A stretch of 64,000 nucleotides of DNA, taken from assembly GCA_963965975.1 (NCBI GenBank), contig OZ014418.1, forward strand, positions 7,543,275-7,607,274, written 5' to 3'. The translations under genes and the position numbers were made by a program. Positions 1 to 64,000 of the stretch are shown here, piece by piece (within the stretch, counting starts at the first letter, position 1; each line of letters starts with the position of its first letter). The notes below the pieces were generated by a model, which was not told the DNA's origin, ran no database searches, and saw nothing but the letters and a program-made list of their open reading frames with translations. Source of the stretch: Xestospongia bergquistia. Lineage: Eukaryota; Porifera; Demospongiae; Haplosclerida; Petrosiidae.

Positions 1-2846
1 ATCATCCCAACCAGAAGAAATAGGTGGTTCACTTGTTTTTTGTTTATGCTTATCTAAGTCCTATAAGCAATATTAATATGTTAATTAAAGGGGTTACCTC
101 CCAACTGTCATTATTTTCATCAATAGCTTTCTCAGTAGTAGAGGGTGTGGTCTCTTTTTGTACAGGCATGGATACTAAAAGTATATATTATATCAAATTG
201 TTTTAAAACCAGTTTAAGAAACCTGTTTTTTCTTCTTTTGGTTTACTAGACACATATTTACTGAGAGAACTAACAGCCCATCCAGCCCAACCAGCTGTTG
301 TCCCTAGTAATTAAACGTAATTAAATGGGTGTGGTCAATACCCCACTATACCTGTACTAGCTTCATTATTTTCAACAGCTGGTGCTATCATTGTCTCTGA
401 ATTCTTTTCCAATTTTTCTAAGAACAACTTAATAACTTGAAAAGCCTATGACATCATTATGATGTAATGTACATGTACTACATGACATAACCTACATGTA
501 CTCGGACAGTCTTCTCATTATCAATAGTCATGTGACATAATGTAGGCAATATCCTAGTAGCTATATCTGATGGTGAATAATCAGATATAGTAGCAGCTAA
601 AGCACCAATTCCAGCATTACGAGCAGGGGCAAAGGGGTCTTTAAGAGATCTAGTAAATGCTGACACTAGCACTTTTTGACGTGTCTATATAATGTAAGTA
701 TTACATATAATTGATATCTATTAGATTACCTTGGGATTGAGATGACTGGCTATTTTACCCAGACATATTGTAGTGTTAGTACGAATACCAGGCTAATAAT
801 GAATGGAACAATATAAAACTGGTCAGACTGGATTTACCTGTTCATCTAGTTGGCATTTAGCAAAATATTTCAGTAACTGATTATTAAGGTTAGCATCACT
901 AAGTTTTGGTGCCAATAATAGTGCAGACTAGAGAGTATATAATATTAGTATATTATTAGTGTACTATTAGTATATTATTAGTATAATATTAGTATATTAT
1001 TAGTATATTATAAGTATATTATAAGTATATACTTTAATAGTCTGTTCTCTCATTGTTGGTACAGTGTCAGTAAAACCAGTTACTAGTTGTGGAAATAACT
1101 GATCATTAATAACTGATGGTTGTAATTGATCAATAAATTGATCCAACTAATGGAGAATATAAAAACATATAATTAATGTAATTACATGTACAATAATTAC
1201 AAGTACCTGTTGTAAGAGGTTAAGTCTTGTAGCACGATCATTAGATCCAAATGATCGTACAATACAGGGGACTACTTTTCTTTGGTACTCATCTTCATCA
1301 AGTAACTTGCCAACTTTTAATAATGGAGCTAATACTGATGGACCAGCTCCTCCAAATTCAAAGTCATTTAATAAATGTGGCAATACTTTATAGTGTGCAA
1401 AATTATCAGGAAATAAATCTAATGATTTGTTTAGTTCAATAAAAAATTTGTTCTTCTGAGAAGACTCCATTAACTAGAAAAGTAATGACAGAATTGTTAC
1501 TATTAATAGTAACATAAATATATTTAGTGTTGCTAATAATAGTAACATGCATTGTACTAGTGTAACTATAGTAACTAGTTATTAATAGTACCTGTAGTTC
1601 TTCAATTTTGAGGTTCAAAGAAATAAAAGGATTTGAGAAGTATCCTCCATGTTCTCTGAGAGAGATAAGAAGTGATGTAGGGTTTGGTCTAGAGAGTGGA
1701 TTACTACTAACTAGTTCACAATAGCTAGATATTAATTGGCGAGGAATCTATAATACATGTGATATATGTAATATCTCAATGTAATATAATATTACTTTTG
1801 ATGTGTCCTTTAAATTAGAACTCTGTGTTAATGTTCCATTAAATATTTCCCATATCAGACAACCAAGACCCCACATATCACGAGACCTACAACAAGTTAT
1901 CATTAGTAGTAATTAGAGTTAATTAGTGGTAATTAGAGTAGGAGCATATACCATTTTTCAGTTCTTCTTGATGATGATTTAAGTAATTCTGGTGGATCAT
2001 ATTTACGAAGTGATTCTAATGATTTTACTGGTACATTGGTGTCTGAATATGAATACATGAATTCAACTCCTGATAACTTCCATTCACCTAATAACTATCA
2101 GTCATGTGATAATCATATGATGGTCATGTGATACCTGCTTTATCCACATATAAAGACGACATGCAGATATTGTTATGTACTAAATTGCAGTCATTATTAA
2201 GGAAACCAAGAGTTTTCTAAAGAACATTAATTAGTTCATTAATGATAGGGGCAGTACTCCTTACTATTAACTGATAGAGTCCCCATGATATAAGATGCTG
2301 AGTGGATGAATCTGAAGATTCCAAATGTAATTGAAGGGGTGTGGCTTCTTCTGTTATCATATAAATACAGTCAGGTAGCTAATGAGTACATTATGATAGG
2401 GACAGATCAATTTGTGTACATGTACCTCAACTCCATCAATATATTTGAGAATATTAGGATGACGTAATGTTTTAAGTCTTAAATGAGCTGCTCTAGCTTG
2501 TTTGATCTAATAAAAGTATATATTATGTAATTATAAAATTATTAATATAGGGTTACCTCATTATCTGATTTATTAGCAAAATTAAAAACAAATACTAACA
2601 CTGGATCATTGTTTGGCTAAAATAAACAAACATTGTAATAAATACAATGAGATGATAAGATCTATAATTCATTACATATACTAGGACATAATGAAGGGTA
2701 CATTGTTAATAAATTACAATTATATTGGACAATACTCTTACTCTTTTATTTCCATTGTGAACAGACCATATTGATTTATTTATTAAACATGTCACTTGAT
2801 CACCAACTTCTACTGGTAGTTGGTCTTTACCTTGATATTGTCCCAT
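1..2846 (-). CDS. SCYL1: SCYL1-type N-terminal kinase-like protein, 3' end outside window
   Basis: SCYL1 is a pseudokinase scaffold acting in Golgi-ER (COPI) traffic. The start is ATG at 2846 ([11 protein letters not shown]). The first exons read [31 protein letters not shown] and [16 protein letters not shown], which follow the N-terminal kinase-like domain of the family. The catalytic HRD is replaced by VHNN (about 2175) and DFG by EWKLSG (about 2075), as expected for a pseudokinase. HEAT-repeat exons follow: [20 protein letters not shown] at 1300-1400 and [20 protein letters not shown] at 600-665. A GWAGWAV motif lies near 280. The last residues visible read GWDD, so the acidic Trp-rich C-terminus lies off the left edge. 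About a dozen introns, mostly under 80 bp. The start is only 108 bp from the divergent gene A1. Confidence 0.9.
941..1034. repeat. TTAGTATAT-type AT-rich repeat in a SCYL1 intron
   Basis: Short near-repeats of ATTAGTATATT fill most of one SCYL1 intron. This looks like low-complexity expansion; no function is suggested. Confidence 0.6.
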
Positions 2847-2954
2847 TGTTTATTCTAGATAATGCCCACCTAACTCCTCCTTACCCCACCCTCTCTCCTC
2901 CCTGTCACATGATTATCAGGGCGTGGCCTTTCCTGTTTTCTCAAAGAGTCGAAA

Positions 2955-4020
2955 ATGTCTTCGCCAAAAGACGGAAAATCTTCAAAGCAACTTGAAAAGG
3001 CTGTTTATGATGAAATTTTGAAAGGACAGATATCACAATTAAGACTACAAGTATGTAATATATTATATGATATAATAAAAGTTATCATTATCTTTACAGG
3101 ATATTCAAGATATCAAACAAGTCAATTTAATTAGACAAGATGAGTTGATGGAACAAAACGAATCAGTGAAAGTGATCAGAAAGACTTGGCATTCTTCAGT
3201 AGAGATGTGTAAACAATATAATTTACCATCTACTACTAGAGAACTGCTGCTCTCTAAGAGCCAGTCATGTTCTGGTAAAGTAACCAAACAGACAAATGTT
3301 AAAGTTGATAAAATGATGTTGTGTGACACATTAGCTGGCTGGGATGAAGGTGATGAGAATAAAAAAGCGGAAACAATGTCATTACAACAACTCTCTTTAC
3401 TATCCAAGCATAAGGAATTAGTGAACTACAATACTATTATGACACAACTCCAAATACCACCTTGTGAATATAAAGAAAGTACTAATGAAGAAAATCCCGA
3501 GGGATCATTTGATAAAGTGTTCTCCCAGTATATGGAAGGCCTGATGAGTCAAGAAACCAATGCTATTGATGATAAAGATGATGATATTTCAAAGACGTCA
3601 CTTATCATTACTGAGAGCAGATACAATCTTTTTGATAATGATACTGTTAGTATTGAGTCACGACTGAATGATACTCATTATAACAAGCAAAATGAGATAT
3701 TGGATCAGATCAGAGTTGCTATTGCTTGTAACACTGATTTTGAGAGCAGGCCATGTGTCTCTATAGTACCTGCATTATCACTTAAGCATGATGATGTCCT
3801 GTTATTAGATGGAATGAAGTTGAATAGATATCTATTCTTTTCGAAATGCTTAAAGACTTTGTCACTATTACATCCTTTACAAGATGATGATGGCTGTACT
3901 ACTGATACAAAACAAAGAACAAAACTTAGTAAATTTACAAGAGAAGTTAGAGCTAAAATGAGGAAAAGAGCAGAAGAAAAAAGACTAGAACTTTGTGATT
4001 CCTCGGATGACAATATGTGA
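2955..4020 (+). CDS. Array gene A1: unrecognised 338-aa protein
   Basis: Two exons, 2955-3050 and 3100-4020, joined in phase 0 across a 49-bp GT-AG intron. ATG 2955 (MSSPKDGKSSKQLEK) is the first start after a CT-rich stretch with little AT. The N-terminal half is predicted helical (DEILKGQISQLRLQ, KQVNLIRQDELMEQNESVKV). A LAGWDEGDE motif lies near residue 120. The C-terminal 150 residues contain DDKDDDISKTSLI and end in a basic-acidic tail (TREVRAKMRKRAEEKR, then DSSDDNM). That same tail is also fused to the TPR region of A2, and a decayed copy lies at 15190-15560. I do not recognise the family. The tail could be a nuclear or docking module, which is a guess. Confidence 0.7.
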
Positions 4021-4161
4021 AACGTGTGTGGTGTTCTTGCTGTATATATATATGTTATAATTAATTTATTAGTAGTAAAATATAATAACGTGGTGTCATC
4101 ACAAATGAAGTAAAAATCCCAGACCCGGGCGTGGGGTTTGGCGCAGTTGGCAATTGTCGAA

Positions 4162-6688
4162 ATGGATGAGTCTCATTCAAAAACTAATTGTGAAAGTGAC
4201 GATTCAATCAATAGTTTTTTGTACTTTTCATATCAAACAATTATTTGTCCTCAAGAGAGAGACATAAAGTCGTTTGTTTCTCCTGTAGTTGAAGTCGCTG
4301 ATAGAAATGATCGCGACTGGAAGCCGTTTTCTGATAAAGTAAATAAACAGTTGTTGAAATTTTTAATATATATAATTATAATCCATAAACATCTTTGTGG
4401 CAAAAATTATTAATTTTGTTTTTGGTAGATGTTAACTGATCATATGACAGAAATTCAAGATCCTTCAGATGATACAAGAAATGATGAACATGGAGGCACA
4501 TATATATTAAATGATGGTGTTCACACAGAAAAAGTTACAGATAAACAAATACAGTTATCTGGATCTGTGAGTGAATAAAATTTAATTTAAATTTATTTGG
4601 TGATTTGTATTATAGAAATCAAAAGATGATAAGTTGACTATTCTGTTTACTACTCATGATCATTTCCAAAAGAGTAAATCAATTGAAGTGGTAGCTATAG
4701 ACAAAGTACAGAATTTGAAAATAGCTAATTTAGCTACTGATATTTTTAAACCTACATCAGATTATAACTTGGAAAGCTGTGAACAAATAATTGATCAAAA
4801 AATTGAGGGCAAGGATGACTTGTGCTGTGACACTTCATTAAGATCAGAAAACTCAATAGAGCAAAACAAGCAAAGTACAAGTCAGTCACATCAACAAAGT
4901 GAAACTACCTGTTATTTGATGACGGAGAATATGCTATCTGCTCATGAGCCTTCAGCTGAACAATGCATCAATCAAGCTATACAGGGAGCATTATCTCAGT
5001 TTCAGCAACTGTATGAAGCAATGTATTTCTCTGAAATGGAGAGCATGTTATTAAGTTGTTTCCAATTGTCCAAATTACCACAAGAAATTGCTCTGATATC
5101 ATTTGGAATTGGTCTTGCATGTTATGAGCAGAAAAAGTATGAAGATGCCACTCAACATTTACGAGAGAGTGAAGGAAAATTACAAGAGTATTATCATCTT
5201 GATCCTGACCCCACCCACCTTAATGACATATCTTATTGTAGAGTATATATGGGAGAAGTAGAAAGTGCTCAGAGTCATTATTCTGCTGCTGTCGAACATT
5301 TCCTTATAGCAATGAAGACACACCAAATACAACCTTCAGTTTTTCAACAAAGTTTTCAGTTACCAGAACTCTCATTATGTGCTAAAACATCAAAACTTGC
5401 TTTAGCTCTTTGCTGTGTTAACCAAGTAGTAGATTCTGAGAGATACTACAGGAAAGCTTTAGTATGTAATGATGCCACACCTTCTGATATTATATCTGTT
5501 AAAACTAGTCTTGGTAACTTGTTACACAGTGTAGGAGATCATGAGAGAGCTGTTGAAGAATATGTTGCTGCTATTAAGAAAGCTGAAATAGAAGATGATG
5601 CTCTCTCTCAAGCTTGGACTCATGGTAACCTTGGTAACACATATCTCAGCCTTGGTAAGTATGAACGAGGTCTTTATCATCTCCAGAAATCACTTGAGCT
5701 TACAATAATTTATGAACCTACTCCATCAGCCATTAGTCGAGCCCTTAACAATCTAGGTACAGCCTATCAAGCTCTGTCTAAGTTAGATGAAGCTGAAAGC
5801 TATTATGATGAAGCTTTATCTCAAGCCATATTTGGTAATGATCTGATTGGTCAAGCTCGGGCCTACGGTAATATTGGTAACCTGTACATGTTAGAGAAGA
5901 ATCAAGAGAAAGCTATACCACATTATAGTGAAGTCTTGAGACTTAGTAAAGATCGTTCAACAGTTTATGTTGCTTATCATAATCGAGGTTGTGCATTCTT
6001 TGATCTTGCAGAAAAGAGAAAGAGAGAGCAACTTATTAATCGTCCAAGAAGAGAATATGAGTACATAGCATGGGGTCCTAATACTAATGACCTTGAATGT
6101 AAGCATTATCAAGATGAGTTAGAAGATAATATTGTCCAATTATACAAGCAGGGTCTCTCTGATTTCAAAAAGGTCATTAAAAATTATGATCAAATATCTT
6201 GTGATTATAATGAAAGGCCTCCTGAGCCAGAACAATTTGATAATGTGTTTGGTATTGATGATAAAGATGATGATATTTCAAAGACATCACTGATCTTTAC
6301 TGAGAGCAAATACAATCTATTTGATAATGATACTGTTAGTATTGAGTCACTACTGAATGATACTCATTATAATAGACAAAAGAAGGTACTGGATCAGATC
6401 AAAGTAACTGTATCTTGTAATGACTGTAAGACTGACAGACATGGTGTTTATAAGTTACCATCAGTGAAAGTGGAGAGTGTTCCAGTTTTAATAGGTCAGG
6501 CTAAATTGGTATTTGGGAAAAGTTTTAAAACCACTTTGTCACTAGTACATACACCTGATGATATATGTAGTGACATTAAACAACGAACAAAGCTCAGTAC
6601 AAGAACAAGAGAAGTTAGAGCTAGAGCGAGGAGAAGAGCAGAAGAAAAAAGAAAAGAACTTCGTGACTCATCAGATGAAGATACGTAA
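4162..6688 (+). CDS. Array gene A2: TPR protein lacking CHAT, with A1-type tail
   Basis: Exons 4162-4338, 4429-4566 and 4616-6688 join in phase 0 to about 795 aa. The start is ATG 4162 (MDESHSKTNCES). After a variable N-terminus, residues about 230-630 form six to seven TPR-like repeats, with signatures such as THGNLGNTYLSLGKYERGL, ALNNLGTAYQALSKLDEA and AYGNIGNLYMLEKNQEKA. These are nearly identical to the TPRs of A3 and A5. In A3 and A5 the next segment (HESTFANINSSAKGLNLF) leads into the CHAT domain. Here the frame leaves at KKVIKNYD and continues after a short link into the DDKDDDISKTSL to DSSDEDT tail of A1. The protein is therefore TPR plus A1 tail with no protease. It could act as a regulator or decoy of the TPR-CHAT proteins (inference). 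Confidence 0.8.
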
Positions 6689-6783
6689 TTTAATTTAATT
6701 TAATTTAATTAGTTTGTCATAATTGCAAATGCTGACTTTGCACTGCTTGGGTGGGGTATGACTATGAATAGTCCAGATCTACG

Positions 6784-9700
6784 ATGGAGAAGAACGAGCT
6801 GTTGTTTAAGTTTATAGTTATACTTGATGACCTTGACTCAAAATTAAAAGAAGATTCATCAATTGTTTTATTATCACTGAAGGTTATATCTGAATTCTTT
6901 GATGAAATTGTCCAATTAAAGCCCAAAGATTCGGCTATTGATGAATTACCATTTGCTCCTATTGAAAAACGTATTGGTCATTTTCTGAAGCTGTTTTCTG
7001 ATGTTTTTGATAATATTGCCTTCATTTTACCTAGAGAATTAAAATATGAAATTTATCAATTGGCTGGTGAAACTCACTCTTTCAAACTGTTTTCTTCATA
7101 TGATTTGAAATTCCTTTCTCAAATAACATCAAAAGTTTCAAAGTGTACAATTAATAATGAACCTGCTGAAAACATTGTATCTAAAGTGGCAGCAATTATG
7201 GCATGCAGAAATATTTTAATGCAAAAAAAAAGATTCCAATCTATGATATTGGTAAGAATATTTATACTTTATTAATTTGGCACACTGACTATTTGTCAAG
7301 CAGGAAGTCCATACTTTGTTTACATATAGTTATTGTTAAGGGGGTGGGAGAGTCAGTGGAACTGCCTTAATTTATGGTGAATACATGACCGTAATGAGAC
7401 TATTGATACTGATTGATGGTGGGCAATATTATGAATCAACATTGACACTATATAATTTGCCTTTGCAATTGAATTGATAGTATGGTTTTAATACTTAAAA
7501 TAACTGGATATAAATTACATGTTATCCATTGATGTTAACTATGTTTACTTAGCTCTTTTAAAAACATTGAGTTTATAAATATTCTTTGAAAATGTATATG
7601 AAAATTATGATTGAGAAGCCATGTGATATTTGAGAAAAGACACAAAATAGTATCATCATTATAGTAGTACTTACAAGAAGTAATCGAGAATTCTAAATTA
7701 ATTCCTGATGATTAACAATAATAATGTAGATGGCTTTAAAGCACTAGCAATGTTTTTATATCCTTCATGAAATACTTTTGCATTTTAGGATAACATGCTG
7801 ACTGAATTACAGTCAATGATGACCCGTTCCAATGAACATACAAGTTCAATAATAGATGAAAATCAGCCAATTGCTCGGAGTTCTCCTAATTTATTTAGAA
7901 GTGCATCAAACAGAACTTCTTATAGACAAAACAACACACAATCACATCCTCGAACATCTGTTACTGAAGGCAACTCAGGCTCTGTCGCTGACACTTCGTT
8001 AAGTTCAGAAGAAGTGAAAAGACCTAAGCAAGGAAAACAATCTTCAAGTCCGTGTAAGAAGGTAAATGATGCAGAAGTTTTTACAGAAGGAGATAATAAA
8101 ACAAAAGTCAACAAAAACAAGTTAAGTCATAATATTGCTGCTTCTAATGAATGGATGTGTGAGTCTGTACTTAAGGATAATTCTAAAATTGAAGAAATTG
8201 GTGAACATAAATGTATTCAGGATATATTGTATCAGGTACAGGAACTATATGAAGCTATGTATTTCTCTGAAATGGAAAATATGTTATCTGAGTATCGTCA
8301 ATTATGTCAATCACCACGAGAAATTGCTCTGGTATCATTTGGAATTGGTCTTGTATGTTATGAGCAGAAAAAGTATGAAGATGCCACTCAACATTTACAA
8401 GAGAGTGAAGGAAAGTTACAAGAGTATTATCATCTTGATCCTAACCCCACCCACCTTAATGACATATCTTATTGTAGAGTATATATGGGAGAAGTAGAAA
8501 GTGCTCAGAGTCATTATTCTGCTGCTGTTGGTCATTTTCCTGTAGCAATGAAGACACATCAATCACGAAACCCAGTTCTTCAGTTACCAGAACTCTCATT
8601 ATCTGCTAAAACATCAAAACTTGCTTTAGCTCTTCGTTGTGATAACCAAGTAGTAGATTCTGAGAGATACTACAGAAAAGCTTTATTATGTAATGATGCC
8701 ACACCTTCTGATATTATATCTGCTAAAACTAGTCTTGGTAACTTGTTACACAGTGTAGGAGATCATGAGAGAGCTGTTGAAGAATATGTTGCTGCTATTG
8801 AGAAAGCTGAAGTTGAAAATGATTTTCTCTCTCAAGCCTGGACTCATGGTAACCTTGGTAACACATATCTCAGTCTTGGTAAATATGAGCGAGGTCTTCA
8901 TCATCTCCAGAAATCTCTTGACCTTACAACAATTCATGAACCTACTCCATCAGCCATTTGTCGAGCCCTTAACAATCTTGGTAAAGCCTATCAAGCTTTA
9001 TCTAAGTTAGATGAAGCTAAAAGCTATTATGATGAAGCTTTATCTCAAGCCATATTTGGTAATGATCTGATTGGTCAAGCTCGGGCCTATGGTAATATTG
9101 GTAATCTGTATATGTTACAGAAGAATCAGGAGAGAGCTATACCACATTATAGTGAAGTATTGAGACTTAGTAAAGATCGTTCAACAGTTTATGTTGCTTA
9201 TCATAATCGAGGTTGTGCATTCTTTGATCTTGCAGAAAAGAGAAAAAAAGAGCAATTTAATAATTGTCCAAGGAGAGAATATCAGTACATTGCTTGGGGT
9301 CCTAATACTAGTGACCTTGAATCTAAGCATTATCAAGATGAGTTAGAAGATAATATTGTCCAATTATACAAGCAGGGTCTTTCTGATTTAAAAAAGGTTA
9401 TCAAAAATCACGAGAGTACATTTGCTAATATCAATTCATCTGCAAAAGGTCTCAATTTATTTGTATGTTTCTTTGAAGCTAATGCTAAAACCTTTTTACG
9501 AGCTCAAGACTGTGCTTTTAATCTAAATGACCATCATCTTGCACTACTATTTGCTGAGCAATGTCGTTCTCGCACACTTGGGGAACTACTCTTGGAACGA
9601 AAGAAGCACCATCTTAAAGTTCCATTTCGAGCTCCACTTACTCTTGATCAAGTGGTATCAATTTTACGTCTTCAAGATCCTTTTGTTCCTGTGGTAATGT

Positions 9701-12177
9701 TATCGTACACGGGAACCCGTCTCCTAGTCTGGGTCTTGGTCTTTGATGGTGAGGAAGTATCAATGAATATGATTGAGCAGGAGCGAAATGATGATCTATT
9801 TGAGGGTAAGTCCCTAAATATGTATCTTTGTTATAGTATTAATGAACTGTTAACTGGTGATTTGGAACTTTATGGTAAGGAAAAGAAAGCTTCCAATAAC
9901 ATTAAGGAAGACAAACCATCTATGTCTCTTGAGTTAAGTGATAGTGAAGATGAGGCAAAAGAAAGGAAAGATGTTGACAAAGGCTCTCTAAATACATCAC
10001 CTGTTACTTCTCACTCCAAAGAAGATATTATAACACCATTGTATAAAATGGTTACTGAACCTGTACAGGCTATTATTAAAGGGATGACTCCAGATGGCCA
10101 ATGTCCTCCAAAAAAGATCATTCTTATTCCTGATAGCAGTACAAAAATGATACCATTTCCAGCTCTCAGTGATCGTGACAGTGAAATATATTTTGGAGAT
10201 ACTTATAGTCTTCAATTTGCCCCTTCATTGCTTGTACTTGGAGTGATGACCCAGACCACACCCACTGTTATTAAAATCCCTTCTGACTGTCATACCATAT
10301 GTATTGTTGGTGACCCATATACACCTCCATTTAAATTTAAAGATGAAGAATGGATATTAGGTCCATTACCTCATGCAAGAAAAGAAGCTCAAAGTGTTGG
10401 GCATTACATGAAGACCACACCCCTAATTGATGAAGAACCAACCAAGGAAATTGTTTTGTCTAGACTTCGTCAATCCAAACTCATCCATTTAGCTACACAT
10501 GGCTCAGCTAGTCATGCTTTCATTGTTCTAGCTGGTACACGCCAGTCCACTATGGTATCAACACATTTTATAGAGAATGAAAATCATATCTTACTTTATG
10601 CTTCTGATGTTGAGTCTATCCAGTTACAACCATCACTTGTTGTATTAAGTTCATGTGATTCTGGTCGTGGAGTATTTAAAGGTGATGATGTTCAAGGAAT
10701 GGCACGAGCATTTCTTTTGTCTGGAGCACAGGCAGTGCTAACATCATTGTGGAAAGTTCCTGATCAAAGTGGCTGTTATTTTATGCAATATTTCTATCGA
10801 TATATGTTAGATGGATATACCAGTAGTGAAGCATTACAAAAAGCAAGTCTTAACATTCGTGGTTGCCTAACGTTCTCACAATACATTCATTGGGGTGGTT
10901 ATCAGCTAACAGGGAAAGATGTTAAGATAGAAATTGAAGTTACACCTGAAGATAAGTCTGTATGGAGTAAACTAGGTCAAACTTGTTCTCCTTTCCCTCG
11001 TCTTGATAAACTATTGTTACTAGAGAAGAATCTTTTGTCATTTGATTCTCAATATATCCAGGTAATGTTATTTTTATATCATTTATTATTATGTTATAGT
11101 GTACACTTTTATATTGTAGGTGATCAATGGTGCTGGTGGTGCAGATATATCTGAATCTGTCATTGATTTTATTGCTAAACATCATAGTTGCTTCAACTCT
11201 ATATTTTGGATAAATGCTAGCCATCCTCTTAATATTACTACTACTGTTAAGGATGTGATGGAGGTAAGAATTTGTAACACAAAGCTCTATTAGGTATATT
11301 CATAGTGCAAGCTCAGTTGACTTAATTGTTATTATTGACATACTTGTCCATAGTGTAGAGTATATTTATGTGATGCTTAGCTAAGCAAGACATGATTTTT
11401 TAATATAAAAATGTGTTGGTTGTACAGTAATGTCAGCATATGATGTTTTGTTGTTTGCAGGTCCTATCAGAACTGGCTTTAGTCATTGTAGATGATGTCA
11501 CAGTGGATTATCTGCCACATCTTAAGCCTCTCTGTCAACATTATGATGTTAAAGTGATTTTACTGACACATTCTCCTACTGACAATATGAGTACACAAAT
11601 TGATGCAGTATTACATAGAGGTACATCTTCAATAATATCAGTATCATCTCTTACTGACCTACAAGTGACACAGAGATTAGTGTATACTTTAGTTAGTCAG
11701 TTTAACCTCACTCCAAATAAATCTGATCAACAAGTTATTTCTGACCTCTCATCATTATGTTGTGGTTCTCCTGTAATATTACGTCTAATGGAGTCCTTAG
11801 TGACACACTGTATGAGAAAGGAGAATGATAGCTTAACAATGTGCCTTAACCTAATAGAAGAGAAGATGAATGGAGTGTTAATATCTCAGGTTGATGTAGA
11901 TCAGATTCAAGATAATGTTGATCATCTTAACATTCGACCTTCATTAGTAATCTCCAGTATATTGGGTTGTCTGATGGATATTGGGAAAATAACAACAGCT
12001 GGTCGACTTTTCTTACATTGTTTATCTTCAATACGAGGAATTCCTTTACCTCTTGAGGTTATCACTGGTATAAAATGTGAAATAGAGAGCTGTTGTACTG
12101 TGACAATGTCAATAATTGAAGAGTTACAACAATCTAACTGTTTATGTACATACCCTTCTCCTGTAATGATTCTTTAA
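6784..12177 (+). CDS. Array gene A3: TPR - CHAT protease - NB-ARC-like protein
   Basis: Exons 6784-7251, 7789-11061, 11120-11263 and 11461-12177, all phase 0, give about 1533 aa. Residues 1-156 are helical and unrecognised. TPRs span about 300-700. A caspase-like CHAT peptidase spans about 770-1210, with candidate catalytic His1060 (LATHGSASH) and Cys1112 (LSSCDSGRG), followed by the family-typical ARAFLLSGAQAVLTSLWKV. An acidic Ser/Lys-rich linker interrupts CHAT at about 9880-10020. From residue 1248 comes an NB-ARC-like module: a degenerate P-loop GAGGADIS (no GKT), IFWINAS, Walker B ALVIVDDV, VILLTHS, a GSP motif (CCGSPVILRLM), and a winged-helix-like end. The frame stops at 12177 after a 13-bp deletion relative to A5. 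Alternatively a 47-bp intron (12163-12209) could join it to A4. The family resembles protease-STAND immune proteins. Confidence 0.85.
7252..7788 (+). other. First intron of A3 (537 bp)
   Basis: It begins GTAAGAAT and ends TTTTAG, joining two phase-0 exons. The sequence is AT-rich. I see no coding segment or repeat in it. It is much longer than most introns here. Confidence 0.7.
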
Positions 12178-14142
12178 TCACCAATAATAAATTATTCATT
12201 GTTCCTGAGATAATAGGTGATGCCGTGTGGAGTCATTTAACTACTGATGATGATCATATTATAGCAATTGCCATTACAATTAAAAGTTTAAACCATTTAT
12301 TACTTCAATATTTAAGTAATGGTCTTATGTCTGTCTGCTGTTTTCCTGCAGTTGTGGATTTATTAAAACATACTTTTGAATTTTTTCTATTTTTTTCAGA
12401 ACATAAAGTAGAAAGTCATTTATATTATGCACAGTGCTATGCTGATATTATAGTTTTAGAAGAACTTTGCAAATTGGTATGGGTGGAAGACCGCCATGCA
12501 AATGTACTTCCAGAAAAAAAGATGGCTCAGTCTTATGTGTCATCTGACAGCCATGTCAAAGTACCTTCTTCTAATGTATCATCTGATATTCATTTCAATT
12601 TACGAAAGGAAAAGACACTATCATTTGACAGCCTTGCCAATCTACCTCAAGAAATGGAGAAAACCCTAGTCTTTACATTAAATGACAATGTACCTCAAGA
12701 AATAGAGAAAACCACAGCCTTTGACAATGTACCTCAAGAAATGGAGAAAACCACAGTCTTTACATCAAATGACAATGTACCTCAAGAAATGGAGAAAACC
12801 ACAGCCTTTACATCAAATGACAATGTACCTCAAGAAATGGAGAAAACCCCAGTCTTTACATCAAATGACAATGTACCTCAAGAAATGGAGAAAACAACAG
12901 TCTTTACATCAAATGACACTGTACCTCAAGAAACAAAGAAAACCCCAGAAGGTGACAACCATACTTGTGATTATTTGGGTGAAGAAAATAATGCTGCAGG
13001 TGACCTCGATGGTATCATATATTCAATTGTTCCTGAAATACATCCGGATATTCAAAATTTATTGTGTCAGTCACAATTACTTTATGATGCATTCTATTAC
13101 TCAGAGATGGAGTGCATATTAACAGAGTGTCTCCAGCTGTGTACTATACCACAAGAAACTGCTCTAGTATCATTTGGTATTGGTCTTGCATGTTATGAAC
13201 AGAAGAAGTATGAAGAAGCTATTCAACATTTACAAGAGAGTGAAGGGAAATTGCAAGAATGCTATCGTCTTGATCCTGACCCCACCCACCTTAGTGAGAT
13301 ATCTTATTGTAGAGTGTATATGGGAGAAGTAGAGATTGCTCAGAGTCATTATTCTGCTGCTGTTGATCATTTTCATGTAGCATTGAAGACACATCAATCA
13401 CACGTCCCAGTTATTCAAAAATGTTTTCAGTTACCAGAACTCTCATTATCTGCTAAAACATTAAAACTTGCTTTAGCTCTTCGTTGTAATAATCAAGTAG
13501 CAGATTCTGAGAGATACTATAGAAAAGCTTTATTATGTGATGATGCTACTCTAATACCAGAAGACATGTCTGTATTGAGTAAACTAAGTCAAGGGTGTTG
13601 TTATGGAGATATTGTTTGTCTAGCTTCAAGTGAGGATGAAAACGAAAGTTACCAAACTAGGCCAATTTATAAGTCACTCTGGTTTTCAGAGGTGCATGTA
13701 GATAAGTATTTAAAATTGTCATGTACCGATTATTTTATTGAATTCCATGCTTTAATTAAGGCGATGTATTACAATGCACGCAGAGCTTCATTCTGTTTTT
13801 ATGAATGTTATTTTCTATTTCTCAGGTGCTACTACTTTTTTGGATGAACATGCTTTACTTAGCCTATTAGTGGATATTGACAGCAAGTGGTATGAAATAG
13901 GTTTAAGTTTAAAACTTAAATACAATTTTTTACATGGTTTGAATGGTGAACGATTTAGCAACACTGTCAAACTATCTTATGTAATTAATAAGTGGATTAC
14001 TAGTGCTGATTCACAAGATATTACATGGGAGACAATAATATCTGCCATTGAGGGGCCTTTTGTTGATGATAAACAGATAAGTAGGAAAATACATAAATAT
14101 CTCACTGATCAACTTAAGAATGGTGGGCCGACAATGTCCTGA
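12144..14142 (+). CDS. Array gene A4: repeats - TPR - CHAT remnant - Death domain
   Basis: The best model joins 12144-13629 to 13826-14142 (donor GTGAGG, acceptor TTTCTCAG, phase 1), about 600 aa. The 5' end is uncertain. The first residues (KLFIVPEIIGDAVWSHLTT) are the C-terminus of an NB-ARC-like module homologous to A5, in the frame that A3 loses. Residues about 162-269 are 16-aa repeats of the DNVPQEMEKTTVFTSN type. TPR residues (YYSEMECILTECLQLC to SERYYRKALLCDDAT) follow. The chain then jumps to IPEDMSVLSKLSQGC, the segment that follows CHAT in A3 and A5, so about 2.2 kb including the catalytic core is missing. The last exon encodes a Death-fold domain: DIDSKWYEIGLSLKL, VINKWITSADSQDITWETI, then KIHKYL. 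It may be an independent gene or the 3' part of A3. Confidence 0.6.
12628..12950 (+). repeat. 48-bp coding minisatellite in A4
   Basis: About seven units encode DNVPQEMEK plus 4-7 variable residues (TTVFTSN, TTAFTSN, TPVFTSN). One unit is shortened to 13 residues, and the length change preserves the reading frame. The same 16-residue unit, more diverged, builds the long array in A5. The protein segment is likely disordered. Confidence 0.9.
13826..14142 (+). other. Death-domain exon of A4
   Basis: The exon reads LDEHALLSLLVDIDSKWYEI, then LKLKYNFLHGL, KLSYVINKWITS, ITWETIISAIEGP and ISRKIHKYLTDQ. The spaced W...IG..L...L...W......TW..I pattern matches Death-superfamily six-helix domains. No other array member carries such an exon within this window. 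Confidence 0.65.
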
Positions 14143-14284
14143 GCTCAATTTTTTGACAGACTATTAATAACTATGTTTTAATTGTTGTATTAAAATACTT
14201 GTCAATCATAAACCCATATAATATATTTATTTTCCCCTTTTTCATTAAAAAATTATAGTCTGTTCCTTCTTTTGATAGACCCTC

Positions 14285-14439
14285 TTGTATATGTTCCTCA
14301 ACTCTATCAACAGATCTGAGAATGTTAGGCTAATGTAATGTTTTAAGATTAAAGTCTTAAATCTAGTTTGTTTGATCTGATAATAAGTATATGTAAATAT
14401 AAAATTGTTAATAGTGGGGTTACCTCATTATTGGATTTG
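14285..14439 (-). pseudogene. Decayed SCYL1 5' exon fragment, proximal part
   Basis: This stretch aligns by eye with 2424-2580 of SCYL1 (CCTCAACTC, ATCAACAGATCTGAGAATGTTAGG, and GGGGTTACCTCATTATTGGATTTGTTA). Deletions break the [16 protein letters not shown] exon. It continues beyond the inserted element at 15051. Confidence 0.75.
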
Positions 14440-14443
14440 TTAA

Positions 14444-15046
14444 CCTCGCTGTGCGTGGGCGCATAGCGAGTAGTGTGTATGTGTGTGTCTGTTACCCAGG
14501 CAAATGGCTTTGAACTGCTTTAACTCGGCAAATACGGCACTGGTAGCCACCAAACTATAGTGGATAGTAGCAAAACTTCTGCACTTCTTAAGAATACTGC
14601 CAAAAGGAGTGTCAAACGAACAAAAAGCTTTAAAAGTCTGAAAAACCTTTGAAAAAAGCACAGCTTTCAGTGAAGACTCGAAAATTCAATAAAAATCTCC
14701 TGCATACAGCTTATGACATTTTCTAACTTTTTAAAGTGAGAATTTTTGCAAAAATACTTTTTTGGAAAGTTATGACAGTTTTACTAACTTTTGGCAGTTA
14801 TCTTTGTCGATACATTGAGCGCGAACTAAAAATGCTAGCACCATAGCTGTCATTGGGAAATGACTAACTTTTACTGAGAAGTTGGAAAGTATTGGACCTT
14901 TTGTCAATTAGAGTGCAAAGTACCCAGTAGACGCACTAAAGTTTTTTCCCTTTGATTGAAAAAAATGCTGAGTCATCAACAATCATCTTGCGCATCACGT
15001 GACTCGAGGAGGCTAAAGAACGCCTCTGGATAAGACTGCAGCGAGG
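14444..15046. mobile_element. 603-bp non-autonomous DNA transposon with TTAA target duplication
   Basis: The segment is flanked by TTAA on both sides (14440-14443 and 15047-15050). It has inverted ends CCTCGCTG and CAGCGAGG, and interrupts the SCYL1 fragment exactly where the parental sequence is continuous. TTAA target duplication is typical of the piggyBac superfamily. The perfect terminal inverted repeat is only 8 bp. The left end contains a further palindrome (CTCGCT to AGCGAG at 14445-14469). It has a higher GC content than its surroundings and no transposase frame, so it is a MITE-like element. Confidence 0.75.
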
Positions 15047-15050
15047 TTAA

Positions 15051-15180
15051 GCACTTTAGTACATTTCATTAGGAAAGTGCTAGCACTAGATCATTGTTTG
15101 ACTTATAATAAACAAAGATTATCATAGTTTTTAATAATGATATTAAGAGGATAATAATATCATTTCATGATAATGTGATT
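15051..15180 (-). pseudogene. Decayed SCYL1 5' exon fragment, distal part
   Basis: TAGCACTAGATCATTGTTTG followed by an AATAAACAAAG stretch corresponds to 2594-2640 of SCYL1 (the PNNDPVL exon and its adjoining intron). It is the continuation of the fragment left of the transposable element. No open frame remains. Confidence 0.65.
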
Positions 15181-15189
15181 ATTGGTAGA

Positions 15190-15562
15190 GATGCATATTA
15201 AAATAAACAATACTGTACTGACAGACTGATTTTGAAGACTGGAAAACCACTGGCAGTTGGAACTATGTCATATAACAAAGCAGCTGGTTGGGATGAAGGT
15301 CATTTTATCACAGGACATTACTGAAAACCAGTGTTTATTACTGATGTAATTATCCTGTTTAAACATTTCACTAAAAAAATCTTAAGTTGCTTTTATAGAC
15401 AATAATATATTGCATCAGAATGGTTATAGTTTGTAATGACTTTGGATGCAAACATGATATCTCTACATTACTATCACCAGTGAAGGTTGAAGTATTAGGA
15501 GTAGAAATCCGAGATAGAATGACGGGAAGAGCTGAAGAAAAAAACCATGATGAAAACATTTG
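15190..15562 (+). pseudogene. Decayed copy of array gene A1
   Basis: Reading + frames in pieces gives NKAAGWDEGHF (compare LAGWDEGDE of A1), then CNDFGCKHDISTLLSPVKVE and DRMTGRAEEKNHDENI with a stop. The latter match the tails of A2 (CNDCKTDRHGVYKLPSVKVE, RRRAEEKRKELRDSSDEDT) and A1. Stops and deletions separate the pieces. Its position after a SCYL1 fragment mirrors the intact SCYL1 to A1 order at 2400-4020. Confidence 0.75.
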
Positions 15563-15652
15563 ACTCTATTTTAATTTGGGGGAGGAGAGTTAAAACTTGT
15601 CGCGTCATCTGGGCGGGGACTTAGTTATTGCTGTGGCGACACACCGAGAGTG

Positions 15653-18600
15653 ATGGTCTTAAAGTACGCTATTATAGCACAAAGAGTCGGTAAAAAAGAT
15701 TCTCATTCAGAGTATTACTTGGAGTATGATACTATTAATCAATATTTTAAGCAAGTGCAAGTCAACATTGGTGAACCACAACATGGAACTAAACAAATTA
15801 CAGAAAAATCAGTTAACACAGACCATAGCAAGAAGTATAGAAACCATATGAGAAACAAAACTGCTATACATCCATCAACATATCCACTGAAAGTAATCAA
15901 TTTCATTCAGAAAGTAATCAAAAGGCAACAGAAACACTATTCCAGTTATTACTATGATTTAATGACAAAATTTCGTGATACACATGCTGTCCTTTCTACT
16001 GTAGTCCCTTCAGAAATATTAGATGTATGTTTATGTTGCTATATGTTGTGTTAAATTTATATACCTGTTATTTAAACAGCTGAAGTCTTGTAATGATGTC
16101 AAACTGGATAGTAGCACTTCTTATCAAGAAGTAAACTCACATAAAATGTGTCCTTTTACAATTACTGTTATTATTATAGATACTTATACCGATCCAACAA
16201 TTATTGAAGGAATATCAACATTTAAATAGGATCTTAACTTTTTCAAATTTGAAGATAGAACACACACAGGTATGTTTCTAACATGCATATCATCCTAGTT
16301 ATTACCATTATTATCATCTATCTATTTCTTTATTCATGTCTTGTGACTTAGATAGCATCCAAGGTGGTGACTTAGCTTATTGATAATATTCATAGTCGTA
16401 GTATAATACCTAATATAAATTTGTGAAAGCTAATTAAGTCAAAGTAACTATTAGTAAGCATTTTACATTGCGTGCCAGGCATTCAGTCATCTTTTCAGAC
16501 CATGTGGTATATATATATATTATTATGTCCACTTTCCCAATTTTTATATATTGTGATATGCAACTTTGAGAGCAACAAAATGAAAGTAAATCAGTATATA
16601 TAACAAGCAATGAATTTATTAAACCTAACCATGAGTGTAGAGTGTGACTGATAATGCTTGAAGCTTCTTGCTAGCTTGCTTTTCTTACAATCTTTGTAGC
16701 TCTAGTCAATGTTTCACTATAATATTGGTATCTTCCAAAACAATTATAGGATAATTTTTCAATTACAATCTTGTTAGAAGGGTTTCTTTTATCATAAACC
16801 TCATTGTCATGCACTAATTCATTGAAGCTCTGTTATGATGGATTTACCATTCAAGCCTTTCCAAGTATAGTAAGTATCATCTCTATAACTTACATAGCAA
16901 GTAACATTATAGAAGACGATTTTTGGCATCTGTCACAAATATTTGGTTGCTAAAAACCTACCACATATGAATTATGACTATCTAAAAAGCTATAGCTGGG
17001 TAACACATATATAGAAACCAAACTACAGTAACCTCACTTACACATAAGTGCAAAATAGAGCTGTGAATAATATGAATAGCATGAAATTGTGTTGAATAGG
17101 TATCTTAATATATGTCATTTAGGGTATGTTATTGATGTCAAAGAACCTAGCTGTTTTTGAGGGAGTGCCCATAGAAATTGTAAGTTTTTAACAGGTACAT
17201 GTATGTTAGTTTAATGCATGTCATGTTAGGTTTTGTTATGGGAGCTAAAATGGTCAAATCAACAGCATTCTCATGATTACATGCTAACTTCTTCAAAGAA
17301 AGAATTTTTTATACAAGTAAATATCTAGCAACCATGCCATGTAATGTATTTGTGATATAATTGGAATTTTTCATTAATGCTACAAAAATGTCCAGATTTT
17401 TTTGTAATATTTTGACTTTTTTCAAGTGGAATAATTAATTATGTATGTATGTTTCAATTTGGCAGAGCTTATTATATATAATTAATGTATATTATTTAGA
17501 TTTCAACAATAATACTGGATCTTCAAGCCAGGAAATTAGACAAGATAACTTGTGAGGAATATATTGATAAGCGTTTTTATGTGCTATATCAATATAATAT
17601 TGACAGTCTCCTTAATAACACAGATCAGATATCCCTGTCACATACTTCTACACTTATTTTGAAGAACTTTTATGAAGCCTTAATTTTCTTTAAATATCTG
17701 CTCAATCATCTACAAGTAGCAGTTTTTATTGTAGCATTATATCTTAATGTAAACCAGTGTTTCCAAGGAGAAGATGGCAATTTCCCCTCTTTGGAGGGCA
17801 ATGTTCATGAAGATGACTGTTCAGATGAAATGTTTCCATCTTATGTGTTGGACCGAAGTGATACCAGTGTACCTCAACAAACTCTAGCTTGTATGTCAAA
17901 TAATAATGTACCTAAAGAAATGGAGAAAACCTCAGCTTTTATGTCATATGAAGAAGTAACTCAAAAAAAGAAGAAAAACCCTGATTTTGTGAAAAAAGTC
18001 AATGCATTTTCAAAAAATGAGAAAATTCCAGTCTTTGAGTCAAATAACAATGTACCTCAAGAAATGGAGAGAGAAACAGCCTCTACATTAAGTGATGATG
18101 TACTTCATGAAATGGAGAAAACCCCAGCCTCTGCATCAAATGACAATGTACATCATGAAATGGAGATAACTGATACCTTTACTTTAAATGACAGTGTACC
18201 TCAAGAAATGGAGAGAAAAACAGCCTCGACATTAAGTGATGATGTACTTCATGAAATGGAGAAAATCCCAGCCTCTGCATCGAATGACAATGTACATCAT
18301 AAAATGGAGATAACTGATACCTTTACTTTAAATGACAGTGTACCTCAAGAAATGGAGAAAAAAATAGCCTCGACATTAAGTGGTGATATACTTCATGAAA
18401 TGGAGAAAACCCCAGCCTCTGCATCGAATGACAATGTACATCATAAAATGGAGATAACTGATACCTTTACTTTAAATGACAGTGTACCTCAAGAAATGGA
18501 GAGAAAAACAGCCTCGACATTAAGTGATGATGTACTTCATGAAATGGAGAAAATCCCAGCCTCTGCATCGAATGACAATGTACATCATAAAATGGAGATA

Positions 18601-21600
18601 ACTGATACCTTTACTTTAAATGACAGTGTACCTCAAGAAATGGAGAAAAAAATAGCCTCGACATTAAGTGGTGATATACTTCATGAAATGGAGAAAACCC
18701 CAGCCTCTGCATCAAATGACAATGTACATCATGAAATGGAGATAACTGATACCTTTACTTTAAATGACAGTGTACCTCAAGAAATGGAGAAAAATGCAGC
18801 CTCGACATTAAGTGATGATGTACCTCATGAAATGGAGAAAACCCCAGCCTCTGCATCGAATGACAATGTACATCATAAAATGGAGATAACTGATACCTTT
18901 ACTTTAAATGACAGTGTACCTCAAGAAATGGAGAAAAAAATAGCCTCGACATTAAGTGGTGATATACTTCATGAAATGGAGAAAACCCCAGCCTCTGCAT
19001 CGAATGACAATGTACATCATAAAATGGAGATAACTGATACCTTTACTTTAAATGACAGTGTACCTCAAGAAATGGAGAAAAATGTAGCCTCGACATTAAG
19101 TGATGATGTACCTCAAGAAATGGAGAAAAACGCAGCAGGTGTCAACCATACTTGTGATTATTTGGGTGAAGAAAATAATGTTACAGGTGACCTCCATTGT
19201 ATTTCATGTTCAATTATTGCTGAGGTACATCCAGATATTCAGAATTTATTGTGTCAGTCACAATTACTTTATGATGCATTGTATTACTCAGAGATGGAGT
19301 GCATATTAACAGAATGTCTCCAGCTGTGTACTATACCACAAGAAACTGCTCTAGTATCATTTGGTATTGGTCTTGCATGTTATGAACAGAAGAAGTATGA
19401 AGAAGCTATTCAACATTTACAAGAAAGCGAAGGGAAATTGCAAGAATGCTATCGTCTTGATCCTGATCCCACCCACCTTAGTGAGATATCTTATTGTAGA
19501 GTGTATATGGGAGAAGTAGAGATTGCTCAGAGTCATTATTCTGCTGCTGTTGATCATTTTCATGTAGCAGTAGAGACACATCAATCACACATCCCAGTTA
19601 TTCAAATATCTTTTCAGTTATCAAAACTCTCATTATCTGCTAAAACATCAAAACTTGCTTTAGCTCTTCGTTGTGCCAATCAAGTAGCAGATTCTGAGAG
19701 ATACTATAGAAAAGCTTTATTATGTAATGATGCCACACCTTCTGATATTATATCTGCTAAAACTAGTCTTGGTAACTTGTTACACAGTGTAGGAGATCAT
19801 GAGAGAGCTGTTGAAGAATATATTGCTGCTATTGAGAAAGCTGAAGTTGAAAATGATGCTCTTTCTCAAGCTTGGACTCATGGTAACCTTGGTAACACAT
19901 ACCTCAGCCTTGGTAAGTATGAACAAGGTCTTTATTATCTCCAGAAATCACTTGAGCTTACAACAATTCATGAACCTACTCCATCAGCTATTAGTCGAGC
20001 CCTTAACAATCTAGGTACAGCTTATCAAGCTTTGTCTAAATTAGATGAAGCTGAAAGCTATTATGATGAAGCTTTATCTCAAGCCATATTTGGTAATGAT
20101 CAGATTGGTCAAGCTCGGGCCTACGGTAATATAGGTAATCTGTACATGTTACAGAAGAATCAAGAGAGAGCTATACCACATTATAGTGAAGTATTGAGAC
20201 TTAGTAAAGATCGTTCAACAGTTTATGTTGCTTATCATAATCGAGGTTGTGCATTCTTTGATCTTGCAGAAAAGAGAAAGAGAGAGCAATTTAGTAATTG
20301 TCCAAGAAGAGAATATCAGTACATAGCATGGGGTCCTAATACTAGTGACCTTGAATGTAAGCATTATCAAGATGAGTTAGAAGATAATATTGTCCAATTA
20401 TACAAGCAGGGTCTCTCGGATTTTAAAAAGGTCATCAAAAATCATGAGAGTACATTTACTAATATCAATTCATCTGCAAAAGGTCTCAATTTATTTGTAT
20501 GTCTCTTTGAAGCTAATGCTAAAACCTTCTTACGAGCTCAAGACTGTGCTTTTAATCTAAATGACCATCATCTTGCCTTACTATTTGCTGAGCAATGTCG
20601 TTCTCGCACACTTGGGGAACTACTCTTGCAACGAAAAATGCATCAGCTTAAAGTTCCATTTCGAGCTCCACTTACTCTTGATCAGGTGGTATCAATTTTA
20701 CGTCTTCAAGATCCTTTTGTTCCTGTGGTAATGTTATCGTACACAGGAACTCGTCTCCTAGTCTGGGTCTTGGTCTTTGATGGTAAGGAAGTATCAATGA
20801 ATATGATTGAGCAGGAGCCAAATGATGATCTATTTGAGGGTAAGTCCCTGGATATGTATCTTCGTTATAGCATTAATGAGCTGTTAACGGGTGATTTGGA
20901 ACTTTATGGTGAGGAAAAGAAAGCTTCCAATAAAATTAAGGATGACAAACAATCTATGTCTCTTGAGGAGGACAGTAATAAGTTAAGTGATAGTGAAGAT
21001 GAGGCCAAAGAAAAGAAAGATGACAAAGGCTCTTTTAATGCGTCACCTGTTACTTCTCACTCCAAAGAAGATATTTTGACACGATTATATAAAATAGTTA
21101 TTGAACCAGTACAGGCTATTATTAAGGGGATGACTCCAGATAGCCAATGTCCTCTGAAAAAGATCATTCTTATTCCTGATAGCAGTACAAAAATGATACC
21201 ATTTCCAGCTCTCAGTGATCGAAACAATGAAATATATTTTGGAGATACTTATGCTCTTCAATTTGCCCCTTCACTGCTTGTACTTGGAGTGATGGCTCAG
21301 ACCACACCCACTGTTATTAAAATCTCTTCTGATTGTCGTACCATATGTATTGTTGGTGACCCATATACACCTCCATTTAAATTTAAAGATGAAAAATGGA
21401 TATTAGGTCCATTACCTCATGCAAGAAGAGAAGCTCAAAGTGTTGGGCATTACATGAAGACCACACCCCTCATTGATGAAGAACCAACAAAAGAAGTTGT
21501 TTTGTCTAGACTTCGTCAAGCCAAACTCATCCATTTAGCTACACATGGTTCAGCTAGTCATGCTTTCATTGTTCTAGCTGGTACACGCTACAATATTCAG

Positions 21601-23561
21601 TCCACTATGGTATCAACACGTTTTATAGAGAATGAAAATCGTATCTTACTTTATGCTTCTGATGTAGAGTCTATCCAGTTACAACCATCACTTGTTGTAT
21701 TAAGTTCATGTGATTCTGGTCGTGGAGTATTTAAAGGTGATGATGTTCAAGGAATGGCACGAGCATTTCTTCTCTCTGGAGCACAGGCAGTGCTAACATC
21801 ATTGTGGAAAGTTCCTGATCAAAGTGGTTGTTATTTTATGCAGTATTTCTATCGATATATGTTAGATGGATATACTAGCAGTGAAGCATTACAAAAAGCA
21901 AGTCTTAGCATTCGTGGTTGCCTAATGTTCTCACAATACATTCATTGGGGAGGTTATCAGCTAACAGGAAAAGATGTCAAGATAGAAATTGAAGTTATAC
22001 CTGAAGACAAGTCTGTATGGAGTAATCTAGGTCGAACTTGTTCTCCTTTCCCTCGTCTTGATAAACTATTGTTACTAGAGAAGAATCTTTTGTCATTTGA
22101 TTATCAATATATCCAGGTAATTTATTTTATATTATTTATTATAACATTATAGTGTACACTTTTATATTATAGGTGATCAATGGTGCTGGTGGTGCAGATA
22201 TATCTGAACCTGTCATTGATTTTATTGCTAAACATCATAGTTGCTTTAACTCTATATTTTGGATAAATGCTAGCCATCCTCTTAATATTACTACTACTGT
22301 TAAGGATGTGATGGAGGTAAGAATTTGTAACACAAAGCTCTATTAGGTATTTTCATAGTGCAAGCTCAGTTGACTTAATTGCTATTATTTGCATATTTGT
22401 CCCTAGTGTAGAGTACATTCATGCTTAGCTAAACAAGACATGAATTTTTAATATTAAACATGGGATTGTATAGCAATGTCAGCATATGATGTTTTATGTT
22501 GTTTGCAGGTACTCACAGAACCTGCTCTAGTTATTGTAGATGATGTCACAGTGGATTGTCTGCCACATCTTAACCCTCTCTGTCAACATTATGATGTTAA
22601 AATGATTTTACTAACGCATTCTCCTACTGATAATATGAGTGCACAAATTGATGCAGTCTTACATAGAGGTACATCTCCAATAATATCAGTATCATCTCTT
22701 ACTGACCTACAAGTAACACAGAGATTGGTGTATACTTTAGTTAGTCAATTTAATCTCACTCCAAATAAATCTGATCAACGAGTTGTTTCTGACCTCACAT
22801 CATTATGCTGTGGTTCTCCTGTAATATTACGTCTAATGGAATCCTTGATGACACACTGTATGACAAAGGAGAATGATAGCTTAACAATGTGCCTTAACCT
22901 AATAGAAGAGAAGATGGATGGAGCACTAATATCTCAAGTTGACAGGAATCAGATTCAAGATAATGTTGATAATCTTAATATTCAACCTTCATTAGTAATC
23001 TCCAGTATATTGGGTTGTCTGATGGATATTGGGAGAATATCAACAGCTAGTCGCACTCTTCTAAACTGTTTATCTTCAATACGAGGAATTCCTTTACCTC
23101 TTGAGGTTATCACAGGTATAAAATGTGAAATAGAGAGCTGTTATACTGTGACAACATCGATAATTGAAGAGTTAAAACAATCTAACTGCTTATGTACATA
23201 CCCTTCTCCTGTAATTAGTTCTCATAATGACCCTTTGATGATCAATAGTAAATTGTTCATTGTTCCTGACATAATAGGTGATGCTGTGTGGAGTCATTTA
23301 ACTACTGATGATGATCGTATTACAGCAATTGCTATTACAACTAAAAGTTTAAACCATTTATCACTTCAATATGCAAACAACATTCCTATATCAACCTGTT
23401 ATCTTCCAGCAATTGTGGATTCTTTAAAACAATCTTGTGACAATCTCCTGTTAAATAATCTTGTACAAGAACCTCAATTAGAAGACCACTTGCATTATGC
23501 ACAGTGCTATGCTGATGTTATAGCTTTAGAAGAAATTGTAGAAGCACTAGTTAGAACGTGA
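15653..23561 (+). CDS. Array gene A5: repeat-rich TPR - CHAT protease - NB-ARC-like protein
   Basis: Exons 15653-16024, 16080-16130, 16180-16269, 17500-22116, 22173-22316 and 22509-23561, all phase 0 with GT-AG borders, give about 2108 aa. The N-terminus is helical and unlike that of A3. Residues about 352-714 are seven higher-order repeats of 48 aa. TPRs span about 746-1150 (THGNLGNTYLSLGKYEQGL, ALNNLGTAYQALSKLDEA). CHAT spans about 1230-1670 with His1520 (LATHGSASH) and Cys1575 (LSSCDSGRG). The NB-ARC-like module starts at 1711 with a degenerate P-loop GAGGADIS, then Walker B ALVIVDDV (Asp1769-1770), CCGSPVILRLM and a C-terminal helical part ending EIVEALVRT. It is the most complete array member. 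It is probably a cytosolic sensor-protease; substrate unknown. The join between 16269 and 17500 is the least certain. Confidence 0.85.
16270..17499 (+). other. Long AT-rich intron of A5 (1230 bp)
   Basis: It begins GTATGTTT and ends ATTATTTAG. It contains a short TATATATATAT run near 16509. I see no coding exon longer than about 15 bp, no repeat unit and no obvious element. A small unrecognised exon cannot be excluded. Confidence 0.5.
18043..19131 (+). repeat. 144-bp higher-order repeat array in A5
   Basis: Three diverged 48-bp sub-units (DSVPQEMERKTASTLS, DDVLHEMEKIPASASN, DNVHHKMEITDTFTLN) form a 144-bp unit repeated seven times, with a partial eighth. Successive ACTTTAAATGACAGTGTACC starts lie at 18181, 18325 and 18469. 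Alternate units carry MERKTAS and MEKKIAS, suggesting an even larger 288-bp period. The frame is kept throughout. Confidence 0.95.
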
Positions 23562-23735
23562 ATAATGTAGTATATTTTATTGTATTATATTTTGTATTGT
23601 GTTATTAGTTAATTGGTTTGTTTCAGAAACAAATAATAATTATTTAATTAACATAACTAAGCAATGAATATGATTAAAGTCACATGAGTTCATTAATTTT
23701 AACTCTTTATTCACTGGATTTATACAAACACTCAA

Positions 23736-25641
23736 ATGACAAGAAAATCTTCTTCAGACAAAAAAGATGGCGAGAAATGTTCTAAAAATGAGAGCAGAGA
23801 TTACATGAAACTCAAAACTCTACTAGAAAGTAAGATAGTTACGTCATAATGATGTCAGTTGGTACAAGCATGTTTTAGTAGTAAACTGACACTAATCACA
23901 CCTATACAATTAGGTTTTATTGAAGGTGGTTGCCATAGTTACCATGAGGATCTTGACGATATATTACACGATACTGCTAAAACTGGAATAGTCAGGTAAG
24001 ACGAGGGTACTACCCCAATACAAAACATGGCTTCCATTGTATCATGTGGTATCTTTACTATATATTAGAATGCCATGGAAACTATTAAAGCCATTACTTC
24101 AATATAAATTAGATAAGGTAATAATATTCATTGATTCTTAATATATTGTTATCTTATAAATTAGTGTATTAATGAGGCATTTACAGGAGGGGCTAGTTTA
24201 AAGGATGACAATATGCCCAAACAATTAATGGAAATGATGGACAAATTTGAGGGGTAAATAATTAGTAGTGATGTCATTATGATGTCATTCTATTGTAGTC
24301 CTCCATTCACCATTCAAAGATTATGTGAGCTCTTATTAGAACCTTGTCAACATTATAAAAGGAGAGAGAAATATATGAGAGCATTAGAAAAGGTAGTCAG
24401 TTAATTAATAGGTGTGGCTTATTACATAACATTACAGAACTTGCTAGTTGTATCAACTCAAGAAACAGACCTTTTATGGATGAAAGCGCCAAAGTAAAAT
24501 AACCAGTTTATTAAACTTGTTTGTCATTCTTATTTTATTGGTAGCTTAACTACATTATTAGAAGGCAAGCCTAAACCATTAATAGACAAACTACCACCTA
24601 TTAATTCTCCTGATCCAATTCTTGATAAGCAACCTGTCATGATGGAATCTTCTTCACGTGATCTTCCTGTCAGTCCAACATGGAAACTAACACGCTCTTC
24701 TCTCTCACCTCGTTCTCGAACTCCACCCCCTGATTTAGAGTCATTAAGTAGTCCCACTCGTAACTGGGAGGGGCTGCTAGGAAATCAATTTGTTGGTGCC
24801 TCTTTCTTTAGTCGTAAGAGAAGTCTTCGTAGTCGAGATGAAGGTAGCCATGTTGAATTACAAGAAGCTGATTCTACAGTCTCTGATCATCCAACTCAAG
24901 AAGAGACAAAAGATGGTCACCATGACGATGATGATGAGACAGATATTATAAAGGCATTATTGGGAGGTTTTGAAGAAGAAGAGACTATACAGATTCCAAA
25001 GTCTTTAAAAACTGATACAACTACAGTTAATAAAGGGGAAGAGTTAAATAAAGTGACTTTAGGAGACAAGTCATGTGATGATCATATGACTATTGCAGAA
25101 GACACCTCTAAAAGTCCTGAAAATCTCAGTAAGGGACCCTTCCTGATTATTATATATTTTACCTAGCAACAGTTGCTTGTCTGTGTTGTATATGGCTTAT
25201 ATTGAGAAATATTTATAGTAAATAATGTAATAATGTATTCATAATACATGTGGTCATGTATGTGTACATGTATTATGTAATACTGTATCCATAATACATG
25301 TGGTCATGTACATGTAGATGTATTCATAATACGTGCAATAATGAACATGTGGTATGTAGTCATATAGTATGATATATATGTACATATATGGAAGTTGTTT
25401 TTAACTTTAAGCTGACATTCTTCATGTAATTAGTTACCTTAACTTCCATTTGGACCAGTTAGTGTGTTGTAGTTGCTATCTCTTGAAGTGTTGGCTACCT
25501 AGTAATGTGACTAACCTCCTACATATACTATGTACATGATTTTGAGAGAGATAACAATGTCATTAATATGGGTGTGGTTTTATTGTATTAGGTTGTCCTC
25601 CATCCAGTGTTGAACCCGACGAAGCAATGGACACTAATTAA
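23736..25641 (+). CDS. PPP4R2: Protein phosphatase 4 regulatory subunit 2
   Basis: PPP4R2 targets the PP4 catalytic subunit, with roles in centrosome maturation and DNA-damage dephosphorylation. The start is ATG 23736 (MTRKSSSDKKDGEK). Small exons encode PPFTIQRLCELLLEP and then MRALEKNLLVVST, the family signature in which the phosphatase-binding N-terminal half ends. A large exon (about 24543-25127) is Ser/Pro-rich and then acidic (HHDDDDETDIIKALLGGFEE). The final exon from about 25592 reads CPPSSVEPDEAMDTN and stops at 25641. About eight exons. It lies 174 bp after A5 on the same strand. Confidence 0.88.
25128..25591 (+). other. Last intron of PPP4R2, with local direct repeats
   Basis: The donor GTAAGGGA follows ENLS and the acceptor is TTGTATTAG. 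Within it, 25229-25345 holds two to three copies of a CATAATACATGTGGTCATGTA-like sequence. Otherwise it is AT-rich and shows no gene. Confidence 0.6.
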
Positions 25642-25989
25642 CTATAATAATAATTATTAAATTATATTGTATTGTCTTGTTAATTCAGTTCTCTTGTGAA
25701 CCATTATATCCATTACTTCTTATATGAGTAGTAACTCTATATATAGTTCAATACTGGACTTGTAAGGTTAATGGAGTGTCACTAATGAAGTAATGGTGTT
25801 ATCTGATAACATCATTTACTTATTGAGTAATATTATATAACAACACAGCAACACCTGGTGTTCTGGGAAATATAAAAATTAATTATTTAAAATAATAATT
25901 AAAGGGTTATAAACTGCTATATAATCATATGGCATTATATATTATAGTACAATAAAGTAATGCACACACAAATAAAGAAAGACATTAAG

Positions 25990-28900
25990 TTATACTAAAC
26001 TTTCGCATCTAAATGTGGACACAGAACGATACATAGCCAGTCTTTCAGCAGGTGCTATCATATCACCTCTATTTGGTAAAACATCATGACAGGACATTTT
26101 GAAGTTTTGCGAAGGATACTTTATAGGAGACAAACTACGTGGCATACGAGAGTGATTAGCATCAAATGATTGATGACGAGTAGTTGTTATTTGATGTATT
26201 TGGGGAGATGGATGTCTTGTAGGTTCAGGAGCACTACCAAGAGATGTTGAAGAACGTAATAATCTTGATTCAGTGTGGAATTCTCCAGCAGTAGCAGGTC
26301 GACCTTCTTTAATGGGTCTAAATATATAGTCTGTACTGATTGATGGAGTTACTAAACCAGTGCTGTAACTTGATGTTGAAGGATGAGAAGTAGAATGTTT
26401 TGTAGCCACAGATTCCGAGTTTCTTCGTGTTGTTTTCTCTTCCTCTGTATATTTATAATTATGAGAATCTAAGGACCCACAGCTGTCTGTCCGACGTAAA
26501 GATCCCTCAAAATCAAAAACATCTTGTGCAAGAAGAGGTGAGTTAAGAGCACATTGACTTTTACTGGCTAGCATGCCTTTCCTGTGACGATGATGACTCT
26601 AAAGAAAACAAAATAAAATAATATGTCAATGACATATTGTCTATATTACCTTTATTTTACGAGCTACTGTTAGACTGATATCTTGATCTTGTTCTAAAAA
26701 TAGTAACACTGCTTCTTCGGGATCATAAACATCAAATCCATTGACCTAAAAGAGTATATGTTAATAAAGTCATGGGAGATCAATTTTAGTGTGTAGGTGG
26801 ATGTGTGAAAGAGTAATAGTTCAAAAATTTAATATTAACAATTGATCAGTTTAATGGGTTCTATTATGTGTGAGGTCTACCACTGAGGCATACTGAGTTC
26901 TTAAGTATTAACAGATATTAATTGATCTGTTTTTCAAGGAACTGTAGTAACAAGTCTGTAGTAATAATTCTATAAATGGTTATATATGAACACTATGAAA
27001 ATTAGACTATAGCTTATCAAAAGATGAGTAAGACTACACTACTGAACTCTGTCCTCTTTTACTACGTGACATGACATTTTATAAAATATAATATTGATAC
27101 CAAGATCAACTGTCTGTATTTAAATTCACTAGTGATAGAACAATAAACTATGATATAATGACACATGAACAATTAAACTGCTATTCCAAATATGACAAGA
27201 CTTTTGTTGACTATAAATACAGTTAATTATTATTTCTAACATAATAATACAGTATGGATTCCATTCCATTACAATATTTACATGTAGCTTTGTCACTTTT
27301 CATTTTATTCCCCTTTGACATGTTGTGGTTTCCTGTACTTGTTATTATACACTAAATTTGGTCTGGAATTACAGTTTGTGATTCCATTTGCCATACACAG
27401 TTATGTTATATTAAATGGAAATTAGACTAAGCTTAATATGTACAGAGAAAGTGTGTAACTTTGTTACAATTTGATTTAATTATCTTTGTATACTCATAAT
27501 ACAGCAATACACAAAGTACTAACTTGAACAGATGTGAAAGTAGTCCATAATGATAAAATAACAACGAGACAAGTAGACAAACATCATATTATTGTACTAG
27601 GTTAATGATTTGGTTTTGTTATTGTACCTACATATGTTGACAATGCTAATATCATAACAGCTTAAAGTAATTTGAGGTTACATTGTGGCCACTAATTATA
27701 AGGGAAACCAACTATAGTCTGTACAGGAACCAGGTCAATGTATCAATGAAATGATGTAATTGGGAAAAGGATATAGGAAGGAAACTCTAGGTGGTAGTTC
27801 GTTAATGACATTTACCTTTCTAACAATATCTCCTCGCTTTATTCTACCATCTTTAGCAGCTAATCCGTCAGATATAATCTAAAATGGAGACATGGCATTA
27901 TTGTAGACTGTGTTTGTATAATGACATGTAAATAGAGCGATTAATGGCTCCATTCATGGACAAAGTTGCCCACACAGACTCAAAATTCCATGACTAGTTA
28001 GTCTAAATATTTAGTTCATTAATAAACTGTTCTGTCTTCTTATTAGATAATTCTATCAAGGTGTGGTGCCAAAATGCTTAAAAACACACAACTTTTTTTA
28101 TTTGGGAAACATCTCTATATTGGATAGACATACCTCACAGACAAACAGATTTCCTGATGATGATTTTGTATCATAACCAAGTGTTATTCCAAGTTGATTT
28201 GTACCATTCTTTTGAAGGAATATTTCCTGAAAAGGAATAATCATATTATGTAGGATGCTTGAGTGATATTGAATACTCTTAAGTATAATTTGATAGTTAG
28301 AACACCTCTTACTCCTCCACACTATATCTTATTCACATACTATGTGATGACCAGCTGTAAACTATTGACTATACTAACTAGCATATGGTGTACACACACA
28401 ATAATACTACTCACTTCAACTTCATAGTCACCTTCGATGCGGATTTTTCGATTATGGGAGAGAGGAGAAGGTCCTCCTGCTGATGTTTTCCCACGTCTTG
28501 TTTCATGTGAATATCTTTTGGGCTTTTCAATGTGATGTGAATGATGTCGATCTAGTTCTGTAGCAGGACCATCTGTGAGATAACGTGTCCTTTCACGAGA
28601 ATTATGTGATGGAGAAAAACTACTTGTACTACTTGAGAGACCACTGTCGGCACTAATTTTCTCAGTGAGAAGTTTAGGAGATTTGGCAAAACCTCGGGGA
28701 GGATCACTGTTGACTGTAGTGAAGGTAGGAGATTTGTGACGTAAACCTTCAGTTGATATCATTATTCTTGTTGGAAATGGATCTGATTTTTTACGATGTA
28801 AGTGTGATTGATCTCGTCGTCCTGTAGACTCAGTTCGCTCTCTGGATGCCATATCTCCTCCACTGGCTGTATTATGATGTGTTGTGTTCTCTTGATTTGG

Positions 28901-30023
28901 TATATCAGAATAAAGTATATCTTCATAAATATGATCATTTACAGTAGGTCTCTTGGAGTGAGCTCTTAACACAGTTAAAATAACTCTAGGGTTGTCCTTT
29001 ATGCGAGATACAGCTTCTTGTTGTGTCAGTTGAGACAAACCAATATGATCAACCTATGGAATGCAAGCAGGTGTAAATCTACAAATTGCAGTAATTACTG
29101 CTACATATTCAATAATTAGCTACTAACATAGAATAGTTATTGCTGTGAGGAAGCTGACTAACCTGTAATATTTTATCCCCAGGCAATAGTCCAGCTTCTG
29201 CAGCCACAGTACCAGGATTCACTGTCTTAATTGAGAAATTCACAGCTTTGCCATTAGAATTCTAAGAGAGAGAAAAGAGATCAAACTCTCTATGCTAGTA
29301 GAATGTGGTGTACCTTAGCTCCAGCAACAAGTATGAATCCAAGTGATTCTCCTGGGGCTTTTCTTGTTAGATGATAGGTATAGTAAGCCTTGTGGTTAGA
29401 CATAGTGAAAGGCAAGATAGAGTTAAGTAACAAGGAGTGCCAGCACTGACTAGCTTTAGTTTCAAACACTCTATAGCATTACTATTTTGACTATCATGTA
29501 TGCATGCAATAGTATTGTTTACACAGTCAACGGATGTGTGGTGGCTCACCAGTTCTGGAGCTGGGTGGAGGTTAGTTTTTGGTGGAGCATGCTCGACTGT
29601 TTTGTTTCTGCACTCCACACTAGCCATTTCAACGTAAGTATCTTGGGAGAGAGAATTTTTATTTTCAACGAGTATGTTAGGTAGCTCAGCTTTTCCTTTG
29701 TGAATGCACTTTTTTTCGTGTTTTTGCTTCTCAGCTAACGGTATCTGAGCATTACATCCAGTGTTTTGATATTTACAATAAACTGCTAGAGCTAGAATTC
29801 TCTTTTCAATTTGAGGGTCCTTGCGCAGACTCTCTAACTCAATTTCGCCACATCTCTTGGGACAGATTCCATAGTATTCTATCCAGAATTCCAGACAGTG
29901 AAGGCAGAAATGATGACCACAGGGAGTGGCTCGTGGAGACTGTAGTACTTTACCACATATTTCACAGATCAATTGAGTATCCACAGATTCAGAAAACCAG
30001 TCTAAAGGATAACCACTATCCAT
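25990..30023 (-). CDS. RING finger plus two PDZ domains protein (PDZRN-like)
   Basis: Start chosen at ATG 30023 (MDSGYPLDWF), which sits just before the RING as in PDZRN proteins; ATG 30104 would add 27 residues. The RING reads CEICGKVLQSPRATPCGHHF, then CLHCLEFW and CPKRC, followed by a TRAF-type Cys/His segment (CKYQNTGCNAQIPLAEKQKH). PDZ1 lies at 29200-28930 (GESLGFILVAGAK, GLLPGDKILQ). PDZ2 lies at 28230-26650 (QLGITLGYDTKSSSGNLFVCE, GLAAKDGRIKRGDIV). Ser-rich linkers separate them. The C-terminus RCESLV ends in a class I PDZ-binding sequence. Probably a membrane-associated E3 ubiquitin ligase scaffold. The exon junction between the RING part and PDZ1 is unresolved. It lacks the extra domains of LNX proteins. 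Confidence 0.8.
26757..27822 (-). other. Long intron within the RING-PDZ gene
   Basis: It separates the exon encoding VNGFDVYDPEEAVLLFLEQD (about 26650-26747) from IISDGLAAKDGRIKRGDIV (about 27822-27880). It is AT-rich. I see no repeats or coding segments. Confidence 0.6.
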
Positions 30024-30335
30024 AGTTGTTGTTGCTGTAGAAGCGTATGCTGTACAAGCTGGGCTTCTTTTGCAGTTTAGTGATGACAGTTGTAGTTGAA
30101 ACATCACAAGTGGGTGAGGTTCGGTTACTTGACCCGACGCTCTGCCAAGAATTGGTATAAAGCAATTTGCGGTTAGAAACTGACACAAACAAACCAATGG
30201 AACTCTAGTTACCTTTTTATAAAATAAATACCTGTAATTGTTACTTTATAGGATTCAGAGAAAATAAGCTTAAGTTCGTAGTACATTATATTAACCCATG
30301 TGTACGGACGTATAAGTTACTAGCGCGTATTTGTT

Positions 30336-30353
30336 TGCGCATGCGCATGCGCA
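30336..30353. promoter_or_regulatory. Overlapping NRF1-type sites in a bidirectional promoter
   Basis: TGCGCATGCGCATGCGCA is two overlapping copies of the palindromic NRF1 consensus (GCGCATGCGC). It lies 27 bp upstream of the claspin ATG (30380) and about 310 bp from the divergent RING-PDZ start. It is a CpG-rich island in an AT-rich window. NRF1 sites near starts are typical of TATA-less promoters of cell-cycle and housekeeping genes. Confidence 0.75.
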
Positions 30354-30379
30354 GAGATTTCCCTCTTAAATTTTAAAGA

Positions 30380-33300
30380 ATGACTGAAGTTGAAGACCCT
30401 GCTCTCTCTGTAAGTTTTAGCTGACTTATATATAGTTTATTTTTGTAACAGTTGTTTAGTAATTCTGAATTGTTTGTCACTGGGGGAGACAGTGATGAGA
30501 GTGGTCTGGAAGAGGGTGGGTACTCTCCTGCTGAATGTCCTTTGAGCACATCTGTCCCTGAAAGTAGAGGAAATACCAATAGAGGCACTTCTCCAGAAGG
30601 TAGTATTCAATCAAAGAGAAAAACAAGACAGAAAAATGTAAGTGATGTCATTTGATAATGTATTGTTGTATCTTCCAATAGAAGTTAACAAAAAATGATA
30701 TGTTAAGAATGCACAGTGATAGTCAGAGATTAATACGAGGCAAGTTAATAACAACAGGGGAAATTTGATTTATCCCCTTCTCTTTAGAGTCTGCTATTAA
30801 ATTACCTCAATATCAACCTAAGACAAAGACATTGGATTCATTTTTAATTAAAATTAAAAGTCGATCAAGTACCTTACCATCACAAGACTTATTAAAGTAA
30901 GAATGTGTTACCATGGTAACAATATTGTGAGTACCATTATGGTCACCTATTGTCATAATATATACAGGAAAGCCACACCCAAAATAATGTCAACAACTGC
31001 ATCCTCTCAAGTTACGATTATTGAACATATTTTTGATGAAGACCAACCATCACATGATCAGTCACATGACATATCTAATGACAAAGAGAATATACCAGAT
31101 AATGAGTTAACCCCTAATACTATTGAAGACAATGACATGTCATCTGTTAGTCAAGCAGACACTATTATTCCTACTGAAGACAGTACTTGTGACAATAACG
31201 ATGCTAGCACTATAGCAAGTGAGAAAAAACAGTCCTCGATACAAAATTGGTTTTCTAGACCATCTTCTGATGCTCCACTTCCAGTGTCATCTTCGTCTTC
31301 TGAAGTTCTAGCTGTAGTTACTCAGGACAAACCCTTGCCTCCTTCATTAAGTTCAATAGATCACTGGTCAGAAGTAGTTATGACTGCCCCTCAATTAACT
31401 CCTATTGAATTATTACAACGACGTTTCTTGAGACATACTCAAAAGGTAACATCAAAACCTGCAAAACCAGTTCAGAAAACAAGTCATGACAATGTCATAG
31501 CAGGTTTATTATTAGACAATGATATTGGACAAGTAGCTCACAAACCAGGTAATTAGTGGGTGTGGTCATTAGTGTATATATTATTATATTATTAACAGGA
31601 GCTATACGAGAGAAATTGCGTCTTGCTTTAAAGGCTCAATTATCTCAACAAAAAGCTGAAGAAAGAAAGAAAATGGAAGAAATGAGGAAATTGGACAATG
31701 AAGAAATATCAGATGTTGAGATTAATGAGGAGGAGGCGGAGTTTAGTGACGATGAGGGTTCTGATAATAATGGGATGGAGGCAAGTGATAATGAGGAGGT
31801 GGAAACAAGTGATAGTGATTCTGATAATGAGGATGATATACAAAAAAATGATGACGATATTCTCTTTGTACCATCACGTAAAGCACGACCCATTATTTCT
31901 GATGATGATGAGGAGACAAGTAGTGATGTCATATTACATCATAATGAAGTAACTGCCCCACCCCCATTGCATCGAAGTAGCATATCCATTGAAGGCAGTA
32001 TGGGTCCTTTATTATTAACAGAATCACTTGATGGTTAGTCTTTTAATAAAGTTTATTATTTGTTAATATATTACATTATAGATATACCTAAAGTTGACAG
32101 TCCTATTGATAAAGAGAAACAAGATGAACCAGTGTTACAAGATATACCAGTATTACAAGATGAACCGGTATTACAAGATATACCAGTATTACAAGATGAA
32201 CCAGTATTACAAGATGAACCAGTATTACAAGATATATCAGTATTACAAGATGAACCAGTATTACAAGATGAACCAGTATTACAAGACATACCAGTATTAC
32301 AAGATGAACCAGTATTACAAGACATACCAGTATTACAAGATGGATCCGTAGTAGATGATGATCCTATTAATAATTCATTGACGCTATCAGATGTCCATGA
32401 TGATGTTACTCAACTTGTAGAAGATAATGATAGTGAAGATATGACATATCGACTTGGTCAATCTTTACCTTCTCATCAAATACCACGTATTATGAGAGAG
32501 GAAAGTGATGAATTATTTACTCCTGTAATGACAAGACAAAATAGTACAATCTCTTCTATTAGTGATAAGGTATGATGTCATTGTGATGTAATGATGTGAT
32601 GTCATAATGAGTCTTTAGGATCTATTTCAAGACAGTTCAGCATGGGGTAAACCCCCTCCAGATCACCCCCCATTTCGCCGACATTCTCTAATTGATGAAG
32701 AGACACAATTCTTAGATGCTAATGGGTAAGACAGTTTGTAAAATTATTTGTTTTTTCATTTATATATCTTAGATTTTTATGTGTTCGCAATCAAACCAAA
32801 TATCATTCTTTTCATTCTACTGCCATTAATAATATTGTAGAAACTCAACAACCTCAATCTACTGATGACATACTAGGACTTTGTTCTGGACAATTTACAA
32901 CTCCACAGGATAATAAACCTAATAGAATGTTTGACTTCTCTTCAATAAATGATACTCAAAACAGTGATGATGTCTTAGGGCTATGTTCTGGTGTGTTCTC
33001 AACTCTTCCTCCTCATAAACCAGCTTATGATAGCAGTGATGATGATGATATGCCAAAATTGAGCAGGAAAAGAATTCGTTCCAAAGCCCCTCCCATTACA
33101 AACAGGTATTGCTCACTTTATTAATTAAATCCACAATGATAGGGGTACCTTAGTGATAGACTACAAGAGTTTGTGGAGAGTGAAGCTGAACTATCAGGAT
33201 CTGATGTTGGTCCTGATGAGATTGAGGAAGACAATGATGAAGAACTGAATATCTACGAGGAAGAAGAGGGGGCGGGGTCAGATGTCCCATTATCTGATAC

Positions 33301-34287
33301 TGAGCTATGGGATCAAGTCAATCAAGTTCATTTGTTAGTCATGTGATGTTCATGTGATATGTCATGTGACTTGATCTTATAGGAAGCAATTACAAGCTGA
33401 TGATAAAGCTGATTTACGTGACATTAAAGAACGTTTTTTATTAGGTAATAAATATAATTAATTAATTAATTAATTGTATTGTTATAGAGGGTGACTTATA
33501 TGAGGATGGAATGTGTTTAAAAAATGGTTTCTTTCGAACACGTCGATTTGCTCATGGTTCTGAAGCTTCAATGGATTTATTTGCTGAAGAAAGAGCTAAT
33601 GAACTACAAATTGAAGAGGATATAATTATTGGTTCACAAGCTGAAGCAAAACGTCGTAAGGAAAGATTAGAAAGACAGGAATTTATTAGGAAATGTCAGG
33701 TACATTATCAGTACTAATATATGAGTAAACTCCTTTAATTGTAGGAGAGACAAGCTAATTTATTAATTTGTGATGAAGACAGTCAAAGTATTTTAGGATT
33801 AATAAAGGAAGCATCTTGTTCATCTCTTTTAAAAAGTAATTATGTTAATAATATTCATGATGCATTGTTATCTGACTGCTAGCACCTGAGCCATCATCAC
33901 ATGCTCATCAGCCTATCTCCTCTAATAAGGTAACTATGACAACTATTATGATCTAATGCTCAGATTACACAATAGCGATCAAGCTGTGGGTCTTTCTTAA
34001 AACACAAATCATCAACTCTACAGCGATTATCTTCGTACACAGCAGCCACACCCACTGTTGGCAGTGGACGTGGTTTTATCTTTACTAGCAGTAACAGTAA
34101 TGATGCTACCCCAGCCACAACTAACAAAGTAATATTTTTAAAATTATTTCATTATTACAATTATTTTTGGGGGTTGTTGCAGGTTAAAAATGTGTCACCT
34201 AAAGACGATAATAGTCAACAAATAAAAAGACCTAAACTTGATAAGTCAATATCTTTAACAATAGGTAGCATATTTGATCAATTATAA
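30380..34287 (+). CDS. CLSPN: Claspin, DNA replication checkpoint adaptor
   Basis: Claspin holds Chk1 for activation by ATR at stalled forks. ATG 30380 begins MTEVEDPALS. The conserved segment KLTKNDMLRMHSDSQRLIR, ESAIKLPQYQPKTK matches the N-terminal claspin motif. Two Chk1-binding-type motifs occur: DDILGLCSGQF (32864-32896) and DDVLGLCSGVF (about 32966-32998). The C-terminal signature reads FVESEAELSGSDVGPDEIEE, LYEDGMCLKNGFF, ERLERQEFIRKCQ. Very acidic stretches and an 18-bp repeat (VLQDEP) lie between. About 14 exons, stop at 34287. The convergent NPC2-like gene ends only 31 bp further on. Confidence 0.9.
32132..32347 (+). repeat. CLSPN: 18-bp tandem repeat encoding VLQDEP/VLQDIP in claspin
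   Basis: Twelve hexapeptide units VLQD followed by EP, IP, IS or GS. High nucleotide similarity implies recent expansion or copy-number variation. It lies in a low-complexity acidic part of claspin, away from recognisable motifs. Confidence 0.95.
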
Positions 34288-34318
34288 TGTAGTGAGGAAA
34301 ATGAATGTTATTTTGTTC

Positions 34319-34903
34319 TCAAATAATTTTGACACCAACTTCAAAGCATCCTTGCTTACTACCAGTAGCACTGTCTACCAGTTCAATTCTTGCCTTTAAA
34401 CTGATCTAGATATTATGTATGAAACATGTAATGCAATGATTTAGACTTACTGTAGGATAATAAGATTGAACTGCAACAGAAAAATTGTCAGTATTTTTTG
34501 AGCCAGACTTTATAGGACATTGGACTCCACAACCATCACATACTGTACTTGAAGGATTGTAAAAGGGGAGAGGAGTATCACCAAATATACCATAGACTTC
34601 ATTTTTTAATGCTTGAAAGTCACGTTCTTGAGGTTATAGTGATATATAGTGAAGCAAGTATTGTTAACTTACTTGCTGTAAATGTGATACTAAGACTTGC
34701 ATTATGTCCTCGCTTTAGTTGACATGGAAAGTCTGTACATCCAGGAACATCAATACTGTCTATGGTAATTCCACTGGATCCTAATAGTATAAAGTATTAT
34801 AGAGTTGTTTGGAAGATCTTGTACACTTACCACAGTCCTGAAATGGAGTTTGTGTCCAGGCAAATGTTAGGATAGTAAATAGAATTACTAGAATTTGATG
34901 CAT
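34319..34903 (-). CDS. NPC2-like ML-domain secreted lipid-binding protein 1
   Basis: Four exons. Start at 34903: MHQILVILFTILTFAWTQ is a signal peptide. The mature part reads GSSGITIDSIDVPGCTDFPC, QLKRGHNASLSITFTA, then CDGCGVQCPIKSG and CFEVGVKII. The Cys spacing and the PC.LK.G.N...I.FT pattern are those of NPC2/ML proteins, which bind sterols or other lipids in endosomes or outside the cell. It forms a tandem pair with the next gene, 164 bp upstream on the same strand. Confidence 0.8.
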
Positions 34904-35067
34904 TATTGTGTGTACTATTAGAATAGCAAGATCGATGACTTATATACTAGTGCTTAGACCATGTGGCTATCTTGTGAAATGTCACATGAAAACAGCTTGG
35001 CAATGAATATCATTAACAAACAAATTAAGGGGAAATACACTTCAAAGTTCAAAGTACTAGAATGTAA

Positions 35068-35662
35068 TTAGTTGACAATTTCAACTTCCACTTCAAAACA
35101 GCCCACAATATTCCCTTTACTATCTTTTACTCTCACTTCAACAACAACCCTTACCTGGAAAAGAAAAATCTATTATGTCACTAAATAACATTGACTTACA
35201 GGAGGATAACTTGGGTTAACATATATACTTATTTTGACAACATCATTGTCTCCACTTTTAACAGGACATGTTACCCCCAAATCACAGAGATTGTTGTCTG
35301 GCAAGTTCAGATCAATACATGTGCCAAATAATTCACCGCATACTTCAACAGTGAGCTTATCAAAATCTTGATCTAATAAATGTAGTAATTATTATAAACG
35401 TTGTTATAATAACTTGTACTCACTTGCAGTAAAATTAAAGGACATTGATTGGTTTGTCCCCTTTTTAAAAGAGCATGGTGCAGCAGTACAACCTGGTATA
35501 GTGACACTGTTAAATTTAATACCAGTACCAGGATCCTCTATAAGCAAAAACTAATATATTGGTTATTTATAAATACACTCTCTTACTGCAAGGAACCCAG
35601 AAATCACCGTAACTAAAACCAAATAAAGTTAACAACAAGAACGCAGTCTTCCACACGGCCAT
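35068..35662 (-). CDS. NPC2-like ML-domain secreted lipid-binding protein 2
   Basis: Start at 35662: MAVWKTAFLLLTLFGFSYG is a signal peptide. The mature part reads TGIKFNSVTIPGCTAAPC, SFKKGTNQSMSFNFTA, CDLGVTCPVKSGDNDVV and CFEVEVEIVN. It has the same exon layout and cysteine pattern as its neighbour, with clearly diverged sequence, so this is an older tandem duplication. Its start is 160 bp from the divergent NDUFAF7 start. Confidence 0.8.
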
Positions 35663-35822
35663 TACTTGTAACTTGTATGTTATACTAATTGAATGAAGAA
35701 TGTAACTTATATTATATATAACGTCACACCACTTTTAGCTTCATACATCGTATGATATCAAGCCAGATTGGCAAGGGGATAACCTGTTTGCTGTAATAAG
35801 TGGGTGTGGTCACACGTGTAGC

Positions 35823-37617
35823 ATGTTATTGAGGCTCTGTTGGAGGCTAGCTACCACAACAAGAAGATTTTATTCTTCAAATGGACTAAACATTATCTAT
35901 AGTAGAATAAAGGTATTATAATATTGTTTGTGTCTATTTAAATAATATTACAGGCTACAGGACCCCTCACAGTAGCTGAGTATATGAAAGAATGTCTATT
36001 AAATCCTCTAATAGTAAGTTATCACTGTAATTACTTAATGAGATCTTAATGACAGGGGTATTACGTAAAACAAAATGTTCTGGGAGGTGATGGCGACTTT
36101 ATTACATCACCAGAAATATCCCAAGTATTTGGCGAAGTAAATTAACAATAAATTAACTAATTAACTACTAAATTAGTTGTTAGGTGTTTGGATTGTTGCC
36201 GACTGGATAGTCCAGGGAAGCCCCTCTCATTGCCAAGTAATAGAGTTGGGACCAGGTCAAGGATCATTAATGAAAGATATTTTGAGAGTATGTTCCTGTA
36301 TAATTATTATATTATTTGCATTATTTGTTAGGTATTTGAGCAATTAAAACAGATATTACCAGCAATATCTATACATCTGGTAGAGGCAAGTTCTAACATG
36401 ATATTGAGACAGAAAGCATTATTAACTGATTCTACTGGTATAACAATATCTCATATAATGATCCTTTAATTATCTGACTAATTAGAAGATAATCAATCAA
36501 ACTCATTGTCTTTGTCAAATGGTATAAATGTTAATTGGTATTCTCATTTAACTGAAGTACCTCAAGGTCAGCATTATATTTTAAATGATACTATTATTAA
36601 GTGTTCATAGGTTTTAGTTATTATATTGCTCATGAATTCTTTGATGTCTTACCAGTTCATCAATTTAAAGTAAAGACACAAGCTATATGAACTAATACAT
36701 ATTATAATTATTATTATTAGAAGACAGAGTCTGGTTGGAGAGAAGTATTAGTTGATATTGATCCACAAAGCAGGTATTATTTAATAATTATCATTTATTT
36801 TAATAAATGTGTATTAGAGAGAAGGCACTACGATTTGTATTATCTCCTCATCCCACACCAGCATCTCTTACTTATACTACAGTTAGTACATTACAGATTA
36901 ATCCATACATTTATATGTGTGTGTGTAGTTATTATCACAGGATAATAGTATTGAATGTGAAGTTTGTCCTGATGGACTAGTTATTGTTGAAGAAATAGCT
37001 AGGAGAATTAAACGAGGGGGTGGGGCTGCATTAATAGCTGATTATGGAGATAATCATTTGGGAAAATTGACTTTAAGGGTAAGACTGTTGTACAAGAACA
37101 AGTCTGTTCACATAATGTACTGTAGGTTTGGGTCTGTAGTTCTAGGTACCAGTCTATTAAGATACTATATTGCTGTTATTGAATATTCCTTATGTATAGG
37201 GTTATAGAAATCATAGCGAGTGTGATGTTCTTTCAGAGCCAGGTCTAACAGATTTAACTGCTGATGTCAATTTTAATATGTTACAAGAAGTTGTCAGATC
37301 TCAAGGTAGAAGATATGATACACATATTTTAATTATATTGGTAATTAATAGGGTGTGTACCACATGGACCAATAACACAGAATGAATTTCTACATAAAAT
37401 GTGTATCAGAGAACGTCTCCAAGTATGTTTTTATTATTAATAAATAATTAATATTTTATAATAAATTATACAGGTATTATTAGATAAAGCTGATCCTGTG
37501 ACTGCTAGATCTTTAACTACAAGTTATGAATGGCTAACTAATCCAGACAAAATGGGAGAGAGATTCAAGTTTATGGCTGTGACTAACTCATCTCAACATA
37601 TACCAACACCATTTTAA
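35823..37617 (+). CDS. NDUFAF7: Complex I assembly protein arginine methyltransferase
   Basis: NDUFAF7 (MidA family) dimethylates an arginine of NDUFS2 in the mitochondrial matrix during complex I assembly. ATG 35823 begins MLLRLCWRLATTTRRFYSS, an Arg-rich targeting peptide. Then GPLTVAEYMKECLLNP, GYYVKQNVLGGDGDFITSPE, the SAM-binding VIELGPGQGSLMKDILR, YYIAHEFFDVLPVHQFK, GGGAALIADYGD and the C-terminal NPDKMGERFKFMAVT. About 11 short exons. The stop TAA at 37615-37617 shares bases with the stop of TADA2B on the other strand. Confidence 0.92.
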
Positions 37618-39713
37618 CTTAGCCAGCCTGATTTATAAAAGTATTTAATAATGTGATGTTTTGTTTCTTGAGATAAAGCTTTAGGAAGTGATGGTTTAGC
37701 AGCGATACCTTTATGACGAAGAGCAGCAACCTAAGTTATAATAAAGTAAATATATATATTTATAACATGTTTATAATAAGGATACCTTAAGTACTTCACT
37801 CTTAATATTAAGATATTCCTGTGGCTTTATAACTAATGTATTACAAAGCTAGTGGAAAAATACTATAAATGTTATAATATTTAATAATTACCTTTCTTTC
37901 AGATTGTGATAATAGAGTTAATCCTAGAGAGGCTAATACCTCAGAAGTACCTATATAATATTAAGTGATGTTAGTATCATAATTATAGTATTATATATAC
38001 CTTGTGTATTGAGTGTCGCATCATCTCTGTGTAAAATAATGTAATTATAATATAATAATTAATAGGGACTTACTCAAAACTAGCCTCATTTTCCTAATAG
38101 AAAAAAGTAATATAACATATTAATATATTAGAGGTTAGATACCTTTTTACTATCTTTTAGTTTGTCCTGCTCTTGTTTTAACAGATCAATTTCAACACTA
38201 TCTATAACACAGACACCCACACACATAATTACAGTATAAATTGCCATGTTTAAGTGAAATACCTTCTAGTTTAGTAATTCCATAGCTGCGATATCTTTTT
38301 AGATCTTGTATTCTCTCCTTTAGTTCTCTCTCTCCTATTGTACAATTAATATTTGATGAAAATGAACCTACAAACTTTTCAATGATGCTATCAACTTTTC
38401 GTATTCTCCATATTCTATTAGTCTAGCTAATGGACGATATTTGTTGCGTAGTTCTCTAGATACAAGTAATAATTAATGATAACAACAGGAGCTAACCTCT
38501 CCTCTTTAGAGTATTTGCGTTTAAAGTCTACAATATACAGGATGAAACCACACCCATCTAATAATAATTACTTACTACGTTGTTTTCCACTGATCAAATT
38601 ATGTTGTCTTGCAAAACTAAATACTATAATTAACACACAATTATTACATTTTGACCACACCTCTTTCTCTTTTCGCGCTCTGATAGTCTTCGTGTATACA
38701 TATCAATGTGAGCTAGTTTTAAATCTAGAAATTTCATGTGATAGTCATGTGATCATATTACTAACCACACCTCTTTCTATATCTTCTTCATCATGATATG
38801 TACCTAATGTACTAATAATTTTCTCAGAATCATTATCAAATTCCTATAAGAGTCACATGACTACTTGACAAAATCATGTGACATACTTTCTCAAAGTCAT
38901 CTCTTAGTGGCATATATGTTAATTCTTGTTGTTCTGAATGGTCTAACATGACGGGGGTAAAGGATGGAGGAGATGGAGGGACTGTATACAGGCAAAGACC
39001 ACTGGTAATTATTTTTATAGTGACATTAACCTACTCTCTCCTCCAACTCCTTCAAGTGCTTTTATATGATGATCTTGTGGTATCAGGCCTATGATGTCAT
39101 AAAGATGTCATAAAATAATGATGTCAGAATAACTTACCATCTCCTATAACACTATTGATATATACATCATTGTAATGGTCTTTGCTCTCTATAGGTAAAG
39201 ATAATTAAGGTGGGTGTGGTTTATGTTAACCTCGAGCTGTCTTAGTTACCACATGAGCACCAATATCTTCCCTAGGTGATGTCATAATCACATGACAGTC
39301 ACATGATACACTTACCAATTACCAAAACCATCTTGTTCTACAGCATCTAATAATAGAACTTCCTCAATAGCTCCCCAATCATCAGTTAATAGGGGAAAAC
39401 TCCCCTCGTCCTACATGTATACGTGATATCATTATGACATCATTGATATTTCTTACAATAAGTTGATAAGGATGATCAGGTGCATGAGTACCACCAAGAG
39501 CTCCTGATGCAAAGCACTATAACAAAGAGGATGACCCTGTAATATTAATTATACAACTTACATGAAGACAGAGGTCAAAATCATGACATACATTACATTT
39601 TAGCCTTAATGTAATATCACAACCACAGTAACTGCAATGATAGCCTTGCGCATCTTCTAGAAAAGGAAAATTACATATCTTAAAACATAAAATAAATGTA
39701 CTTACCATCCGCC
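37614..39713 (-). CDS. TADA2B: Transcriptional adaptor ADA2b of SAGA-type complexes
   Basis: Start at 39713 (MADG, split by an intron). A ZZ zinc finger follows (YHCSYCGCDITLRLKCNVCH, DFDLCLHCF). The SANT/Myb-like segment reads EEVLLLDAVEQDGFGNW, EDIGAHVVTK, and is followed by ESKDHYNDVYINSVIGDG. The C-terminal SWIRM-like part reads CNTLVIKPQEYLNIKSEVLK and ends KHHIIKYFYKSGWLS. The order ZZ-SANT-SWIRM and the YINS motif favour TADA2B over TADA2A. It supports GCN5/PCAF histone acetylation. Many tiny exons. The TAA at 37616-37614 interlocks with NDUFAF7. Confidence 0.88.
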
Positions 39714-39847
39714 ATTTTATTGGTGGGTCATTAATAGGATTAATCTGTTACCATAGCAACAAAGGTTTCACTATACAATAATCTATTCCTAAGGCAAAAT
39801 ACGTTCACTACGTTGATTCTAGTTGCAGGATTGTAGTATTGCTGAAT

Positions 39848-42800
39848 ATGGCAAGTAATAATGGTCTTCCCGAATTATCTAATCAATACTTAAGTGCTGG
39901 TAAATTGCATTCTACTGCAAGACAACCACTAACTTCAAAAGGTTCTCCTCCAGCTCAACTCAGTCATACAGTATCTCCTACAACATTTCAACGATGTTCT
40001 TCACCCACATTAAGAGGAGCTCCATTGAGGAGGGTAAGTATAAGCACATTAGTATTAATGTAACTTAATGTTAATATAGTCTGTAGAATTGATGAGAGTA
40101 TCTCGCAGCGAGTGGGATCATCGTGATCAACTCCTCTCTACATTAAGGTATTTACCTTTTAATTTAATATAATTATTAAGTTTTATTAATGGCAGAGCTG
40201 AGAACAATGAACTGCAGCAGAAATTGAGAGATAAATCTGAATCTACTGAAAATTACCATCAAGTATGAGATGCTGCATTTTTAATGATATTTGTCTATCA
40301 TATAGTTATTGAGCACTTGTCATCATATGCTGAATATATTAGGTACAGTATCATCTGATATGACAAGAGAGAGACTCCAAACAATTTTAACAAGTAAAAT
40401 AACTGAATTAAAGGAAGGTCATGAACATTCTAAAGCTGCAGTATGTTACAATTAATATGTCAATATTATATACAGTATTATTATTATTATATGTACAGTT
40501 ATCAACATCTTGTGATGAACTAGAGAAAACTAGAGGAGAATTAGCAGCTAATTCTGTAAAATTAAATAATGTTCAAACACAACTTGTCCAATTGAAAACA
40601 TTGCTTTCTACTAAAGATACAGAACTACAACAATTAAAGGTATAGTGTCTGTCATAATGAGTTATTAATTGTATTTAATTATAGGGTGAAGTTGAACTTG
40701 GTCAGCAATCTAATGCACGTACAAGTGCAATGTTGCAGTCTTTAAAGAAACAACTTAACAATTATGAAGAAGAGAAAGAGAAAAGGAGACAGAATCTGTC
40801 TCAATTTGAACAAACTATTGGACAACTTCAAAAACAACTCAAAGACAAAGTTAGTTTATTAATATTTCTATCATCAATTATATTAGTAATTATAGGAGAC
40901 TAATAACAATGTAATGGAAGATCAACTCCATCAACTTGAAATTGAAAAAGAAGAGATTAAAGAAAGAGCAGATGTAGCAGATGCTGCAGTTAGTATTATT
41001 GTATGTTATTAGCAAGTTTTATCTCTTTAATATTTCAGTATGAAGAAATTTGTAGCCAGTTAGCAGAGAGCTTACAAGTTGAAGATATGTGTGATGTTGA
41101 TCAAATGATTACTAAGGTATGTCTCTCTACTATACATAATACAATACCTTGTTCTTTAGGTTAGTAATTTAGTCAGAGAGAATCATGATCTTGCTCAGAG
41201 AATTGAGACATTAACACAATCTTCTCAAGTTGTGGAATTAGATGCTAAAGCTAACAGGTGACTCTATTATTAATTAACTTATAATTAACTTATTATTAAC
41301 TTATTATTATAGGGAAACTATTTTAAGATTAGTGGCTGAAGTTAAAAAGTATGAAAACCAACAGTCTACTCTGACATCATTACAAGAGGTACTATTATTA
41401 AAAGATATATTGTATATAATACATTTTATGTAGCAAGTCAAGGACTTAAAAGAACAATTAGAAATATGTCAAAAAGAAAAGGGCAGTTTATTAGAGAGAT
41501 TGACAGTAACTCGAGATACAATGAATTTGTTGCAACAAGAACTACATCAAAAGGAAGAGAGGTTAGTTGTAATGTATTTTAATAAAATATCATGTCTTCT
41601 GTAGTTGTGTAGAACTTAAACGTAATATTGAAATAATACAGGAGTCTCATCAACAGGACCAACAATCTCAACAACAAGTATATAATATCATTATTACAAT
41701 AGACTATTACTGTCTCTCTAGTATATTGATTTCTATACTAGTTTAAAGAGTAGCTTAAGTTGTCAGTCTTCTAATGAAATAAAGCAGATGATACAAGAAT
41801 TATTAGAGGTGCTCCCTATAATTATGTGTAGTGATTAGTTGTCATTGAGTTATATATAGAGTGTTCCACAGTTAAAGACAGAGATATCTCAACAAAATAG
41901 TCAACTATTAGAATTAAAAGATCAACTCAAATACAAAGATAGATTATTAGCAGAGACACAAGACAATGTAGAAGTAGAGAAATCAAAGATTACTGACTTG
42001 ACTAGTCAGTTAAAGAACATTGAAATACTAGAACGTCAGCTGCACCAACAAAATGAAAAGGTATGTCATTGTCCTCCTCCTATGCTAAATGGAGTAATAC
42101 TGTAGTATACATAATTATGATGTTATATTCTATAGTACAATTCATTTATCAAGAGATGTATGACATCATTGCAAGTTGAGACTTCCACTAGTTGTATTGT
42201 TACTGGAGATTTTGCAGAAGATGCTGTGTTAGTGAGAGCAGAACAGTTGTCTAAGTTAGAAGTAAGTGTGGTTACCATGGTAACCTTGTATTATACTCAT
42301 TGTTAGACTCAAGCAATTGCTGAGAAGCAATCTGCATTTTACTCTTTACAACGTAAATTAAAATTATGTCGTCAACAACTTGATAGTAAAGAAATGCATG
42401 TCAATTTATTACAAAAGAAAGTATCAGCTCTTGAAGCCAGAGTGACTTCTGCTATTGAGAAAGAAACTGAATGGCAAAATACTTTGGATAAAGTAAGTTA
42501 AAGAAATTGTCATATGTACTAGTAAACAATGGGAATTATTATTATTTTTAAAACATTAATGCAATATTTGAGAACAGTAATAATAATGTCACTTAACAAG
42601 GACATATAACTCTAACTTCATACATGATTTAGTGACTTGGACCAATTCTCGTTTTTTTGAAAGCCCATGACTATAGTGGGCCAAAATGATAAGCAACGAA
42701 ATCACTTGAAAATGTTTATAGAGTTAGCTATATAGGTCCTTGTTAAGTAGAGTAATTGTTTATGTTCAGAAATGTTGTTAATATCTGTTATAAAGCAAAA

Positions 42801-43499
42801 AGATTCATTAATTTACATGTATATATAGTGTGTCTATATATATATATATATTATTTATTTATTTATTTAGGGTAAAAAGACCAGTCAATTGTTGGATAAA
42901 TTGCAAATAAAAATGACTCAACAACGTGACATTATTGCTCAATTAAAAGAAGACAGTGAGTCATTACAAAAACTAAAGGCAAGGAATATACAATTATATA
43001 ATAATAAAACAATAAAATATTATACAGGGTATTTGTACTGAGCAAGAGGATCGCATACAACAGTTAGAGAGAGAAGTACAGTCATTACAGGAGACTCGTG
43101 TGCACCTTTCACAGCAGTTAGCTGAAGCTAGACATAAAATACAAACTGTTGTTAGTCAGGATAAAGATAGAGCTGAACATTGTGAGGAACAATTGAGAAG
43201 AGTTCAAGATGAATTAGAAAGTGTGCAACAAAGAGAAAAGAAAGTGAGCAATAATTATATTTTAATAATATACTATAATATTATTTTAGATGCTGTCATT
43301 TCAAACTTCAATATATGAGGCAATGGACACGCCCCCTAAAGATGATAACGATGTTCTCTTACAAATAAAACAAGTGCAGGCATCATGTCAAAAATATAAA
43401 GAGTTATCACGTGATTTACAAGCCAGTTTGAGACAACTTGAAAATGGTTTTAGAACAAGTTATCAAGATACTATAACATTATTATGTAATGAAATATAA
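39848..43499 (+). CDS. Long coiled-coil protein, possibly CCDC170-like
   Basis: ATG 39848 (MASNNGLPELSNQYL) follows a 135-bp divergent promoter shared with TADA2B. After a Ser/Pro-rich head, nearly the whole product is heptad-rich coiled coil over about 20 exons (for example GELAANSVKLNNVQTQLVQL, QFEQTIGQLQKQLKDK, RETILRLVAEVKKYEN). The RETILRLVAEV stretch recalls CCDC170, but this is weak and other centrosomal or Golgi coiled-coil proteins are possible. It ends CNEI at 43499, only 41 bp before the MED16 start on the same strand. It contains one longer intron (42494-42870). Confidence 0.65.
42494..42870 (+). other. Longest intron of the coiled-coil gene, ending in TATA and TTTA runs
   Basis: The donor is GTAAGTTA. 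The 3' end carries a TA run (about 42830-42850) and then TTATTTATTTATTTATTTAG. No coding segment was seen. Confidence 0.7.
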
Positions 43500-43540
43500 A
43501 CAGGATGTACAAGTTAATTTTAATAATTGACTAGTAAAAA

Positions 43541-46500
43541 ATGGAGGAGTTGTATCAATCTATTATTCCTGGTGCTAGTATAATACACAGTATAGATTGG
43601 TCTTGTCTTAACTTGATAGCTGTAAGTGTCTCAGTAAATAAAAAAGGTTATGTTGGAGAAGGACTTGGAAGGTGAGGATTAGATGTATATATTCATATAT
43701 ATACTTTATTTATATACATATTATAGTTCAAAAACACATCAACTATTAGTATTTGAAGCTAACAGACCTTGGCAATATCACTGGTAAGTATTATATATAC
43801 AGGCATTATGTACATTAAAGTGGGTGTGGTCTCAAACTACTAGTTGACACTTGTTGACTTGACAATCCACTATCTCCTGAAGTTTCAACAACTGGTTTAT
43901 CTCTTTCTCTTTGTTCGTATTCTTGTTGAGTTGTTAATGGTTGATAGGTATTATCTTGTTCTTGTTGAGGTAGACTGTCATCACTTGAAATATTTCGAGT
44001 CTCCATCAATGGAGGATGCAATGCATCAATAACTTGAGGATTACTTTGTGCATGGAATGACAATGGGGAAACTCCTAATAATTATAGTAGTCAATGTTTA
44101 TTTAATGATGTCATAATAACTCACTTTGCGTATGAATAACATGGACAGAATTAGAACGTGGCCTTGTAATGGGCGGAGTCAGAGAAACACGATACCTTAA
44201 AGAATTAGTTCGTTGTAATGGGCCTAGATATATTTATGATAATATTACATTTTTAATATAAGTTATATACCTGGCTCTACGTTCTCATAATGATCATCAT
44301 CCTCATCTTCATCTACTAAATTAGTGAATAATTATTATAGGATCATTGGATTATTTACTCACATATTGAAGGCATACTACTACTAGCTAGTTCACTGTTA
44401 GGAAGATTAGGAAGAACCTTTTGAGATTTAGAATGATGAAGTTGACGAACTTTTGTTCCTTTTTTTGAATGATGTCCAATTTTAAATTTTCTTCCAACTT
44501 TTTGGAACACTGTAAAATATATCATACAATAAAAATATAATATATTGTATTAACCTGTGGTATGCTGTTTAGTGGTGTCTTCATCTGATGATAAATCATC
44601 ATTTTGATCTGCATATATGAGGTGTGTTGTACTCTGTTTTGATGGTGTAAAATGCCATTTTTTAGCAAGTTCAAACAGGTCTTGTTTGAGTATCTGGAGA
44701 TGTTCATCTAGTGGTGATAAAGAGTCATCGATCCATTCCTCACCAGGTTGTAGACTTTGATGTATTAGTGTTAATTCTTCCTGCATCATCTCTTGATGTT
44801 TAAGAATGATAGAAAAATGATGTTTTAGTTTACGATTTTCTTTTAAATGACTTGACTCCTTTTTCTGTTTTAGAAATTCTTTAATCTTTTTAGTAACGGG
44901 TTTGACCAAATCCTGTCGATCTAAACGTTTTACAATATCAATTAAGGCCCATGGTTCTTCATGTGTGAGGATTCCTTTCTCTTGCAAATGATGTAGTGTA
45001 CCAACTTTGCTGTCACATTTATTAGTCCCTACAAATTCTTCTTGATAATAATAAGCTAAGTTTTGACAGTCTTCATCTGTTAGTTTTTTGCTTACAAAGA
45101 TAATAACTTCTCTGTATCCAAACTCCATTATGTTGAGAGTAACTGTTGTTTTTTGTTATAACTTGTAATTCAATAGTTATAAATATCATTAATGTAACCA
45201 GGAAATGTGAAAACTGTCTATGTATTTTGTTATAGATTGATGTCATAAATTTTTATTTTGTGGTGGGTATGATGTCATTATGATTTCATTTTTATCATAG
45301 TGTATATGGTGACAGTAAAGCTATAACTCGTGAAGTCAAGTGGTCACTTAATGGTCGTCGATTATTGTCAATTGAACAAGATAATATAGCTCGAGTTTGG
45401 AGAATGAAAGTAATTTGCATTTATTGTTAATAATATGATTTATTTGTTATATAGGAAGATTGTATTAACACATGGACCAGGAGTCATCGTGTTGAACTTA
45501 ATAACAAGTTATTACATGCTGGATGGGTTGAGTATAAACCTCTAGTATGTGATCTACTAACAATGAATTATTTATTAATGGCCTATAATTCTGTGAATTA
45601 AATTGACTTTGTCTTCGTTTAGCCTAATGTTAATTGCACAAAGAAGGCATGGCCAGAACTGTTAGAATATCATTGTTACAGCTCAATACTTCATGCATTA
45701 GTTCCAGAAGCTGCTATATTTGTATATAGTAATGGAAAAGTGAGCCCCTTTAATCATTGTGTCTTAATTGATTTATTAAATAGGTCCAGTTGGTATCTTT
45801 TAATGATTCAGAACCAGTTCAGAATGAGTTACAACTTGAAGTTGATGGTAATCTATGTGCTGCAGGAACATTAGTGTCATCAGGTCTATATTATATATAT
45901 ATAAAGTCTTCTTTATAATATAATATTTTAGATGGTACATTGCTGTGTGTTGTAGTGTGTAGTGATGGTCTTGTTAAATTATTTGTATTAAGTGTTCAAG
46001 CAAGTCTTGAGTCTAGATTTAATTTGAAGGCATCATTGGCTACTAGTTTTCATCCAACAGGAGGTGGAGGAGGTAATTAACAAATGTCTATATATTTTAT
46101 AATAATGGGATATTGTAGGACAATTGACTGATCTTGTTATGCATCCTGATACAGGGGGCTGTCTCTTACATATCTGTTATGATAGTAAGGGGTGTGGTTT
46201 CATTGTACATTAATAATTTGTTACTAATAGATACTAATATGTTACAGTGGTCATTACGAGATACAGAAGGTTCTTATTTGGTAAATAATAATAATTTATA
46301 TTCATTATTCATCAAAGTATTTTAGGCTAAACGAGAGAGTCTAGAAATAATGCCTCAACCAGTTACTTGTATTGATTGTACAACATTATGTTTGAAGGGG
46401 TGTGGTCCGTCTCCAGCAAGTCTTGCAACCACACCTGCTGCAGGGAGTGAATTTATATTGGATGTCCCAGGAGAAAATCGTGATAAACGATGGCCAGTGG

Positions 46501-48493
46501 AATTAATGGTCATGGTCCATCAAGATAATACTACAACTATTTTAAATAGGTTTGTCATCTAGATTTTATAAATAACTCAATATTATATTAATTTGTTGTA
46601 GAAGTTCTTATCAAAAGTTGTATCATGGTAAACTTGATGGAGAACCATCTAATGAACCTGGTATAGACATATCTACATATCATGTGACAATCATGTGATC
46701 TCTTATAGCTTCAAAACGATCTCGTGTTGAACTGGAAAGAGGCTCAACTTGTTTATCTCTTTGTTTATCACCTAATGGCTGTTGTGTAGCATTTACATGT
46801 GCTGGTACAATATCAGTGTACTCTTTATGCCCATTTGTATTAGGAGAGAAAGGTAAGTTAATAATTTTAAAGTAATTAATTACCCAATGATAACAGGATT
46901 TTCCCCTCCTGATATAAGTCGTTGGAGTGTATTATTAGCAATGGCTGCTGTTAGACATCATTCAGTATGGGACATAGCTGTTATGTGTAGTAGAGTTGCC
47001 TTTAAACAAGAAGGTATATAATATATCATGTGATGTCATCATGTTGCCATAGATCCAGGACAAGTTATGAAAGTATTAGAACAATGGTCTGAAGATTTTA
47101 TGAATAATTCTGACAGCTGGTTAGAGCTACTCCTTCCTGTTTATCATTATATTTGCTATACATTACATTGGTTAGTTATTTGTTTACTGAACTGTGCAAT
47201 TATGATGTCATTATAGTTGTCACGATAAAGGGTTACCTCTTTCTCTTGATCAACGAGATATTTTAAGACTTCATGCAACATTTTCTTTGTTGTTGTTATC
47301 TTTACCAAGTACTTGTGATCAGGAAATGTCTCCTGCACAATCTTTGAAAGGTATTGATAAATAAATCTATTAACTATGATAATATTCTTTCTAGATACTA
47401 GTGAATCACCTGAAGATAATATAGATAATATTACTAGATCATTACAACAAAAAGATTTTGTGATTACTAAAGGTAAATGAGTTAGTATTAGATTTTTTGT
47501 CATATATAAAGCAGATGTTGCTGGACAACTTCATGGCCATGCTCATTGGATACTTGAATTAGCAATCAAAATTGCCTCAAGAATAGCAGCTTTAACTATT
47601 GAAAGAGTAAGAACTTCATATTATTAATTATAATTAATACAAGTAATAATTAGATTCCTGATATATTAAGTCTGAAAATACTACGTCAAAGTTTAATGTT
47701 AATATATATTTGGAATAAATGTCTCTCTTCTCCAGTATTGGCAGTTAATGGTTAGTATAAATGTTGTTATAATTATTGTTAATATTATTTGTAGATGCTG
47801 CAATCAGTTTGTTATTTAAAGTAATAACTCATTCTGTTAACAGTCCATTAGCTGGGCTTGATGAGTCACTTAAGTCTGGTAAATACAAGTACATTAACTA
47901 TGACATCATTATGACATCATTTTAGATGTATCAAAGAATATACCTTATGATGACAGCTCTCTAACTTTAACATTAACTAAGGCAGCTAATCTTCAAGGTA
48001 TTGTAAGATGTATTGTATCCATTAATGATTTTTTAAACATAGGATTCCTACATGGATTATCTAAAACTGGAGAACTACCTGAAATATTTTATCGTGATCA
48101 CTGTCCACGACTACGTCCTCACATTCAACATCATTATCCCACTACAGACCCATATTCTCCTCTGGGATTAGTGATTCCACGAGGACTAGCCCCACCTTGG
48201 AAGGACGTATTTGTTGAAGGTCAACTTGATGTTATTCATGGAGGATTATTGTCAAAGGCAGTTGTTCAAGATGCCAGATTAAGACAATGTAGCAGGTATA
48301 ATTCTCTCTTAACTAATGCTTTATTAAATATTATTACAGTTGTCGATGCTGGACTGTAGCATCAAGTGATATTTCAGATGACACATCTAGTGATATATCA
48401 TCTCATCCTGTACAACAATGGCGTCATTGTTGGTCTCATCATTGCGTATGTGGATCATCCTGGTTAACACAACAATTTAAACATTATTCCTAA
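43541..48493 (+). CDS. MED16: Mediator complex subunit 16
   Basis: MED16 is a tail-module subunit of Mediator. ATG 43541 begins MEELYQSIIPGASIIHSIDW, continuing SCLNLIAVSVSVNKKG and, after the intron holding the nested DED gene, AITREVKWSLNGRRLLSIEQ and DNIARVWRMK. These form an N-terminal WD40-like propeller. Later exons read SCLSLCLSPNGCCVAFTCAG, VLLAMAAVRHHSVWDIAVMC and GFLHGLSKTGELPEIFYRD. The C-terminus QQWRHCWSHHCVCGSSWL matches the family ending of a Trp/Cys motif. About 20 exons. The stop at 48493 lies inside the 3' coding end of the RCCD1-like gene on the other strand. Confidence 0.88.
43815..45128 (-). CDS. DED-domain protein nested in a MED16 intron
   Basis: Start at 45128. Residues 1-85 (GYREVIIFVSKKLTDEDCQN, DSKVGTLHHLQEKGILTHEE, ALIDIVKRLDRQDLVKPV) fit a death effector domain, with a helix-6 R.DL-type motif and charged E/D...KGI. 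A coiled-coil stretch follows (SIILKHQEMMQEELTLIHQS). After a phase-1 splice a basic segment (KVGRKFKIGHHSKKGTKV), an acidic one and Gln/Ser-rich exons follow, with stop at 43815. About five exons, all within the MED16 intron between roughly 43781 and 45299. It is probably an apoptosis or immune adaptor; the family member is not identifiable. Confidence 0.7.
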
Positions 48494-49532
48494 CAATGAA
48501 ACTGTTCCATCCATAGCATAAAATATTATTAACATTACTACTTATTATTTGAGGAGAATAAATACAGTCTGACAGAACAGTTCCTGATTGTTTGTATTTG
48601 TTCCATCCCCACATATAGCAGTGGCCATCATTTGTAACACCAGATGAATGACGAGTACCACAACTTATAGTTTTAAATAATACATTATCTCCTATTCCCT
48701 CTATCAAATTAGGAATAGGTACTATAATGTCATTAGGAGTATGGCCTAGTTGGCCATCTTTGTTCCATCCCCAAGAGTAAATATCACCAAATTGACTTAA
48801 TGCCAATGAGTGCCAATATCCTGATGATATGTGTGTGATATTTATACCAGCTAATGCTTCAATTAAACAGGGATGATCTCGTGGTAATAAATCTCCTGTA
48901 CCCAATTGACCATGTGTTCCTAGGCCATATGAATAAAGCATTTGTGTGTCTGTTAATAAGACAGCATGATCACTACCAACAGATACAGATTTTATTTTTC
49001 CTTTCATTGGTATTGCAGGATAAAGTGGCTGAATATTGAAGTCACTTTGAAAGAGATGACCTTCACTTGCAAGACAATAACATTGATTATTAGAAAACTT
49101 CCAGTAGTCACTTACAGTAGATTGTACAACAATATATTCTCCATTAGTTTGTGATATTATATGATGACCTAATGTTGTAGATACTGCAAGATTACCATTA
49201 GGTAGTTCCCATACTTTATTTATCATCTCATTAGGAGTTGTACAGTAAGTCTCTGTTATCATTTTCAGACGTAATAGCCATTTACTACTTGTATAACTAC
49301 CTGTATAATATTTGCATGTGATGTACAAGTAGATGGCATCCCATGCTGAACTCATGATGATCTTATTAGGAAGTGAGGGGAGAATTAAAATTGTTTGAGC
49401 GTTTTCACTGCACAAGCAAGGTTGTACATCTTCTTTTATTTCAATCTTATTCCCATCATTCCACAATTCCTTCAGGAGAGAGAGAGAAAATTGTCCAAAT
49501 GCATTAAATCCATATCCTTGCAATACAGCCAT
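48477..49532 (-). CDS. RCCD1: RCC1-repeat protein, RCCD1-like
   Basis: Single exon, 351 aa, starting MAVLQGYGFNAFGQFSLSL at 49532. Three clear RCC1 blades lie in the C-terminal half: MLYSYGLGTHGQLGTGD, DIYSWGWNKDGQLG and CYMWGWNKYKQSG, each preceded by a HSLALS-like strand. The short length and an N-terminal half with little repeat signal match RCCD1 rather than seven-bladed RCC1. RCCD1 partners the KDM8 demethylase in chromatin compaction. Its last 17 coding bases overlap the end of MED16. Confidence 0.75.
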   Translation of the reverse strand: MAVLQGYGFNAFGQFSLSLLKELWNDGNKIEIKEDVQPCLCSENAQTILILPSLPNKIIMSSAWDAIYLYITCKYYTGSYTSSKWLLRLKMITETYCTTPNEMINKVWELPNGNLAVSTTLGHHIISQTNGEYIVVQSTVSDYWKFSNNQCYCLASEGHLFQSDFNIQPLYPAIPMKGKIKSVSVGSDHAVLLTDTQMLYSYGLGTHGQLGTGDLLPRDHPCLIEALAGINITHISSGYWHSLALSQFGDIYSWGWNKDGQLGHTPNDIIVPIPNLIEGIGDNVLFKTISCGTRHSSGVTNDGHCYMWGWNKYKQSGTVLSDCIYSPQIISSNVNNILCYGWNSFIVRNNV

Positions 49533-49755
49533 TACTATAATATACGAAGTGGGTGTGGCTTTAATTTAATTAACTTGCCCTGTATGTATTTAGCAGTTGT
49601 TAGATACTAATTATAATAGGGTACGTATATATTTATTGTTTAGTCTAAAACTATCTCCATATATTACAGTTTTAAAGTAAAATGTATGATAATTTCCGGA
49701 TATTCTAGTATACTGTAAATGCATCGTGTTACAAACGAGCTCCTCCCCCTTAAAT

Positions 49756-50778
49756 ATGAGGTTTCTGTATCAAATTGCAAGAAGAGGTTTGTGGGCTGTA
49801 CAGAGATTTCAACCAATGGCTACTAGCATTACAGATAAACCTTATGTGTATCTACCTCATACTCTACCTTCAGAATTACAAGCTCTAGTAGAAAGTTATT
49901 TTCATATAGTAGGAGATAGCAACCTCAAACAAAATCAGGATAAGATATCTGCCATTTTTGTTCATGTTAAACCAAAAATATCTGAAGAAATAATATGTTC
50001 TTTTCCAGCTTTAAAAGTCATAGGCAATTGTGCTGTGGGTTACGATAACATTGACATCAAAGCATGTCAAAAACATGGTCTACGTATTGGATATACACCT
50101 GGCGTCTTAAATGATAGTACAGCTGATATGGGATTAGCATTGTTACTAGCAGTAGCTAGAAGAGTTGTCGAAGGGAATGAACGTACAAAGAATCCAGCCA
50201 TCACTGCAATTGATAGTAATTGGTATGGTTATCAAGTGAGTCACATGACTGCTGGAATTATAGGAATGGGAAGGATAGGGTTTGAGGTCGCCAAACGTAT
50301 TCATGGCTTTGACATGAAGCTCCTCTATCACAATCGTACTCAAAGAACACGTGATGTTGAGGTCCAAGTACAAGCTACATATGTGCCAAACCTGTATGAC
50401 CTATTAGGTCAGTCAGATTATGTCATTCTGGTTGCCCCGGCAACCAAAGAGACCTACCATATGATGGGTAAAGAAGAGTTTGCTGCCATGAAGAAGACAG
50501 GCATTTTTATAAATATTTCACGAGGTAGTCTTGTTAATCAAGATGCATTAGTTGATGCTCTTAAACATGACATGATAAGAGGAGCAGGATTAGATGTGAC
50601 AGATCCAGAACCATTACCACATGATCATCCATTATTAAAATTTCCAAATGTTATTATTACTCCACATACAGGTAGTGCTACTATGTATACTCGAAGGAAA
50701 ATGGTTCAGCTTACAATTGACAATATAATAGCTGGTTTAAGAGGTGATGAAATGCCCTCTGAACTTAAGATCAATTAA
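49756..50778 (+). CDS. GRHPR: Glyoxylate/hydroxypyruvate reductase-like D-2-hydroxyacid dehydrogenase
   Basis: Single exon, 340 aa, start ATG 49756 (MRFLYQIARRGLWAVQRF, possibly a mitochondrial leader). The NAD(P)-binding GIIGMGRIGFEVAKR, catalytic Arg in ISRGSLVNQ, Glu in DPEPLPHDHPL and His in TPHTGSAT are all present. CAVGYDNID is the substrate-loop motif. GRHPR reduces glyoxylate and hydroxypyruvate; related enzymes of the family use other 2-oxo acids, so exact substrate is uncertain. The stop shares bases with GDPGP1 on the other strand. Confidence 0.85.
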   Translation: MRFLYQIARRGLWAVQRFQPMATSITDKPYVYLPHTLPSELQALVESYFHIVGDSNLKQNQDKISAIFVHVKPKISEEIICSFPALKVIGNCAVGYDNIDIKACQKHGLRIGYTPGVLNDSTADMGLALLLAVARRVVEGNERTKNPAITAIDSNWYGYQVSHMTAGIIGMGRIGFEVAKRIHGFDMKLLYHNRTQRTRDVEVQVQATYVPNLYDLLGQSDYVILVAPATKETYHMMGKEEFAAMKKTGIFINISRGSLVNQDALVDALKHDMIRGAGLDVTDPEPLPHDHPLLKFPNVIITPHTGSATMYTRRKMVQLTIDNIIAGLRGDEMPSELKIN

Positions 50779-52253
50779 AGTTTTTGTGACAATGTTAATT
50801 TTAGAGACTCGTAGTCTTCATGAGACAGGCATTGGTCTTTGAATTCTAAGAGTATTTCTTCCTCTGTAATTGTTGGATATCTAGTTTCATCTATAAAGAT
50901 ATTATATGTATGTTAGTTATTAAAGATTATAATAACCTATTATTGGCAAAAATCCACCAATTTCACTAGCAGCTACAAAGAAAGGAGGTATACCACGTCC
51001 AGTGTCATAAAATGCCTTCACTCCTAACATATGAAAAATAAAAGTCAAGTGTGGTTTTCAAGTAGACCTCACCTACTGCTGGTTTTCGTGGGAACAAAAA
51101 TACAGTTACTAAGTTATTGGTACCAGAAAAAGAGGGTCTTTTTAATGCAAATAAATTATGAGGTATATTTTGTTCAATCAGCACTTTAATAACACAATAG
51201 ACTTGTCTATAATTGAATACTATATATATATTATACATATATTGTATATGTCACCTTGCTGTCTGTAATGGGTGTCCTGTCATTTGGAAACCAAAACCAA
51301 ACAGAGGATGACCTTCTACCTCATAACATCCTGCACCTTGAGGTACTAATAGACGACCAGTCTATGATAACAATAGATAGTATTGTTATAATAATTAATC
51401 TAGTTAGTTTACCACTTGAGTTACTAATAAAGGATAATCCAATGTAAGGAAATGATAATGAAGATGATTAATTGAGGCATATGCCAATAGACTGTTTGCC
51501 AGCAAACATAACTGTCTATATATTATTATATGTAGCCACATATTATAACAATGTTATATTTACTTGTGTTGATTCATAGCTAGTAATTCCAAACAGATGG
51601 TTAATGTCTCCTCAGTAATTATCTTTTGAAAGAGAGTGTTATTTATTTTGATAAAGTGTAATATATATTTTACTTGTGGTAGACATTGTGTTGGATAAGG
51701 AACTAGTAGAAAATGAGCATATTCTATTGGACTAACATTAACTATAACAGTATGTTCTTCAACACACTAAACAATGTGAGAATTATAATTTATAACAATA
51801 TATTACTAACTTTTCCATTGAGTCTTTCAATTTTAAATAATATCTAGAAAAATCTAGATAACAATTTGATGACATTTATTATATTACTACCTCTTTTGGT
51901 GATACTTTGTTGAAATTAAATCTCTCTTCAGAGAATGGTTCTATTAGACTTGTCATTTCAAGTGGTGCTCTACGATGAGTAAATCTTTTCCTATTATTCT
52001 AGGAGACTATCAAAACATATTGTATTGCACTTACTTGTACAATAAATCCATATTTTCCTTGTATAGTTCTATTAGTGATATGATCTAATGTGTATCTCAT
52101 TATACCATTTGTCATTGCATTGTCCCATAACTTATATATCCACTTGTCAAACTAAAGCAAAAATAATTAAATAACAACAATTAATTAACCTACATCTTTT
52201 ATTTCATCAATAGCTTCTGAAGAATAGTGGAAAATTGGAGGAGAGTCAGACAT
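50775..52253 (-). CDS. GDPGP1: GDP-D-glucose phosphorylase 1
   Basis: GDPGP1 clears misincorporated GDP-glucose. Start at 52253 (MSDSPPIFHYSSEAIDEIKD). Family motifs seen across about nine short exons: ERFNFNKVSPKEILFKIERL, TVIVNVSPIEYAHFLLVP, the histidine-triad-like ASINHLHYHF, and GRLLVPQGAGCYEVEGHPLF. It ends with LPIIDETRYP, EEEILLEFKDQC and LTLSQKL; the TAA (50777-50775) interlocks with that of GRHPR. The start codon is only 25 bp from the divergent TRMT5 start. Confidence 0.85.
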
Positions 52254-52278
52254 ATTGTTACACTAACCACACCCAGTA

Positions 52279-53883
52279 ATGATCTGGAGATACCTGGTAC
52301 GCGTTATGACTTCATTAGATGTTATCTTTGCTCCTCCAGAGACAGTGAGGAACTTAAAGATATTGGATAGAGATCTTTTTACAAAAATTGTTAAAATACC
52401 AGCTGTATGTGTACCTAGTAAACACTGTGCATTGTTTCTTCAACATTTGAAAGAGAAAATATTAAAATTCCCAGGAGTAAAGAAAATCGTACCGGGAAAT
52501 AGTGAAAGTGAAAAAGTAAGATAACAATTTATCCATTTTTTAATCACCTAATTAGTTTATACTACTTTTACCTGAGGGGTGTGGTCAATTAACTGATGAA
52601 GAAAAGGAATGGATTACTTCTAATGAGGGTCAACTAACAAGTTATGATGTAGTGATGAAATATAACAACTACACCATTAATGCTACATTGAAAGCAATCC
52701 TACCAATTACTGCTGATATTCCATCTTCTTATGAAACTATAGGTCACATTGCACATCTCAATTTAAGACAGGCTCAATTGCCTTATAAGGAAATAATTGG
52801 TATGTATTATAGGGGTATCCTTCTCATCTGATAACTAGGTGTTAGCAGCAATTATTTAGTCTGTTTATGATATAGGTACATGTTGCTATGGTAACATATG
52901 TCTCTTGTTTTGTCTAATTCACTTAGGTCAAGTTTTACTTGATAAATTACCCAATATACATAGTGTAGTAAACAAGGCAAATCAAATTGACGATACATAT
53001 CGTACATTTCATATGGAGCTTCTTGCTGGTGACAATAACATGATGGCAACTGTTAAAGAAAATGATTGTATATTTAAGTTTGATTTTTCTAAAGTCTATT
53101 GGAACTCTCGACTCCATACCGAACATAAACGTATCGTTGATACTTTAGGAGGTAAAGATATTGTAGTGGATATGTTTGCTGGTGTGGGCCCTTTTGCAGT
53201 ACCAGCTTGTAAAAAAGGATGTCGTGTTTTTGCTAATGATTTAAATCCATCATCATATACAGCATTAGTAGATAATGCTAAAAGAAACAATGTTACAAAT
53301 CGACTCACTGCTTACAATTTAGATGGACGCAAGTTTGTGAAAGAAATACAAGAACAATTAGTACAAGAAGTCACCAAAAATTTATCTTCAACAGTTCATG
53401 TTATTATGAACTTACCAGCTTGTGCAGTTGAGTTTCTAGACTGCCTCACTGGACTATATCACACACTGCCAACCGAATTACACCACAGTATAATACCTCC
53501 TCAAATACATTGTTACTATTTCTCAAAGTCTGCAGATCCTGAATCTGATACATTAGATGTTGTTCAGACTAATTTGGGTACAGACATAATGTCATATGAA
53601 GTGCATGTAGTACGTGATGTTGCACCTAATAAGTTAATGATGCGTATTAGCTTTACTCTACCTCAGTCAGTTCTGTTTGTAGCATCATCAGAACATACCA
53701 GAATAAAACGTGAGTAATATTGAGGTTAAAGTCTACTCACTATTTCTAACCTCTAACATTATAATAATATTACAATATATTATCAATATTATCATTTGTA
53801 CAGATCACATGTTAGAAGAAATAGATGATTCAGATAGTTGCCAGCCTCCCTTTGCCAAGAAGAATTGTCTTACGGAGCAGTAG
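52279..53883 (+). CDS. TRMT5: tRNA (guanine-37-N1)-methyltransferase
   Basis: TRMT5/Trm5 methylates G37 next to the anticodon, in cytosol and mitochondria. ATG 52279 (MIWRYLVRVMTSLDVIFAPP). The SAM-binding fold reads VVDMFAGVGPFAVPACKKGC, then FANDLNPSSY; the NLPACAVEF motif corresponds to the family NxPxxxxxF loop. Upstream FDFSKVYWNSRLHTEHKR is the conserved region ahead of the methyltransferase core. About four exons; the last encodes KHHMLEEIDDSDSCQPPFAK and ends at 53883. It shares a minimal divergent promoter with GDPGP1. Confidence 0.92.
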
Positions 53884-54535
53884 TCAGATCAGCTATTGTC
53901 TTTCCTTGTGTACTGGCTACATATTAGACTCTGAACAATATTGTTGTGACTGTAATTTAGAAGCAGATTTTCATTGCATGTTGTAACATGATAGTTATGA
54001 TTACTTGTGACAACTATTTCATGTCAATAGAAACAATTTGCTTTGTGGAGGGTAAGGAGAGTATACAATTACAGCTTAATACATGCAAAGTATTGAGATA
54101 TCATTACTTAGGTATCTGGTATAATCTGTAAATGTGGGTGTTGAGGATCAGATTGTATAAGACAGTTATTAGCACTGAATATAGTTGTATAGTTATATAG
54201 TTATATATACAAAGCTATTTAATTATCAACATTTAACTGTGCAAGTAGCTAATGAGTTAATTGAAAATGCCAGACTTATTGGTGTTGAGTGACGAGGTTT
54301 CAAAGTACATGTGATAACAACATGTAATTTTCACTTGCCATCTAGTAATGAGATCTAGAAACCATATCACGTAACTGTACTTCCTGTTCTTGAGTATTTA
54401 TTGGTTGGTTAACTGGAGTGGAGGGATCATTTGTGGTCTGTTTTGTTTACACTATAGTTGTTATAAGCCGTGGCTAACAAGAGCCGCCGAAAGCTCAGTT
54501 CTCAAGTTCCTCCTCGTGGTGTTTTTCAGCCTGCT
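53884..54535. other. Intergenic region between TRMT5 and FoxG
   Basis: 652 bp of AT-rich sequence holding the TRMT5 3' UTR and the FoxG promoter and 5' UTR. No open frame, RNA gene or repeat stands out. A TTTTTCAG acceptor-like sequence at 54522-54529, just before the FoxG ATG, suggests a possible 5' UTR intron. Confidence 0.6.
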
Positions 54536-55879
54536 ATGGTGCAATCTAGTTTGAATTCTCGTTCCCCAAAGATGAACTACAGTAGCCATCCTGGATTGGG
54601 GAGCGATCTAGATACTTGTGCAACTCCTTCTAGTAATGCTTCTTGGGACGGAGTTGACGATTGTCAACATGATTTACTCAGCGATACCAAACCCGTCAGT
54701 GTTAAGTTAGAAGAGACGTTAACTAGCGATGGGTCTACTGGAGATTGTAAGGAAGAAGGAGATAAAAAGAGCGAAGATGGAGACAAAGATGGTGATTCAG
54801 AGTCTGGAGAAAAAAAAAGTAAATATCAGAAACCTCCCTTCTCTTATAACGCATTGATCGTGATGGCCATTCGATCAAGTCCTGAGCGTAAGCTTACGCT
54901 TAGCGGTATCTACGACTATATTATGAAGAACTTTCCATACTATCGAGAGAACAAACAAGGTTGGCAGAATTCTATCCGACATAATCTATCACTGAACAAG
55001 TGTTTTGTTAAAGTACCTCGTCCCTACGACGATCCAGGTAAAGGTAACTATTGGACTTTAGATCCATCGAGCGACGATATCATGTTTATCGGCGGAACGA
55101 CAGGTAAACTACGCCGAAGACCTATTTCCAGAAGACATGGTCAAGAAGCAATGTATGGTCATTCACCAGCTATGAGAGTGGCTCCATTACAGAGACCACC
55201 ACCATTACCAGGCATGCCGACATATCCAATGGTACCAGATGCTTCAACTTATCCGTACAGTCATACATCAGCTGTAGCAGCTTGTCCTTTCCCTCCTTCT
55301 CATACTAATACTGCTACGTTACCTCCAGGAATGCATATGCAACCCAACCCTTATCTTAATGCTACTCCATTCTTTCCACCATTAGCTTCACCATTTGGTA
55401 AATCTCAAGCATTTGGTTTTAATATGGATTCCTTGTTAAAGCCTCAAGGAACATCTAGCGTAACAGATACAACATCATCGACGACCAGTTCAGCAAGTGC
55501 AGTCAATTCATACTTTAATTCTGGTGCTGGACCTTTACTTAATTCTCCAATACCATACCGATTTCCAAGTTTACCCAGTCCAGGAATACCTGGGGGTATG
55601 CCCTTCTCAGGATTAACCCCTTTATCACCAGGGACACAGCAATTTCTTTTTATGCCCACTACACCAGTTATTCCCAGTCATCCAATGTCTTTTTTCCCAC
55701 CTCCTGGAATGCCACCAGATGCACGCATTGTTGGGGGAACCACAACGTCGTTTCTTCCCCATCCTGCTCCAGTCAGTACACCTATGACCAGTCTTCCTAA
55801 TACAGTTTCAGTCAGTGTTAGTGCTACTGGTAATAGTCCATACAATACATCATTATGTTCAACATCATCGTTATCTTGA
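54536..55879 (+). CDS. FOXG: Forkhead transcription factor, FoxG class
   Basis: Single exon, 447 aa from ATG 54536 ([17 protein letters not shown]). An in-frame stop lies shortly upstream of 54470. The forkhead domain spans about 98-195: [40 protein letters not shown], then [18 protein letters not shown] and [12 protein letters not shown]. The YNALI start and the [10 protein letters not shown] end are FoxG hallmarks. Before it lies an acidic Ser-rich region; after it Pro-rich sequence with an EH1-like Groucho-binding motif FNMDSLL (55418-55438). In bilaterians FoxG patterns anterior neural tissue; the role here is unknown. Confidence 0.92.
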
Positions 55880-56544
55880 GGTATCATTCCCTCCCAAAAT
55901 ACAGCAGGACTACACAGGAGTCAGATAATCACTTTATTTTGTCTTTCATGTGAAAAATCACACTTTATCAATACATGATCTATTTTCAATCAAATTTTAT
56001 CAATCTTAATATGTAAGCCGGACTTTTTGTATATTTTCTATTTTCACAAATTTTCTTCTTGTAAATTATTTTCCTAGTTAAACACATTAACATAGGCTGG
56101 TTCTATGTATAATATATTTTTCAAAATTACATGATTTGAGTTTTAATATTCTAATTCTTTCAGACACACAGCGTGACTTGATTCTGGTTAAAACTAATTT
56201 AATAGAGATGACCACCCTGTGCTAGCTCATCACACCCGAACCATATATGTCTAAGTCAAGCCAAGAGTGTGTAGAGAGAATCCTTAGTGCTTTTTGAGTA
56301 ATTAGATACCGAAGCAGTTTGCCAACAAACATCAGGTTCATGGTAAACAAGATATTTAACTACTACCTACTCATTTTGAATATCCCTACTAGTCCATTTT
56401 ATTATACACATGTAACATTCAAGTGGATTTATTCATAATAAAGTATGATCTGACACTAGGGCAATCTTGGAAGGTTAATTCCCAGGAAACAAGACATTGA
56501 CATCAAAAGACATATATATATCATGAAGCCAAGTGATATATAAT
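55880..56544. other. Intergenic region between FoxG and RALGAPA
   Basis: 665 bp between two convergent 3' ends, unusually long for this window. AT-rich, with an AATAAA-containing stretch near 56439. No gene or repeat seen. Confidence 0.6.
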
Positions 56545-59500
56545 CTAGTTAATATTACCAATATTGTGCAAATTGTCTGGAACAGACTGATGATGTAGTC
56601 CTGTACCAACTGAAATACAGACAGTAATTATAACTTTAAGTGTAAAAGGTTAGACATTACCTTCTTTATTTGGAACAGTAAGTTCATTGGTTCGAGAACG
56701 AGGTCGTTGTTTTATGTATTCAGAGGATTCTTGAGATTTTGAACTTCTAACTGACCCTCCTCGTATTGCTAATGTCCATCTTGTTTCAGGAGATGATGAT
56801 ATTGTAGGTAGTTTTGACAATGATGGTGAAGAATTAAGAGAGCCACTGCTAGGTAAAACTGATGCAGATAAAATTGAAGGGATTGATTTGATTGGACTTT
56901 GTCGTGATACTGAACTCAATATTTGCTGATTAGGTAATGTACTAGCTTGGAGTGGATGAATTACATTTTGTGCAAAGTCTTCAAAAGATGACTCTACTAT
57001 CATTCTCATAACAGATTGTATATATCTCCATCTATCCTGATATCTAAGTAACAGAATGACATATACTGTATGTCAAAGCAAATATTACCTTCCACGATAC
57101 ATACAAAGTGGTGTGCGTTGAGCTCTTAAAGCATTAATAGCAGTGGCCCGTACCAATGATGATAAACTTAAAGCATCTACAACAGCTCCATCATACAAAG
57201 GACCAAATTGTATCTAATGAAATATAAAATTTTTTTAAAGACTAGTTTGTATTAACTTATCAAAAAATTTAACTCTTACATTATTCTTCTTGTCAATCTG
57301 TATTCTGTATAAACCATTTTGTAAAGGATATATTACAATTAGTACATCAGCAAATTGAGTTTTAAAGATATAGCGTCGATAATCTCTCCAATGTTCACTC
57401 CATATAATATGGACTTCATCATTACCAAGATGTCGAACCTGAAAGGGATTTGTGGTTAGGATAAGGAAACCTCATTAACGAATAGGACAAACAAGTACAT
57501 TAATTATCCTATGTGATCCAAGGAAGAGATATATGTATGCCAAGTCACTAGAGACAGTGAAACCTTAACATGATAATGTTCATGTTTTGTTAGAATGTTA
57601 GGTATGTTAACTGTCAGGAGGGCTCTCTCTTGCTCAATATTGTGTGTTAACCATAGAAATGAAAGCAACCTGACTAAGCTTCACTAAAGAATGTCTCTTA
57701 CCAAAGGCTTCATCTATTGATCACTAGAGCACCTGATGACTAATAGTGCTAGATCAGCAATGCAAAGTTCAAAGTGGACTCTTTATATCATAACTTAATG
57801 TCACATTTATAATAATTGTTATTTCAAGAACTAGCAAATTGCTTCCTTTACAAAATAATGTTAACAGCGTTATATATGAAATTTATTCCACTTCATTAAA
57901 TATTAAATGAAGTATGTCGATAATATATATGTTTTACATATAGTATTCCAATTGTAAACAAAGAGCATGTCTAATAGAGACCTCATGCCAGGAAGGTAAA
58001 TATTGTGGTTTACAAGTCAATATTTAACACTATTCATTATTGCATTAGTACAATAATAACTAGACAGGATTGACATCCAAGATTTGTCAGTCTTCTACTC
58101 ATACTTTGATCGACACTGTCAACATGTTTACTTATTTGCAAACTTTTTTGTAATTTAATGAGATATTCTCTTTACTAAGTGTGCCAGTCTTCATGTTGAT
58201 AAAGATGTGTCAGGAGGCTCAGGTGGTTAAGAAAAGCACCCTTATTAGGGCTAATGAAAGCTTGTTAATTATACTAAATCAACTACAACAAGACTAAGCA
58301 GAACAAGGTCTGCCAAGTGTAGCCTGTTAGTTACACACACACATAATAGTGACTACCTTTTGTTCAATGTCTGCTCCAGCAGATGAAGGCATTCGAGTTG
58401 ATACATGAAACAAGATTTCTTCAGTAGAATTAGCGTAGTAAGGCATTGTACAACCAGTACAATATGTTGTTTTCAAACCACCTGTATATCCTGTATGAGT
58501 TTCCATATCAACCTATAATAATAATAAAAAAATTTTATTACACTGATCTAACCCAGTTCATTGAAAGCAGGTCATATATTACAGCCTAGCAACAAGGAAA
58601 TAAGCCACATGATGTCAGTCCACACAGCAGTAATCTATTGCTTCATTAGAGTACCCTCATAACCAAATAAGGTATTAACCCTATAAGAACCACCCTCTTT
58701 ACTCCTTAACACCTACTCAAAGGTAATATTGTATAACCCATTGACTATGTAGTAAGAGGGCAGTCAATATCCTGAGAGAGAACATTCTAATATGGTTACC
58801 ATAACAACAAGGAGGTCCACTGTACCTTTAGTTGACAAAAAACAATTATGTTAATTAATGTGTTGATTGTGTACATACATTGGCTTCAAATATACAACAA
58901 AGTGTGCCAACATTGATTTTAGTCATGTGTATTCCAGTAAACAATACTATCTATGAATAACCTTAAAAAATTAACTAGTTGTGACAACAGTGACATTAGA
59001 GACAACATGGGATAGTAACCAAAGCTCTGTTGAGTAGGAGGTGATAGCTTTTCAAGTAAACCTGAGCAGTGTTTAGTCATGCCTCATAGTTGGGTCATAC
59101 CCATCTTTATATCATAGACTACAATGTCTTGGTACTGTATATATCCTTACTTCCCATCCAAGGCCAGCTACAAACTCTTCAAATTGTTTACTAGCTTTTG
59201 TATTATTGAGTATTGATGTTTTGTCTTCTTGACCACATGCTACATATAATACAGCCACTTTATATGTCTGACGACTAAGAGAAAACAATAAATGTCACTA
59301 TATGTGCAAGTTAATACTAACCATTGTGTTTGAATTGAGTCTAAATTCTTTAATTCACGAATTAATTGTTCATTTTTTTCCAAGAGATTGAGGGTATTTC
59401 TAGAGATATCCCATACTTGCTATAAAATAAACAGGTATTAAATGACTGAAGGAGGATACCTTTTTTGCCATGACAGGAATCCAAGATGAGATAGAAAGAG

Positions 59501-62500
59501 ACGACAATGATGAAAGGCAAAAGTAGACGGCCAATGATCTGGTTCAGTTATGGGATCACATTGCATGCTAAGAAATAGGAGTAACATCCCAAGTTAAGGA
59601 GTGATGTGACAAAAGAAGACATTACCATAGCAACGAGTCTGTATCTAAATGATACTCATGTTCAGAGTGATGCTGTTGTTTTATTAAAGATTCTAAACCA
59701 TTTTCCACAACTTGAGTGGGCTCATTAATGGAGGGAGAAGGCTCTGCTAATCCGATACCAGAACAGAGTATACATTCCGGGCTTGTATTCTCAATGTGGA
59801 CAAGCAACTAAAGAGAATGCATAGTTATATATAAACAAAATTAGGAACACCTGGTAACATACATCATTTAATAAGTCTGATGAGTTATGAGGTATACTTT
59901 GCCAACAAGGTGGTACTAAAGGATCTGTAATTAAATCCTCTAGTGGTAGAGATGATGAGGAACGTTCAGAGTCTTCAGCAGTAGAGAGTAGTGATTCTGT
60001 ACTCTCAGCTGCTTTCATCAAAGAGACAGGAAAAGTGTCTGAAGAGTAAAAGAAGCCAAGTAATGAAAAGCCCTACTCTAGCCCACATTTCTCATGTTAC
60101 AACTAATGTAGCTTTGTGGTTTTATTCCCATACACTTTTAATAACAGCTCTTAAGTTATTCTACTTCTGAATAGTTTTAACACTGATCTAGCTGTACCAG
60201 CCTCATAGCCAGATTTTACCACCTGTCTGTAACTTCATTAACAATATTACACATTGACTTTGATGTGGTAAAGTTATCTGACTAAAATCTCCTAACAGCT
60301 CCACAAGTACATTAAGTAATAGTTATGCTATGACATAAGAATGTATTACCTTCTGTTGTAGTGGAATCTTTAGTGCCATAGAGAATACCAGCATCCCAGC
60401 AATATTTACCAGTAATATCACGTAAAATAAAACGACACTGATAATTAGCAGTTGTACAATTATATGGAAGACCAGTGGACTAAAATTTAAAAAATATATA
60501 TACAATTAAATTAGTCACAGCCCTTCATTAAGTGATTACGTTAAAATTTAACTACTACAACAATATCCAAATATGGTAATACAAAGTAATAGAGCTGGAA
60601 TGTTTGGACATGTAAACAACTTACTTCAGTAGGTATTTCTACTATACTCAAAACAGCATTGCCATTTACTGTAAAAAACTAAAGGACATATTATCAGAGA
60701 TCATAGTCGCATATACTAACTTGAACACGAGGAGAATCAAATATTTCTGGGGACAGTTCATCTAAATACTGTAGACTAGGACAATCATGATACACACAGA
60801 CATTACAAGATTGTTGTGCAGCTCCACCCAAAAATGGAAAATGAGTCAATAAATTCATCAAATGAGATATGACCTTGTAATGTAAAGTCAGTAGATGAAC
60901 TTCTAATAGTTAACTCACAGATTGAGCAGCTATGACAATCTGTTCTAGACCTTCTTGTAAGCCAGTTACTAAAATAGTTATTACTGAAATAAATTTTATA
61001 TTTTATAGAAAATATACCATTTTGTCGTCGTGATGATGATCTCGTTGTCTTGTTGGTGCGAGGGGGTGATCTTTCTAGTGGTGCTAAGGTGATTTCAATT
61101 GGAGAAGGTACTTCTGTCAAATCATATGGTATTGTTTCTTCATGGATAGTACTAGCAACATGCAGGACCTAGCATACGTCATGTGATTACTGTGTGACAT
61201 CATGTGACTGTACTTTAAAAATGTTCAACAAGATAGTGTCAGTTAACTTGTCTTCATTAATCATATCTTTAATTGGCAGGGACATTAACCAATCTCTCAA
61301 ACACAAGAGTACTGAGATAACAACCTAAATGTGAGTATGATCCTTTATAATTATCACTAATTAAGTACTTGAACCTTTGATTTCTTCTCAACATCATCCA
61401 TTAATAATAAAGTTGCACTCGCTGAAGTTAATCCTTGAAGTAAACGACAAGGGTAACTAGTACAATATGATAATAAATTGTCACTACATTCAGATATCAA
61501 TGTCAACATGTCTAAAGCTGACATCACAACAGTAATATCAGCAATCTAACGAGGGGAGTGGTTATAAGACAGTAGATGTGGACAACATAAATACCTTTAA
61601 CGTTGCCAATAGAATATCTAGTCCTTCAGTAATATTTTTAGATGGTTTATTATTGATAAGCTCAGAGTAAATACATATACCAACTTGATATATAGCTAAG
61701 CAACGTGAAGATCGTTGAGGTTCTTTTACAGCAGCATCAAACAGTGATCCCATGACACGCTCCTATTAATAAGGTTAGTCCTATTATTAAATAACGGTAA
61801 TTACCTTGAGATGATCTGCTAATACAGTATCTCCTCCAGAGACGGGAACTGGTAGAGGTGTATTACCATATTGATGCAATAGAAAGTACATTGAACCCAA
61901 CAATGTTAACGTATCAGTACGTGGTACCTAATACACATATATATACTATCCATATTACTAAAATATATATAATACCTCTGTGGACTTTGAGTTTAATAAA
62001 TGTGAACAACCAACCAAACAGTCATGAAGGAGAATGGATGATCCAGGTAACCCATAACTTAACAGACAGCAACCAGCTTTAACAGTAACATAAATAGCAT
62101 CCTAGTATGGTAATGATATGGTTAATAAGGAGGTGTGGCTTACTGATATAGGTTGCAGTCCACAATGGATAAGTCGATAGAAATGTGGCATAAAAGTTAT
62201 AGATGGTGCAGAACAGGAAACATGTCGTAATACCATATCACATAACAATTGATAGGCCAATTTACGACCCTCCTGATACTCATGTGACAGGCTACATGCC
62301 TTTAATTAGAATACCATATGACTTGGTCATTGATAATTTCAACTAACTTTAACTGTCCATGGAAGAAACAGTTGTACTGGTGGCATATATTGAGGGAGAG
62401 GGGGTGTGGCTGCATTGTCAAGAGAAACTCCTAAATTACATTCAATCTATTGATATAATACACTAAAGTGCTATTTAAAACAATAGTTACTTCTTGTAGT

Positions 62501-64000
62501 AGCATCCATATTTCTGACACACATTTCATAGCTAATGCATGATTATTTGGACTCTCAATTTTATTGATGTCACCAAGAATTGATAACATGCGTTGCCATA
62601 CCAACGATGCATTCATTGGTAGCCAGCGTGGTTCATCAGTTATAACTTGAGGGTTTGGTGAGTGCCTTTTAACATCATCTATATAATATATTATAATACA
62701 ACAAAGTACAATTATTATTAACTACCTTCATCACATATTATAACAGTCAAGTCTTCTGATTTGGGAGAATATTTAGAGGGCGGACTATGAGATTCTTGAG
62801 GAATATAACGACTAAATAAACCAATTGAAGGTTCTGGTGTATTTGAACTCTTTTCATCAAATGCTTCTTGATGACTTAAACGATTTAATTCTAGATTTTC
62901 ACTCATGGAACGTCTAATTGGCCGAGCACATAAGGGGGTGAAGTCATTTAATGAAATATCAGGATCACTTGATTGATGTTCTAGATCACTGCTATGTGTG
63001 TCATCATTAGAATCTTTAGTGGGTGTGGTCTCAGCTGACTGATTTTCAATAACTAGAGTATCTACCTTTGGAGTAGGTAACTCCCTTGATTCAGGAGTTA
63101 AAATGGGATTAGCAATAACAATGTCTTTGCCTTGTGATGATATATCATCTTTGATTATAAAGTTTGCATGTAAAGATACAGGACTACTTGTAGTAGTAAC
63201 ATGTGGTCCAGGAGATGATGAACGACGTATATCATTTATAGGTGAGTCACGTGGACCTACATCAAATGTACGAACTTTTAATAATCCACTACGATGAACT
63301 GCTGAAGGGACACTTGAAGTTGAGTGTCCTTTATGATGAGATGTTAAAGGTGGATGAATGTTAGTAAATGACTTTTTTCTTTTCCATTCTTGTTCACTGG
63401 CTATTGTTTGAGTTCTTGATCTGTGACGAGTATTTTCTTGTAAATGTTGAAGTGGTAAGTCATCAACATCAACTTGATACACAACACGAGCTAAACAATG
63501 TGTTACATTTCTCATTATATCCTAATTATAGGGGGTATTATTATTAATAATTATTATATTTATATACCGTCCATTGTATAATAACTTGTTTCCAATGAGT
63601 TAAAGATGACAGAATATATTGTAGTTCGTTCCAAAATTCATTAGGTATATTCATTATCATTGATGCTCGGACATAACTTAACAACAAAGTCTGTTAAATT
63701 ATATTGACCTTGTTAACATTAACACAATTGTATTTACCTGAAGTAGCATATCAGCTAAATTACTTCCTAAACTTGTCGATTCTTCAGTGACCTCTCGAAG
63801 TAAAGACTTTGTTAAGTGTAGTAATACTGTTAGTAAGAAAAGCCATCCTTCCCCATCTAAAATCCACTGTTGAGCTATTTCTTGATAGAGTCGTAATATT
63901 CTCCGCCCACTCTCAATTTGGTTTTCTAACATTGGTCCTTCATCTTTAGCTTCATGGCAAAATAGTTGACTTGTATGAGAAATAAACATTTTAACAGCTG
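56545..64000 (-). CDS. RALGAPA: Ral GTPase-activating protein alpha subunit, 5' end outside window
   Basis: RALGAPA is the catalytic subunit of the RalGAP complex. From right to left: helical exons ([38 protein letters not shown]) match the RALGAPA N-terminal region. A long Ser-rich exon (62718-63515) follows, then many small exons. The Rap-GAP domain appears as [73 protein letters not shown] (the Asn of GNDEV is the catalytic Asn thumb), [17 protein letters not shown] and [12 protein letters not shown]. The C-terminal [13 protein letters not shown] is also diagnostic. The last exon ends HNIGNIN at 56545. Exons lost off the right edge include the start. Confidence 0.92.
57440..58354 (-). other. 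Long RALGAPA intron between Rap-GAP exons
   Basis: It lies between the [16 protein letters not shown] exon and the [12 protein letters not shown] exon. AT-rich. I see no coding segment or repeat. Another long intron follows at about 58513-59150. Confidence 0.65.
58513..59150 (-). other. Second long RALGAPA intron
   Basis: It separates the [12 protein letters not shown] exon from the [15 protein letters not shown] exon. AT-rich, no feature recognised. Confidence 0.65.

What the first reader, a model, noticed from the sequence alone, without database searches (positions are those of the whole stretch)
2955..23561. A tandem TPR - CHAT protease - NB-ARC-like gene array with Death-domain and protease-less variants
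Five array genes reuse the same parts in different combinations: TPR alone with a foreign tail (A2), TPR-CHAT-NB-ARC-like (A3), repeats-TPR-Death (A4), repeats-TPR-CHAT-NB-ARC-like (A5). CHAT is a caspase/separase-clan peptidase, and both complete copies keep the His (LATHG) and Cys (SSCDSG) residues. A protease inside a chain with an NB-ARC-like module and beside a Death-domain homologue looks like a sensor-protease system for cell death or immunity, comparable in logic to CHAT peptidases of prokaryotic defence. The domain order CHAT followed by an NB-ARC-like module in an animal is the most novel element here. Function is inferred.
Basis: partly seen in the sequence, partly recalled or inferred. 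Interest (0 to 1): 0.88.

Follow-up and report, generated by a model that had tools for sequence, protein, structure and literature searches.

The report
Animal protease genes with dead NB-ARC
A cluster of duplicated animal genes encodes proteins that join a repeat-based binding region, a caspase-like protease domain and a worn-out relative of the switch domain of immune receptors, an arrangement that looks like a one-chain sensor and protease but whose job is untested.

Summary
The core observation holds. Two copies (A3, A5) encode TPR repeats, then a CHAT peptidase domain (Pfam 155 and 162 bits; cut-off 24) with the His-Cys pair intact, then about 325 and 437 further residues. Profile-profile comparison matches that tail to NB-ARC (score 42.9; best of 200 shuffles 24.2) and not to NACHT, AAA_16 or receiver domains (12-15). 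The NB-ARC is degenerate: its Walker A position reads GAGGADIS, without GK[ST], in both copies. Yet the coding is constrained (post-CHAT dN/dS 0.27, 95% 0.16-0.46).

A4 has no 5' end of its own; its frame runs out of A3's tail. A3 has a 13-nt deletion that truncates it unless an intron hides it. A2's tail is related to A1. Both structure predictions were too weak to use.

Animal TPR-CHAT families (human TTC28, coral expansions) and fungal NLRs carrying CHAT are published; TPR-CHAT-pseudo-NB-ARC in an animal was not found in my searches. Best reading: a sensor-protease whose dead NB-ARC is a nucleotide-independent assembly or restraint module. Function is inferred; no expression data were available.

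The parts
2955..4020 (+). A1: two exons (2955-3050, 3100-4020), 338 aa, no Pfam family at E<=1 in its large exon; its C-terminal part is related to A2's tail
4162..6688 (+). A2: exons 4162-4338, 4429-4566, 4616-6688 (795 aa); TPR region, no CHAT, C-terminal ~176 aa homologous to A1
6784..12177 (+). A3: exons 6784-7251, 7789-11061, 11120-11263, 11461-12177 (1533 aa); TPR-CHAT-degenerate NB-ARC; C-terminus cut short by a 13-nt deletion relative to A5
10033..10914 (+). CHAT domain of A3; His codon 10498-10500, Cys codon 10654-10656
11120..11775 (+). NB-ARC-like module of A3 (two exons, one intron between); P-loop position 11129-11152 reads GAGGADIS; Walker B-like 11479-11499; GLPL-like 11761-11775
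12138..14142 (+). A4: open frame 12138-13847 that begins in A3's tail and runs into 48-nt repeats and a partial TPR block; a last exon probably begins near 13826 and ends 14142 (its donor site is undetermined); Death claim not confirmed
12638..12948 (+). 48-nt coding repeat array in A4, 6.7 copies
14286..15168 (.). two pieces related to the flank upstream of A1 (14286-14442 to 2415-2575, 78.5%; 15075-15168 to 2590-2677, 71.3%), split by other sequence: suggests that the duplicated unit reached beyond the array
15653..23561 (+). A5: exons 15653-16024 (uncertain), 17500-22116, 22173-22316, 22509-23561 (2061 aa); repeats-TPR-CHAT-degenerate NB-ARC-further C-terminal region
17886..19136 (+). 48-nt coding repeat array in A5, 26.1 copies, with a 144-nt unit over 18042-19136 (7.6 copies, 95% matches)
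21070..21969 (+). CHAT domain of A5; His codon 21544-21546, Cys codon 21709-21711
22173..22823 (+). NB-ARC-like module of A5 (two exons, one intron between); P-loop position 22182-22205 reads GAGGADIS; Walker B-like 22527-22547; GLPL-like 22809-22823

Best explanation
The array is a tandem expansion of TPR-CHAT genes in an animal (probably a sponge; organism inferred). Shown by sequence: A3 and A5 join TPR repeats, a CHAT peptidase domain with an intact His-Cys pair, and a degenerate NB-ARC-derived module that has lost the Walker A lysine but whose coding is constrained. Inferred: the TPR superhelix captures a ligand or substrate; the NB-ARC-derived part works without nucleotide hydrolysis, as a restraint on or an assembly platform for the protease; ligand binding frees or clusters CHAT, which then cleaves a partner protein, most plausibly in a cell-death or immune response. 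Copies without CHAT (A2, and A4 as far as it can be read) could act as decoys or regulators by sharing the same TPRs.
For: CHAT at 155.1 and 162.4 bits against a cut-off of 24; His and Cys invariant with 8 bacterial CHATs. Post-CHAT region against 22 cyanobacterial NB-ARC segments: score 42.9, P 2.6e-5, probability 74.6, one collinear alignment over query 36-201; best of 200 column shuffles 24.2, reversed query 16.1. Same query against NACHT 14.8, AAA_16 12.3, receiver 13.3. The two exons on their own hit consecutive parts of the NB-ARC profile (11-49 and 89-190). dN/dS A3 against A5: NB-ARC-like 0.20, CHAT 0.29, TPR 0.26; 282 post-CHAT codons, bootstrap median 0.27, 95% 0.16-0.46, 0 of 400 bootstraps at or above 1. 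Precedents, each seen as passages: a TPR-bearing CHAT protease activates a gasdermin in Podospora (PMC12881547); TPR-CHAT of Craspase is a protease switched on by non-self RNA (PMC9729208); catalytically inactive STAND modules occur in bacterial conflict systems (PMC7159879).
Against: No expression, substrate or localisation data. NB-ARC misses Pfam's cut-off in both copies. The hhalign probability is 75%, and the query alignment holds two near-identical sequences (Neff 1.04). The P-loop exon alone is weak (19.4, P 0.009). The AlphaFold model of the module was unusable (pLDDT 34.0) and Foldseek gave no match at E<=0.001. No Death domain found. No gasdermin or other substrate was sought; Pfam scans covered selected open frames only. 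A TTC28 role in the human cell cycle is reported (PMC9145168, passages), not immunity.
Confidence: 0.5

Rival explanations
1. An ordinary TTC28-type scaffold or regulatory protein with no immune role; the array is a lineage-specific expansion and the NB-ARC-derived tail is an old structural appendage.
For: TPR followed by CHAT is a conserved metazoan architecture, with 1 or 2 copies in most non-anthozoan animals and large expansions in corals (PMC12314368, passages); human TTC28 is tied to the cell cycle (PMC9145168, passages).
Against: Both catalytic-type residues are kept; the tail is an NB-ARC relative, a module typical of STAND switches; tandem, chimeric, rearranging arrays are more typical of immune than housekeeping genes (inference).
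Confidence: 0.3
2. The NB-ARC-like module is a working nucleotide switch with a non-canonical P-loop, so these are true NLR-like receptors with a built-in protease.
For: Walker B-like LVIVDDV and a GLPL-like CGSPV are kept; non-canonical P-loops are recorded in fungal and plant NLRs (PMC4986451, passages).
Against: Both the glycine and the lysine of GK[ST] are gone in both copies. All 22 profile rows have GK[ST], but rows were picked by that motif, so this is no test.
Confidence: 0.1
3. A decaying array: one working gene (A5) and a set of fragments, with no system-level meaning in the protease-less variants.
For: A3 has a 13-nt deletion and weaker constraint behind it, dN/dS 0.59 over 60 and 0.73 over 99 codons; A2's TPR has dN/dS 0.48 against A5 and 0.59 against A3; A4 lacks a 5' end; pieces of a decayed copy of the upstream flank lie between A4 and A5.
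Against: The large frames of A2, A3 and A5 are open over 690, 1121 and 1550 codons; CHAT and NB-ARC-like parts of A3 against A5 show dN/dS 0.2-0.3, though with two sequences this could reflect constraint on one copy only.
Confidence: 0.25
4. The exon joining is wrong: CHAT and NB-ARC-like exons belong to separate genes.
For: No transcript evidence was available.
Against: GT-AG, phase-0 junctions at the same places in both copies; the two exons match consecutive parts of one NB-ARC profile; same strand, with gaps of only 58 and 56 nt between the CHAT exon and the P-loop-like exon.
Confidence: 0.05

Closest known systems
Metazoan TPR-CHAT proteins (human TTC28; coral TPR-CHAT expansions, PMC12314368 and PMC9145168)
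   Same: N-terminal TPR stretch followed by one CHAT domain; tandem expansion by duplication
   Different: No NB-ARC-derived module behind CHAT is mentioned in the passages seen; those expansions are in corals
Fungal NLRs and NLR-like proteins carrying CHAT (PMC10197012, PMC12881547)
   Same: CHAT protease and a STAND NTPase relative in one chain
   Different: In fungi the protease is described as the N-terminal effector module of an NLR; here TPRs lie before CHAT, the NB-ARC relative comes behind it and its Walker A is lost; animal host
Bacterial TPR-CHAT of Craspase (PMC9729208) and cyanobacterial CHAT proteins
   Same: CHAT with the conserved His-Cys pair, TPR-CHAT order in the annotated ones; 27-35% identity over CHAT in the 80 loci
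   Different: In 80 of 80 loci read, the frame ends 18-125 residues behind the Cys motif; 0 frames with both CHAT motifs and a canonical P-loop motif in 119 loci
Bacterial inactive STAND (iSTAND) systems (PMC7159879)
   Same: A STAND module retained although catalytically inactive
   Different: Third component of a MoxR-vWA system (passage), not fused to TPR-CHAT

Membership tests
CHAT peptidase (PF12770) | Pfam score over the curated cut-off | tested here: met
   155.1 (A3) and 162.4 (A5) bits against 24
CHAT peptidase (PF12770) | His-Cys catalytic pair | tested here: met
   Invariant columns H166 and C221 in 10 rows; codons located
CHAT peptidase (PF12770) | Proteolytic activity | not testable with these tools
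   needs an assay
TPR proteins | Several TPR units over cut-off | tested here: met
   A2, A3, A5: TPR_1 at 89.1-92.3 bits against 27.8; A4 partial: of its TPR models only TPR_2 passes, 28.8 against 27
NB-ARC (PF00931) | Pfam score over the curated cut-off | tested here: not met
   A3 10.0 bits against 23.5, A5 no match
NB-ARC (PF00931) | Profile-level homology specific to NB-ARC | tested here: met
   score 42.9, probability 74.6; best of 200 shuffles 24.2; NACHT 14.8, AAA_16 12.3, receiver 13.3
NB-ARC (PF00931) | Walker A GxxGxGK[ST] | tested here: not met
   GAGGADIS in A3 and A5
NB-ARC (PF00931) | P-loop NTPase fold in a structure model | tested here: inconclusive
   pLDDT 34.0, no Foldseek match at E<=0.001
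NLR receptor | NTPase followed by C-terminal sensor repeats (LRR, WD40, ANK, TPR) | tested here: not met
   no Pfam repeat behind the NB-ARC-like part at E<=10
Death domain (A4) | Match to Death in Pfam or solved structures | tested here: not met
   none in Pfam at E<=10; PDB matches unrelated
Death domain (A4) | Six-helix death fold | tested here: inconclusive
   five helices at pLDDT 48.6, no Foldseek match at E<=0.001

The most novel reading that the evidence does not exclude
An animal lineage keeps a one-chain 'contracted' cell-death receptor: a TPR sensor, a caspase-clan protease and a catalytically dead NB-ARC platform fused in one protein, so that receptor, platform and protease that other animals spread over Apaf-1- or NLR-type assemblies plus caspases are a single polypeptide, with protease-less paralogues as built-in decoys. 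The dead NB-ARC would assemble or restrain the protease without ATP.
Probability: 0.25. Interest if true: 0.85.

Novelty: new variant of a known kind. Interest (0 to 1): 0.55.

Why it matters
CHAT proteases activate gasdermins or other substrates in fungi and bacteria (PMC12881547, PMC9729208), while I know of no described substrate for an animal CHAT (recalled, not searched as such). An animal CHAT with both catalytic-type residues, physically joined to a relative of the NLR/Apaf-1 switch domain that has lost its ATP-binding lysine but is still constrained, would link the microbial and animal cell-death toolkits in one molecule and gives a concrete protein in which to test whether animal CHAT domains cleave anything.

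Tried and rejected
Rejected: Death domain in A4 as an established fact. Rejected: A4 as a self-standing gene with its own 5' region; its frame 12138-13847 starts in the A3 tail. Considered: A3 and A4 as one gene through a small intron that would swallow the 13-nt deletion; 18 GT-AG pairs of 40-250 nt keep the frame, for example 12146-12216 (71 nt) and 12163-12209 (47 nt); undecidable without RNA. Considered: the post-CHAT part as a receiver domain, because Foldseek's weak top rows included receiver domains; profile comparison does not support it (13.3).

Led nowhere: 4 scans of viral contigs gave no relative; the post-CHAT module has no tblastn match in the plasmid collection at E<=10 and no phmmer match in PDB at E<=10; a search for Death domains in bacterial genomes, meant to build a profile, found 1 weak match in 292 genomes, so A4 was never compared with a Death profile of my own; no whole genome was held for the window. 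The first exon of A3 has no Pfam or PDB match at E<=10.

Rows dropped: the 30 NB-ARC loci gave 23 segments that carried the P-loop motif used to cut them out and were long enough; one ABC transporter segment (L098) was removed, 22 were used. Selecting rows by GK[ST] means the profile cannot show natural loss of it. In one search one CHAT frame per locus was read by motif; by its coordinates it is in some loci a different CHAT frame from the one that brought the locus in, and some frames are cut by the locus end. A first alignment for the fold misplaced part of the small A3 exon and was replaced by a two-row one.
Full report
What is there. The stretch 2955-23561 holds, all on the + strand, A1, A2, A3, A4 and A5. 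Gene models built from the sequence give A1 338 aa, A2 795 aa, A3 1533 aa and A5 2061 aa (lengths), with GT-AG introns in phase 0. Repeat and tblastn searches show them as parts reused: the TPR block is 77.4% identical in A2/A5 and 87.8% in A3/A5, and A4 carries the first part of it (93.8% over 161 codons against A5); A2 ends in a tail related to A1 (50.7% over 207 columns; 88% over 171 nt). Forkhead (E 6.5e-40), a DED-like frame (E 5e-7, 30.3 bits, under the cut-off of 35.9) and RING-type frames in the same window fit an animal; that it is a sponge is inferred.

CHAT. A3 and A5 match CHAT at 155.1 and 162.4 bits (cut-off 24). In an alignment with 8 bacterial CHATs the His of LATHG and the Cys of SSCDSG are invariant. 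In the plasmid collection 195 records match; of the 40 best rows shown 31 are cyanobacterial, and the 40 lie at 23.0-32.0% identity, while over all 195 the commonest names are Pseudosulfitobacter (46), Nostoc (32) and Streptomyces (25). All 80 were read by motif: the frame ends 18-125 residues behind the Cys motif in 80 of 80. A3 and A5 go on for about 325 and 437 residues behind CHAT. No frame of 250 or more residues in 119 loci held both CHAT motifs and a canonical P-loop motif (106 CHAT frames, 38 P-loop frames, 0 both). The 80 loci are a similarity-ranked, cyanobacteria-rich sample, so this does not exclude such fusions elsewhere in bacteria.

The post-CHAT module. Plain searches hardly find it: Pfam gives NB-ARC for A3 at E 0.51 and nothing for A5, PDB sequences nothing, plasmids nothing. 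Profile-profile comparison does. A profile of 22 NB-ARC segments from cyanobacterial genomes aligns with A5/A3 over query 36-201 and template 9-190, score 42.9, P 2.6e-5, probability 74.6; the query side has only two near-identical rows (Neff 1.04). Controls: 200 column shuffles reach at most 24.2; the reversed query 16.1; three other parts of A5 give 13.0, 14.5 and 22.3, the highest being the CHAT part; A5 alone gives 42.0. Profiles of NACHT (25 segments), AAA_16 (24) and receiver domains (40) built in the same way score 14.8, 12.3 and 13.3. The P-loop-like exon alone hits template 11-49 weakly (19.4, P 0.009) and the last exon alone hits 89-190 (31.6, P 0.00095), so the exon order matches the profile order. 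The Walker A position reads GAGGADIS in both copies; Walker B-like LVIVDDV and GLPL-like CGSPV remain. All 22 rows have GxxGxGK[ST], but they were chosen by it. The label 'dead' for nucleotide binding is inferred from the lost lysine.

Selection. Between A3 and A5, dN/dS is 0.26 (TPR), 0.31 (linker before CHAT), 0.29 (CHAT), 0.20 (NB-ARC-like, 165 codons) and 0.34 (C-terminal part, 121 codons); the 41-codon linker behind CHAT is 1.17 at dN 0.04 and dS 0.04. For the TPR of A2 it is 0.48 (A5) and 0.59 (A3). Over 282 codons from the P-loop-like exon to the deletion the bootstrap median is 0.27 (95% 0.16-0.46; 0 of 400 at or above 1). The two introns are 91.1 and 92.1% identical. Two sequences cannot tell on which branch the constraint acted.

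A3, A4 and the history of the array. A3 lacks 13 nt present in A5 near 12163, which brings a stop at 12177; the frame homologous to A5 continues as the open frame 12138-13847 and passes without a break into the 48-nt repeats and TPR block called A4. Behind the deletion dN/dS is 0.59-0.73. A4 therefore has no 5' exons or intergenic space of its own. Either A3 and A4 were fused by a deletion and are now one transcription unit (a small intron could remove the lesion; 18 frame-keeping GT-AG pairs), or A3 is truncated and A4 is a fragment or starts inside. Between A4 and A5 lie two pieces related to the flank upstream of A1 (78.5% over 163 columns and 71.3% over 94), so the duplicated unit probably extended beyond the TPR genes.

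Death domain. A4's last exon gave no Pfam match at E<=10 in two calls, only unrelated PDB matches, and a five-helix model at pLDDT 48.6 with no Foldseek match at E<=0.001. HMMER's filters drop most weak matches, so a divergent Death domain is not excluded.

Structure. The two prediction jobs went to A4's last exon (single sequence) and to the A5 module read through its intron with the A3 last exon as second row. The latter reached pLDDT 34.0; it neither supports nor refutes an NTPase fold. TPR-CHAT itself was not folded.

What is known, each paper seen as passages only. In corals TPR-CHAT genes number 276 and 304 in two Acropora species while most animals outside the anthozoans have 1 or 2 (PMC12314368); TTC28 is the human member (PMC9145168). 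[quoted passage not shown] PMC12881547). TPR-CHAT of Craspase is an RNA-activated protease (PMC9729208). Inactive STAND modules are described in bacterial conflict systems (PMC7159879), non-canonical P-loops in fungal and plant NLRs (PMC4986451). A recent sponge NLR census (PMC12909245) does not contain the word CHAT. Searches pairing CHAT with sponge and NB-ARC, with Amphimedon, with NLR and coral, and with Porifera, and Amphimedon with NB-ARC and death domain (6 papers, 2 of them opened), showed me no report of this architecture; the library holds open-licence papers only and not every listed paper was opened.

Verdict. Real architecture at sequence level, new variant of a known kind, with a mechanism that is plausible and untested. 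The most telling fact is that an NB-ARC relative without its ATP-site lysine is kept directly behind an apparently active caspase-clan domain in two copies.

Noticed in passing
window 44553-45155, - strand: Frame with a death effector domain-like match (DED, E 5e-7, 30.3 bits, cut-off 35.9), about 21 kb downstream of the array.
   Followed up: no
window 29370-30245, - strand: RING matches and weak TRAF-type zinc finger matches, a possible TRAF-like gene near the array.
   Followed up: no
window 17886-19136: Coding repeat of 48 nt (26.1 copies) with a 144-nt higher-order unit at 95% match in A5, against 6.7 copies in A4: a candidate length-polymorphic protein region.
   Followed up: partly
window 14286-15168: Two pieces related to the flank upstream of A1 (2415-2677) lie between A4 and A5, separated by other sequence.
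   Followed up: partly
window 12100-12520: 13-nt deletion at the A3-A4 junction lies inside a possible small intron whose removal would keep one long frame.
   Followed up: partly
window 25990-26598, - strand; window 1-2900: An open frame on the other strand downstream, and by eye a probable multi-exon gene on the other strand upstream; neither identified.
   Followed up: no
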